From Primulina eburnea (lineage: Eukaryota > Streptophyta > Magnoliopsida > Lamiales > Gesneriaceae): 64,000 bases of DNA. The stretch is from NCBI RefSeq assembly GCF_022965805.1, contig NC_133105.1, forward strand, positions 31,185,589 through 31,249,588. Reading direction: 5' to 3'. The notes under the pieces are model-generated. The model did not search any database and was not told the DNA's origin. It saw nothing but the letters and a program-made list of their open reading frames with translations. Made by a program: the position numbers and the translations under genes. This document shows, in pieces, positions 1 to 64,000 of this stretch (the stretch's first letter is position 1; the number at the start of each line of letters is the position of its first letter).

Positions 1-2810
1 AATTTCTCGCCATACAGATAATGACGCCAGATCTTGAGTGCAAATACAATCGCCGCCAATTCAAGATCATGAATCGGGTAACGAGTCTCGTGCGGCTTCA
101 GCTGTCTAGAGGCGTATGCTATCACGTTCCCTCGCTGCATAAGAACACATCCTAACCCTCTGTGAGATGCGTCACAATATACAACGAACTCACCTGTACC
201 TGCAGGAATCGTCAAGACAGGCGCACTAGTCAGCCTCTTCTTCAGCTCTACAAAACTGGCTTCACAATCTTCGGACCACACAAATGGCATATTCTTCTGT
301 GTCAACTGGGTGATAGGCTTCGCTATACTGGAGAAATCTCGGATGAAACGTCGATAATACCCGGCTAGACCCATGAAACTGCGTATCTCAGGCACAGAAG
401 TCGGTCTCGGCCAACTGATCACAGCCTCAACTTTACTCGGATCTACCGCAATACCATCTCCAGATATAATATGCCCCAAGAAGACAACCTGTCGCAACCA
501 GAATTCACACTTGGACAGTTTGGCATACAACTGCTCATTTCTCAAAGTCTTCAATACAATCCTCAGGTGATCTGCATGCTCAGTAAAACTTTTCGAATAC
601 ACCAAAATGTCGTCAATAAACACAATCAAAAAATCATCTAAATATTTCTGAAAGACGCGGTTCATCAAACTCATGAAAACCGCTGGTGCATTCGTCAAAC
701 CGAAAGGCATAACAATAAACTCGTAATGCCCATACCTGGTTCGGAATGCAGTCTTCGGAATATCAACGTCTCTAACTCGGAGCTGATGATACCCTGATCT
801 CAAATCAATCTTCGAATATACCGAAGATCCCTGTAGCTGATCAAATAAATCGTCGATGCGCGGCAACGGATATTTGTTCTTCACTGTTGCCTTGTTCAAC
901 TGTCTGTAATCAATACACAGTCGCATCGAACCATCTTTCTTTCTAACGAAAAGCACCGGAGCACCCCAAGGTGATACACTGGGTCTGATATATCCCTTGG
1001 ACAGAAGATCCTCCAACTGTGCTTTCAACTCTTTCAGCTCTATCGGTGCCATCCTATATGGAGCTCTCGAAATAGGAACACTGCCTGGCACAAGATCTAT
1101 GCTGAAATCAACCTCTCGAACTGGAGGCAACCCCGGAATCTCATCAGGAAAAACATCTGCAAACTCGCAAACCACTGGCAAATCTGCCAATGCTGGGCTC
1201 GACTTCAGTAAATCTACTGAATATATGAGAAAGCCCTCTGCTCCTCTCTGAAGCAGTCTACTCATAGTCAGAGCAGATACTAAGGGAATCCGAGATCTGG
1301 AACCCTTGCCGTAGAATTTCCACTCATCTGTCATATCGGGTCTGAATCTGACAATCTTGTGGAAACAATCTACAGTGGCCCTGTACTTGGTTAACATGTC
1401 TATACCAATTATGCAGTCAAAATCAGCTAAACCAAGTACTACACAATCAAGATCAATCTCATGCCCCTCAAACTGAAGCATACAGTGTCTAACAGTAGTC
1501 ACAGATATCAAACCACTTCCCAACGGAGAAGCTATAAACACTACTGTCGACAACGACTCAACATGCAATGAATATCTCAATGCAAAATGTTCAGATATAA
1601 ATGTATGAGATGCCCCTGTGTCAATCAACACATATGCAGGATAACCGCAAAGAAAACAGCTACCTGCAATGACGTCATCTGGCGCCTCCTGCGCCTGCTC
1701 CTCTGTCAGGGCAAAAACACGTGCATGCTGTCTGGGAGGCTGACTCACAGTCTGACTACCTCCTGGTCTCTGCTGGGTCTGTGTAGAGGGTGTCTGAAAG
1801 GAGTGTACAGAAGATGCCTGTCTCTCCATCTGTGGCGCTGGTGCTGATGATCCGGTGCTCTGGAATCGTTGTGCACCTCTCTGGGGACAAACTCTGGCGA
1901 AATGTCCCTGTTGCCTACAGATGTTGCAGCGTCCCAGAACTCCTTGACATTGCTCCGTCGCATGTCGTCCTCCACACGAACCACAGTATGCGTCACTATA
2001 ATCTGACCCCTGACCTCTCTGTCGAGATCCACTCGAACTCGATGAACTACTCCCAGATTTCTTAAACTGTTTGCCTTTAGCCTTCAAAAATTCCTTCTTA
2101 CCACTACCACTAGCTCCGCTGTCAAAACGAGGAGGAGGTGGTGGAAACTGTACGGTCATAGGCTGTGGCGGTCTCTGCCCCTGAACACCGTAGGAAGCCC
2201 CTCGCTGCCTGATCAAGCCAGCCTCGGCTCCCTTAGCTCTGTTCAGTGCCTCTGAAAAAATACTAGGTCGTCCCGTGTTCACCAAAGTAAAGACATCGGG
2301 GTTCAACCCGTTGATGAACTGATCGGCCACTGCCTCATCGTTCCCGGCCACATGCGGTGCAAATCGTAGCAATGCAGAAAATTTAGCAACGTACTCCTCA
2401 ATGTTCCACTGTCCCTGCTTCAAATTCGCAAATTCAGCTCCTTTATCTTTTCGGTAGGAGACGGGAAATAAGCGCTGATAGAACTCATCCTTGAAGACTT
2501 TCCATGTAATATCAATGCCTCGGTGCTCGAAGGCTCTCTTCGTCGTCAACCACCAGCTCTTTGCAACCTCTTGCATCTGATGCCCTATCAGTTTCACACG
2601 TCGCTCATCAGTATAGGCCAACGACTCAAACAACATCTCGATATCATCCAGCCAGCTCTCGCACTCTACTGCACTCTCTGTGCCCTTCAGGGTAGGCGGA
2701 TGGAAAGACTGAAATCTCTTCAATAAGGTCTCCATCGGCGTAGCGGTGACATCCATCTGTGCACCGGATGTGCTACCCTGCTCTGGCTGTGGTATACGTC
2801 TAGGCGGCAT
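1..2810 (-). CDS. Tekay-like Ty3/gypsy gag-pol polyprotein, 5' part, open to window edge (element A)
   Basis: I read this frame triplet by triplet from the ATG at 2808-2810 to the left edge and found no stop, so at least 936 codons are open. Order: gag core (about residues 40-240), two CCHC zinc knuckles near residues 274 and 300 (the second [14 protein letters not shown]), aspartic protease with [10 protein letters not shown] near residue 394, reverse transcriptase with FIDD near residue 731, and the start of RNase H with [12 protein letters not shown] near residue 880. It packages element RNA, matures the polyprotein and makes cDNA. The start follows the leader downstream of the primer site and opens MPPRR, the same opening as element D. 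RNase H remainder, integrase and any chromodomain lie outside the window. An intact frame, primer site and LTR suggest a young, possibly mobile copy. The Tekay lineage is inferred from motif style and tRNA-Met priming. Confidence 0.9.
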
Positions 2811-3049
2811 AAATCTGATTATCACACTGATTAGTACACAATCAATATCATCTGTCTCAGCCCTCCTCTGATCATAACCTCTGATCGAGAATCGGTTCTG
2901 ATTCAGGCTTGAAATGCTGTAAATCAATTCAGATAATACAACACAACATATAATAGGGAAAGCAATAATCATGCTAGCATCTCAAAAGCAAGGAAGATGA
3001 CTCGATCTACCCCGCTCATTCTATTCTATCTCAGTCTACAGAACCTACT
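2811..3049 (-). other. Untranslated leader of element A
   Basis: About 240 bases between the primer-binding site and the gag start. A nearly identical leader lies in element D (23922-24163), and the plus-strand counterpart is in G (55543-55788). No ORF or other recognisable signal is present. Confidence 0.7.
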
Positions 3050-3061
3050 GCTCTGATACCA
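3050..3061 (-). other. Primer-binding site of element A (tRNA-Met type)
   Basis: The minus strand reads TGGTATCAGAGC, complementary to the 3' end of plant initiator tRNA-Met. It lies five bases from the LTR end. It primes minus-strand DNA synthesis. Confidence 0.9.
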
Positions 3062-3066
3062 CCTGT

Positions 3067-4876
3067 TGTGGGGACCCGGGCTCTAACTCTATTCTTTTGG
3101 GATTTATCTTTGTTCGAAAATGTGGGTCAAAATTTTGCTTTTAACTTTAATTAAAATGTATTAACTAAAGCATAACATATCTCGATAGAAATTAAACAAC
3201 GTAATGTACATACAAGTCTGTTCGTACAAACATACACTAGTGTTCAAATGACAACTACAAACTTAAGTAGTACAAGTTTCATAAGAAAACACTAGTAATC
3301 TGCAATGCCCGAGATCTCCACGCTATCATCATCTCTCATCTAGCTCGTGACCCCGATCCTGCCCCACCTGTTGCCATGCACACATACAGACACGACAACA
3401 GCCGGATAACTCCGGTGAGAACATATCCCAGTATAAAACATGGATGCATGCAATGTAATAAATCATATACAAATGCATAACATAAATCAAGTAACATGAA
3501 TATAAATCTACACATGTAGTAGAATACAAATCTGTATTCAACATTCAAATCTTGACTCGACTCTTTTCTAATCTAGGGATCTCGGTGTGAATAAGACGGT
3601 CTGTTACCTACCCAACCACTCGGGGCAACGGTACGTCTTATTCCTAGACTTCGGTCAACTCTGTATCGAGGGTCTACACATATAGCAAATCTGCTCCTAT
3701 GCGTCGATACACCGAAACGTCTAGTTTTTGGCAAGTCTGCCAATCTCTCCTATCTCAGGACTCGAATATAAATCAATAAACAAGGCATTACATAATCAAA
3801 TGTAATAACAATCTAGTATGTGATTTAGGGAAACTCGTATCAAATCTGAATCGAGTTGTGCAATCCCGTGACCACATGAATTATACATTTCTTGTCGCAC
3901 TGTCTGTCTAGATCTTGAATCAAATGTCAAACCTGTTACTTCAAATCTGAAATGGCGATATACAAATGTTCTATATCAAACCACAACTCAAGCAAATCTT
4001 GGAATAATCAATAATCAGTCTTGCTACAAATTGATGGTATAACGGCGTATTCTCGCAATACCGATCAACTCAAACAATAATACACAATCATAATTCATTC
4101 CCAACAACTCATAATCTCATCTACACCTCAATCCACCAGCTAGAATCTGTAAAATCTTCACATAATACATGCTGGAATTTCGAACAAAAGCATACGATAT
4201 CCGGAAATCAATCTGATAACGAATCTACGATGCTCGATATACCAAGAACACATATTTCTAACAAAATCATAATTTCCCCAATACATAGATTTCGAACCAT
4301 GCTGAAAAGGAGATATACTTACATCCTTTTGAAGCTAGTGAAGCAAGGAACTCAAATCTATACATGGACTAGAATTTGGATGGGTAAATCTTGCACAAAT
4401 GATTTCTAAGCCATGAAGAAATTGAGATATCTAAGCTTGCTCTCGGTTCATCCTTGCTGAAAGTGGAGAAGAGTGATTCAGCATCAATCCATATATATAT
4501 ACATGCCATGTGTCAACATTAAAATCAAAGGTGGCAATCTCGCATGCAGACCGCGGGTGCGGTGACTCAAGAGTGCGGGTGCGCTGTGCTTACGGCGAGT
4601 TTATCCAAAAATGTAGCACCTAGACCGCGGGTGCGGTTCTTACATGACCGCAGGTGCGGTCTCACACTGCGGGGGCGGTCTTGCTAACACCGCAGGTGCG
4701 GTGTCTGTTCGCACAAATTCACCAATTTCTGTCCTCTACACCGCGGGTGCGGTAGTCTTAGCACCGCGGGGGCGGTGTGGCTTCGGCCATGCTTCAAAAA
4801 TTCCACTCTAAATATCATGCATTCTCATGGTTTCAAGTCTCACATCGATGACAACAGATAATTCTCGAGCCTTACA
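3067..4876 (-). repeat. 5' LTR of Tekay-like element A
   Basis: On the minus strand this 1810-bp LTR starts TGTAAGGCTCGAG and ends GGGTCCCCACA. It abuts the leader of copia B on the right. The five bases after it (ATTGG, 4877-4881) are the expected target duplication: the uninterrupted copia leader at 48345 reads straight through this point. It holds a GC-rich motif array at 4549-4779. The ORFs predicted inside are chance frames. Confidence 0.85.
4549..4779. repeat. GC-rich ACCGCGGGTGCGGT array in LTR A
   Basis: Several copies of a 14-base unit, some degenerate, are spaced tens of bases apart in otherwise AT-rich LTR sequence. Each unit has a 5-bp inverted repeat (ACCGC/GCGGT) and a central CCGCGG palindrome. 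Similar arrays occur in LTRs D, L, O, P, G and H. Confidence 0.8.
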
Positions 4877-5757
4877 ATTGGATGCTAATGTAATAATTTA
4901 GTTGCATTGCATCCCTTGTATTTACCCTAGGATTGGATCTAGGCCCGTGTTTAGCTCACACGGGCCATTAGTATTGGGGCAATTGATCATCCTTGTACTG
5001 TTTTCTATTTATAATATATGCATGATATGTTATAAATAATGAGTATGTGCGTTATTATTATTATAATAACAAAGTTGCATGAATCCGGCAAACATACGAT
5101 CAAACATGGCGAGCTTTTAAAATAAAATTACTGATGAGACCTTTCAAAATTAAAAAACCCTCATTTTGAATAAGATTCAAAATTAATATCAAGTCCGAAA
5201 AGGGGAATTATAAATTTGGTTATAATTTCCTTGTCTTCCATCGACAATGGGTGCATGATGAACGCTACCCATACTCGGGGCTCGGCTCATTTTATTGGGG
5301 GGGCCTTAGTGCCGGAAAGCTGTGACATTCATTGACATGGTGATGTGAACTACGTGGAACTCCCATGACTTCGGCTCAGATAATTGAGGGAACTCATGGC
5401 AACCGTCCATTAAGGTTCAACATCGATGGGTAAGGCTTGACACGTAAAGATGAACGACGTCTATAATGGGTCCTAATCAAACGTGAGACAAAAGTTTACG
5501 AGAAGGGTTGCATTGTGATGCAATTGGGAAACTACCTTTTAGGAATTGTGATTGGCTGTATAATCGGGATCATAATTCGCTAATTGGACCTTACGTACCT
5601 ACTGAGGAAAGGAGTTTCCCGTTTTCACTAGAGGGTAGTGAAAATGTCAAAACAGTGGGAGCGATAATTTATAAAGTAAAAGTACAAACTTTATATCTTA
5701 TTAAATATTTTAAAATAGTCATTAACATTTATCTGTTTTACTTTTCAGTACAAATAT
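4877..5757 (+). other. Leader remnant of copia element B
   Basis: This stretch matches the leader of copia E (48345-49235) closely. The upstream leader, primer site and 5' LTR of B are not here because element A inserted at this point; they should lie beyond the left edge. No gene is supported; the 105-aa frame at 5508-5825 overlaps the gag start and is a chance frame. Confidence 0.8.
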
Positions 5758-8700
5758 TTGACAATGTCATCAATTCGCAACCCGTTTTCCGTTATTCTCG
5801 AAAAACACGTTCTAACCGGACCTAACTATATCACTTGGCTAAGAAATCTAAAGATTGTCTTGAACTCGGAGAAAATCGCATACACACTGACTGAGTCGCC
5901 CCCTGATGAGGCTCCGACTAACTGCAGTCCCGAGGAACTGCAGACCTACAAGGATTGGTGCGACCATGACTTGAAGGCCAAGTGTTATATGCAGGCTTCG
6001 ATGAACGATGAGCTGCAAAGGCGATTCGAGGATGCTAAGAATGCTGCTGACATTCATATGCACCTCAAGGAGCTCTTCGGTGAGCAGACTCGGCCTTTGA
6101 GGCATGCCACAGTAAAGGAGCTGATCACTTTACGCATGCGAGATTGGACTTCGGTCCATGAGCATGGCCTGAAGTTGATTGGGCTCGTGGACAAGCTCGT
6201 TGGCATGGATTTGATCTTGCCATCGGAGTTGACCACGGATGTGCTACTGTTGTCACTGCCAAACTCGTTCGATCCTTTTGTGGTGAATTTCAATATGAAC
6301 AAGCTCGAGCCCAGCATTGAAGAGTTGGTGAACATGCTTGTGACCTTTGAGTCCACAATCAAAAAGGAGAAGTCGGTTCTTTATGTGGGCTCTTCATCTG
6401 GCACGAAGACCGGTCCACCTGGGAAAGGAAAGAAGCGTTCTTTCAAGCGCCCCAAGAAGTGCGAGCCCTTTAAGAGGCAGACTCCGAGTCCCGTAGTGGC
6501 AGCCGCGCCAGCCAAGGCTGAGAAGACAGTTGACATCTGTCATCACTTCAAGAAGACTGGACATTGGAGGCGAAACTGCAGGGAATATCTTGCGCAGAAG
6601 GGTTCTGGCAAGGGTATGTTCTATATTGAAGTAAATATCTCGATTAATTCTACTTCTTGGGTATTAGATACCGGCTGTGGCTCACATCTCTGTAATGATT
6701 TGCAGGTGATGGGAAGAAGTAGGAGGCTCCGAGAGGGTGAGACCTTCCTGAGGATGGGCAATGGAGCAAGGGTTGCTGCCAAAGCCGTAGGAGATGTTTA
6801 TTTAATATTGAACAATGATTTTAAGCTTGTTTTGAGATATGTTTTGTATGTACCAGACTTGGTTAAAAACATTATTTCCATTTCTATGCTTGATATTGAT
6901 GGATTTTCTTGTTTATTTGGCAAATGTGTTTGCAATATTTACAAGAATGAATGTTTAGTTGGTACTGGTGAACTTGAAAACAATCTCTACACCTTAAAAT
7001 TAAAAGATATTCCACTTAACAATGTCCAAACGATAACAACAACAAATAAGCGCAAACAAGATACTCTTAATTCGGCACAATTATGGCATGCTCGATTAGG
7101 TCATATTTCCCTAAGAAGGATGAACAAGCTAGTGGGAGTTGGCATGTTTGATATGTCCGATATTAATGCTCTCACGACTTGTGAATCCTGTCTAAAAGGA
7201 AAGATGACCAAAATTCCCTTTAAGGGCCATGCGGAGCGAGCCAAAGGGTTATTGGATTTGATCCATACCGACGTGTGCGGTCCACTTAGCATCACCACTA
7301 AGCATGGACATTCCTACTTCATCACCTTTACCGATGACTTTTCGAGGTATGGGTATATGTATTTGATGAAATACAAGTCTGAAGCCTTTGAAAGGTTCAA
7401 AGAATTCAGAAGTGAAGTAGAGAAACAATTGGGACGAAGCATCAAGACACTTCGATTGGATCGAGGTGGTGAGTACTTGAGTGCCGAGTTCCAAGAGTAT
7501 CTTAGAGAGAATGGGATTCTCTCGCAATTGACTCCGCCCGCTACACCGCAGTTGAATGGTGTTTCGGAGCGTCGTAACCGAACTTTGATGGACATGGTTC
7601 GGTCTATGATGGGGTTCACGGAGTTGCCGCCATCCTTTTGGGGATATGCGCTTGAGACAGCGGCACTGTTATTGAACAATGTCCATACAAAAGCAGTTGA
7701 TAAGACACCATATGAGATATAGATGGGTAAGCCACCTAAATATTCTTATTTTAGAATATGGGGTTGCCCTGCTTATGTGAAGCAGGTAGTGGGAGATATA
7801 TTGGACCGTCGATCCATTTTATGTTACTTTGTGGGATATCCAAAGAATTCAGCTGGATATTATTTCTATCATCCCAAAGAAACAAAAGTGTTTGTTTCTA
7901 GGAATGCAACCTTTTTGGAAAAAGAATTTCTATTGGATAGAAAAGGAGAGATGATAGAACTCGAAGAGGTTCGAGAAACACCCAAAGTTGTAGAACCCAC
8001 ACCCGAGGAGCCAAGTGAGGAGATACAAGCTCCTAGAAGAACCGAGAGAGTCTCGAGACCACCTGTGAGGTATGGTCTGCTTCTTGAAGATGGCCATGAT
8101 GAGCCTCATCTTGGATGTGATCCAAGGACCTTCAAGGAAGCGTTATCGGATGCCGATTCATCCAAATGGCTTGAAGCAATGGAATCTGAGATGAATTCCA
8201 TGCATTCAAACCAAGTGTGGAATCTCGTGGATCCACCTGAGGGAATTGTTCCCATAGGGTGTAAATGGATTTACAAGAGGAAACTTGGGGCGGATGGGAA
8301 GGTGTTGACCTTCAAGGCGCGATTGGTAGCAAAAGGGTATACTCAAAAACAAGGTATTGACTATGAGGAAACCTTTTCTCCAGTTGCAATGTTCAAGTCC
8401 ATTAGGATTTTGCTAGCCATAGCTGCATGGTATGACTATGAGATATGGCAGATGGATGTTAAGACAGCCTTCCTTAATGGGTATATTAAGGAAGAGATTT
8501 ACATGTCTCAACCTGAAGGGTTTACATCTATCGGAAGTGAGCATATGGTATGCAAACTTCAAAGATCTATTTATGGTCTTAAGCAGGCATCTAGGAGTTG
8601 GAACCTCAGATTCGATAGTACAATCAAAGAGTTTGGTTTTACTAAGAATCCTGAGGAACCCTGTGTATATAAGAAGGTCAGTGGGAGTGCTGTGACATTC

Positions 8701-9696
8701 CTTGTTCTTTATGTTGATGACATTCTACTCATTGGGAATGATGTAGGAATGTTGCAATCAACTAAGATATGGTTAGCAAGTAAGTTCTCAATGCAGGACT
8801 TGGGTGAAGCATCTTTTGTATTGGGAATACAGATCTATAGAGATAGATCAAAAAGATTGCTTGGTCTCACCCAGTCCACATACATTGATACCATCGTGAA
8901 GCGGTTCTCGATGGATGAGTCCAAGAGAGGACATCTACCAATGTGTCATGGCGTGTCCCTATCCAAGTCTATGTCTCCCAAGACTGATGCAGAGATAGCG
9001 GCGATGACACGAATTCCGTATGCTTCGGCTATTGGTAGTATCATGTATGGCATGATATCTACACGTCCTGACGTAGCACTTGCACTAAGTGTAGTGAGTA
9101 GATATCAATCCAACACTGGTCTTCCACACTGGAAAGCTGTGAAAGACATCCTCAAGTATTTGAGAAGGACCAATAAGTTGTTTTTGGTCTATGGGGGTGG
9201 AGAACTAAAATTGGAAGGCTATACCGACTCTAGCTTCCAAAGCGATGTTGATGACTCGAAGTCAACCTCCGGATTCATATTCATGCTCAATGGTGGTGCT
9301 GTCTCTTGGAAGAGTTCCAAGCAAGACAGTACTGCGGATTCCACCACTGAGGCAGAATACATTGCTGCATCGGCTGTAGCAAAGGAGGCTGTTTGGATTA
9401 GGAATTTCGTCCAAGAGTTGGGCGTCATTCCAAATGAAGTTGCTCCTATCCCGGTGATGTGCGACAACACGGGAGCCATAGCTCAGGCGAAGGAGCCAAG
9501 GTCTCATCAGAAGTCCAAACACGTATTGAGAAAGTACCACATCCTCAGAGAGATCGTGGAAAGAGGAGATGTCGTGATTGACAAAGTCGGCTCCGCAGAT
9601 AATGTTGCTGATCCACTAACTAAGCCTTTACCAGGACCATCGTTCGAGAAGCATCGCGAATCAATGGGTCTGAAGTATATGGGTAGTTGGCTCTAG
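5758..9696 (+). pseudogene. Ty1/copia gag-pol polyprotein with one in-frame stop (element B)
   Basis: A single frame of 1312 codons is interrupted only by TAG at 7720-7722. The related copy E has TGG there, so this is one Trp-to-stop change. Order: gag (residues 1-250), zinc knuckle (about 261-274), protease DTGCGSHLC near 304, integrase with HTDVCGP, LRLDRGGEY and NGVSERRN (505-605), reverse transcriptase with YVDDILLIG near 985, RNase H with TDSSFQ and STTEAEYIAA, ending at the TAG at 9694-9696. The knuckle reads CHHF where CX2C is expected (copy E has CHHC), a second likely lesion at codon 264. The copia order (integrase before RT) is clear. The lineage is probably Tork/TAR/Angela-like, which I infer without an alignment. 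Confidence 0.92.
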
Positions 9697-9700
9697 TGCA

Positions 9701-9710
9701 AGTGGGAGAT
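9701..9710 (+). other. Polypurine tract of copia B
   Basis: AGTGGGAGAT lies directly before the LTR start TGTTAGAGTAGG. The same tract precedes the 3' LTR of E (52471-52480). It primes plus-strand synthesis. Confidence 0.85.
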
Positions 9711-10844
9711 TGTTAGAGTAGGTGCACGTCGAGCCAAGTGTTGGCCGACTGTTCACGATGAAACTCTTTGTATAAACGATCTTTATTTTAATAATATTTG
9801 AATTTATTAATTTGGCGCATCTTTATCTTTATACCCATGCTAGTTGCATAGATAAAGTCCTTGAATATACAAATAGTAGAAAGAATATGGGATGCTCATA
9901 TGATGAGTATCATGAAACTCATATTTGGAATACTGTATATTCTAAACCGTTCCTAGTCGATTCAGCCGCCACTAAGAAGGATAAAGGCCGCTCGAGTTAG
10001 AGACTAGTATCTGCGATGTGAGTACCATGTTTCATTGGTAGGGGACATTGTGATGTCCGAGCATGCAGATAGGTGCTCCTGGTAGAGTGCACTGAACAAC
10101 CCTCTATAAAGGACTTTCCAAGTGGTTCTCACTTATCGAGTGGAAAATGTCCTAGTTTATGGTTGTACACCATTAGTCCTTATGACCCGGGACAACATTG
10201 AGACTCTATGTGCTAGCGTTTCACTTTGACTTGTTTACCGACTCTTATGGGGTCATCAGGTGGCAAGGTTGGGTGTTACGGCGAAACATATAGGAGTCGA
10301 TGCATTGTAGCCGGGGATTCACCGCTTACCTACGGGTATGGATATCCTATGTGTTTTTCATGTATGTGTGGGTTGAAATCTCTGATCAGAGTATGGTGGT
10401 AATTATGAAAGGGGTTTCATAGATTACACCATCGATGCAACCACAACATGACACATAGTATCGATTCATTGACAACTCTCGATAAACCAATAGTTGTCGA
10501 ATCGGTCGGGATATATGAGTTGAAGGGACCGTACTGTACGCTAACCATAATTGAATGGTTCTTGCAGGCACTATCATGTGATACCTAGGGAATCACGTAA
10601 GCGATGCTGCTAGGCGTTTAACGTGATTGGTTGGGTACTATCAGACTTGAGTTCTGACGTTCTTACTATCAAGGAGTTGATAAGTAAGAATGGAGCAATT
10701 GGGGTATGCTCGAATAAGGACATGTTTAGTCCGAATCACATTGAGATGTGAACCACGGCTAGTTGTATCAATGAACCATTGAGGGCCACACAAGTATTGG
10801 CTTTGTAAACCCTGATGAGAAGTAAAATAGTTCAATGTGTTGAA
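9711..10844 (+). repeat. 3' LTR of copia B, left part
   Basis: Starts TGTTAGAGTAGG and matches the LTRs of E. It is interrupted at 10844 by Athila C and resumes after 22254. The 62-codon frame at 9812-10000 recurs in every copy, but the differences between copies change amino acids, so I do not call it a gene. Confidence 0.92.
10840..10844. other. Left target-site duplication of Athila C (TTGAA)
   Basis: TTGAA directly precedes the left LTR and recurs at 22250-22254 directly after the right LTR. This shows a clean integrase-mediated insertion into copia B's LTR. Confidence 0.93.
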
Positions 10845-11253
10845 TGTTGCGACTTTGATTGTTGCACTCCCAAGAGCAGGTTGTCCACAAGTAGTATAAT
10901 TCGGTGAGTCCGAATATCGTATCCACAGGGAAGCTAAGGTAATTACAAGTCCACTACAATGTCTTTTTGTTTTTGTTTTTGTTTCTTTTTAATTTTAATT
11001 GAATCTTTAATGGGTAAATTTTAATTGTTCAAATTTAAATTTAAGTAGTTGAGATTAAAGGATCCACTCTTGGTATTTTAATAAAGTTAACATTAACGAA
11101 AAATATTGAAATCCACTTAATAAAATGGTTCCAATATATTAAATAATCATATTTATATTATGTTATAAATTATAATCTTATAAGTACATAATATATACCA
11201 AAACTTATAAATGTGGTCAAGTATTTATTGTGCTATATATATTTGTAAACACT

Positions 11254-11530
11254 AAATCAAGGTTCCCACTTTAAATGGTTGGTAAAACCAAACAAACATT
11301 TAAATGGTACCAATAAATTAATACTATAATATATTCATATATAATAAATCAAGGAATCCAAGTTAAATGGTTGGTAAAACCAAACTAACATTTAAATGGT
11401 TCCAAGAATTTAATATTATAATATATTTATATATAATAACTCAAGGCATCCATTTTAAATGGTTGGTAATACCAAACTAACATTTAAATGGTTCCAAGAA
11501 TTTAGTGTAACATATAGCAACAATAAATCA
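11254..11530. repeat. Three 92-bp tandem units in Athila LTR
   Basis: Units begin with (A)TCAAGG at 11254, 11346 and 11438. Each carries TTAAATGGTTGGTAA and ACATTTAAATGGT and they differ by a few bases. The same triplet lies in the other LTR at 21089, 21181 and 21273. It lies downstream of the LTR TATA box in element sense, so in the transcribed R/U5 side. Confidence 0.8.
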
Positions 11531-11846
11531 AAACTCCCACTTATAAGTAGGGTATAAAAATGCTTAAAGAAATAAATATAACATAAACAATAAATAATGA
11601 TTAAATAATATAAAACATAGATTCTTACCTTATAATAACCTTATTATCATGCCAAGAGCTTCACCTTATCATCTCAACTTTAGGAAGTTAGCTATTCATT
11701 ATTCAAAGTGTAAAACTTTGAATATGAAATTAACATGCTAATTATATTTAAATGAAGAAATAAAAGAAAAATATAGAGAGAAATATTATGAACTCAAAGA
11801 TTTGTTCATAGAATGAGGGATATCTCAATACATTACAATGCACCCC

Positions 11847-11855
11847 TATTTATAG
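11847..11855 (-). promoter_or_regulatory. TATA box of Athila C 3' LTR
   Basis: The minus strand reads CTATAAATA, a good plant TATA box followed by GGGGTGCATTG. Transcription would start about 30 bases further toward lower coordinates. In this 3' LTR it could drive read-out into the copia LTR and element B. Confidence 0.65.
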
Positions 11856-12414
11856 CCAAATTTGGGGAGACAACCACAAATAAAATATTATTTTTTACAC
11901 ATAAGTCTTCATTGGTGTTCCAAGAAATTAATATTATATTGCACATCACTTTTGACAAGCATCTTCTCCGAATTTTCTTCTTCACATAAAATGAAACATG
12001 TGGATAATTGAGTTGTCTAGTTGTGGTATTTTTTTCAGAATATTTGACCAAGTAGTTTGAGAGATATGGTCAAAATACTAGAGCATGGTAAAACTGCCAC
12101 TCCTTCGGTAACTTTAATTGTTGCTTAATTTGATCCCAATTGTGAGAGGATTTTTATCTCATGCTTGCCACCAATATTGTAGATATTAACATCAACTTTC
12201 TACAGGTCCAAGAATCATCTTAATCCCATTTGCAACGCCAAGGTTATTCTTGTTTTATCGAACCTGTAAAAATAGTAAAAACTTATAATTACACAACAAC
12301 TTATATTTTATACAATTTATTATAAAACATATAATATTTAAAAATTTAATAAAACAAAAACTATATATTTATATTATAAAACATTTAATTAATGTACAAT
12401 TTTTATGTTTATCA

Positions 12415-12426
12415 CACCTCCCAACC
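12415..12426 (-). other. Polypurine tract of Athila C
   Basis: The minus strand reads GGTTGGGAGGTG directly before the 3' LTR start TGATAAAC. It primes plus-strand DNA synthesis. Confidence 0.8.
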
Positions 12427-12431
12427 AGCTT

Positions 12432-12450
12432 ATTGCTAGTCCCTAGCAAT
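12432..12450 (-). other. Hairpin ATTGCTAG...CTAGCAAT next to the polypurine tract
   Basis: A perfect 8-bp inverted repeat (ATTGCTAG/CTAGCAAT) around a 3-base loop lies upstream of the polypurine tract. From memory, a GCTAGGGACTAGCAA-type motif here is typical of Athila/Tat elements. It supports the lineage call and may be a 3'-end RNA signal. Confidence 0.7.
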
Positions 12451-13663
12451 TTAAGCGTTAATAGCAATACAAAACATATTGATTAATTTAAATAGAAATG
12501 TAATCAGAACTATCTAAGTGTTTAAATAAAATTTGAAAACTGTCAAAGTTATATCAAGATCATCATAATTATAATTTATGAAATAATTTGAGATGATTAA
12601 TTCAAAGCTTATTTTAGGTAGTTAAATGTACACGGCCTTCAGAAATTCCTAGTAAGAGTCTCAACTCCATATCCTCACAGGTTAATAAATGTTTCAATTT
12701 ATGGCAACGATTTCTCTCATGGAGTTGGAATACAGATAAATGCTCAGAAAAATGGTTTACAGAATGCAGACAGACAAACGAGCCAAACTAATCAAAAGAT
12801 AGAAAATCAATTGATTTAAAATCCAGTTGTTCTTATTATATTTTTTTTTCCTGATTTTTTTTTTTTTTTACATCATGGAATCAGACTAAGTTTATGCTTT
12901 TTGACCACATATTTATTTAATTTGTACAATGTATTTCTCTCTTTCTTTTTTTATTTTTTTTTTATTTTTTTATTCTTATGAGAGAAAAATGGGTCGCAGC
13001 ATATAACTTAAAAATTACATAGATCTTCAACATCTTTCTTTTTGTATTTTTCTTTTTTTTTCTTTTTTTTTTCAGGAAATATATATTTTTTTTTTCAAAA
13101 TAAGAACTCAAGATCTAAACAATAGATAGTCTCTCTCATGATCAATAAAGGCTCGAAAGCTGTTTTCTCAGTCCTCTCCACTCACTCACAAAATATGTGT
13201 GAGTTCAAAAATTTTAGGCACTCTTATAAGGTATATCTTGGGCCATATACTTTACTACCTAATTTTATCACAATGGTTAATCACTCAAAAAGATTTCATA
13301 AATCATATTTTTATATTGATCAGAATATTAAAAATGACCTTTTTTCAAATAAAATTTAAACATTCTTAAATAGATTAATGCATGTTCTAATTTAAATCTT
13401 TCAAATATGTAATGTATGACATTTTTGCAAAAAATTACTAAGGTACAAACAATAAACATGGTTTTATTTTAAAATAATATTTAATTTTTTTTTAAATTTG
13501 TTTTTTTTTTTTTTATATGTGTTCTCCCCCCAATCAGAATATGACATTGTCCCTAATGTCAAAATAGCTATTAATAAAGAGTACATAATGAAAGAGATAT
13601 CACCTGGAACTTTATTGAAGATAACAAACTGAAACAAACGCAAACCAATCCACGACTTTTGAA
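12451..13663 (-). other. AT-rich 3' non-coding region of Athila C
   Basis: About 1.2 kb with long poly-T and poly-A runs (12840-13100, 13480-13515). The frames at 13138-13359 (plus) and 13464-13667 (minus, TTG start, overlapping the LOG stop) have no recognisable features. I see no env-like gene, which Athila relatives may carry downstream of integrase. Confidence 0.65.
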
Positions 13664-14302
13664 TCAATGATCCAACTTCCTTTTCTTACTGCTTGATTGC
13701 GACCAATTGATCTTTGTTATCATCGGATCAGGCTTATGAACAAAAGCTTCCAAATCATCAATTAATTGATCGGCAGTCGAAGCACAGATGAGCATCCGTC
13801 GTGAATTTTCTGAAATGAAATTCTGTTCCACAGCTTTATCAAGAAATGTCAACAAACTGTCATAATAATTATTGATATTCAACAAGCCCACGGGTTTATT
13901 ATGGATATTAAGTTGTGCCCAAGAAACAGTGTGAAAAATTTCTTCTAATGTACCAAAACCACCTGGTAGTGCGATAAAAGCATCAGAATTTTCAATCATT
14001 TGAGTGATTCTTTCATACATAGAAGAAACTTTTAATTCCTCCCCAATCGTAACACCTGTAATATTTCCTTCAGCTAAAGCTATAGGAATAATACCCAATA
14101 CCTGACTACCTCCAAGATGAGCAGATGTTGAAACAGATCCCATTAACCCAATATTACCTCCCCCATATACCAAGTGAATTTTTCTCTCAGCCAATATCTT
14201 TCCAAGATTATTCGCTGCTTCTACAAACACTTCATTTTTTCCAGGACTCGACCCACAAAATACACAAATATTTTTCAATGTTTGTGCAGAGGATCCAGTC
14301 AT
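13664..14302 (-). CDS. LOG: LOG-family cytokinin riboside 5'-monophosphate phosphoribohydrolase captured by Athila C
   Basis: 212 codons, ATG at 14302, stop at 13664-13666. LOG enzymes release active cytokinin bases from their riboside monophosphates in one step, mostly in cytosol and nucleus. Visible features: ICVFCGSSPG (12-21), YGGGNIGLMG (46-55), MYERITQM (95-102) holding the conserved Arg, and the signature PGGFGTLEE (113-121) with the catalytic Glu, then SWAQLNIHNKPVGLLN. Length fits plant LOGs (about 210-230 aa). The usual MHxRK motif reads MYERI, so His and Lys are changed. The C-terminus has a basic SSKKRKLD that could be a nuclear signal. Plant LOG genes normally have several introns; this copy has none, so it was probably captured from an mRNA. 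It lies in element sense 210 bp after the virus-like ORF. Family assignment is strong; activity is untested. Confidence 0.93.
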   Translation of the reverse strand: MTGSSAQTLKNICVFCGSSPGKNEVFVEAANNLGKILAERKIHLVYGGGNIGLMGSVSTSAHLGGSQVLGIIPIALAEGNITGVTIGEELKVSSMYERITQMIENSDAFIALPGGFGTLEEIFHTVSWAQLNIHNKPVGLLNINNYYDSLLTFLDKAVEQNFISENSRRMLICASTADQLIDDLEAFVHKPDPMITKINWSQSSSKKRKLDH

Positions 14303-14325
14303 GTTTTTACTTTCCTTTTTTTTTT

Positions 14326-14340
14326 CTGCGAAAGTAGAAA
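14326..14340 (-). promoter_or_regulatory. Possible 3' splice acceptor before LOG
   Basis: The minus strand reads a pyrimidine-rich tract ending CTACTTTCGCAG, with the AG at 14327-14326, 24 bases before the LOG ATG. It fits a plant 3' splice site and could produce a spliced subgenomic mRNA for LOG from the LTR promoter. Confidence 0.45.
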
Positions 14341-14352
14341 GAAAGATGAGAG

Positions 14353-14360
14353 ATTTTATA
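14353..14360 (-). promoter_or_regulatory. TATA-like box upstream of LOG
   Basis: TATAAAAT on the minus strand lies 50 bases before the ATG and is followed by a pyrimidine-rich CTCTCATC initiator-like stretch. It could be a promoter of LOG's own, and is an alternative to splicing. AT-rich sequence makes chance matches common. Confidence 0.35.
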
Positions 14361-14512
14361 GGGGTAATATGTTATCATGACAAAACTATGGGTCACAGCT
14401 GTAAACAGAATAAATAGTAAAAAAATAATGACACACATGCTTATAAACAGTAGTGTGATTGTGGCTCACAATTTTCCTCTGGTTTTACGTCCAGAAACGG
14501 CTTCAACGCCTT
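14361..14512 (-). other. Spacer between the two captured ORFs
   Basis: About 150 bases, AT-rich, with no ORF. A second TATA-like TTTATAAG lies near 14442-14449. Nothing else is recognisable. Confidence 0.5.
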
Positions 14513-15058
14513 CTATGAGTCGAGGATATGCTTCCCATCCAATTTTCTTATAAATTGGCAAACAGGGTCTTTTTTAGTCAGATTCCCAAGACTATGACGC
14601 TCATCTTGAAATTGTTTCCATAAACGGAGAAGTTCAATATGCACATGTCCACTAGAATGCGTCTCAAGAGTCAATAAGATGTTATCTAAAGACTCCTTAC
14701 TCAGCCCATTCTTAATGAAATCAATTTTATCTTCTCTGTTATTGGAAACACATCCCAAAGATCTGCATCGTTTGTCACAAGTCCATCTTGCACACTTATG
14801 ACAAACCCCTAAACTTTTGGCCCTTCGTTTTTTCGCATAAGTGCTTTTTCCTAATCCAGGCAAATACCGAATAAGCAATGATTGTGGAACTTCTCCTCCT
14901 AATCGGACCTTAGCTTCTATTACAAGACGAATATCTTCTGGAATTCCTTTTTGCATTAGTAATCTCAATCTTTCACACCTTCCTGCATAAATTTTTCTTA
15001 GAACATTTTCAGAAACAGAGGGAAAATATTTACAAATTTTTGAGAGAATTTCATCCAT
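14513..15058 (-). CDS. Basic Cys-rich protein resembling Betaflexiviridae nucleic-acid-binding proteins, in Athila C
   Basis: 181 codons from the ATG at 15058; a longer frame to 15109 depends on a TTG start, and the ATG fits the N-terminal MDEILSKI better. Residues 1-60 look helical. Next come a basic patch KSTYAKKRRAK (71-81) and a Cys cluster C86, C89, C94, C98, C103 (CX2CX4CX3CX4C), then KIDFIKNG (111-118) and a charged C-terminal region. A (S/T)-x-Y-A-(R/K)-(R/K)-R-R-A basic motif just before a CX2C cluster, then a Phe-x-x-x-Gly stretch, is the layout of the carlavirus/vitivirus nucleic-acid-binding proteins. Those bind RNA, and several suppress RNA silencing. The match is from motif memory only. 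It is not an Athila env (no signal peptide or membrane segment) or a normal gag knuckle (no CCHC). Alternatives are a host zinc-binding protein or an element-specific ORF. Confidence 0.62.
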   Translation of the reverse strand: MDEILSKICKYFPSVSENVLRKIYAGRCERLRLLMQKGIPEDIRLVIEAKVRLGGEVPQSLLIRYLPGLGKSTYAKKRRAKSLGVCHKCARWTCDKRCRSLGCVSNNREDKIDFIKNGLSKESLDNILLTLETHSSGHVHIELLRLWKQFQDERHSLGNLTKKDPVCQFIRKLDGKHILDS

Positions 15059-15242
15059 TTTGAAAAGAAAAGAAATGATTTTTTTTTTTTTAAATTTTTG
15101 TATCAGCAATTGTGGGAAACTGATTTAACCGACTATGAGAGTCACGGAGTACCGTTATCCGCCATTTAACCGGGAAAATAAAAAGATTAAGAAAACCTGA
15201 AATAAAAACAAACAATAATCAAATGCAACACAAAAAAAAAAA
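15059..15242 (-). promoter_or_regulatory. Pol-to-ORF spacer with a strong 3' splice-acceptor-like site
   Basis: Just after the pol stop the minus strand reads GTTTGTTTTTATTTCAG followed by G, with the AG at 15198-15197: a near-ideal plant 3' splice site. The virus-like ORF starts 139 bases later. Some Athila relatives (barley Bagy-2) make spliced env mRNAs with an acceptor in this position, so the captured ORFs may use the same route. Confidence 0.5.
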
Positions 15243-18200
15243 TCAAGGATCAGAAAGGGAAATAAACTCTTCTTGAAAGATTTCATTTTCCAAAAATGGT
15301 TTAAGCCTTTGTCCATTCACTTTAAAAACATCACCATTTTTAGGATTTTCAATATCCACAGCTCCATAAGGATACACATGCTTTATAACATATGGGCCTG
15401 TCCATCTTGATCGTAATTTTCCTGGGAATATGTGAAGTCGAGAATTATAAAGCAAAACTTTTTTACCAATCTCAAAAGATTTTCTAAGAATTGTTTTATC
15501 ATGAAATGATTTGATTTTTGCTTTATAAATCCTTGAATTCTCATACGCATCATTTCTGAGTTCATCAAGTTCATTAAGTTGCAATTTACGCAATTTGTTG
15601 GCATCATCCATGCTTGAATTTAAAGTTTTTATCGCCCAATAAGCTTTATGTTCCAATTCCACAGGCAAATGACAATGTTTTCCATAAACCAACCTATAGG
15701 GAGACATATTCAATGATGTTTTAAAAGCTGTTCGATATGCCCACAGTGCATCATTAAGTCGCAGAGACCAGTCTTTTCTATTTGAGTTAACAGTTTTTTC
15801 CAAAATTTGCTTTATCTCCCTATTAGCTAATTCAACTTGTCCATTTGTTTGAGGATGATAAGGAGTTGTTACTTTGTGAGTAATACCATATTTTTTCATT
15901 AATGAAGCAAATGGTTTATTAACAAAGTGAGTTCCCCCATCACTTATCATAGCTCGAGGAATTCCGAATCTACTAAAAATATTTTCTTTCAAAAATTTGA
16001 TGACGATTTTATGATCATTTGTTCGACATGGAATTGCCTCTATCCATTTGGAAACATAATCAACTGCAACTAAAATATACAAGTATCCAAACGACGGTGG
16101 AAAAGGTCCCATAAAATCTATTCCCCAACAATCAAATATTTCAATTTCAATGATAGGATTCAAAGGCATCATGTTTCTTTTTGAAATCGCACCCAATTTT
16201 TGACAATTTTCACAGATCTTGCAGATTTCGTGGGTGTCTTTAAACAAAGTGGGCCAATAAAATCCACACTGCAAGATTTTTGCAGCTGTTTTCTTTGAAG
16301 AAAAATGTCCCCCGCATGCTTCTGAATGACAAAATTTAATGACACTACTTACCTCATTGTCGGGTATGCAACGTCGAAAAATTTGATCCGGACAATACTT
16401 GAACAGATACGGATCATCCCAATAAAAGTTTTTTACCTCATTCAAAAATTTTCTTTTATCTTGGGAACTCCATTGCGGTGGCATTTTTCCTGTCACAAGA
16501 AAATTTACTATGTTAGCAAACCAAGGTGTAGTAGTAACTGAAAATAGATGTTCATCAGGAAAATTATCGTTAATTGGTGTCATTTCAAAAGATGATCCTG
16601 TTACTAGTCTCGATAAATGATCGGCTACGACATTCTCGGTTCCTTTTTTATCTTTGATTACAATGTCAAATTCTTGGAGCAACAAAATCCATCGTATCAG
16701 TCGTGGCTTTGCATCCTGTTTGGTCAACAAATATCTAATAGCAGAATGATCAGTAAACACGATAGTTGTTGATCCAATCAAATAAGAACGAAATTTATCT
16801 AATGCAAATATTACAGCAAGTAGCTCTTTTTCAGTTGTGGAGTAATTCATTTGAGCATTGTTTAAAGTTCTACTTGCATAATATATCACATAAGGCTTAC
16901 CGTTTCTTCTTTGACCCAATACTGCACCGACTGCATAATCACTCGCATCGCACATGATTTCAAATGGTAAAGACCAATCAGGAGGTTGCATGATAGGAGC
17001 TGATGTTAAATGTCGAATGATTTTATCAAAAGCATTTTGACATTCTTGAGTCCACTCAAATGCACTGTCTTTTGTTAAGAGGTTACAAATGGGTTTAGAG
17101 ATTAAACTAAAGTCCTTTATAAACCTCCTATAAAATCCAGCATGTCCCAAAAATGAGCGAATTTCTTTAATGGTTTTTGGAGGGGGTAAATTGGCAATGA
17201 CATCAACTTTTGCTTTATCGACTTCAATTCCATGAGATGACACGACATGTCCCAAAACAATTCCAGAAGTAATCATGTAATGACATTTTTCCCAATTTAA
17301 AATAAGACCTTTTTCCTCGCATCTTTTTAAAACTTTTTCCAAATTTTCAAGACAATTATCAAATGTATTCCCAAAAACAGTTAAATCATCCATAAAAATT
17401 TCCAAACAATTTTCAACCATGTCGCAGAAAATGCTTAGCATACATCTTTGAAATGTTGCTGGGGCATTGCATAAACCAAATGGCATCCTTCTGAATGCAA
17501 ATGTTCCAAAAGGACATGTGAATGTAGTTTTTTCTTGATCTTCGAGTGCAATGGGAATTTGATAATAGCCTGAATATCCGTCAAGAAAACAGTAGTAGGG
17601 ATGACCTGCTACTCTTTCTAAAATTTGATCCAAAAATGGTAATGGAAAATGATCTTTTCTAGTGGCGTCATTTAATTTTCTATAATCAATACACATCCGC
17701 CAACTAGATGGGACTCGACTTGTTAACAATTCACCTTTTTCATTTTTTATCACTGTGATGCCAGATTTTTTTGGAACTACTTGTGTTGGGCTTACCCACT
17801 TACTATCAGAAATAGGGTAGATAATTCCAACATCAAGTAGTTTGAGAACTTCAGTTTTCACAACATCTTTCATGTGTGGATTTAATCTCCTTTGTGGTTG
17901 TTGAGATGTTTTTGCATTTTCTTCTAAGTGAATTTTGTGTGTGCAAATTAGTGGATTAATGCCCTTAAGATCTTTTAGTGTCCAACCAATTGCATTTTTA
18001 TGTCTTTTAAGCATATCAACTAATTTACCTTCTTGATTACTTGAGAGTTTGGAAGAAATTACCACCGGATATGTTTCATCTTCTCCAAGAAATGCATACT
18101 TCAATTCTTCTGGCAAGGGTTTTAACTCCAATACTGGTGGTTCGTCTTTGTTCTCATATTTTTCATCAAATTCTTTCTCTGATCCTGGTAACGAGTGATA

Positions 18201-18636
18201 CCTGAAAAAATCGTCAAGATCAATTTCAATATTTTCTTTAACAGTTTCAATTGAACAAATATCTAATTGATCACGAGTACTCCCTTCTTGAATGTTTTCT
18301 TCCACAAGAGTTTCAATAAGATTTTCATCTTCACTTTCATCTCCTTTGTCATGTGGTTGCTTACAAAGATTAAAAACATTGAGCTCCAAGGTCATGTTAC
18401 CAAATGACAACTTCATTATTCCATTCCTGCAATTTATAAGAGCATTAGAAGTTGCTAAAAATGGACGACCTAAAATTACAGGAATTGCATTACAAGCTTC
18501 AATAGGTTGTGTATCTAAAACTATGAAATCGACAGGATATACAAAGTTATCAACTTGGACCAACACGTCTTCTACCATACCTCTTGGCACTTTAACAGAT
18601 CTATCAGCAAGTAAAAGTGTTACCGAAGTAGGTTTT
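15243..18636 (-). CDS. Athila C pol: protease end, RT, RNase H, integrase
   Basis: The frame is open from about 18636 to the stop at 15243-15245. The first in-frame ATG (18590, MPRGM) lies inside the protease and is not a real start. Counting from it: end of protease (ILGRPFL, 39-45), RT (about 225-480) with FMDD at 399-402, RNase H with CDASDYAVG at 547-555, integrase zinc finger H755/H762/C793/C796, integrase core D825, D884, E920 ([24 protein letters not shown]), and a C-terminal RWTGPYVIK motif near 1062. All catalytic residues are present. The frame is +1 relative to gag. Confidence 0.93.
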
Positions 18637-20490
18637 AAGCTCGCCTAGATTGAGTTCTTGATAAACTGAATATGGAAGTAAATTCACACTAGCTCCAAGG
18701 TCAAGCAAGGCTTTTTTAATCTTTCGTTCTCCAATAATACACGAAATAGTAGGACAACCAGGGTCTTTGTATTTCAAAGCATTATTATTTTGAATGATTG
18801 CACTTACTTGTTCGGCTAAAAATGCTTTCTTTTTCACATTCAATTTTCTTTTCACAGTGCACAAGTCTTTCAAAAATTTGGCATATGATGGTACCTGTTT
18901 TATTGCATCTAATAAAGGAATATTAACTTTTACTTGTTTAAAAATATCATATATATCAGAATTCAAATTTGATTTTCTTGTATTTTTCAATGCATGAGGG
19001 AATGGTGGTGACACTGTCTGTTGAACCTCCTCTTCGCAAGTTATGGGTTCCACTTCCTTACCCTTTGGAGTTGATTTATCATCATCTTCACAAGGTTCAA
19101 GAATGGATTTTTCCACAACCTTACCACTTCGAAGGGTAATAACAGATTTTACCTGATCCATCGGTTGAGTTCCAGAAGTTCCAATTTGTGTATGATGATC
19201 CTTGGGATTAGGCAGAGGTTGTGAAGGAAATTTACCTTTTTCATGAACATTAAGTGCAGATGCAAATTTAGCAAGAGTATCTTTCAAGTCTGTCATGGTT
19301 TGAGCAGTTTGAGTATTGATAGACTCTTGCTTTGCAATGAAAGAATTCAATGTATCTTCCAAATTTCTTTTCGGCGGAGGAACATAAGGTGCATAATTTT
19401 GAAAATTTTGTTGATTTTGAAAATGTGGTTGCGGAAATTGTGCAGCATTATCATTCCTCCAACTAAAATTTGGATGATTTCGCCAACCTGGATTGTAATT
19501 TTGAGAAAATGGTTCAAAATTTGGCCTTTTGAAATTGTTCAAAACATTGGCTTGCTCATGGAGACATTCTTTAAAAGAGGGCAAAGTGGGACAATCTTTT
19601 GTAAAATGATCACTTGTATCACAGATGTGACACACAATTTCTTGAACAGATTTTAATTGACCATTCATTTTCAATTCAAGTGCCTCAACTTTTCTTGCCA
19701 AAGAGGTAAATCTAGCTTGAAGATCATGTTCATCTTTGAGAGTGTACATACCTCCACCAGATGTAGGAGATTGAATCTTGTTTGATGGTTCGATTGTACC
19801 TATAGTGTCCCAATTTTGAGCATTTTCAGCTAATGAATCGAGATACTCAATTGCCTCGTTCGGATCTTTATCTTCAAATGTTCCATTACACATAAATTCA
19901 ACCATTTGCCTATCTTTAGGTGTTAAGCCTTCATAAAATTGAGAAACAACTCTCCAAATTTCAAAACCATGATGTGGACAAAGATTAAGCAATTCTTTGT
20001 ATCTATCCCAACACTGATAAAAAGTTTCTCCTTGTTTTTGAGTGAAAGTGATGATTTGCCTTTTGAAAGAATTTGTTCTATGAGATGGAAAAAACTTTTT
20101 CAAAAATTGTTGTTGCAATTCATCCCAAGTTCGAATGGATCCCGATCTAAGATTTTGTAGCCAAGTTTTAGCTTTATCTTTTAAAGAAAAAGGAAAAAGC
20201 TTAAGGCGAATGGTGTTCATGCTACAATTTAGATCATTATATGTGTTGCACACTTCTTCAAACTCTCGTAAATGCATGTATGGATTTTCAGAATCTAAGC
20301 CATGAAAGTTGGGTAAAAGTTGGATAATACCAGGCTTAAAATTGAAATGAGATGCATCAGGGGGAAAAACTAGACATGAAGGTGCACTAGTACGTGTAGG
20401 ATTCATGTGATCTCTAAGTGTTCTTCGTCTATCATGATCATGTTGAGATTGAATTTCATCTTCATTTTCTTGGATGGGTTCTTCCGCCAT
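18604..20490 (-). CDS. Athila C gag and start of protease
   Basis: I start at the ATG at 20490 ([12 protein letters not shown]); the track frame extends to 20625 but that stretch is leader-like and hydrophobic. Visible parts: gag core with [18 protein letters not shown], a zinc knuckle [14 protein letters not shown] (CX2CX4HX4C) near residues 285-300, and the protease site [10 protein letters not shown] near 18685-18705 (Leu in place of Thr is usual in this lineage). The frame then shifts and stops at 18604-18606. The shift maps to an AAAA run at 18633-18636; skipping one base rejoins pol. In related elements gag-pol is, as far as I know, usually one frame, so this is a one-base insertion, a sequencing error or a programmed +1 shift. 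Confidence 0.9.
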
Positions 20491-20655
20491 GTTTTGTAAA
20501 AATAAAGGGTTATTTCGAATGAGTCGACCACTAAGTGTACGTGACCAAATGCTCATGCAAATGCAAAACAAAAAGGAAAAAAAAAACACACAAAAGCAAT
20601 AAAAAGAAAAATAAACTTTAAACAATATTAAATAGACTTGAAATTAAATTATACT
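20491..20655 (-). other. Leader of Athila C
   Basis: Short T-rich leader between primer site and gag. A donor-like GAAGTATAA lies directly after the primer site and could pair with the acceptors at 15197 and 14326; this is a guess from one short match. Confidence 0.5.
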
Positions 20656-20676
20656 TCCCCGGCAACGGCGCCAAAA
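20656..20676 (-). other. Primer-binding site of Athila C (tRNA-Asp type)
   Basis: The minus strand reads TGGCGCCGTTGCCGGGGA, complementary to the 3' end of plant tRNA-Asp. It lies a few bases inside the 5' LTR, as expected for Athila/Tat elements. Confidence 0.85.
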
Positions 20677-20679
20677 ACT

Positions 20680-22249
20680 TGTTGCGACTTTGATTGTTGC
20701 ACTCCCAAGAGCAGGTTGTCCACAAGTAGTATAATTCGGTGAGTCCGAATATCGTATCCACAGGGAAGCTAAGGTAATTACAAGTCCACTACAATGTCTT
20801 TTTGTTTTTGTTTTTGTTTCTTTTTAATTTTAATTGAATCTTTAATGGGTAAATTTTAATTGTTCAAATTTAAATTTAAGTAGTTGAGATTAAAGGATCC
20901 ACTCTTGGTATTTTAATAAAGTTAACATTAACGAAAAATATTGAAATCCACTTAATAAAATGGTTCCAATATATTAAATAATCATATTTATATTATGTTA
21001 TAAATTATAATCTTATAAGTACATAATATATACCAAAACTTATAAATGTGGTCAAGTATTTATTGTGCTATATATATTTGTAAACACTAAATCAAGGTTC
21101 CCACTTTAAATGGTTGGTAAAACCAAACAAACATTTAAATGGTACCAATAAATTAATACTATAATATATTCATATATAATAAATCAAGGAATCCAAGTTA
21201 AATGGTTGGTAAAACCAAACTAACATTTAAATGGTTCCAAGAATTTAATATTATAATATATTTATATATAATAACTCAAGGCATCCATTTTAAATGGTTG
21301 GTAATACCAAACTAACATTTAAATGGTTCCAAGAATTTAGTGTAACATATAGCAACAATAAATCAAAACTCCCACTTATAAGTAGGGTATAAAAATGCTT
21401 AAAGAAATAAATATAACATAAACAATAAATAATGATTAAATAATATAAAACATAGATTCTTACCTTATAATAACCTTATTATCATGCCAAGAGCTTCACC
21501 TTATCATCTCAACTTTAGGAAGTTAGCTATTCATTATTCAAAGTGTAAAACTTTGAATATGAAATTAACATGCTAATTATATTTAAATGAAGAAATAAAA
21601 GAAAAATATAGAGAGAAATATTATGAACTCAAAGATTTGTTCATAGAATGAGGGATATCTCAATACATTACAATGCACCCCTATTTATAGCCAAATTTGG
21701 GGAGACAATCACAAATAAAATATTATTTTTTACACATAAGTCTTCATTGGTGTTCCAAGAAATTAATATTATATTGCACATCACTTTTGACAAGCATCTT
21801 CTCCGAATTTTCTTCTTCACATAAAATGAAACATGTGGATAATTGAGTTGTCTAGTTGTGGTATTTTTTTCAGAATATTTGACCAAGTAGTTTGAGAGAT
21901 ATGGTCAAAATACTAGAGCATGGTAAAACTGCCACTCCTTCGGTAACTTTAATTGTTGCTTAATTTGATCCCAATTGTGAGAGGATTTTTATCTCATGCT
22001 TGCCACCAATATTGTAGATATTAACATCAACTTTCTACAGGTCCAAGAATCATCTTAATCCCATTTGCAACGCCAAGGTTATTCTTGTTTTATCGAACCT
22101 GTAAAAATAGTAAAAACTTATAATTACACAACAACTTATATTTTATACAATTTATTATAAAACATATAATATTTAAAAATTTAATAAAACAAAAACTATA
22201 TATTTATATTATAAAACATTTAATTAATGTACAATTTTTATGTTTATCA
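20680..22249 (-). repeat. 5' LTR of Athila C
   Basis: 1570 bp, the partner of 10845-12414 with one substitution. It carries the 92-bp triplet (from 21089) and the TATA box at 21682-21690. It drives the element's genomic transcript toward lower coordinates. Confidence 0.93.
21682..21690 (-). promoter_or_regulatory. TATA box of Athila C 5' LTR
   Basis: CTATAAATA on the minus strand, at the same place as in the other LTR. It would start the transcript covering gag, pol and both captured ORFs. Confidence 0.7.
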
Positions 22250-23193
22250 TTGAACGGCTTATAAATGTGTTTATAAGCGTAAAGAAAAATAGAAGTATGA
22301 TTTCTATGAGAGAAATATAAATTTTAATTTATGGAAGTGTTCCTAAGATTAAAATTTGGCCAAGTAAATAATGTAGTTGAAAATTGTGATTTTCATAAAC
22401 ATTATTGAGGACTAAATTAAATTAATTTAATTGTTGAATTAATTAAACACTAGTGGACCTAGTAGAGTCTAAATAATTAAATTAATTCAAGTGTTGAATT
22501 AATTAAATAATATTGAGCCTTGTAGAGCTCAATTAAAATAATTATTTAACTAGTGGGACTTGAATAATTTCAAGTAGTATTTAATTAATCTCAAATGTGT
22601 TTGAGATAATTAAAATTTAGTCCATGGTTTTTAATGTGTTAAAAACCATATAATATATGTGAGACATGCTAGGGTTTGCATGCTTGGGAGGTGAAGAGTC
22701 TTGATTACTTTTTATTAAAAAAATTACAAAGGCATGCAACTTTTCTCCCAACTTTTCCCACACCCAAGACTAGACTTCACTACACACTCTACACTCTCAC
22801 TTGGCCGAAATATTGGAGGAGTTTTCTCTCAATTTTCTTCCATTTTTGTTCTTCATTTTCTTGGAGAATAAAATCTTCTCATTGAAAAATCCTCTTGATT
22901 TTCTAGTGCAAATCAAGAGGGGTTTTACCTTGCTAGTGGTGGACTTATTTCTTGAAGGAAAGAAGGAGGAGCTTGTAGATTTGCCTACCGAAGAAGAGCT
23001 TTGTTGTTTACAACAAAGTTGGTGCCATTCATCAACCTTGAGAGGTTGATAGGTAAATAATCATTTGAACATCCCATGAATGTGATTATTTTGTAAATAT
23101 TACACACTATACTAGGTGGCCGAAATTTTGCTTGTAAATTTAAAATTTTTGACTTCCGTTGCGCTTCCGGCCACCGTAACCGGTCCGCTTTCA
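22250..23193 (+). repeat. 3' LTR of copia B, right part
   Basis: Begins with the second TTGAA target copy (22250-22254) and continues the copia LTR to its end GGTCCGCTTTCA. A TATA-like TATAATATAT lies near 22650. With 9711-10844 the LTR is about 2.07 kb. The next bases (TTTCT, 23194-23198) are B's expected target duplication in element D. Confidence 0.9.
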
Positions 23194-23921
23194 TTTCTTG
23201 CCACTACTGCTTCCACTATCATATCGAGGAGGAGGTAGTGGAAACTGTACGACGGGCGGTGGCGGTCTCAAACCCTAAACACTATAGGAGGCTCCTCGCT
23301 GCCTAATCAGGCCAGCCTCTGCTCCCTTTGCTCGGTTCAGCGCCTCAGAAAAGGTGTTGGGTCGCCCCGTGTTCACTAAAGTGAAGATATCTGGATTAAA
23401 ACCATTTATGAACTGATCGGCAAATGCCTCATCATTCCCTGCTACATGTGGTGCAAATCGAAGCAAGGACGAGAATTTGGCAACATACTCCTCTATGTTC
23501 CATTGTCCCTGTCTCAAATTGACAAACTCTGCCCCTTTGTATTTTCGGTATGATACTGGAAAGAAACGTTGATAAATTCATCTTTAAAAACTTTCCAAGT
23601 AATATCAATACCTCGATGTTCTAGGGCTCATTTCGCCGTTAGCCACCACCTCTTGGCCATTTCTTGCAATTGATGCCCAATCAGCTTTACTCAACGTTCA
23701 TCGGAATAGGCATGTGATTCAAATAACATTTCTATATCATCCAGCCAGCTTTCGCAATCCGCTGCATTCTCAGTGCCTTTCAAGGTCAGGGGTCGGAACG
23801 ACTGAAACTGCTTCAACAGAGTCTCTATCGGGGTAGCGGTTACGTCAATCTGAGTACCTGACGTACTCCCCTGTTCTGGCACTTGTCCTGCAGCTGGTTG
23901 CGGTATCCTTCTAGGCGGCAT
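23194..23921 (-). pseudogene. Broken gag of Tekay-like element D
   Basis: Starts at 23921 with [13 protein letters not shown] and resembles element A's gag. Frame breaks occur near 23570-23640, leaving two pieces (23691-23921 and 23275-23517). Copia B cut it at 23193; the rest of D should lie left of the window beyond B's 5' LTR. Confidence 0.85.
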
Positions 23922-24163
23922 ATCTGGTTATCAAACCGGTTAGTACACAGTCTATACAAGCTGTCTCAGCCCTCCTCTGATCATATACCTCTGATCCAGA
24001 ATCGGTTCTGATTCAGTCTTGGCAATTATATGCTGTAAATCAACTCAGATACAATACAACACATAATAGGGAAAGCAAAAAATCATGCTAGCACATCAAA
24101 AGCAAGGAAGATGACTCGATCTACCCCGCTCATTCTATTCTATCTCAGTCTACAGAACCTACT
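23922..24163 (-). other. Leader of element D
   Basis: Matches the leader of A with small differences. No gene. Confidence 0.65.
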
Positions 24164-24175
24164 GCTCTGATACCA
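24164..24175 (-). other. Primer-binding site of element D (tRNA-Met type)
   Basis: TGGTATCAGAGC on the minus strand, five bases from the LTR end, as in A. Confidence 0.88.
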
Positions 24176-24180
24176 CCTGT

Positions 24181-26111
24181 TGTGGGGACCTGGGCTCTAA
24201 CTCAATTCTGTCTGGAATTAAATGGATCTGTGAGAAAATATGGGTCAAATTTTCGCTTTTTAACATTCATTCAAATGTATATAAACAAGCACAAGTTCTT
24301 TATTTATTTCTACAAACATACAAACATGTCTTGTTCTAATACATCAATCCAACTAGTGTTTAATACAAAATACAAAAATAAAAGTAGTCCAAGTCTAATA
24401 AAAGCCACTAGTCATCTTCTGCGCCCGTAGTCACAACGCTATCTCAAACTCATCTTTGTCGTGACCCAGATCCTGCCGCACCTGTTGTTATGCACACATA
24501 CAGACATAACAACAGCCGGAAACACCGGTGAGAACAAATCTCTGTATAAAACATGTATACATGCTAACATAAAATCAAGAATCATGCATAAAAGCAATAA
24601 TAATGGGTTCCATAGTCTATGAAACCAATTTATATAAGCATGTAATGCAACTCAAATCATGTCTTGACTCAACTCGACTCTACTCTAAGGATCTCGGGGT
24701 GAATAAGACGTCAATGTCTGTTACCTACCCTCCCAATCGGGGTAACTGTACGTCTTACTCCTAGACTTCGGTTGTGTCTGTATCGAATGTCTACAATCGG
24801 AGGAAGTCTGCTCCTATGCGTCGATACACCGAACGTCTAGTTTTGACAAATCTGTCAATGACTCTCCTATCTCAATGCTTGAATATAAATCTATAGACAA
24901 AGCATAATTATATCAAGAGATTTGAATATAAATCTATAAACAAATCCAAATCATATCAAAGATATAAACAATAACAAATCTAGTATGTGATTTTGTTGGG
25001 AAACTCCAATCAAATCTGATTCGAGTCGTATCTTCCCCACAATCACATGAATTATACCTTTCTTGTCGTAGTCTTGTCGTAGTCGAAGTCTCGAAGACGA
25101 ATCTGTCAATTTCAATCTGAAATGGCAATGTTGATACACATTTTATCAATCTCTAACTCAATCAACACATATCCAATTCAATACTTGATCTCGGTACAAT
25201 TTGACGGCGTAACGACGTACTTTCTCAATAACGTTCAATCCTAAATCTCAACATATATCAATACATCTTAATTCTCAACTCATAATCATCATCATAGGCA
25301 TATGATAGTACTCAAAATCTTCCTTCTTTAACCCTAAACATGCTGGAAATAGTAGCAATAGCATACAATATCCATTCTTCGATCCGGTTGCGTATAACCG
25401 TTACTTAAAATCATAAGAACATGTATCTACAATCATAACAAAGTTTCCCCAACATCAACAATTCAAAACATACTGGAATTTAATGAAACTTACATTCCCT
25501 TGAAGCTAGTAGCACAAGGATTACAAATCTATGCTCGGATGGAAAATCGGTTGGCCGGATCGTTCAAAACTCACAATCTAAGCTAGGATACAAGTTTAAA
25601 ATAACTCTGAAGATCTTCTCGTTTTTCACTTCTGAAATGGAAGGGGAAAGAGCCAACTCTATATATATCTTGCATGGAAAGGGACAAGTGTTATCATTTT
25701 TCAAGTAACATGCATGACCGTGGGTGCGGTAACTTGTTTAGCGCGGGTGCGCTCATGCTTCAGCAATCCATTCATTTTCCAAAATTCAACGACCGCGAGT
25801 GCGGTCTCATTCTTACCGCGGGTGCGGTGTTGCTTCGGTAAATTTTGCCAACTTTCTGTCCAGGCACCGCGGGTGCGGTGGTTCTTGGACCGCGGGTGCG
25901 GTCTTGCTTCGAATAAAATTTCCGACCTTACTGGACATCGACCGCGGGTGCGGTCCTTCTAGCACCGCGGGTGTGGTGTCCCCTCGGCTTCACCTTCACA
26001 AATTCACATTTAATGACCGCGGGTGCACTCCTTCTCTAGGCGCGGGTGCGGTCCTTGTCTCATGCCACACTTCATAATCTCATTGTTCAATTTATAATCT
26101 AGGGCATTACA
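24181..26111 (-). repeat. 5' LTR of Tekay-like element D
   Basis: 1931 bp. On the minus strand it starts TGTAATGCCCTAG and ends GGTCCCCACA. A GC-rich ACCGCGGGTGCGGT array lies at 25716-26052. The predicted frames inside it come from that array and are not genes. Confidence 0.87.
25716..26052. repeat. GC-rich ACCGCGGGTGCGGT array in LTR D
   Basis: About ten units, several perfect, others with one or two changes, spaced by AT-rich sequence. Confidence 0.8.
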
Positions 26112-27415
26112 AAAACCATTCAAAAGCAAAAATAAATAGTCTTAAAAATCTTTAACGTAAATCATAAACTCAAATCATAAGTGTAGAAAAAGTAGAAGCG
26201 TTGGTCCTCGGGTTTTGTTCACCGACAGTCCAACAAGGTCACCATCAAGACATCCAGTAACATTAACATCATAATCACATGCATCCATCACACCTATTGA
26301 GTCTAAAGACTCAACACACCATAATCTTGATAACAAGTAACACATATAAAATCACATGCAATAGCGAAAGACATTTTTATGTAAAAATAACATTTTCATG
26401 ACATGCATAACATAAACCTCAACCTTTTTCCCTTTTCTTCATTTTATAACATAATTCTTTTTTATCATGATCATAACATTTTTCCTTTTTATGGAATTCC
26501 AATCGTTAATTGTGACTTTCCTCATCATTAAAAAGTCGATGGATCCATCTACATGTAACTACAGTACTGGGTGGCGGGGACACCAACAACACTCTCATCA
26601 GTCAATTGGGCCTTGGCCTATCCTCATCGAATAGAAATACGATCGTCGGGCTCTCTCTAGGGCTTTCTCCCATAAATAGGCTCTCTCTGTGGCCTTTTCC
26701 CTCACGATATCCACATTCTTATCCTCAATAGTCACAATTACTTCAGTTCCTTCAACATTTTTCATTTTCATCACTTTATAAAAATCTTGCATTTAATATC
26801 CTTTTTCTTTTAAAAACAAGCATGCAACATAACTTTTAACTTTATCGTAAAAATTCCATAAACATTTAAAAATCATAATTTAAAATGTAAAATTTCATAA
26901 AAATTTGAAATAATCATATTATCATATAAAACAGCCTTCAGAGCACTGCCATGAGATTTACTAATTTAGGGTGTAAAATTACCGTTTTACCCCTATATGT
27001 AAAATTTTGTGTTTTTGATTTTTTCTTAATTTCCTTGACTCTAACTTGTCCCAAATAATTTTTTAAGCAGAAATTAATTTTCATATAAATGTATTTATCA
27101 TAAATAATAGACTTTTTAATTAATCCTTAATTATTCGTTTTTAAGGCGTTTTAATCCCGAATAATTTCAAACCTTAATATAAAATTCCTGAATTCTAAAT
27201 TTAGACTTTTAGCAATTATTGGCCCTCGTGAACCATGACTCGACCACGTGAGCCATGTTTCAATTAATTTTTTAAACAAGAAACCCTAGACCTTCGGTTC
27301 TAGCCATCACCGATCCATGTTGGTTTTTCACCGATACAAGCTCGGACCATCACGAGCCGACCCCATCAGACCAAATGATTTTTCATTTAATAATCTTTTG
27401 AAAATTTTAATCAAT
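26112..27415 (-). repeat. Old LTR-like remnant, copy 1
   Basis: AT-rich, no intact gene. It shares blocks with 28331-30530: TGAGTCTAAAGACTC, a segment around GTCGATGGATCCATCTAC, and a stretch of the type TTTTACCCCTAT. I read it as a decayed minus-strand gypsy LTR; family uncertain. Confidence 0.5.
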
Positions 27416-28125
27416 TATGCAGCAGTTTATTCTTTTGATTTAAGAAAAATAACCTAAGTAAATCTTGAAATATTATCAACGATTACCAAGGTGTATTTCA
27501 TTCCCCCTAAACTCATGACTTGTATTGGACAAAAAAGATCCATATGCAGCAGTTCTATGCATCTGAAGGAAGATTTACTACCTTTTTTTAAAAATAAATT
27601 TCTTACTAGTTTACCAAACTGACATGCTAAGCAATTTTTTTCTTTTTGAAAAATCTATTTTAGGCAGACCAGTTACAAGATCATGGTTACTCAGATGAAC
27701 AATAGACTTAAAGTATAAGTGGTTCACCTTTTATACCACAACCAGTTTTTAGAAGATTTTGAACCTACAAAACATGTTGGTGCATTAGGTTGATTAGTCC
27801 AACTGACTTTGTAAGTATTGCCACTACAATTGCCAGCTATAATGATCTCATCAGTTGAGTTCTTAACTATGCACGTGTTTTTGTTGAACTGGACTGAGAA
27901 ATTATTTTCGCACAGCTAACTGATGCTAATCAAGTTATTCTTCAAATTATCAACAAGTAATACATCTTTGATAATAATGTTACCATGGATAAACTTACCC
28001 TTATCCACGTTTCTACCTTTAGATTTGTCGCCAAAACTGATGTATGGACTAATGTATTTGATCAGTTGAGATAGCAATTCAGCATCCCCTGTCATATAAT
28101 GCGAGCATCCGCTATCCAAGTACGA
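27416..28125 (-). pseudogene. Fragment of a SIRE-like Ty1/copia pol
   Basis: Read leftward, the minus strand shows a protease (YLDSGCSHYMTGD near 28085-28125), a linker ending NLKNNLISIS, a CLACQFGKLV stretch and the start of an integrase core (ELLHMDLF, then MSLGGMKYTLVIVDNISRFT near 27440-27560). Frameshifts and stops break it, and RT, RNase H and LTRs are missing. The style is SIRE/Maximus-like. Confidence 0.8.
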
Positions 28126-28330
28126 AATTTATTTTTTTGTTGTGACATATACAAATTTAAAATGCTGATAATTGTTTTTTGGTAAAATTCCCATTTTCGA
28201 AAATAAAAATTTAAATAGTTTGCATGCATGCAACCCAACTGAAAAATATGACATTTTTTTAAAATAATCATAAAAAATCGACAAATAAAACACTGTAGTT
28301 TAAAAATTGGCAACTCGGCTCTCAATCATG
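28126..28330 (-). other. Upstream continuation of the copia fragment
   Basis: Probably the gag-protease linker of the same fragment, too decayed to translate. No other signal. Confidence 0.35.
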
Positions 28331-30530
28331 CATGAATAAAATAAAATAGTTAAAATTCTAAGAATCAACAGATATCATAAAAACGTATAACATTGATCAT
28401 GTCTACTAAAGGCTCATAAAACATAATGTGCGAAACAGTGTGGTCCTCGAGTCGTGCAGGCACATCCAGCCCCGCCTACTCAGAGTTTGGTGCCTCCCGT
28501 CTCCTCATCCAAGTGCTCACATTCATCACACACGCCTAGTGAGTCTAAAGACTCAAAACACTTGTACCGTTATTAGAAAATACATATACATTTCACACAT
28601 CAATGAAAAACATTGTATACAACATACAATTTCACGATCACGGAAAAACTTATGCATAATCGTAACCTGTCAAAACATAATAATAACCATATCGCATATC
28701 AACATATACGAGTTCGCTTTCTTAATTGAATCTCGTTCGTTAGTTGTGACTTTCGTATTATCATGTTAGTCGATAGATCCATTTACATATAACCGCAGTA
28801 CCCGGCGGTGAGGACATCAGCGACATCACTACCCGCTCACTAAGCCTTGGCCTTACATATCATTGTATTAATGTATTCATATTAGTCACAACCAACTCTC
28901 TTCTTTCAAAACATTTCATCATATTCATCACTTAATAAAACATGCATATACATAAACTTTTCCTAAAATCGAACATGCAATGTAATTTTCATAATTATCT
29001 AAAAATCATATACATGATGCATGAACATTTAAAAACAGGATAAAATTGTTCTCAGGTCGCTACAAGGAATAAAAACTCACCCTGGGTGCAAAATGACGAT
29101 TTTGCCCCTATAAACCCAAAATGATCGATTTACACATGGACCTCTAAATTTCGACCCGAAGCTTACCAAAATTCTTAAAACATCCCAAAGCATATTTATG
29201 AGCATTCTTTGAACGTAAAATCGGGCATGTTCCAAAACTTAATCGATTCCTATTAAAACATGGATCGGGGTCCTAGTTTTAAACCGAATCAACCGAGACA
29301 TTACCAAAATTTTCCCAACTCAATTCATGTCCAAGACCATCTCCTAAACCAAAAATTCCAGTAACCCCTATGACTCACGAAAACCAGCCCAACGGCTGAT
29401 GGAATTTTACAGCACAAGTTCCCTTTCCCCCACCCGAGCCTTACCTGCTATCCCTTCGAATAAAGCCCAAAACCACCAAGGTAGGACCCTAGCTACAACC
29501 CTAGGAACATGACCGATAATAATTGACCCTCACTGGACTAACCCTAAGCCCACCGACACTCCATGCACGCCCAAATGCCTAGAGATCACAAGGAACCCTA
29601 GCCGCCTCCACTACAACCACTCGGCCTTCAACCCACACCACCAAGTCGTGACTCCAGCCCAGTGACACCACACTCCTCGGCTTGTATAGCCCCTTAGGAC
29701 CCTTACCTGGCAGACCCTAGCATCCTTGCAATAAAAACGTGAGAGGTGAGAAGGTTTTATGCATATATCATAACAACCGAAGCCATAATAAAAAAAATCA
29801 TGCATGGAGAACATTAAACACACAAAGCATACAAAACAGCATGTATATGACGTGAATGATTCAATAACAAAAGTACATGGCGTGCCTTGATGATTTATGA
29901 ACGAAAACAAGAAGAATTTCACGTCGGGGAGACGCCGGAGAAGCGGAGAAAGACCTCTTCTTGAAAGACAACAATGGCTGAAGACCTAGCAGAAGAAAAC
30001 CGAGAGGAAACTACTGAATGGAGGGGGAGGGGTGGCTGCTATGTGTAGGGTTAGGTTTAGGGCGGATTAGTGTAGTATTTAAATAGATAACCAAGTGCTA
30101 ATGGGCCCTAAATTAGATTTTCAAAAGGAATAAAATGATTTTTATCCCATTTAGCATAACAACACACCCAACTAACCCAAAAACATTCTGGAAAAATATT
30201 TCTTTTCGGTACGTTTTTTAAAATATCGCCGAAACCCTCAAAAAGTCCTCTTAATCTTTAAAATTTGCGTACAAATAAAAATTACGATCCGAAGAGTAAA
30301 AATTACCAACCAAGGCCCATTTTCGGAAAACACCCTTAAAAACACCTCATAATAATAAATAAAAAATAAACATGTAATAAAAATATTTTTCCTGATAATT
30401 CCCCGGTCTCCGTTCCTCAATCGAACGACAAATGCATCTAGAAACCCTAATGCGTGAACTTTTAAAAATTTCGTTAAATAACTCCTAACCATGCAAAATT
30501 ATGCTCCAAATGCATAAAAATAAATAAAAG
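28331..30530 (-). repeat. Old LTR-like remnant, copy 2
   Basis: Shares blocks with copy 1 (GTGAGTCTAAAGACTC, GTCGATAGATCCATTTAC). Its ORFs have no domains. The 29900-30010 part looks like an untranslated leader. No gene supported. Confidence 0.5.
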
Positions 30531-30637
30531 CATAATTTAAATAACCTAGTGAATCTAAAGACTCAATACACCTGAACCGTTATAACAAATGCATATATTT
30601 ATCACGCAACTTTGAAAAGTACGGTAAACAAAGTAAC
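30531..30637 (-). repeat. Old LTR-like remnant, copy 3 (truncated)
   Basis: Restarts at the GTGAATCTAAAGACTC block and is cut after about 100 bases by LTR L. Confidence 0.45.
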
Positions 30638-30861
30638 TGTAATAGCCGAGCCCGGTGTACGGTACGGTTTAAGTTTTCGTATGTTATGGATTTATTGATT
30701 AAATTTGAGTTTAGTTGTGATGTTAAGAGTTGTGTTTATGGGTTATAATATGATTGGTTATAGTTGATTGGTGGTTTTGATGTTGTTAGTTGGTGTTGGT
30801 TATTTCGTTTCAGATTTTTGGTTAGATTTTAGTTGCTTGAGATTTTGTTTCTGCCGTGGCA

Positions 30862-31092
30862 GCACCGCACCCGCACTCAGTGTAAGGACCGCACCCGCGG
30901 TCGTAATTGTTGGATTTTGGTTTTTTTCCCGTAGCTTCACCGCACCCGCGGTGATGTTAGTACCGCACCCGCGGTGTAGACCGCACCCGCGGTAATTGCA
31001 GGACCGCACCCGCGGTCATGGATTTCAGAATTATTGGTGGTGTGTCGTGAGCTTACCGCACCCGCGGTACAAGAGTAGCGCACCCGCGGTGA
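30862..31092. repeat. GC-rich array in LTR L
   Basis: About eight ACCGCACCCGCGGT units in sense orientation of the LTR, several perfect. Confidence 0.8.
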
Positions 31093-31377
31093 TGAACAGT
31101 AGAGGTATGGTCGAGATTTAAAGTGCTTTTTGGATGAGTTGACTTCACTTTTTCCCTTTTTCCTTCTTCTCCATTTCGAATTCTCTCTTGGAAAACAAGG
31201 GTTTTCCCTCATTTCTTTCACTTCCCATCTTTGATTCAAGCTTCTAGTTGGATTTCCGAGTTGAGATCGAGGTTCTTGGTTGCTCTAAGAAGTTAAGGTA
31301 AGCTTTTGGTTGTATTATTTCTTGGTTTTGGAGAAGAGATGATATGGATTTGTTGTATTTGTTGGTTTAATGGGTTA

Positions 31378-32620
31378 CACTACAAGAAAAATGACTTTCC
31401 GCAGCACGTCATCAACAGCGTGCATTAAAAGCACGCCGCGAATACGACTTTTCACGGCGTGCACCGACCTGTGCGCCGTTAATAGTGTTACACTTGATAC
31501 TATTAACGGCGTGCTTTAAAAGCACGCTGCGGATAGTACTATCGACGGCGTGCATATAAAGCAAGCTGCGGATAGTAACTTGATACTATTAACAGTGTGC
31601 ATTAAAAGCACGCTGTGGATATTACTATGGACGGCGTGCATTAAACGCACGCTGCGGATAGTAATATTTGCAGCTTGCAATTTTGTGCGCTGTTAATAAA
31701 TTATATAAACGACAGCTCACAATAAACGAACGCTGTTAATAGAATTATTAACGACGTGCAAGTTTATGTGTGCTGTTAAAAATAAATCATTTTTTTAAAA
31801 AAAATTCGTGTTCAGATATTAACGGCGTACATTAATCGCACGTCGTTAATAGTATTATTCACGGCATGCATATTATTAGCACGCTGCCGAAAATGAGTCC
31901 GAATTTCGATTTAAGGTCACAATTAGCGACGGTTGATCTATAACCGTCGCCGCCTTACACGATTTAACGCCACATATAGCGACGGGTTATCTACGACAGT
32001 CGCCGATGTAGATCGGCGACGGTTAACTGATAACCGTCGCTAATTGAAAGAAATCGGCGACGGTTTAATTAATAACCGTCGCAACAAAGCGCAAATTATC
32101 TATTTAAACCGATCTCCGTTTCATTTCCTCCACACTATTTAACAACACTTAAAATTTTTCTAGTTTCGATTTAGATATCTGTTTTTGTTTTCATTTTTGG
32201 TTAATTTTTTAATTTTTATTTGTTAAAATTTATTAAATTATAAAGTAATTTTTTTTTTTAAATTTACACAAAATTTAGCGACGGCTTTTATAACCGTCGC
32301 GAAGTTTTAACCGTCTTTTTTTTAAATTCCGTCACTATTTTAGCGACGGTGTTTAATTTATGAACCGTCGCTGATAGGAGACGGTTTTATCCAAAACCGT
32401 CGCTAATATTTTTTTTAATGACTAGTAACAGCGTACGCATGCACGCTGCGGAAAGTTGTATTAACAGAGTCCATATGCACGCCGTTAATAATAGTATTAA
32501 CAGCGTACAATGCACGCCGCGGATAATCTTGAACTTTTAACAGCTTTTAACTTTGTAGCGTGCGATGCACGCTGCGGAAAGCTCATATGTGCGCTGCGGA
32601 AAACCATTTTTGTTGTAGTG
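31378..32620. mobile_element. Non-autonomous CACTA (En/Spm-type) transposon
   Basis: 1243 bp between CACTACAAGAAAAATG and its near-perfect inverse at the right end (reverse complement CACTACAACAAAAATGG). It is flanked by the 3-bp duplication TTA (31375-31377, 32621-32623), the CACTA hallmark. No transposase frame. The interior is packed with subterminal repeats of two kinds: GCGTGC...GCACGC units on both flanks (31400-31890, 32430-32600) and GCGACGGTT/AACCGTCGC pairs in the middle (31920-32400). Such subterminal repeats bind the CACTA-encoded TNPA-type protein. An autonomous partner elsewhere is needed. Confidence 0.9.
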
Positions 32621-33520
32621 TTATTTGACTTGGGTTCTTGGATATTGAGTTGATGATGGTTCTATTTATGGATTATTGTTGTAGGATTTCAACCAAGTGA
32701 TTAGTGGAGGTGTTCTTGTGGTTTGTAAGTGGAATTTCATCCCTTGTGCTCACATGATAGTATATGTATTGTATTTCAAAGATTTTAATGTGTTATTACC
32801 TTCATTGGCTTCATAATTATGTATTGATTCACTTGTATATCTATTGGAGGCATTGTATGTCTCAATTGTATTGAAAAGGGAATACAAAGAGTATAGTTTC
32901 CAAAGTGTTTGATAAATGTCAAAGAGAGATGATTCAAATGTTTTATGGATTGATAGATACATAGTCAGAGATTGCATGCAATTAGTTGATCAACGACCAT
33001 AGGCTTATATCCCTCAGAGTTGTCGATTTATATCGATGGGATACGAGCACCACAGACAGAGTTACTATTGATATCAATCCATACAAGAGAAAAGAGAAAT
33101 ACCATCTCATTGTTATTGTTATTGCTATGTTATTTATGTTTCAGAGTTGATGGTATTTATGTTTTTAAAGCCATGTTTTACAGAGTATGCTATGTTCATT
33201 GCTATGTAAGAGTTCCACTTGCTGAGTTTTATACTCATTTCAGTTATTTCTTGTGATGCAGCTAAGAGCGATGGACCAGGACAGTGATTGTGGCCCGAAG
33301 TCATATGCATACGAAGTTGGAAGGATGGCATTTTTGGACATGATCATAGGAATGATATTTTGTATTTTTGTTATGTCATTTGAATGATCATGTATTTATT
33401 TTGGTTGCAAATATTTTGTAAATGATTTTATGTTATGAAATTGTAATCCTTCCATCCTTCAATTGAAAATTTTAAATTCCGCTGTATTTTAATTGTAACG
33501 GGTCAAGGTGTCACATTTAG

Positions 33521-33532
33521 TGGTATCAGAGC
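33521..33532 (+). other. Primer-binding site of element L (tRNA-Met type)
   Basis: TGGTATCAGAGC, five bases after the LTR end. Confidence 0.87.
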
Positions 33533-33647
33533 ACCGTTCTTTGGACCAATGCATATGACTTCGTCTACTTTCAACTGTCCGAGTATGTTTTCTTTGCATC
33601 TATCCATTGTTATCTATTGATTTACTTTTGTGAGCACATTGTAGAGT

Positions 33648-33988
33648 ATGCCTCGTAAGAGGAAAGCCGTAGAGGGTGAGGATAGTTCTTCCTCGAGAGT
33701 TGTTGATGAGTTCGGCAAGTTATTGAAAGAGCAGGCCAAAGTTCATAGCGAGCAGATTCAACAGCTGCTTCGATTGCAAGGAACAGGACAGGGTAGAGGC
33801 CAAGTGAGAGGTCAAGCAGCTCAGGCAGTTGGCACTGATGCCGTCTTTTCTGCTTTCAAGAGAATGGATCCACCATAATTCGCAGGTAGCACTGATCCGT
33901 TAGTGTCTGTCGAGTGGGTCAAAGCGCTTGAAGCAATCTTCGACCATCTCCAGTACGAAGATAAAGACAGGATCAGCTGTGCATTGGC
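33648..33988 (+). pseudogene. Truncated gag of element L
   Basis: Opens MPRKRKAVEGED, unlike the MPPRR gag of A and D, so L is a different gypsy subgroup. A TAA at 33876-33878 interrupts RMDPP and FAGSTDPL, where a Glu codon is expected. The frame continues as SVEWVKALEAIFDHLQY and is then cut at about 33988 by unrelated repeat sequence. Confidence 0.8.
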
Positions 33989-33989
33989 A

Positions 33990-34250
33990 TTCCATATCGA
34001 CCAACAGTAATAGAAAAGACTCCAGTTCTATCCACGTCGATATAGTATCTATCACCAGTAATAGAGAAACTCTGGTTCTATCCACATCAGTATAGTATCG
34101 ATCACCAGTAATAGAAGAAACTCCAATTCTATCCACATCGATATAACATCGATCAACAGTAATAGAAGAAGTTATAATTCTATCCACATCGATACAATAC
34201 TGATCACCAGTAATAGAATGAGCTATAATTCTATCCATATCGATAGCCAA
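33990..34250. repeat. 51-bp minisatellite, about five copies
   Basis: The block CTATCCAC starts at 34028, 34078, 34129, 34180 and 34231, giving a 51-bp period (one 50-bp step). Units share TATCCACATCGATATA and ATCACCAGTAATAGA. The minus strand is open through it (17 codons per unit), which follows from the repeat period. Confidence 0.85.
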
Positions 34251-35501
34251 TTATCCAGTAGCAGACTATGGCACTTCCGCCAATACAATATCTCATGACA
34301 TCGTGCAATGTGCCCGTGGTGATCCCACCACTATCAGGCACTTCTGTCATAAGACTACTCGTCTAATACCAGCTATCTATAATCAAGAGAACAAGTATAT
34401 CAATCAAATCAATGCAATATCAATGCAATAAAGTAAAGTATGTGATTTAGGGAAACTCAAGTTTAACCGACTCAAGTCGATCTCCCAATACCACATTGAC
34501 TTATACCTTTCTTTCGTCAGTTCCTGGCTCAGTCAAATTCCTGAATTCACAGTCTGTCTGGCAATGACAATATCAATAATCTCATGTCAATATATCTTTC
34601 AAATCAATAACAATCTGATCAATCTTGATTTAATTCAAAATCAACGGCATAACGGTACAATCTCAGTATCCCCGTCAATACCAAATCAACAGACATCAAT
34701 TACAAATCATAACTCATATCCATTACAATCTGTAATTCAATCACGATTCAAATCTGTCTGGTATAAATTAATATACCCTTAAAAATTTGACTAGTAAAAC
34801 TTACGATGTCTAACATAAATTAATATACCCTTAATTAATATACAGTCCGTTTCTTAATCTGGCTTTGATTCTACGATGTCTAACATATCAAGAACATCAT
34901 ATCTGAATCCTATTCAATTCTGACAATAGCATAATTTCAAAGCACGTCAAAACGTAGTAAAACTTACGTCCAGTTGTAGCCTACGTCGATAGGATTACAG
35001 TACTGAAGTCAGATTACAATTCGGACGGAAGAATTTCTCCCAAAAGGCGTAAGGATTTTCAACACATATACCTGAACCTTTTCTCGATTCTTTTCTTTCC
35101 TTTCTACTGAAGGCAACCAACGTATATATGTATATATATATATCCTAAGTTGCATGTTATGATACGTGTTCATTTTTCATGAATTGCGGTCGGCGCTCGG
35201 GCCGTAATAAATACCGCTCGAGCGCGGCACTCTCTGTCCAAGAATTCTCCGAATGCACTTTGGCGCTCGGGCGGTTAAATATTACCGCTCGGGCGCCATA
35301 CTCTCTGCCCAAATGCCTACCTTGCTGAACATTGGCGCTCGGGCGGTCATTTTTTACCGCTCGGGCGCCAATTGTTCTGTCCAAAAATGCACCCTTCATA
35401 TGATTTGGCCAATCTGGTCTCGTAATAGCCCGGTTATACTTATATCTATTCATAATCAATAATCATCTCAGATTACAATAATTAATTTCTCGGGCATTAC
35501 A
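34251..35501 (-). repeat. Minus-strand gypsy LTR piece M
   Basis: Ends CTCGGGCATTACA, the inverse of an LTR start TGTAATGCCCGAG. The end next to the primer site is missing. It holds hairpin-type GC-rich motifs at 35191-35371. Confidence 0.7.
35191..35371. repeat. GC-rich hairpin array in LTR M
   Basis: Three paired motifs of the form GGCGCTCGGGCGG...CCGCTCGGGCGCC (first pair degenerate), each able to fold into a stem of about 13 bp. Confidence 0.8.
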
Positions 35502-37470
35502 GTGTGGCGCCCGGGCGGTAGTTTTTGACCGCCCAAGCGCCAACGGGTAATTCGGAGACAGAGCGCCTCGCGCCCGGGCGGCAGATCTTGACCGCCCGAG
35601 CGCCGAGCTCGCGCCCGGGCGGAATTTTATTACCGCCCGAGCGCCAACCGACATTTGGAAAAGGGTGACACGTTTCTCTTCATGCAACGTGTGTATATAT
35701 ATATATATATACTTACATGCAAATCCATCAGAAAGGAGAAAAGGAAGGAAACGAAAGTGAGAGGAAAAGCTTTCGAAGCTTGTAATTTGACATGGCGAGA
35801 AATCCGTCCGTCAGATTTTAAATCCAACTTTAGTACCGTGTTCCTATCAACGCAGGCTACAACTGGACGTAAGTTTTGTTACGTTTAGACAAGATTTGAA
35901 TTTATGATATTGTCAGAACTGAATATGAATCAGATATGATGTTTCTACTACCGTAGATATCGTATAATTGAAGTCAGACTGAAGAACAGATTGTCTATGT
36001 ATTTGTTATGATTTTTGGAGTCGATTTGACTGAGATTTCTTATCAGAATTGTATTGTTATTGAGATTATGACCGGTATTGTTATTAATTACGAAGTCTGA
36101 TATTATATTTGTGATGTTTAGACTGACGGGGTTATCGAGACAGTATTGTTATGCCGTCGAAACATCAGTAGATTGATATTGATCAGATTCAGTATTGATT
36201 GAGATTGATCAGACTCCGTAATTATTCAGATTGTATTGTAATGTCGATGACATGAATTAGATTGTATCTTGTTCAGATATTGATCAGATTGTATACTGAT
36301 TTGAGTATTGATCAGAACAGATTGTGTCTTGAGTTATTCACTGATACAGCGTATTCAATATTGTCATTTCAGATTGATATGGACAGAGTTGAATACAGAT
36401 CATCGTCTTCGTCAGACAGGGAAGACAAAGGTATAATTCATGTGACATTCGGGAAGACACAACTCAAATAGATCTCATTTGAGTTTCCCAATAAAATCAC
36501 ATACTAGAATTATTGTTGTTTATTTTATGATATGATTATGCTTTGTTTACAGATTGTTATTCATTGCATTTGAGATAGGAAAGTTTGACATTGTCATATT
36601 CAGATATGAATATGATTATGCTCTGTTTATAGATTAATATTCATAGCATTTAAGATAGAAAGTATTTTGGACAGTAGAACTTCTAGACGTTCGGTGTATC
36701 GTTACATAGGAGCAGACACCGTCCTATTGTAGATTATTCGATACAGCTCAGACCGAAGTCTAGGAATAAGACGTACAGTCACCCCGAGTGGGAGGGTAGG
36801 TGACAGCCATTGACGTCTTATTCACACCGGGATCCCTAGAGTTATAGTTGAGTCGAGTCTAGACATGATTTGACTAGAATTGCATGTGTTTATTGATGTG
36901 GTTTCATAGACTATGAAACCCATGTTTAATGCTTTCAGTTATGATGGCATGTTTATATGATTTGACTTAAATTGCATATTTATCTGAATTGAGTTGCATG
37001 CTTATTTGATTTGATTTCATAGTTTATGAAATCTATTACCTTTGAATATGATCATGATAGCATGTTTTATGATTTAGATTGTTTCTATACATGCTTACCA
37101 TGTTTTATACTGGGATTTATTCTCACCGTAGTTATCCGGCTGTTGTCTTGTTTTGTATATGTGCATGACAACAGGTGGGACTGGATCGGGGTCAAGAGGA
37201 TGAGGAGAGAAGAAGAGTTAGCATGGTGATTCCGGACTTACTGTAGATTGGTTTATTACTTGAACGTAGTAACCGAACCTTAGACTTAGATTGTACAGTA
37301 TTGTACTCTTATACTGATATGTATTTTATACTGAGATGTATAGTATTTAGATTCCATTACCTTCCGCATTTATATTTTAAAAAGAAAAAATATTTTAGAC
37401 CCTGTTATTCAGAACTGATAATTAAATCCCAACGATGATTAAGAAGATGATTAGCGTCCGGGTCCCCACA
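35502..37470 (+). repeat. Plus-strand gypsy LTR piece N
   Basis: Closely resembles solo LTR I (60087-62273) from the hairpin array onward and ends CGGGTCCCCACA. About 120 bases at its start are missing; it abuts M head to head. It includes a TA microsatellite at 35694-35711. Predicted ORFs inside are not genes. Confidence 0.78.
35505..35645. repeat. GC-rich hairpin array in LTR N
   Basis: Three stems of the type GGCGCCCGGGCGG...CCGCCCAAGCGCC. Confidence 0.78.
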
Positions 37471-37815
37471 CCGCGGGTGCGGTAACACCACCGCAGGTGC
37501 GGTCTTGTTCTTACCGCGGGTGCGGTGTGGCTTCTGTAAAATTCCCCAACTTTCTGTCCATGCACCGCGGGTGCGGTCTTGGTTGCACCGCGGGTGCGGT
37601 GATGCTTCGGCCTCACCTTCAAAATTCCATAATTGCACGACCGTGGGTGCACTCCTGTTCTGAGCGCGGGTGCGGTCTTGTCTCAAATAAAACTCTTATT
37701 TTCTCATGTCTTTTCTACCCCCATTGCATGTCATGCATTCTCATATCTTCCGAGTCTCACGTTAATGACGATTAATAATCTTGGCTTATCAATTCTAAAA
37801 TTCTTGGGCATTACA
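37471..37815 (-). repeat. Minus-strand Tekay-like LTR piece O
   Basis: Starts inside an ACCGCGGGTGCGGT array (37471-37677) right after N and ends TTGGGCATTACA, an inverse LTR start. Only the U3 end remains. Confidence 0.7.
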
Positions 37816-38980
37816 TAAACAATAAATCTAGTATGTGATTTTGGTTGGGAAACTCAAATGGGATCTCATTTGAGTTGTATCTCCCCAAACAAAACATGCA
37901 TTATACCTTTCGTGGCTAAACCTTTATCGATGTCGAGGTCTCGATGTCGAAGTGAGGTATGATGAATCTGAAATGACAATGTAGAGATGCATTCTATCAA
38001 TATACAACTCCAAGAAACTCATATACAATCCATATTCAATCTCGGTAACAATCGACGGCATAACGACGTAGTTTCTCGATACCGATCAATCTAATCTCAA
38101 CATATATCAACACTGTATAATCCTTAATTTATAACCAACATAATCTATCTCATAACATCTCAAAATCTACAAAATCTCATATACAACCATTCTGAAAAAT
38201 CGTAACAATAGTATACAATATCCGTTCTTCGATTCGTTTACAATTCTACGATCCTCATAACCATGGGAACACATATCTCAAATAAAATAACAATTTCTCC
38301 AACATGTAGATTTCGAAACATGATGTAATTAAACCATACTTACAACCTCTTGTAGCCCTTGAAGCAAGGAACAAGAATCTCTATTCGGTATAAAAATCCG
38401 ATGGCTAAATCTTAAGAAATCTTACCTCAAACCTTGAAGAAACTTAAGGAATTCTTGGTGATGCTCTCGGTTCTCATCTGCAGAAGGAGGAAATGGCTGA
38501 GTCATGCACCAAATATATATATATGCCATGTGTCACAACAAGAAGAGATGGTGGATTTCTCGCATGCAGCACCGCGGGTGCGCTCATGTCCAGACCGCGG
38601 GTGCGCTCATGCTTCGGCATGGTTTTTTTTTCAAAAATGACAACCACGGGTGCGGTACATGTCAGACCGCGGGTGCGGTCGCACCATCGCGGGAGCGGTC
38701 TTCTTGCACAGCGGGTGTGGTCTTGCTTCGAATAAAATTTGCCAACTTTCTGTCCTTGCACCGCGGGTGCGGTCTAGGTTGCACCGCGGGTGCGGTGTAG
38801 CTTCGGCTTTTCTTGCAAAAATCCACAATTGCGTGACCGCGGGTGCACTCATGTTCTGGGCGCGGGTGCGGTCTTGCAAAACCCTAATTCTCATGTTTTT
38901 TCTCCTCTCCTTACACATCATGCATTCTCATATCTTCCGAGTCTCATATTAATGAATACTAATAAATCTCGGACCTTACA
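37816..38980 (-). repeat. Minus-strand Tekay-like LTR piece P
   Basis: Resembles LTRs D and H from ATCTAGTATGTGATTTT onward and ends ATCTCGGACCTTACA. Its other end is missing because O lies there. A GC-rich array is at 38569-38873; the overlapping frames on both strands arise from it. Confidence 0.72.
38569..38873. repeat. GC-rich ACCGCGGGTGCGGT array in LTR P
   Basis: About nine units, several degenerate, same organisation as in D. Confidence 0.78.
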
Positions 38981-39683
38981 ACAAGTAGTAGAAAACAACA
39001 ATTTTGTGCCATGTTTAGCCCATAAAGTCTTCCAAAAGTAACTCAAGAATTTAACATCGCGACCAGAAACAATAGTCCTAGGCATGCCATGCCATGCAAC
39101 CTAACGACTTCTCTAAAGAACAAATCCACAATGTTTGAAGCATCATCGATTTTATGACAAGCTATAAAATGTGCCATCTTAATCTATCCACAACAACAAA
39201 AATAGAATCCCTCCCCTTCTTAGTCCCAGGCAACCCCAAAATAAAGTCCATAGAAATGTCAATCAAAGTTCTTTTTAAGAATAGCACGCAAAAGTGTTCC
39301 CAAAGTTCTATTGACTACTTCAGTTTGTCCATCCGTTTGAGGATGACAAGTAGTAGAAAACATCAATTTTGTGCCAAGTTTAGCCACAAAGTCGGGCAAA
39401 AGTAACTCAAGAATTTAACATCGCGACCAGAAACAATAGTCCTAGGCATGCCATGCAACCTAACGACTTCTCTAAAGAACAAATCCGCAATGTCAATCCA
39501 AGTTGTTTTTAAGAATAGCACGCAAAAGTGTTCCCAAAGTTCTATTGACTACTTCAGTTTGTCCATCCGTTTGAGGATTACAACTAGTAGAAAACAACAA
39601 TTTTGTGCCAAGTTTAGCCCATAAAGTCTACCAAAAGTAACTCAAGAATTTAATATCGCGACCAGAAACAATAGTCCTAGGCA
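38981..39683 (-). repeat. Left array of gypsy integrase fragments (minus strand)
   Basis: Three tandem pieces of an integrase-core segment (spanning DFILGLPRT to CHPQTDG and [10 protein letters not shown]). The repeat boundary GTGTTCCC occurs at 39294 and 39528, so the middle unit is 234 bp and has a deletion. Units are frame-incompatible, so they do not encode a repeat protein. The array mirrors 41782-42592. Confidence 0.82.
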
Positions 39684-41781
39684 TGAAACTCTATGTATAA
39701 GCAATCTTTATTTTAGTAATATTTGATATTATTATTTTGGCACATCTTTATCTGTATACCCATGCTAGTTGCATAGATAAAGCCCTTGAATATACAAATG
39801 GTAGAAAGAATATGAGATGCTCATATGATGAGTATCCTGAAACTCATATTTGTAATACTGTATATTCTAAACGGTTCCTAGTCGATTCAGCCGCCACTAA
39901 GAAGGATACCGGCCGCTCGAGTTCGAGACTAGTATCTGCGATGTGAGTACCATGTTTCATTGGTAGGGGACATTGTGATGTCCGAGCATGCAGATAGGTG
40001 CTCCTGGTAGAGTGCACTGAACAACCCTCCATTAAAGGACTTTCCAAGTGGTTCTCACTTATCGAGTGGAAAAGTCCTGGTTTATGGTTGTACACCATTA
40101 GTCCTTATGACCCGGGACAACATTGAGACTCTATGTGCTAGACTTACACTTTGACTTGTTTACCGACTCTCATGGGGCCATCAGGTGGCAAGGTTGGGTG
40201 TCATGTCGAAACATATAGGAGTCGATGCATTGTAGTCGGGGATTCACCGCTTACCTTCGGGTATGGATATCCTATGTGTTATCATGTGTATGTAGGTTGA
40301 AATCTCTGGCCTGAGTATGGTTGTAATTATGAAAGGGGTTTCATAGATTACACCATCGATGCTACTACGACATGCCACATAGTATCGAGTCATTGACAAC
40401 TCTCGATATACCAATGGTTGTCGAATCGGTCGGGATATATGAGTTGAAGGGACCGTACTGTACGCTAACCATAATTGAATGGTTCTTGCAGGCACTATCA
40501 TTTGATACCTAGGGGATCATGTAAGCGATGCTGCTAGGCGTTTAACATGATTGGTTGGGTACTATCAGACTTGAGTTCTGACGTTCTTGTTATCAAGGTG
40601 TTGATAAGTAAGAATGGAGCAATTGGGGTATGCTCGGATAAGGACATGTTTAGTCCGAATCACATAGAGATGTGAACCCACGGCCAGTTGTATCAATAAA
40701 CCATTGAGGGCCACACAAGTACTAGCTTTCTAGATCCCGTTGAGAAGTAAAATAGTTCAATGTGTTGAACGGCTTATGAAGGAGTTTATAAGCGTAAGGA
40801 AAATTAGAAGTTTGACTTCTATAAAGGAGAAAATTAGTTCAATGTATTGAACGGCTTATAAATGAGTTTATAGGCGTAAGGAAAAATAGAAGTATGACTT
40901 CTATGAGAGAAATGTAAATTTTAATTTATGGAAGTGTTCCTAAATTAAAATTTGGCCAAGTGAATAATGTATTTGAAAATTGTGATTTTCATAAACATTA
41001 TTATGGACTAAATTAAATTAATTCAAGTGTTGAATTAATTAAACACTAGTGGACCTAGTAGAGTCCAAATAATTAAATTAAATCAAGTGTTGAATTAATT
41101 AAATCATATTGAGTCTTGTAGAGCCCAATTTAAATTAATTATTTAACTAGTGGGACTTGGGTAAATTCAAGTAATGTTTAATTAGTCTCAAATATGTTTG
41201 AGATAATTAAATTTAGTCCATGGTTTTTTAATTTGTTAAAAACCATATAATATGCATGCATGGGAGGTGAAAGGTTGGAAGACTACTTTTTGAGTTTTCA
41301 AGGCATGGCATGCAACTTTATGCCTCAACTTTTTCAAGGCCAAGGCAAGTCTCCCTCCCATTCAATCAACCTCACTATGGCCGAAATCTTCAAGGATTTT
41401 TCTCTCCATTTTCTTCATTTTTGTGTTCTTCAATTTGTTGGAGAAAACACTATCTTCTCTTTGAAAAATCCTCATATTTTTCTAGTGCAAAATGTGAGGG
41501 GATCTACCTAGTTGGTGGTGGGCTTAATTTGAAGGAAAAATTCAAGGACAAGGAGAGCTTGTAGATTTGTCTTGCATTCAAGAGCCAAGTTGTTTACAAC
41601 TTGGTTGGAGCCATCATCAACCTCAAGAGGTTGATAGGTAAAATTCTAAACACACTATGAATGTCATTTTTGTGTTTTATTGTATTTGCTACACAAATCT
41701 TGAGGTGGCCGAAATATTGTATGGAAAATTAAAATTTTTGAACTTCCGTTGCGCTTCCGGTCACCGTAACCGATCCCCTTT
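39684..41781 (+). repeat. Copia LTR K, trimmed at both ends
   Basis: Matches the copia LTRs of B and E but lacks about 50 bases at the start, and its end reads CCCCTTTAA in place of CGCTTTCA. No target duplication. It carries an extra tandem unit of about 82 bp (40752-40915, AGTTCAATGTGTTGAACGGC repeated as AGTTCAATGTATTGAACGGC). Confidence 0.85.
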
Positions 41782-42592
41782 AACACTTTTGCGTGCTATT
41801 CTTAAAAAGAACTTGGATTGACATTTCTATTGACTTTATTTTGGGGTTTCCTAGGACTAATCAGGGGAGGGATTCTTTTTTTGTTGTTGTAGATAGATTC
41901 TCTGATATGGCACATTTTATAGCTTGTCATAAAACCGATGATGCTTCAAACATTGCGGATTTGTTCTTTAGAGAAGTCGTTAGGTTGCATGGCATGCCTA
42001 GGAATATTGATTCTGGTCGCGATGTTAAATTCTTGAGTTACTTTTGGAAGACTTTATGGGCTAAACTTGGCACAAAATTGTTGTTTTCTACTACTTGTCA
42101 TCCTCAAACGGATGGAAAAACTGAAGTAGTCAAAAGAACTTTGGGAACACTTTTGCGTGCTATTCTTAAAAAGAACTTGGATTGACATTGCGGATTTGTT
42201 CTTTAGAGAAGTCGTTAGGTTGCATGGCATGCTTAGGACTATTGTTTCTGGTCGCGATGTTAAATTCTTGAGTTACTTTTGCCCGACTTTGTGGCTAAAC
42301 TTGGCACAAAATTGTTGTTTTCTACTACTTGTCATCCTCAAACGGTTGGACAAACTGAAGTTGTCAATAGAACTTTGGGAACACTTTTGCGTGCTATTCT
42401 TAAAAAGAACTTGCATTGACATTTCTATGGACTTTATTTTGGGGTTGCCTAGGACTAAGAAGGGGAGGGATTCTATTTTTGTGTTGTTGTGGATAGATTC
42501 TCTAAGATGGCACATTTTATAGCTTGTCATAAAACCGATGATGCTTCAAACATTGCGGATTTGTTCTTTAGAGAAGTCGTTAGGTTGCATGG
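41782..42592 (+). repeat. Right array of gypsy integrase fragments (plus strand)
   Basis: Units start at 41782 (364 bp), 42146 (234 bp, with an internal 130-bp deletion) and 42380 (cut by element G). The 364-bp unit encodes part of the integrase core, with [21 protein letters not shown] and CHPQTDG, and joins its end (ILKKNL) to its own start (WIDIS) out of frame. Confidence 0.84.
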
Positions 42593-44341
42593 TGTAAGGC
42601 TCGAGATTATTAGTTTTCATTAAAATGATACTCAGAAGATATGGGAATGCATGACATGCACTGAAGGGAGAAAAGACATGAAAATTAAGAGGTTGCAAGA
42701 CTACACCCGCGCTCAAAACGGGAGTGCACCCGCGGTCATGCAATTATGGAGTTTAGCAAGAAAAGCCGAAGCCATATCGCACCCGCGGTGCATGGACAGA
42801 AAGTTGGCCATTTTATGCGAAGCAAGACCGCACCCGCGGTCACTATTTTGTTAAAAATGTTAGGGTTGCCGAGAGCATGGCGCACCCGCACTCCTTGAAT
42901 CACCGCACCCGCGGTCTTGCGTGTAATGTGAAAAATAATGACACTTGCCCTTAACCATGCAATATGAGGTGTTGTCAATCTCTTCTTTCTTCATTTCCAG
43001 CAGCTGAAGACGAGGGAGAGAGTGGAGAGAAGCTTCATTCCTCATGCTTTAAGGTTATGATTTTGTAAGATTTATGTATCCAAATTTAAATCCGATTTTG
43101 GTTTTGAGTTCCTCTCATCATTAGCTTCACGATGATAAAAGTTTCATTCAATTCCTGCATGATTTGAGATATAGGGGTTGGAGAAACTTTAATACGCTCA
43201 TAGATATGTGTTTTTAAGATGATTATGAGTGTATATTCGAAACCGGGACGAAGAATTGATATCAAACTCAATTGTTATGATTTTCAGTATATTTTTGATT
43301 GAGTATGTTCAGATTTTAGAACTTGGAATGTGCTATGATGATGATTATGAGTTGAGATTGATGAATATCCGATATATGTTAAGAGTTGATCATGATATGT
43401 TGAGAATGGGTTGATTAGTATCGAGAAACTACGTCGTTATGTCGTCAATTGTTACCAAGATTGAATATGGATTACATATGAGTTGCTTGGAGTTGTGTAT
43501 TGATAGAATGCATTTCTACATTGCCATTTCAGATTTATCATACCTCACTTCGACATCGATAAAGGTTTAGCAACAAGAAAGGTATAAGCCATGTTTGTTT
43601 GGGAAGCCACAACTCAAATAAGATATTATTTGAGTTTCCCAACCAAAATCACATACTAGAATGATTGTATATATGGTAACATGTTTATGAATTGTTTATA
43701 TTCAAATCTTGTTACATGATTATGCTTTGATTATAGAATTGTACCAAGCATGTAATATCATTGTGATATTCAGATATGAATATGAGCATGCTTTGTTTAC
43801 AGATTGATATTCATTGCATTTAAGATAGGAGAGTCGTTGACAGCCATTGTCAACTATCTAGATGTTCGGTGTATCTCAGCTTAGAAGCAGCCCTGACTCC
43901 TATTGCAGTCGTTGATACAGCTCAGACCGAAGTCTAGGAATAAGACGTACAGTCACCCCGAGTGGGAGGGTAGGTGACAGCCATTGACGTCTTATTCACA
44001 CCGGGATCCCTAGAGTTCTAGTCGAGTCGAGTTCAGACATGGTTTGATTCGCATTGCATGTGATATGATTGTCATTCATAATAGTATGTTTCATGTTTAG
44101 ATTGATTATATGCATGTATACATGTTTATACTGGGATTTGTTCTCACCGGAGTTTCCAGTTGTTGTTATGTTTGTATGTGTGCATAACAACAGGTGGGGC
44201 AGGATCTGGGTCTCGCAGAGGATGAGAGATGGACATAGCGTGGTGATCTCGGGCATAGCGGAAGAACTAGTAGTTGTACCTTTGATATATACTGTATTTT
44301 ATTACTAGTTGTTGAGAATGGATGGAACAAGACATATTGTA
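42593..44341 (+). repeat. 5' LTR of Tekay-like element G, left part
   Basis: Starts TGTAAGGCTCGAG, with a GC-rich array at 42703-42917. It is interrupted at 44341 by solo LTR F (target TTGTA) and resumes at 55384. It inserted into the third integrase-fragment unit. Confidence 0.87.
42703..42917. repeat. GC-rich array in LTR G
   Basis: About six ACCGCACCCGCGGT-type units, two of them degenerate. Confidence 0.75.
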
Positions 44342-45346
44342 TGTGGGGACCCGGGCTCTAACTTTCTCTTTGGGATTCAATGGATCGTTAATATAAAAAG
44401 TGGGTCAAATTTTTTTTTTGCTTTTCAACATTTATTCTAATGTTGTATAACCAAGCATAAAATCTTTATTTATTTTACAATCATAATATACAAACATACA
44501 GTACAACATGTCTTTTTCCATTCATACTCAATAACTGGTAATGAAATACAGGACATGCCAAAAGTACAACTACTAGCTCTTTTGCTAAGCCCGAGATCAC
44601 CACGCTATGTCCATCTCTCATCCTCTGCGTGACCCAGATCCTGCCCCACCTGTTGTTATGCACACATACAGACATAACAACAGCCGGAAACTCCGGTGAG
44701 AACAAATCCCAGTATAAACATGTACACATGCATATAATCAATCTAAACCATGCAACATGATATAATGAATAATATCCATGAACATGCAATGCAACGCGAA
44801 TCAAACCATGTCTGGACTCGACTCGACTAGAACTCTAGGGATCCCGGTGTGAATAAGGCGTCAATGGCTGTCACCTACCCTCCCACTCGGGGTGACTGTA
44901 CGTCTTATTCCTAGACTTCGGTCTGAGCTGTATCAACGAATGCAATAGGAGTCAGGGCTGCTCCTAAGCTGAGATACACCGAACATCTAGATAGTTGACA
45001 ATGACTATCAACGACTCTCCTATCTTAAATGCAATGAATATCAATCTGTAAACAAAGCATGCTCATATTCATATCTGAATATCACAATGATCTTACATGC
45101 TTGAGTACAATTCTATAATCAAAGCATAATCATGTAACAAGATTTGAATATAAACAATTCATAACATGTTACCATATACACAATCATTCTAGTATGTGGT
45201 TTTTAGTTGGGAAACTCAAATAATATCTGATTTGAGTTGCGACTTCCCAACAAACATGACTTATACCTTCCTTGTTGTGAAATAACTCGAAGTTTCGACG
45301 TCGGGATACAAACTCTGTCACTCAAAATCTGAAATGGCAATGTTGA

Positions 45347-47424
45347 TGTTAGAGTAGGTGCCCGTCGAGCCAAGTGTTGGCCGAGTGTTCACAATGAAAC
45401 TCTATGTATAAGCAATCTTTATTTTAATAATATTTGAAATTATTATTATGGCACATCTTTATCTGTATACCCATGCTAGTTGCATAGATAAAGCCCTTGA
45501 ATATACAAATAGTAGAAAGAATATGAGATGCTCATATGATGAGTATCATGAAACTCATATTTGGAATACTGTATATTCTAAACCGTTCCTAGTCGATTCA
45601 GCCGCCAGTAAGAAGGATAAAGGCCGCTCGAGTTAGAGACTAGTATCTGCGATGTGAGTACCATGTTTCATTGGTAGGGGACATTGTGATGTCCGAACAT
45701 GCAGATAGGTGCTCCTTGTAGAGTGCACTGAACAACCCTCCATAAAAGGACTTTCCAAGTGGTTCTCACTTATCGAGTGGAAAAGTCCTGGTTTATGGTT
45801 GTACAGAATTAGTCCTTATGACCCGGGACAACACTGAGACTCTATGTGCTAGAATTACACTTTGACTTGTTTACCGACTCTCATGGGGTCATCAGGTGGC
45901 AAGGTTGGGTGTTCTGTCGAAACACATAGGAGTCGATGCATTGTAGTCGGGGATTCACCGCTTACCTACGGGTATGGATATCCTATGTGTTATGTGTGGG
46001 TTGAAATCTCTGATCAGAGTATGGTGGTAATTATGAAAGGGGTTTCATAGATTACACCATCGATGCAACCACAATATGACACATAGTATCGATTCATTGA
46101 CAACTCTCGATAAACCAATAGTTGTCGAATCGGTCGGGATATATGAGTTGAAGGGACCGTACTGTACGCTAACCATAATTGAATGGTTCTTGCAGGCACT
46201 ATCATGTGATACCTAGGGAATCACGTAAGCGATGCTGCTAGGCATTTAACGTGATTGGTTGGGTACTATCAGACTTGAGTTCTGACGTTCTTACTATCAA
46301 GGAGTTGATAAGTAAGAATGGAGCAATTGGGGTATGCTCGAATAAGGACATGTTTAGTCCGAATCACATAGAGATGTGAACCCACGGCTAGTTGTATCAA
46401 TGAACCATTGAGGGCCACACAAGTACTAGCTTTGTAAATCCCGATGAGAAGTAAAAATAGTTCAATGTGTTGAACGACTTATAAATGAGTTTATAAGTGT
46501 AAAGAAAAATAGAAGTATGACTTCTATGAGAGAAATATAAATTTTAATTTATGGAAGTGTTCCTAGATTAAAATTTGGCCAAGTAAATAATGTAGTTGAA
46601 AATTGTGATTTTCATAAACATTATTGGGGACTAAATTAAATTAATTCAAGTGTTGAATTAATTAAACACTAGTAGACCTAGTAGAGTCTAAATAATTAAA
46701 TTAATTCAAGTGTTGAATTAATTAAATAATATTGAGTCTTGTAGAGCTCAATTAAAATAATTATTTAACTAGTGGGACTTGAATAAATTCAAGTAGTATT
46801 TAATTAATCTCAAATATGTTTGAGATAATTAAAATTTAGTCCATGGTTTTTAATGTGTTAAAAAACCATATAATATATGTGAGACATGCTAGGGTTTGCA
46901 TGCTTGGGAGGTGAAGAGTCTTGAATACTTTTGATTAAAAAAATTGCAAAGGCATGCAACTTTTGTATCTAACTTTTTGCAACCCCAAGACTCATCCTCT
47001 CTCCCTCATTCCACATCACTTGGCCGAAATTTTTTGTCTTCTCTCTCAAAAATTTTTCTTCTCTCTTTTGTTCTTCAAGTGTTGGAGAATAAAAGTCCTC
47101 TCATTGAAAAATCTTCTTGCTTTTCTAGTGCAAAGCAAGAAGGGATTTACATAGCTTGTGGTGGGCCTAATTTGAAGGAAAGTTTCAAGGATTTGGAGGA
47201 GGAGCTTGTAGATCTTCATGCCTTGAAGAGCTTTGTTGTTTGACAACAAAGTTGGTGCCATTCATCAATCCTTTAAAGATTGATAGGTATATTTTCTAAA
47301 CATCCTATGTATGGTGTTATTTTGTAAATATTGCACATAACCTAGGGTGGCCGAAAATTCTTGCTAAATTTTAAAATTTTTGACTTCCGTTGCGCTTCCG
47401 GCCACCGTAACCGGTCCGCTTTCA
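45347..47424 (+). repeat. 5' LTR of copia E
   Basis: TGTTAGAGTAGG to GGTCCGCTTTCA. A TATA-like TATAATATAT lies at 46869-46878. Short frames recurring in all copies of this LTR are not considered genes. Confidence 0.92.
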
Positions 47425-47426
47425 AG

Positions 47427-47438
47427 TGGTATCAGAGC
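47427..47438 (+). other. Primer-binding site of copia E (tRNA-Met type)
   Basis: TGGTATCAGAGC, two bases after the LTR end. Confidence 0.88.
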
Positions 47439-49235
47439 TAAGGTTACGGTTTTTGTGCTATATTTACGTAATATTGTATTGAGATCGATTTCTAACCGTT
47501 TGAGATTTTTTGGTGCAATAAAACATCAAGGCCGAAATTTTTGAAGCAAAAACAAAAAAAAAAATAATTTTTCGGGGGCTGCCCGAGGGCTGCCCGAGGG
47601 CTGCCCGAGAATTTCGGGCAGCAAGGGGTAGCCGAAAGTTCCAGTTTTTAAATAAATAAAAAAAAAAAAATTTGTTGTGGCCGGAATCCGACGACGGAGC
47701 TCCGGCGACGGTGATGGCGGCTAGGGTTTCCAAAAGTGTTTTGGATAATCTTAGTGTCATGGGCCTTGAGATGTTGGGCCATTGGATGGTCAACATAATT
47801 TGTGAAATTTAAATGGGCCAAAATATTTTAGGTGTAAAATTGTTTTTGGGCCCTTAAGTTTAAATTTACAATTGTTGCACATATTTTCTCATAAAATAAA
47901 TAATTGAAGTAGTACTTTAATTATTTATAGTAAATTGTGATTTACAAGAAATTCGATTATAAAAAAAAATTAATTTGAAATTATACAAAGGAGTTTGTAT
48001 ACTTTGTTAATTTAATTTATAATTGTGGCGGTTAGTGATTGGATCAAGATATATAATATTGGATCAATTAATTATAGTGATAATTAATTGATGGTGTATG
48101 ATATGTGATATTATGCATGAAGGATGATCAAAAGCTCAAGCCCAATTTGCTAGGTGTATGCTAGGATATTTGTGTTGTATGATTGTAATAATTATCAATT
48201 TAAAGTGGGCTTGGTTTATGGCCCGTTCCCACCCTATGAGATGTATCCCTATGTGCCATAGATATTTAATTGTAAATATTAGAATAGTGGAAGATCAAGA
48301 TTGGAAGATGGTGGCTTTGGTGATTATGAAGATCGAAGACATGTAATATTGGATGCTAATGTAATAATGTAGTTGCATTTGCATCCCGTGCATTTACCCT
48401 AGGATTGGACCTAGGCCCGTGTTTAGCTCACACGGGCCATTAGTTTTGGGGCAATTGATCATCCTTGTACTGTTTTCTATTTATAATATATGCATGATAT
48501 GTTATAAATAATGAGTATGTGCGTTATTATTATTATAATAACAAAGTTGCATGAATCCGGCAAACATACGATCAAACATGGCGAGCTTTTAAAATAAAAT
48601 TAATGATGAGACCTTTCAAAATTAAAAACCCTCATTTTGAATAAGATTCAAAATTAATATCAAGTCCGAAAAGGGGAATTATAAATTTGTTTATAATTTC
48701 CTTGTCTTCCATCGACAATGGATGCATGATGAACGCTACCCGTACTCGGGGCTCGGCTCATATTATTGAGGGGGCCCTGGGTGCCGGAAAGCTGTGACAT
48801 CCATTGACATGGTGATGTGAACTACGTGGAAATCCCATGATTTCGGCTCATATTATTGAGGGAACTCATGGCGACCGTCCATTAAGGTTCAACATCGATG
48901 GGTTAGGCTTGACACGTAAAGATGAACGACGTCATATTATTGGGTCCTAATCAAACGTGAGACAAAAGTTTACGTAGAGGGTTGCATTGTGATGCAATTG
49001 GAAACTACCTTTTAGGAATTGTGATTGGCTGATATTATTCGGGATCACAATTCGCTAATTGGACCTTACGTACCTACTGAGGAAAGGAGTTTCCCGTTTT
49101 CACTAGAGGGTAGTGAAAGATGTCAAAACAGTGGGAGCAAATATTTATGAAGTAAAAGTCCAAACTTCATATCTTACTAAATATTTAAAATAGTCATCAA
49201 CATTTATCTGTTTTACTTTTCAGTACAAATCAACA
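47439..49235 (+). other. Leader of copia E
   Basis: About 1.8 kb without an ORF of interest. The GGGCTGCCCGA unit is repeated three times at 47577-47609, and an 8-bp stem (CTGCCCGA/TCGGGCAG, 5-base loop) lies at 47601-47621. The right half (from 48345) matches the surviving leader of B. Confidence 0.75.
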
Positions 49236-52200
49236 ATGTCTTCGATGCGCAATTCGATATCTGTAATACTCGACAAACACATATTAACTGGACCTAATTA
49301 CCTCACTTGGCTAAGAAATTTGAAAATAGTCTTGAATTCGGAAAGGGTAACATATGCACTGACTCAGTCGCCCCTGTTGAGGCTCCGACTGACTGCACTC
49401 CTGAGGAATTGCAGGCTTACAAGGAATGGTGTGACCATGACTTGATAGCCAGGTGTTATATGCTAACTTCTATGAACGATGAGCTGCAGAGGCGTTTTGA
49501 GGGTGCAAAGAATGCTGCTGACATTCATTTGCACCTCAAAGAGCTCTTTGGAGAGCAAACACGTCCTCTTAGGCATGCTACCGTCAAGGAGCTGATCACT
49601 TTGCGCATGCGAGATGGGACCTCGGTCCATGAGCATGGCCTAAAGGTGATCGGGCTCGTGGACAAGCTCGTTGGCATGGATCTGATCTTGCCTTCGGAGT
49701 TGACCACCGACGTGTTGCTGTTATCGCTGCCTAGCACATTTGATCCTTTTGTGGTGAATTTCAACATGAACAAGATGGAACCGACCCTTGAGGAGTTGGT
49801 GAACATGCTTGTTACGTTTGAATCCACCATCAAGAAAGAGAAGTTGGTTCTTTATGTGGGTTCTTCATCTGGTACGAAGATTGATCCACATGGGAAGGGA
49901 AAGAAGAGTTCTTTCCAACGTCCCAAAAAGAACGTGCCCTTGTTGAGGCAATCTCCGAATCCTGTTGAGACAGCCAGACCAGTTAAGGCTGACAAGACTG
50001 GTGATGTTTGTCATCACTGCAAGAAGCCTGGACATTGGAAGCGAAATTGCAAGGAATATCTGGCCCAGAAGTGTTCTGGAAACAGTATGTTCTAAATTTA
50101 AGTAAACATTTCAATTAACTCTACTTCTTGGGTATTAGATACCGGTTGTGACTCACATCTCTGTAATGGGTTATAGGTGATGGGAAGAAGTAGGAAGCTT
50201 AAGAAAGGTGTGACCTTCTTGAGGATGGGCAATGGAGCAAGAGTTGCTACCAAGGCTATTAAGGATGTTTACTTATTGTTGAACAATGACTTTAAGTTAA
50301 TTTTAAGAGATGTTTTGTTTGTACCTTTTTGGTGTAAAACATTGTTTCCATTTCTATTGTGATAAAAATGGATATTCTTGTTTATTTAGAATAGGTGTTT
50401 GCAACATTTACAAGAATGAATGTTTAATTGGTACTTGAGAACTTGAAAACGATCTCTATAACTTAAAGTTAAAAGATATTCCATTAAATGTCCATTCAAA
50501 GGCAGACACCATATGAGATATGGATGGGTAAGCCTCCCAAATATTCTCATCTTAGAATATGGGGAGCCCTGCTTATGTGAAGCAGGTAGTGGGAGATAAA
50601 TTGGATTGTTGATCCATTTTATGTTACTTTGTGGGATATCCAAGGAATTAAGTTGGATATTATTTCTATCATCCCCAAGAAACAAAGGTTTTTGTTTCTA
50701 GGAATGCAACCTTTTTGGAAAAGGATTTTCTATTGGATAGAAAAATGGAGATGATAGAACTCGAAGAGGTTCGAAAGAAACCCGCAATTATAGAACCCAC
50801 ACCCAATGAGCCAAGAGAGGAGATACAAGCTCCTAGCAGGTACGAGAAAGTCTCGAGACCACCTATGAGGTATGGTCAGCTTCTTGAAGAGGGCCATGAT
50901 GAGCCTAACCATGGATGTGATCCAAGGACCTTCAAGGAAGCGTTATCTGATGCCAATTCATCCAAGTGACTTGAAGCAATGGAATCTGAGTTGAATTCCA
51001 TGCATTCGAACCAAGTGTAGGATCTTGTGGATCCACCTGTGGGAACTGTTCCCACAGGGACTTGGGGAGGATGGGAAGGTGTTGACCTTCAAGGCGCGAT
51101 TGGTGGCAAAAAGATGTACTCAAAGACAAGGAGTTGACTTTGAGGAAACCTTTTCCCAATCGCAATGTTCAAGTCCATAAGGATTTTGCTAGCCATAGCT
51201 GCATGGTATGACTATGAGATATGGCAGATGGATGTTAAGACAGCCTTTCTTAATAGGGATTTTAAGAAAGTGATTTACATGTCTCAACCTGAAGGGTTTA
51301 CATCTATCGGAAGTGAGCATATGGTATGCAAACTTCAAAGATCTATTTATGGTCTAAAGCAGGCATCTAGGAGTTGGAACATCAGATTCGATAGTACAAT
51401 CAAAGAGTTGATTTACTAAGAATCCTGAGGAACCATGTGTGTATAAGAAGGTCAGTGGGAGTGTTGTGACATTCCTGGTACTTTATGTTGATGACATTCT
51501 ACTCATTGGGAATGATGTAGGAATGTTGCAATCAACTAAGATATGGTTAGAGAGTAAGTTCTCGATGCAGGACTTGGGTGAAGCATCTTTTGTATTGTGA
51601 TACAGATCTATAGAGATAGATCGAAAGGATTACTTGATCTCACCCAGTCCACATACATTGATACCATCGTGAAGCGGTTCTCGATGGGTGAGTCCATGAG
51701 AGGACATCTACCAATGTGTCATGGCGTGTCCCTATCCAAGTCTGTCTCCCAAGACTGATGCAGAGATAGTGACGATGACACACATTCCGTATGCTTCGGC
51801 AATTGGTAGCATCATGTATGGGATGATATCTACACGTCCTGACGTGGCTTTCGCACTAAGTGTAGTGAGTAGATATCAATCGAACCCCGGTCTTCCACAT
51901 TTGAAAGCTGTGAAAGACATCCTCAAGTAGTTGAGAAGGACCAATAAATTGTTCTTGGTCTATGGGGTGGAGAACTAAAATTGGAAGGCTATACCGACTC
52001 TAGCTTCCAAAGCGGTATCGATGACTTGAAGTCAACCTCTGATTTTGTATTCATGCTCTATGGTGCTGCTGTCTCTTGGAAGAGTTCCAAGCGAGACAAT
52101 GCTACGGATTCCAGCACAGAGGCCGAATACATTGCTGCATCGGATGCAGCAAGGGAGGCTGTTTGGATAAGGAATTTCTTCCAAGAGTTGGGCGTCATTC

Positions 52201-52466
52201 CTAATGGAGTTGCTCCTGTCCCGGTGTTGTGTGACAACACGGGAGCTTTAGCTCAAGCAAAGGAGCCAAGGTCTCATCAGAAATCCAAACTAGTATTGAG
52301 AAAGTACCACATCCTCGGAGAGATTGTGGAAAGAAGAGAAGTGTCTATTGACAAAGTCGGCTCCGCAGATTATGTTGTTGATCCACTAATTAGGCCTTTA
52401 CCTGGACCATTATTCGACAAGCATCGCGAATCAATGGGTTTTACGCATATGGGTAGTTGGCTCTAG
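49236..52466 (+). pseudogene. Degenerate copia gag-pol of element E, integrase core deleted
   Basis: Follows B's polyprotein from MSSMRNSISVILDKH to the TAG at 52464-52466. An early frameshift near 49400 separates the first 50 codons from the rest of gag (frame 49307-50095); a TAA at 50093 follows the gag end. The zinc knuckle CHHCKKPGHWKRNC is intact here. Near 50490 the sequence jumps from before integrase to after it, removing about 650 bp relative to B (7025 to 7683), at a shared AATGTCCA. More stops and shifts follow through RT; the RNase H end (51981-52466) is open. It cannot supply its own proteins. Confidence 0.9.
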
Positions 52467-52480
52467 TGCAAGTGGGAGAT

Positions 52481-54566
52481 TGTTAGAGTAGGTGCCCGTC
52501 GAGCCAAGTGTTGGCCGAGTGTTCACAATGAAACTCTATGTATAAGCAATCTTTATTTTAATAATATTTGAAATTATTATTATGGCACATCTTTATCTGT
52601 ATACCCATGCTAGTTGCATAGATAAAGCCCTTGAATATACAAATAGTAGAAAGAATATGAGATGCTCATATGATGAGTATCATGAAACTCATATTTGGAA
52701 TACTGTATATTCTAAACCGTTCCTAGTCGATTCAGCCGCCAGTAAGAAGGATAAAGGTCGCTCGAGTTAGAGACTAGTATCTGCGATGTGAGTACCATGT
52801 TTCATTGGTAGGGGACATTGTGATGTCCGAACATGCAGATAGGTGCTCCTTGTAGAGTGCACTGAACAACCCTCCATAAAAGGACTTTCCAAGTGGTTCT
52901 CACTTATCGAGTGGAAAAGTCCTGGTTTATGGTTGTACAGAATTAGTCCTTATGACCCGGGACAACATTGAGACTCTATGTGCTAGAATTACACTTTGAC
53001 TTGTTTACCGACTCTCATGGGGTCATCAGGTGGCAAGGTTGGGTGTTCTGTCGAAACACATAGGAGTCGATGCATTGTAGTCGGGGATTCACCGCTTACC
53101 TACGGGTATAGATATCCTATGTGTTTTTCATGTATGTGTGAATTGAAATCTCTGATCAGAGTATGGTGGTAATTATGAAAGGGGTTTCATAGATTACACC
53201 ATCTATGCAACCACAACATGATACCTAGTATCGATTCATTGACAACTCTCGATAAACCAATAGTTGTCGAATCGGTCGGGATATATGAGTTGAAGGGACC
53301 GTACTGTACGCTAACCATAATTGAATGGTTCTTGCAGGCACTATCATGTGATACCTAGGGAATCACGTAAGCGATGTTGCTAGGCGTTTAACGTGATTGG
53401 TTGGGTACTATCAGACTTGAGTTCTGACGTTCTTACTATCAAGGAGTTGATAAGTAAGAATGGAGCAATTGGGGTATGCTCGAATAAGGACATGTTTAGT
53501 CCGAATCACATAGAGATGTGAACCCACGGCTAGTTGTATCAATGAACCATTGAGGGCCACACAAGTACTAGCTTTGTAAATCCCGATGAGAAGTAAAAAT
53601 AGTTCAATGTGTTGAACGACTTATAAATGAGTTTATAAGTGTAAAGAAAAATAGAAGTATGACTTCTATGAGAGAAATATAAATTTTAATTTATGGAAGT
53701 GTTCCTAGATTAAAATTTGGCCAAGTAAATAATGTAGTTGAAAATTGTGATTTTCATAAACATTATTGGGGACTAAATTAAATTAATTCAAGTGTTGAAT
53801 TAATTAAACACTAGTAGACCTAGTAGAGTCTAAATAATTAAATTAATTCAAGTGTTGAATTAATTAAATAATATTGAGTCTTGTAGAGCTCAATTAAAAT
53901 AATTATTTAACTAGTGGGACTTGAATAAATTCAAGTAGTATTTAATTAATCTCAAATATGTTTGAGATAATTAAAATTTAGTCCATGGTTTTTAATGTGT
54001 TAAAAAACCATATAATATATGTGAGACATGCTAGGGTTTGCATGCTTGGGAGGTGAAGAGTCTTGAATACTTTTGATTAAAAAAATTGCAAAGGCATGCA
54101 ACTTTTGTATCTAACTTTTTGCAACCCCAAGACTCATCCTATCTCCCTCATTCCACATCACTTGGCCGAAATTTTTTGTCTTCTCTCTCAAAAATTTTTC
54201 TTCTCTCTTTTGTTCTTCAAGTGTTGGAGAATAAAAGTCCTCTCATTGAAAAATCTTCTTGCTTTTCTAGTGCAAAGCAAGAAGGGATTTACAAAGCTTG
54301 TGGTGGGCCTAATTTGAAGGAAAGTTTCAAGGATTTGGAGGAGGAGCTTGTAGATCTTCATTCCTTGAAGATCTTTGTTGTTTGACAACAAAGTTGGTGC
54401 CATTCATCAATCCTTTAAAGATTGATAGGTATATTTTCTAAACATCCTATGTATGGTGTTATTTTGTAAATATTGCACATAACCTAGGGTGGCCGAAAAT
54501 TCTTGCTAAATTTTAAAATTTTTGACTTCCGTTGCGCTTCCGGCCACCGTAACCGGTCCGCTTTCA
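52481..54566 (+). repeat. 3' LTR of copia E
   Basis: Partner of 45347-47424, directly after AGTGGGAGAT. It has 8 bases more than the 5' LTR (in GTGTTTTTCATGTATG), an allele also present in B. Confidence 0.92.
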
Positions 54567-55383
54567 GTTGAAACATACAATATCAATCGCTAATCCAAAT
54601 CAACACATATCTACTTCTATACGTGATCTTGGTACAATTTGACGGCATAACGACGTAATTCCTTGATACCAGTCAATCAAATCTCAACATGTATCAACGA
54701 TATACAGTCCTCAACTCATAAACAGCATCATAAGCATAGGACACTACTCAAAATCTGTATCACTTCAATCTATACATGCTGGAAATTCATAGTAATAGCA
54801 TACGATATCCGATATTCAATCCGTTTGTGGATATATGATGCTTATTATGCCAAAAACACAATATACCCATCATATAACAATTACAGAAACGGTCTGTTCT
54901 TTAATATGACTTCAATTCTATAATGTTTACGGTAGCAGAAACGCCATATCTGAATCATATCCAATTCTGAAAATATCATAAATTCAAATCTTGTCTAAAC
55001 GTAACAAAACTTACGTCCAGTTATAGCGGTTGATGCCAGGATCACTGCACCGTGTTCAGATTCGAATTCGGATCAACAGATCTTATAAAATCAAGCATAT
55101 AACACACGATGAAGCTTAAGGATTTTCAGGAAAGGAACTCTCGGTTTATGCCTTTGAGAAATGAAGATGCATATATATATATTGCATGCAAGATTTCGTA
55201 TGTGGCATCCATTCAATTTTCGCTCAACTTCTTGCAAAATTACGAAAATGCCATCCACTATTTACGAAAATGCCATTGACCTCCCATAATTACGAAAATG
55301 CCATTTTCCGTCAAATAATTTAAATCAATTATTTAATTTTCGGGTTCTCACAAAAATGATGACATCTCGGGCCTTACATTGTA

Positions 55384-55525
55384 CCTTATGTTTGTAATTT
55401 AAATAAAGACTTTATGCTTGTTTATACAACATTAGAATAAATGTTGAAAAGAAAAAATTTGACCCACTTTTTATATTAACGATCCATTGAATACCAAAGA
55501 AAGAATTAGAGCCCGGGTCCCCATA
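55384..55525 (+). repeat. 5' LTR of element G, right part
   Basis: Completes the LTR begun at 42593 and ends GGGTCCCCATA; the usual end is CCCCACA, so one base has changed. Confidence 0.8.
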
Positions 55526-55530
55526 ACAGG

Positions 55531-55542
55531 TGGTATCAGAGC
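55531..55542 (+). other. Primer-binding site of element G (tRNA-Met type)
   Basis: TGGTATCAGAGC, in the same relation to the LTR as in A and D. Confidence 0.87.
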
Positions 55543-55788
55543 AGTAGGTTCTGTAGACTGAGATAGAGTAGAATGAGCGGGGTAGATCGAGTCATCTTCC
55601 TTGTTTATATCATGCTAGCATATCATGATTTATTGCTTTCCCTATTATTTGTTATGTTATCTGATTTGATTGCAGCATGTATGGGTTAAGACTGAATCAG
55701 AACCGATTCTGGATCAGAGGTAAATGATCCGAGGAGGGCTGAGACAGTTAGTATAGATTGTATACTAAACTGTTGGTATAGCAGATTC

Positions 55789-58700
55789 ATGCTTCCTAGA
55801 AGAGCAGCCGTTCCTTTACGACCACCAGCACCAGAACATGGTAGCACATCGGGTGATACGATGGATGTCACTGCTACGCCCATGGAGACTCTATTAAAGT
55901 GATTCCAGTCATTCCGACCACCGACCTTAAAGGGTACAGAAAATGCAATTGAATGTGAAAGCTGGTTGGAGTATATCGAGATGTTATTCGAGTCTCTGGA
56001 ATTTAGTGACGAGAAGCGAGTGAAGCTCATTGGCCATCAATTGCAAGACGTGGCTAAGTATTGGTGGTTGAATATAAGGAGAGCACTAGAACAGCGTGGC
56101 ACCGAGATTACATGGAAATCATTCAAGACAGAGTTTTATCAGCAATTCTTTCTTGTATCCTACCGTAAAGATAAAGGCGCTGAATTTGCAAACCTGAGGC
56201 AAGGGCTATTGAACATTGAAGAGTACGTTGCTAAATTTTCTTCTTTGCTTCGCTTTGCACCTCACGTTTCAGGTAATGATGAGGCCGTAGCAGATCAGTT
56301 TATAAATGGCCTGAATCTAGATATCTTTACGTTGGTAAATACGGGGAGACCCAACAACTTCTCGGATGCATTGAATCGTGCCAAAGGAGCTGAAGCAGGG
56401 TTGCTTAGGCAACGGAGTGTTCCGTACGTTGCTCCTAGTTCGAGACCGCCACTACCTCCGGCACAACCTCTTCTTAGATTTGATAGCGGCGGTAGTAGCA
56501 GCGGGCGGAAGGATCCGTTAAAAGCAAAGGGCAAACAGTTTAAGAGGGCAGGGAGCAGTTCATCGAGCTCCAGCGGGTCAAGACAGAGAGGTCCTGGCCA
56601 GAGTTTAGAGGCGATGAGTGGATATTGCAGTACGTGTGGAGGTAAGCATGCCACAGAACAGTGTCAGGGTGTAGTGGGCAGATGTAACCTATGCAAAGAA
56701 CCGGGGCATTATGCCAAGGTCTGTCCTCAGAGAAGTGGTGCATCGAGATTTCAGGGTGCAGGGTCATCAACATCCGTAGCTCAGCCTGAGAGGCAAGCTT
56801 CATCTGTTCACTCTTTTCAGCCGCCACCTGCACAGACCCAGCTTCGAGCCAGAGGTGGCCAGACAGGGAGTCAGCCTCAGAGACAACAGGCTCAGGTGTT
56901 TGCGTTGACAGAGGAGCAAGCACAAGATGCCCCAGATGATGTCATTGCAGGTAACTGTTCCCTTCGTGGTTAACCTGCATATATATTGATAGATACGGGC
57001 GCATCGCATACATTCATATCAGAACGATTTGCATTATTGCATTATTTGCCTGTTGAGTCCTTGTTAGATGTTGTGTCTATTACTTCTCCGTTGGGAAGTG
57101 GTTTGATAGCTGTGACCACGGTTAGACATTGCATCTTACGGTTTGAGGGTCATTAAATTGATCTAGATTGCACAGTACTCGGGTTAGAAGATTTTGATTG
57201 TATTGTTGGAATTGACATGTTAACAAAGTACAGAGCCACCGTGGATTGTTTCCACAAGATTGTCAGATTCAGACCAGAAATGGCAGAAGAGTGGAAATTC
57301 TACGGAAAGGGTTCCAGATCTCGGATTCCCTTGATTTCGGCTTTGTCTATGAATAAGTTGTTGCAGAAAGGAGCAGATGGGTTCCTTGTGTATGCTGTAG
57401 ATGTACAGAAATCTAGCCCGACATTGGCAGATTTGCCAGTAGTACGGGAATTTGCAGATGTGTTTCCAGAGGAGATTCCAGGATTACCTCGAGTACGAGA
57501 GGTAGATTTTAGTATTGATTTGATTCCAGATACCACTCCTATTTCAAGAGCTCCGTATAGGATGGCGCCGATAGAGTTGAAAGAATTGAAAGCACAGTTG
57601 GAAGATCTACTAGCCAAGGGATATATCAGACCTAGTGTATCTCCTTGGGGTGCTCCGGTACTTTTTGTGCGAAAGAAAGATGGATCGATGCGGTTGTGTA
57701 TCGATTACAGACAATTGAATAAAGCAACGATAAAGAATAAATATCCTTTGCCTAGAATCGATGATTTATTTGATCAGTTGCATGGATTCTCTGTTTATTC
57801 TAAGATTGATTTGCGATCCGGATATCATCAGCTCCGAGTTCGAGATATAGACATACCGAAGACAACATTTCGAACCAGGTATGGGCATTACGAATTTATT
57901 GTCATGCCTTTTGGTTTAACAAATGCTCCGGCGGTATTTATGGGATTGATGAATCAAATCTTTCAGAGGTATTTGGATGATTTTGTGATTGTCTTTATCG
58001 ATGATATTCTGGTGTATTCTAAGAATAAGAATGAGCATGCAGAACATCTCCGAATTGTGTTGCAGACACTGAGAAATGAGATATTGTATGCCAAATTGTC
58101 AAAGTGTGAATTTTGGTTGAATCAAGTTGTCTTTTTGGGACATATCATATCTGGAGATGGTATTTCTGTAGATCCGAGTAAAGTGGAAGCTGTGATAAAT
58201 TGGTAGAGACCGACTTCTGTGCCAGAAATACGCAGCTTCATGGGTCTAGCAGGATACTATAGACGATTCATCCAAGATTTCTCCCGTATTGCCAAGCCAA
58301 TCGCACAATTGACACAGAAGAATGCGCCATTCCTATGGTCTGAGGAGTGTGAGTCTAGCTTTCTAGAATTGAAGAAGAGGCTGACCAGTGCACCTGTCTT
58401 GATGATTCCTTCAGGTACGGGTGATTTCGTTGTATATTGTGATGCCTCTCACAGAGGTTTGGGATGTGTTCTTATGCAGCAAGGTCAAGTGGTCTCTTAT
58501 GCCTCAAGACAGTTGAAGACTCACGAGACTCGATACCCCATTCATGATCTTGAATTGGCGGCTATCGTATTCGCACTCTAAATCTGGCGTCATTATCTTT
58601 ACGGCGAGAAATTTGAGATCTAATCAGACCATAAAAGCCTAAAATACTTGTTTTCTCAGTCGGAGTTGAACATGAGGCAGCGTAGATGGCTTGATCTGTT

Positions 58701-59082
58701 AAAAGATTTTGATTGCGAGATCAAATATTATCCAGGAAAGTCAAATGCAGCAGCAGACGCCTTATCAACGATAGGTGTTACAAAGCTCGTTGAAAATTGC
58801 TGTTTCTCTGGACTAGAATTTGATATAGATAGGAGGCCACTACAACTTGCTGATATTCAAGTTGAGCCAGACTTGATCATGAGGATCAAAGAATCTCAAC
58901 GAACCGATCAGAATGTGCAAAGATCGATTCAGATGGTCAGAGCAGGACATTTATCAGAATATCAGGTACGTGATCATGTGCTGTATGTGAATAACCGCCT
59001 TGTAGTGCCAGATGTTTCAGACTTGAGACATCAGATTATGTCTGAAGCACACTGTAGTCGGTTCAGCATTAATCCTGGTGGA
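55789..59082 (+). pseudogene. Tekay-like gag-pol of element G, stop-ridden and truncated
   Basis: Start ATG at 55789 (MLPRRAAV). One reading frame holds throughout with nonsense codons at about 55900 (TGA), 56971, 57154, 58204, 58579 and 58621, and I see no frameshift. Parts: gag, two knuckles (CSTCGGKHATEQC and CNLCKEPGHYAKVC near 56630-56730), protease [11 protein letters not shown] near 56990, RT with FIDDILVYS near 57996, RNase H with [12 protein letters not shown] near 58440, and the start of the integrase zinc finger ([13 protein letters not shown]). It stops abruptly at 59082, where a minus-strand LTR begins. Integrase and 3' LTR are gone. Confidence 0.9.
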
Positions 59083-60086
59083 CGTCTATTCCTAGACTTC
59101 GTTCTGAGCTGTATAAACGATTTCAATAGGAGTCAGGGCCTGCTCCTAAGCTGACATAACACCGAACATCTAGATATTGACAATGGCTGTCAACGACTCT
59201 CCTATCTTAAATGCAATGAATATCAATCTGTAAACAAAGCATGCTCATATTCATATCTGAATATCACAATGATCTTACATGCTTGAGTACAATTCGATAA
59301 TCAAAGCATAATCATGTAACAAGATTTGAATATAAACAATTCATAAACATGTTACCATATATACAATCATTCTAGTATGTGATTTTGGTTGGGAAACTCA
59401 AATAATATCTTATTTGAGTTGTGGCTTCCCAAACAAAACCATGGCTTATACCTTTCTTGTTGCTAAACCTTTATCGATGTCGAGGTTTCGATGTCGAAGT
59501 GAGGTATGATAAATCTGAAATGGCAATGTAGAGATGCATTCTATCAATACACAACTCCGAGCAACTCATATGTAATCCATATTCAATCTTGGTAACAATT
59601 GACGGCATAACGACGTAGTTTCTCGATACTAATCAATCCATTCTCAAACATATCATGATCAACTCTCAACATATATCGGATATTCATCATTCTCAACTCA
59701 TAATCATCATCATAGCACATTCCAAGTTCTAAAATCTGAACATGCTCAATCAAAAATATACTGAAAATCATAACAATTGAGTTTGATATCAATTCTTCGT
59801 CCCGGTTTCGAATATACACTCATAATCATCTTAAAAACACATATCTATGAGCGTATTAAAGTTTCTCCAACCCCTATATCTCAAATCATGCAGGAATTGA
59901 ATGAAACTTACATCATCGTGAAGCTAATGATGAGAGGAACTCAAAACCAAAATCGGATTTAAATTTGGATACATAAATCTTACAAAATCATAACCTTAAA
60001 GCATGAGGAATGAAGCTTCTCTCCACTTCTCTTCCCTCGTCTTCAGCTGCTGGAAATGAAGAAAGAAGAGATTGACAAACACCTCA
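59083..60086 (-). repeat. 3' LTR of Tekay-like element J, left part (H), truncated
   Basis: Begins inside an LTR at a point equivalent to 44904 of LTR F, so roughly the first 560 bases of the U5 end are missing. It is interrupted by solo LTR I at 60087 and resumes at 62274. Confidence 0.83.
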
Positions 60087-62273
60087 TGTAATGCCCGAGA
60101 TTTAATTATTGTAATCAGACATTGATTAACTGACATAATTGAGATATATAGAACTCAAATGACGAGGCCGGGCGTCGGTGCAAGAAAAACAAGATTTGTA
60201 CAGAACCTTCGGCGCTCGAGCGGTAGAAAAGGACCGCCCGAGCGCCAATGCACCACAAATATGGAGGTTGGGCTGAATGTCTGGCGCTCGAGCGGTAGAA
60301 AAGAACCGCTCGAGCGCTAGTGTTCGTAAGAATATGCTTGGGACATAATATATGGCGCCCGAGCGGTAGAAAGTTACCGCTCGAGCACCAATGGATAATC
60401 ACCTGAGCATCCGAGCAGAAAACTTCCGCGCCCGAGCGGTAAAGATCAACCGCTCGAGCGCGAGACATGCAAAAGGAAAAGGTGCCACTTGCTTTCATTC
60501 ATGTCACGGGTATATATATATATATACACATGCAAAACCTTCAGATGTTCAGAAGGAAATCGAGAAGTTAGGGAAAGGCTTCGTTCTTGAGTTTTGGAAA
60601 TTAAGTACGAGAAATCCGTCCGTCAGAATTCGAATCCGACTTCAGTACTGTGTTCTTATTAACACAGGCTACAACTGGACGTAAGTTTTGTTACATTTTA
60701 GACATGCTTTGAATTTATGATGTTGTCAGAATTGAATATGAATCAGATATGGTGTTTCTACTACCGTAGATATTGTATAATCGAAGTCAGATTGAAGAAT
60801 AGACTGTTTATACAATTGTTATGATTTTCTGAAGATCTTGATTTAGATTGAACACTAGATTTGTAGTGTTCTTGGTTTAAGAATAGAAAGATGATTATTT
60901 CTATGAATTCTGGTATTATATCTGTGATGTGTGAACTGACGGGGTTATCAAGACTGTATTGTGTATCGTTGAAACATCAGTGATTCAGATTGCTTAGATT
61001 CAGAAATGAATTCGATTGTATTGTAATATCGTTGATATGGATTAGATTGTATCTGTTTCGATATTGATCAGATTATATACAGAGTGGAGTATTGATCAGA
61101 ACAGACTGTGTATTGAGTGATTCATTGATACAACGTATTCGATATTGTCATTTCAGATTGGATATGGACAGAGTTGAATACAGGTCATCGTCTTCGTCAG
61201 ACAGGGACGACAAAGGTATAATTCATGTGATATTTGGGAAGATGTAACTCAAATCAGATTTCATTTGAGTTTCCCAACAAAATCACATACTAGAATTATT
61301 GTTGTTTATTTGATGATTTGATTATGCTTTGTTTACAGATTGTTATTCATTGCATTTGAGATAGGAAAGTTTGACATTGTCATATTCAGATATGAATATG
61401 ATTATGCTCTGTTTATAGATTAATATTCATAGCATTTAAGATAGAAAGTATTTTGGACAGAACCGGCCAAAAGCTAGACGTTCGGTGGTAGTGACGCTTC
61501 GGATCAGATCTAGACCGATTGCAGATATTCGATACAGCTAGCACCGAAGTCTAAGAATAAGACGTACAGTCACCCCGAAGGGAGAGTAGGTGACAGCCAT
61601 TGACGTCTTATTCACAACGGGATCCTAGAGTTATAGTTGAGTCGAGTCTAGACATGATTTGACTAGAACAGCATGCGTGTATGAATTGGTTTCATAGACT
61701 ATGGAACCTATTGTTATTGCTTTTAGTCATGACAGCATGTTTCATGATTTAGAGTTGTTGATTTGCATGCTTATCTGATTGAGTGGCATGTTTAGTTAGA
61801 TTAGATTTCATAGATGATGAAATCTATTACCATTGCTATTGCTTTTATTCATGACATCATGTTTCATGAATTATTATGTGTATATGCATGTTTACCATGT
61901 TTTATACGAGGATTTATTCTCACCGGAGTTTTCCGGCTGTTGTCTTGTTTTGTATGTGTGCATGACAACAGGTGGGGTTGGATCAGGGTCGAGATGAGAA
62001 AGAGGCTGGACTAGATAGCGTGGTGATTCCGGACTTAATGGAGATTTGGTTTTATTACTAGAACTTAGTAGTTGAACCTTAGATTAGTTAAAAGACTAGT
62101 TGTATCTTTATACTGAATTGTAGTTTTATATAGAGATGTATATTATTTAGATGCCATTACCTTCCGCAGTTTGCATTTAAAAAAAAAAGAAAAATTTTTA
62201 GACCCTGTTTATCAGAGCTTGTAATTAAATCCCAACAATGATTAAGAAGATGATTAGCGTCCGGGTCCCCACA
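60087..62273 (+). mobile_element. Solo gypsy LTR I
   Basis: 2187 bp, TGTAATGCCCGAG to CGGGTCCCCACA, with a perfect target duplication CCTCA (60082-60086 and 62274-62278). No internal region. It resembles piece N and carries four GC-rich hairpins. Predicted ORFs inside are not genes. Confidence 0.92.
60211..60461. repeat. Array of four GC-rich hairpins in solo LTR I
   Basis: Hairpins at 60211-60246, 60283-60317, 60354-60389 and 60428-60461. Each is a stem of 13-14 bp of the type GGCGCTCGAGCGGT/ACCGCTCGAGCGCC around an 8-base A-rich loop, spaced by 36-38 bases. The stems keep pairing with few mismatches although their sequences differ. Confidence 0.88.
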
Positions 62274-62679
62274 CCTCATATGGCATGGTTAAGGGCAAGT
62301 GTCATTATTTTTCACATTACACGCAAGACCGCGGGTGCGGTGATTCAAGGAGTGCGGGTGCGCCATACTCTCGGCAACCCTAACATTTTTAACAAAATAG
62401 TGACCGGCGTCTGGGTGCGGTCTTGCTTCGCATAAAATGGCCAACTTTCTGTCCATGCAACCGCGGGTGTGGTCTGAGTTACACCGCGGGTGCGATATGG
62501 CTTCGGCTTTCTTGCTAAACAACATAATTGCATGACCGCGGGTGCACATCCCGTTTTGAGCGCAGGTGCAGTCTTGCAACCTCTAATTTTCATGTATTTT
62601 CTCCCTTCAGTGCATGTAATGCATTCCCATATCATCCGAGTATCATTTTAATGAAAAACTAATAATCTCGAGCCTTACA
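62274..62679 (-). repeat. 3' LTR of element J, right part (H)
   Basis: Continues 59083-60086 after the second CCTCA copy and ends ATCTCGAGCCTTACA. A degenerate GC-rich array lies at 62327-62575. Confidence 0.85.
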
Positions 62680-62692
62680 TTTCTCCCCCTCT
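62680..62692 (-). other. Polypurine tract of element J
   Basis: AGAGGGGGAGAAA on the minus strand, directly before the LTR start TGTAAGGCTCGAG. This identifies H as J's 3' LTR. Confidence 0.87.
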
Positions 62693-64000
62693 AAGAAATG
62701 ATTTCGTCCTCGAAATCACAAGTAATTATCAATTATACATGACAAGTAATATAATCAATACTGAAAATTTTACTTACATCATGTAAACAATTCGGGAGTG
62801 TTTCTGTCGCATATCGCTTCTGTCTCCCACGTCGCTTCTTCGATGCATGATGACTCCATTGGGACTTTCACTAACGGAATAGTTTTCGTCCTGGATCTTC
62901 TTTTCTTTTCGATCAAGAATTTGTATCGGTTGCTCAATATAGCTCAAGGTCTGATCAAGCTCCCAGCTTCGTCAGGCTGAATGACATGAGAAATATCTGG
63001 CGCATGTACTACGCAACATTTGATACATGAAACAACGTCATTTGTATTCCCGATAGAGAGGAGGAAGATCAGTCGATCAGCTCGGTCGCCCAATTCTTCT
63101 CTAAAATCTCGTAAGGACCTGATGTATCTAGGAGACCAATTTCCCACGCTTGCCAAATCTGACAAACGCCTCTGAATAGAGAAATCTTTCAAGAAAACAC
63201 TCTGTCTCCTTGCTCGGAATACCAAAGTTCTACGTCTGACGTTGGCGTACTTGGCTTGCCTATCCTGTTGCCGTCTTCCTTCTTTTCTCGAATGATTTTC
63301 ACTTCTCAGTCATGTCACAAATCATATCTGGTCCAAGTTTGGTACTCGGAGATGTCATCCCAGTATAGCGAGATCTGCACTTCTTACCATATAAAGCTTC
63401 AAACGGTTCCATCTCAATGCGTCTGGAGCTATTATTGTAAGAGAATTCACAAAGAGGTAGAGAATCTTGCCAACTAGTGCCAAAATCTAGCACTACGGCT
63501 CTCAACATATCCTCTAAAGTCTGGATAGTCCGCTCTGACTGTCCGTCTGTCTTAGGATGGTAAGCAGTACTCAGGTGTAATGTCGTACCTAAGGCATGCT
63601 GTAAACTGTGCCAGAAATGTGAAGTGAATCGTGGATCACGATCTGATACGATAGACTTCGGCACACCATGTAATTGACTACATCTCGAACATATATCTCC
63701 GCCATTTGATCGTGTCTGAAAGTCATTCTATACGGGATGAAACAAGCTGATTTGGTCAGTCTGTCGATAATGACCCAAATCGCATCACAGCCTCGGGAAG
63801 ATCGCTGGTAACTTCGTCACGAAATCCATGGAAATGTGATCCCATTTCCATTCTGGAATAGCTAAACTCTGAAGTAACCCTCCGGCTTCTTCTCTCGGCC
63901 TACCTGTTGGCAGTTCAAGCATTTAGACACATATTTTGCGATGTCTAACTTCATCTGCTTCCACCAGAACTGTGTCTTCAAATCATTGTACATCTTTCTG
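62693..64000 (-). pseudogene. 3' part of Tekay-like pol of element J: integrase and decayed chromodomain region
   Basis: Reading leftward from the edge: integrase zinc finger ([20 protein letters not shown] near 63925-63990), an interrupted core, then an open stretch 63299-63664 with [15 protein letters not shown] and [13 protein letters not shown] (the second Asp and the Glu of the DDE triad) and [11 protein letters not shown]. After a frameshift comes the C-terminal domain (63225-62944, with PRYIRSLRDFREELGDRADRL-like text), then a chromodomain-like stretch LSYIEQPIQILDRKEK and EEATWETEA in different frames (62800-62950). Several shifts and stops make it a pseudogene. It runs off the right edge. 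Confidence 0.87.

Follow-up and report, generated by a model that had tools for sequence, protein, structure and literature searches.

A recent, Athila-like retrotransposon of Primulina eburnea carries two constrained open reading frames (ORFs) downstream of its integrase, one encoding a Cys-rich protein (CRP) with relatives among plant viruses and the other a LOG-family protein. We put at about even the odds that the two form an accessory cassette of viral style directed at the host cell, changes in which would likely benefit the element. The initial observation of the pair is confirmed and proves broader than first claimed: the pair is old and co-inherited, and relatives of each protein occur in many plants.

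On the minus strand of the window (the whole 64,000-nucleotide stretch of P. eburnea DNA analysed here, C5:31185589-31249588) lies an apparently complete LTR retrotransposon at 10845-22249, read right-to-left from 22249 to 10845. Its two LTRs, each of 1570 bp and with TG...CA ends, form a direct repeat with a single mismatch (5' LTR, 20680-22249; 3' LTR, 10845-12414; both minus strand), and the target-site duplication TTGAA is present on both flanks, at 10840-10844 and 22250-22254. Six nucleotides inward of the 5' LTR end lies the primer-binding-site-like sequence TGGCGCCGTTGCCGG (20659-20673, minus strand), which we take to be the complement of tRNA-Asp. Next come gag (18604-20625, minus strand; Retrotrans_gag PF03732, 3.9e-21, with a weak match to a CCHC knuckle) and pol (15243-18644, minus strand), which comprises reverse transcriptase (RT), RNase H and integrase (PF00078, PF17917/PF17919, PF17921 and PF00665); in the window copy, the reading frame changes from gag to pol in the vicinity of the protease. 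As stated in the preliminary description, two intact ORFs then lie in element sense between integrase and the 3' LTR: pol ends at 15243, CRP spans 15058-14513 and LOG 14302-13664, both on the minus strand. The roughly 1.25 kb between LOG and the 3' LTR holds no ORF of more than 80 amino acids.

The paired LTRs, the target-site duplication, gag and the RT-RNase H-integrase order are those of a Ty3/gypsy element. At E<=1 Pfam assigned no chromo family to pol, in agreement with the Athila clade. None of the four main ORFs matched the Athila ORF-1 domain PF03078 in Pfam; membership of the clade does not require this domain, which is found in 16% of Athila elements according to a passage in PMC6317226. 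We call the element Athila-like Ty3/gypsy, Athila being a provisional label. With one difference in 1570 bp of LTR, and assuming some 1e-8 substitutions per site per year, a value not specific to P. eburnea, its insertion is estimated at tens of thousands of years ago; the element is very recent, as had been proposed from the start.

The CRP-LOG pair is not private to the window copy but is shared by no fewer than two families of elements in the genome. Within the 812-Mb host genome, where the best candidates alone were scored and all counts are therefore lower bounds, the Pfam LOG search scored at least 150 matches among 1042 candidates and the CRP search at least 150 among 1429; at least 70 of the CRP matches, the window's own included, were 100% identical to the window CRP. 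We extracted 5.8-kb pieces around the 40 best-scoring of the 150 LOG matches. In 37 of the 40, CRP sequence precedes LOG as it does in the window, whole or, in a few of them, broken or interrupted; it is missing from the other three (L017, L020 and L037). LOG was present at all eight CRP-anchored loci, which were top matches and included the window copy. A search with the LOG3-like protein P0130 revealed a second family, with at least 80 matches (82-100% identity) among the 150 scored; the other 70, at 68%, belonged to family 1, that of the window copy. In all four pieces sampled from those 80, the integrase side of pol, CRP and LOG follow one another as in the window, with identities to it of 81-84% for pol (main stretch), 58-62% for CRP (main stretch) and 67% for LOG. 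In family 2, the tail of CRP is altered in L058 and L060, and its frame stops earlier in L057 and L059. Behind these changes is an insert of roughly 84 nt, whose sequence was read directly in L057 alone. Several copies with both ORFs, which the preliminary description had proposed to look for, were found in the comparison of the two families.

Selection between the families was assessed by comparing the window with family 2 by NG86 with a codon bootstrap, a method for which the dS values obtained, all above 1, are near saturation. Omega was 0.08-0.09 for the integrase side of pol (306-345 codons, dS 1.24-1.30), 0.17-0.24 for CRP (dS 1.26-1.52, upper bounds 0.29-0.42) and 0.20-0.21 for LOG (dS 1.16-1.24, upper bounds 0.30-0.32). 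For the first 140 codons of CRP, which lie outside the near-identical DNA block 2 described below, it was 0.17-0.18. The similar dS of pol, CRP and LOG suggests that the three diverged together and that the common ancestor of the families would already have had the pair, which would thus predate their split. At this distance, the CRP and LOG ORFs look old, co-inherited and constrained.

Within family 1, changes were counted over 38 copies, the window and 37 pieces, after L017, L020 and L037 had been dropped. For changes private to one copy, omega was 1.09 in pol, 1.01 in CRP and 0.63 in LOG. Those found in at least two copies gave 0.26, 0.67 and 0.70, respectively, and those found in at least four gave 0.08 for pol (20 nonsynonymous, 69 synonymous), 0.70 for CRP (7 and 3) and 0.54 for LOG (15 and 8). 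Shared and private changes did not differ for CRP (p 0.27) or LOG (p 0.86), whereas the shared changes of both differed from those of pol (Fisher, CRP p 0.007, LOG p 0.003), as did the changes in at least four copies (CRP p 0.004, LOG p 0.0002). The nonsynonymous count of LOG is lowered because the family 1 pieces were chosen by LOG score. Relative to the window, ORFs free of stop or deletion were retained in 6 of the 38 copies for pol, 23 for CRP and 29 for LOG, a count that includes the window and in which insertions are not visible. The low omega between families supports long-term constraint on CRP and LOG; within family 1, where shared changes resemble private ones, recent constraint is weak. 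A dN/dS well below 1 across copies, which had been put forward as the expected signature, therefore appears between the families, the constraint among the copies of family 1 being weak.

CRP (minus strand, 14513-15058) is a 181-residue Cys4 protein, kin to the nucleic-acid-binding proteins of carlaviruses. Its relatives share the ATG at 15058, and this start replaces the TTG at 15109 given in the ORF list. A basic patch, KKRRAK, precedes the cluster C86-x2-C89-x4-C94-x3-C98, and these zinc-finger cysteines are kept in 112, 117, 120 and 118 of 121 rows, respectively. The 322 protein clusters matching CRP at E<=0.01, together with its recurrence upstream of LOG in both families, show that it is not a chance ORF. 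Xanthoceras, Populus, Rhamnella, Orobanche and Acer are the named hosts among the 120 matches listed of these 322. A Rhamnella gene model, P0082, consists of an integrase-type sequence fused to CRP.

The window CRP matched PF01623 (Carla_C4) at 2.4e-7 with 31.0 bits, above the curated cut-off of 20.9, and scored 22.4 bits against PF05515 (Viral_NABP), below the cut-off of 23; of 48 aligned relatives, 47 matched Carla_C4 and 45 Viral_NABP at E<=0.01. The resemblance to betaflexivirus Cys-rich proteins that had been claimed for this ORF is thus borne out for the former domain and falls short for the latter in the window copy. Structural comparison gave no significant result. A model built from 111 rows (pLDDT 68.5) had a best E of 0.47 in BFVD and no match at E<=0.001; among its 24 non-significant matches, ranks 1, 2, 5, 6, 10 and 14 bear flexivirus silencing-suppressor or nucleic-acid-binding names and rank 4 is a betaflexivirus protein named only HP. 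An earlier model from 48 rows (pLDDT 59.5) gave no flexivirus or other useful fold match, and no solved structure matched CRP at E<=1. No CRP relative was detected in IMG/VR viral contigs, by single query or by alignment, or in plasmid records, and a degenerate pattern of the CRP C-terminal end had no exact match in IMG/VR. A profile of the zinc-finger core retrieved 292 matches at E<=10, the best 120 of which nearly all have a Carla_C4 domain; few of these 120 carry an organism name, and those that do are from plants, apart from a single bacterial record that we regard as contamination; no virus is named. This search neither supports nor refutes a viral link. We read the kinship of CRP to the viral Cys-rich proteins as genuine though remote. 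As with carlavirus and flexivirus proteins such as Chrysanthemum virus B p12, it matches Carla_C4 and has a basic patch followed by a Cys cluster. It differs from them in its 181-residue length, its additional N- and C-terminal parts and its coding by an LTR retrotransposon, and its functions are putative. For the carlavirus proteins, nucleic-acid binding and silencing suppression are reported, as is a role as a plant transcription factor linked to cell size and proliferation (PMC9650830, PMC12172455).

The second ORF (minus strand, 13664-14302) encodes a 212-residue LOG-family protein (PF03641, 8.8e-38) whose nearest solved chain is Arabidopsis 2a33 (E 1.3e-63). The element LOG is one uninterrupted ORF; host LOG genes contain introns. 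Its PGGxGTxxE motif and catalytic Arg99 and Glu122 are present, residue roles, including those of the prenyl pocket, being assigned as in a passage on CgLOG (PMC4979012). Residues were counted over 121 rows, namely the window and the best 120 of 7981 matches, which are not a survey of all LOGs. Arg99 is kept in 116 of these rows and Glu122 in 118, and the protein is therefore still likely an enzyme. In the prenyl pocket of the window copy, Met96 and Trp129 are kept, while His97 is replaced by Tyr, Lys100 by Ile and Glu125 by His. At position 100, 115 of the 121 rows carry Met, Leu or Ile and six carry Lys; at position 125, His or Gln is found in 111 rows, Glu in six and another residue in four. 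Lys and Glu go together in the same six rows. That every element LOG is a plain cytokinin enzyme was rejected after these counts. The preliminary designation of the protein as a cytokinin-activating LOG enzyme is accordingly kept as regards the family (PF03641, catalytic Arg and Glu), and its cytokinin-activating part is less certain because three of the five prenyl-pocket residues differ in the window copy. Two Populus models named LOGL10 (P0164 and P0175) have a pocket changed in the same manner.

A tree built by a quick method from 68 rows (the window, three LOGs of solved structure and 64 of the 120 relatives; P0122, P0123, P0137 and P0160, longer than 260 residues, were left out) placed the 62 rows lacking the canonical M-x-x-R-K on one branch with an SH-aLRT of 99. 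Outside that branch were P0230, P0233 and P0234, whose pocket is unchanged, and the Arabidopsis LOGs. A basic C-terminal cluster is found in 109 of the 121 rows, and LxLxL lies within the last 12 residues in 99 of them, compared with 1 of 2047 control windows; the exact ending [LM]xLxLxL occurs in 99 of the 120 listed relatives, mostly behind a K/R cluster. The window protein ends in KKRKLDH and that of family 2 in KKRKFM, the basic part being kept and LxLxL missing in both. This LxLxL tail resembles an EAR motif; EAR motifs bind TOPLESS-type corepressors. The element protein therefore shares with Arabidopsis LOG3 (2a33) and LOG8 (1ydh) its family, PGGxGTxEE and the catalytic Arg and Glu, and differs from plant LOG phosphoribohydrolases in the replacement of Lys100 and Glu125, in its basic C-terminal tail and, for most listed relatives, in LxLxL.

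Two stretches of DNA are more similar between the families than their surroundings. In block 1, which lies in the pol-CRP spacer (15141-15177, minus strand), the window and the family 2 piece L057 agree at 36 of 37 bases, compared with 23 of 65 and 40 of 82 in the remainder of the spacer; a 24-mer from the block is present in 42 of 60 loci sampled, some of which overlap, and block 1 had no exact match in IMG/VR viral contigs. Block 2 (14455-14583, minus strand) covers the 3' end of CRP and 58 nt past its stop, with 121 of 129 bases identical between the window and L057 and a perfect run of 78 nt, the longest run in 2000 column shuffles being 44. It is retained in L057 although the CRP frame there ends before reading through it, which points to a role of the nucleic acid itself or to gene conversion between the families as possible causes. 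Folding revealed no unusual RNA structure in either block (six folds, z-scores -0.52 to 0.42), and Rfam gave no match at the blocks and one sub-threshold match elsewhere in the element. Splice acceptors were predicted with a simple home-made score applied to 88 sites of the element interior. The best-ranked site, at 14326 (minus strand), is 24 nt before the LOG ATG and is weak at that place in family 2; rank 2, at 15197 (minus strand), is 139 nt before the CRP ATG, where family 2 likewise has a strong site; rank 3 of the 88 is predicted at 14399, between CRP and LOG. The best donor-like site predicted within the 5' LTR is at 21463.

Other readings of the pair can be weighed against an accessory cassette. 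It is conceivable, though we consider it unlikely, that LOG has been repurposed, either to hydrolyse nucleotides with cytokinin no longer the chief substrate, or as a nuclear docking protein recruiting TOPLESS-type corepressors through an EAR-like tail. The paired replacement of Lys100 and Glu125 next to unaltered catalytic residues, the single branch of pocket-changed proteins and the enrichment of LxLxL ends among the listed relatives all fit such a change. Yet the conserved catalytic Arg and Glu still argue for an enzyme, the window copy and family 2 lack the LxLxL tail, the relatives counted are the best 120 of 7981 matches, and TOPLESS binding by EAR motifs enters here as general background. 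More doubtful is a broader proposal combining both proteins, in which retrotransposons of several eudicot orders would carry an ancient two-gene nuclear cassette for host reprogramming, its viral-type zinc finger, directed at nucleic acid, and its captured, pocket-rebuilt LOG with a nuclear tail and EAR ending together rewriting silencing or transcription as well as hormone or nucleotide signalling in whichever cells the element transposes.

Two further explanations would dispense with a function of one or both proteins, and both appear improbable. Passive cargo, in which the mRNA of a host LOG and a piece of a viral CRP were captured and are now hitch-hiking and decaying, would fit the weak recent constraint in family 1, where shared changes resemble private ones; Steinbauerova et al. 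(2011) reportedly read the LOG of Athila-like elements as transduction of a host gene. An omega of about 0.2 between families for both CRP and LOG disfavours cargo, however, and ORF length and key residues are kept in relatives from several named plants. Very unlikely as well is that nucleic-acid signals, for splicing, export, packaging or reverse transcription, are the main reason why the region persists, with a partly incidental CRP frame. The identity of blocks 1 and 2, which exceeds that of the rest of the region, and the persistence of block 2 in L057 past the CRP frame would be explained in this way, but CRP remains constrained outside block 2 over its first 140 codons, neither an unusual fold nor an Rfam match marks the blocks, and a gene-conversion tract between the families could also produce block 2.

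For the favoured reading of an accessory cassette, we propose the following sequence of events. Each ORF would be translated from its own spliced subgenomic mRNA, as predicted from the acceptor-like sites ahead of each. CRP may enter the nucleus by means of its basic patch and bind nucleic acid there, where, by analogy with the carlavirus proteins, it could dampen silencing of the element RNA or alter host transcription. LOG would cleave nucleoside 5'-monophosphates, most likely cytokinin ribotides, via its modified pocket, and its activity may favour dividing cells, the setting in which fresh insertions are passed on. This growth and silencing mechanism is a reasonable hypothesis, the substrate of LOG being a matter for measurement and not for assumption.

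Elements of a similar kind have been described. Steinbauerova et al. (2011) are said to have reported two Athila-like elements with extra ORFs similar to LOGL4. Such elements with YgdH- or LOGL4-like extra ORFs share with ours a LOG-family ORF inside a Gypsy LTR retrotransposon. Section 12 of PMC9289625, with reference to Steinbauerova et al. (Genetica 139:1543), documents LOG (YgdH) domains in Gypsy elements of Citrus sinensis and C. clementina and, without a count filter, of Populus trichocarpa; neither a CRP nor a changed pocket, a tail motif or conserved blocks are mentioned there. The capture of LOG by a retrotransposon was accordingly rejected as a novelty. Gypsy elements of orchids that carry an AlkB RNA demethylase, treated in the same article, are likewise LTR retrotransposons with an extra domain, which the authors propose to be of use to the element; the enzyme is a different one, and the article's account of these orchid elements reports no CRP (PMC9289625). 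No report of CRP or of the CRP-LOG pair in retrotransposons was found among the titles and abstract openings listed in searches of the open-licence literature. The preliminary remark that no described retrotransposon with this pair was known agrees with this for CRP and the pair; LOG itself is known from retrotransposons (PMC9289625, section 12). New here are the pocket change and the EAR-like tail, the two near-identical DNA blocks, and the location of the two best acceptor-like sites ahead of LOG and CRP; the literature search was aimed at CRP, LOG and the pair rather than at pocket, tail or blocks.

If this reading is true, a plant mobile element carries virus-style accessory genes, including an enzyme of hormone-pathway type selected in the element's own interest. 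The function of the extra 3' ORFs of Athila-like elements becomes directly testable, since one of them encodes an enzyme-type protein whose activity can be assayed and the other a protein whose virus relatives have functions open to assay. The analysis also carries a warning for annotation, that some plant "LOG" gene models are element copies: P0130, named LOG3-like in P. eburnea, belongs to a family with at least 80 genome matches.

Six LOG-family proteins recovered by the protein search (P0122, P0123, P0160, P0230, P0233 and P0234) combine an unchanged Lys/Glu pocket (Lys100, Glu125) with the absence of the EAR-like C-terminal LxLxL tail, and Xanthoceras is the named source of four of them. 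The P0122 gene model contains gag-like sequence, suggesting that these unchanged-pocket proteins perhaps represent an intermediate, or a second, element LOG lineage. In family 2, the second, diverged CRP-LOG element family of the same genome, the C-terminus of the Cys-rich, carlavirus-type protein (CRP) is altered in two of the sampled pieces, L058 and L060, and the protein stops earlier in L057 and L059. L057 carries an insert of ~84 nt before block 2 (the stretch around the window CRP's 3' end that is nearly identical between the families), and block 2 itself is intact.

Within the window's copy of the Athila-like element, the pol frame differs from the gag frame around the protease (window 18604-18644). 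Antisense to gag, on the forward strand, a snoR71-like match (19964-20072; Rfam RF00097) scored 38.4 bits against a cut-off of 40, and may reflect either a snoRNA-like stretch inside the element or gag-derived sequence within the Rfam family.

The neighbouring element (5758-9696, forward strand), which comprises two adjoining ORFs of 654 and 657 aa, appears from its sequence to be copia-type. Collinear direct repeats with 76-94% identity (2161-3716 and 23255-24833) flank the copia-type and Athila-like elements, one on each side. Finally, ACCGCGGGTGCGGT is contained in repeated units at 4597-4785 and 25839-25986, separated by ~21 kb.
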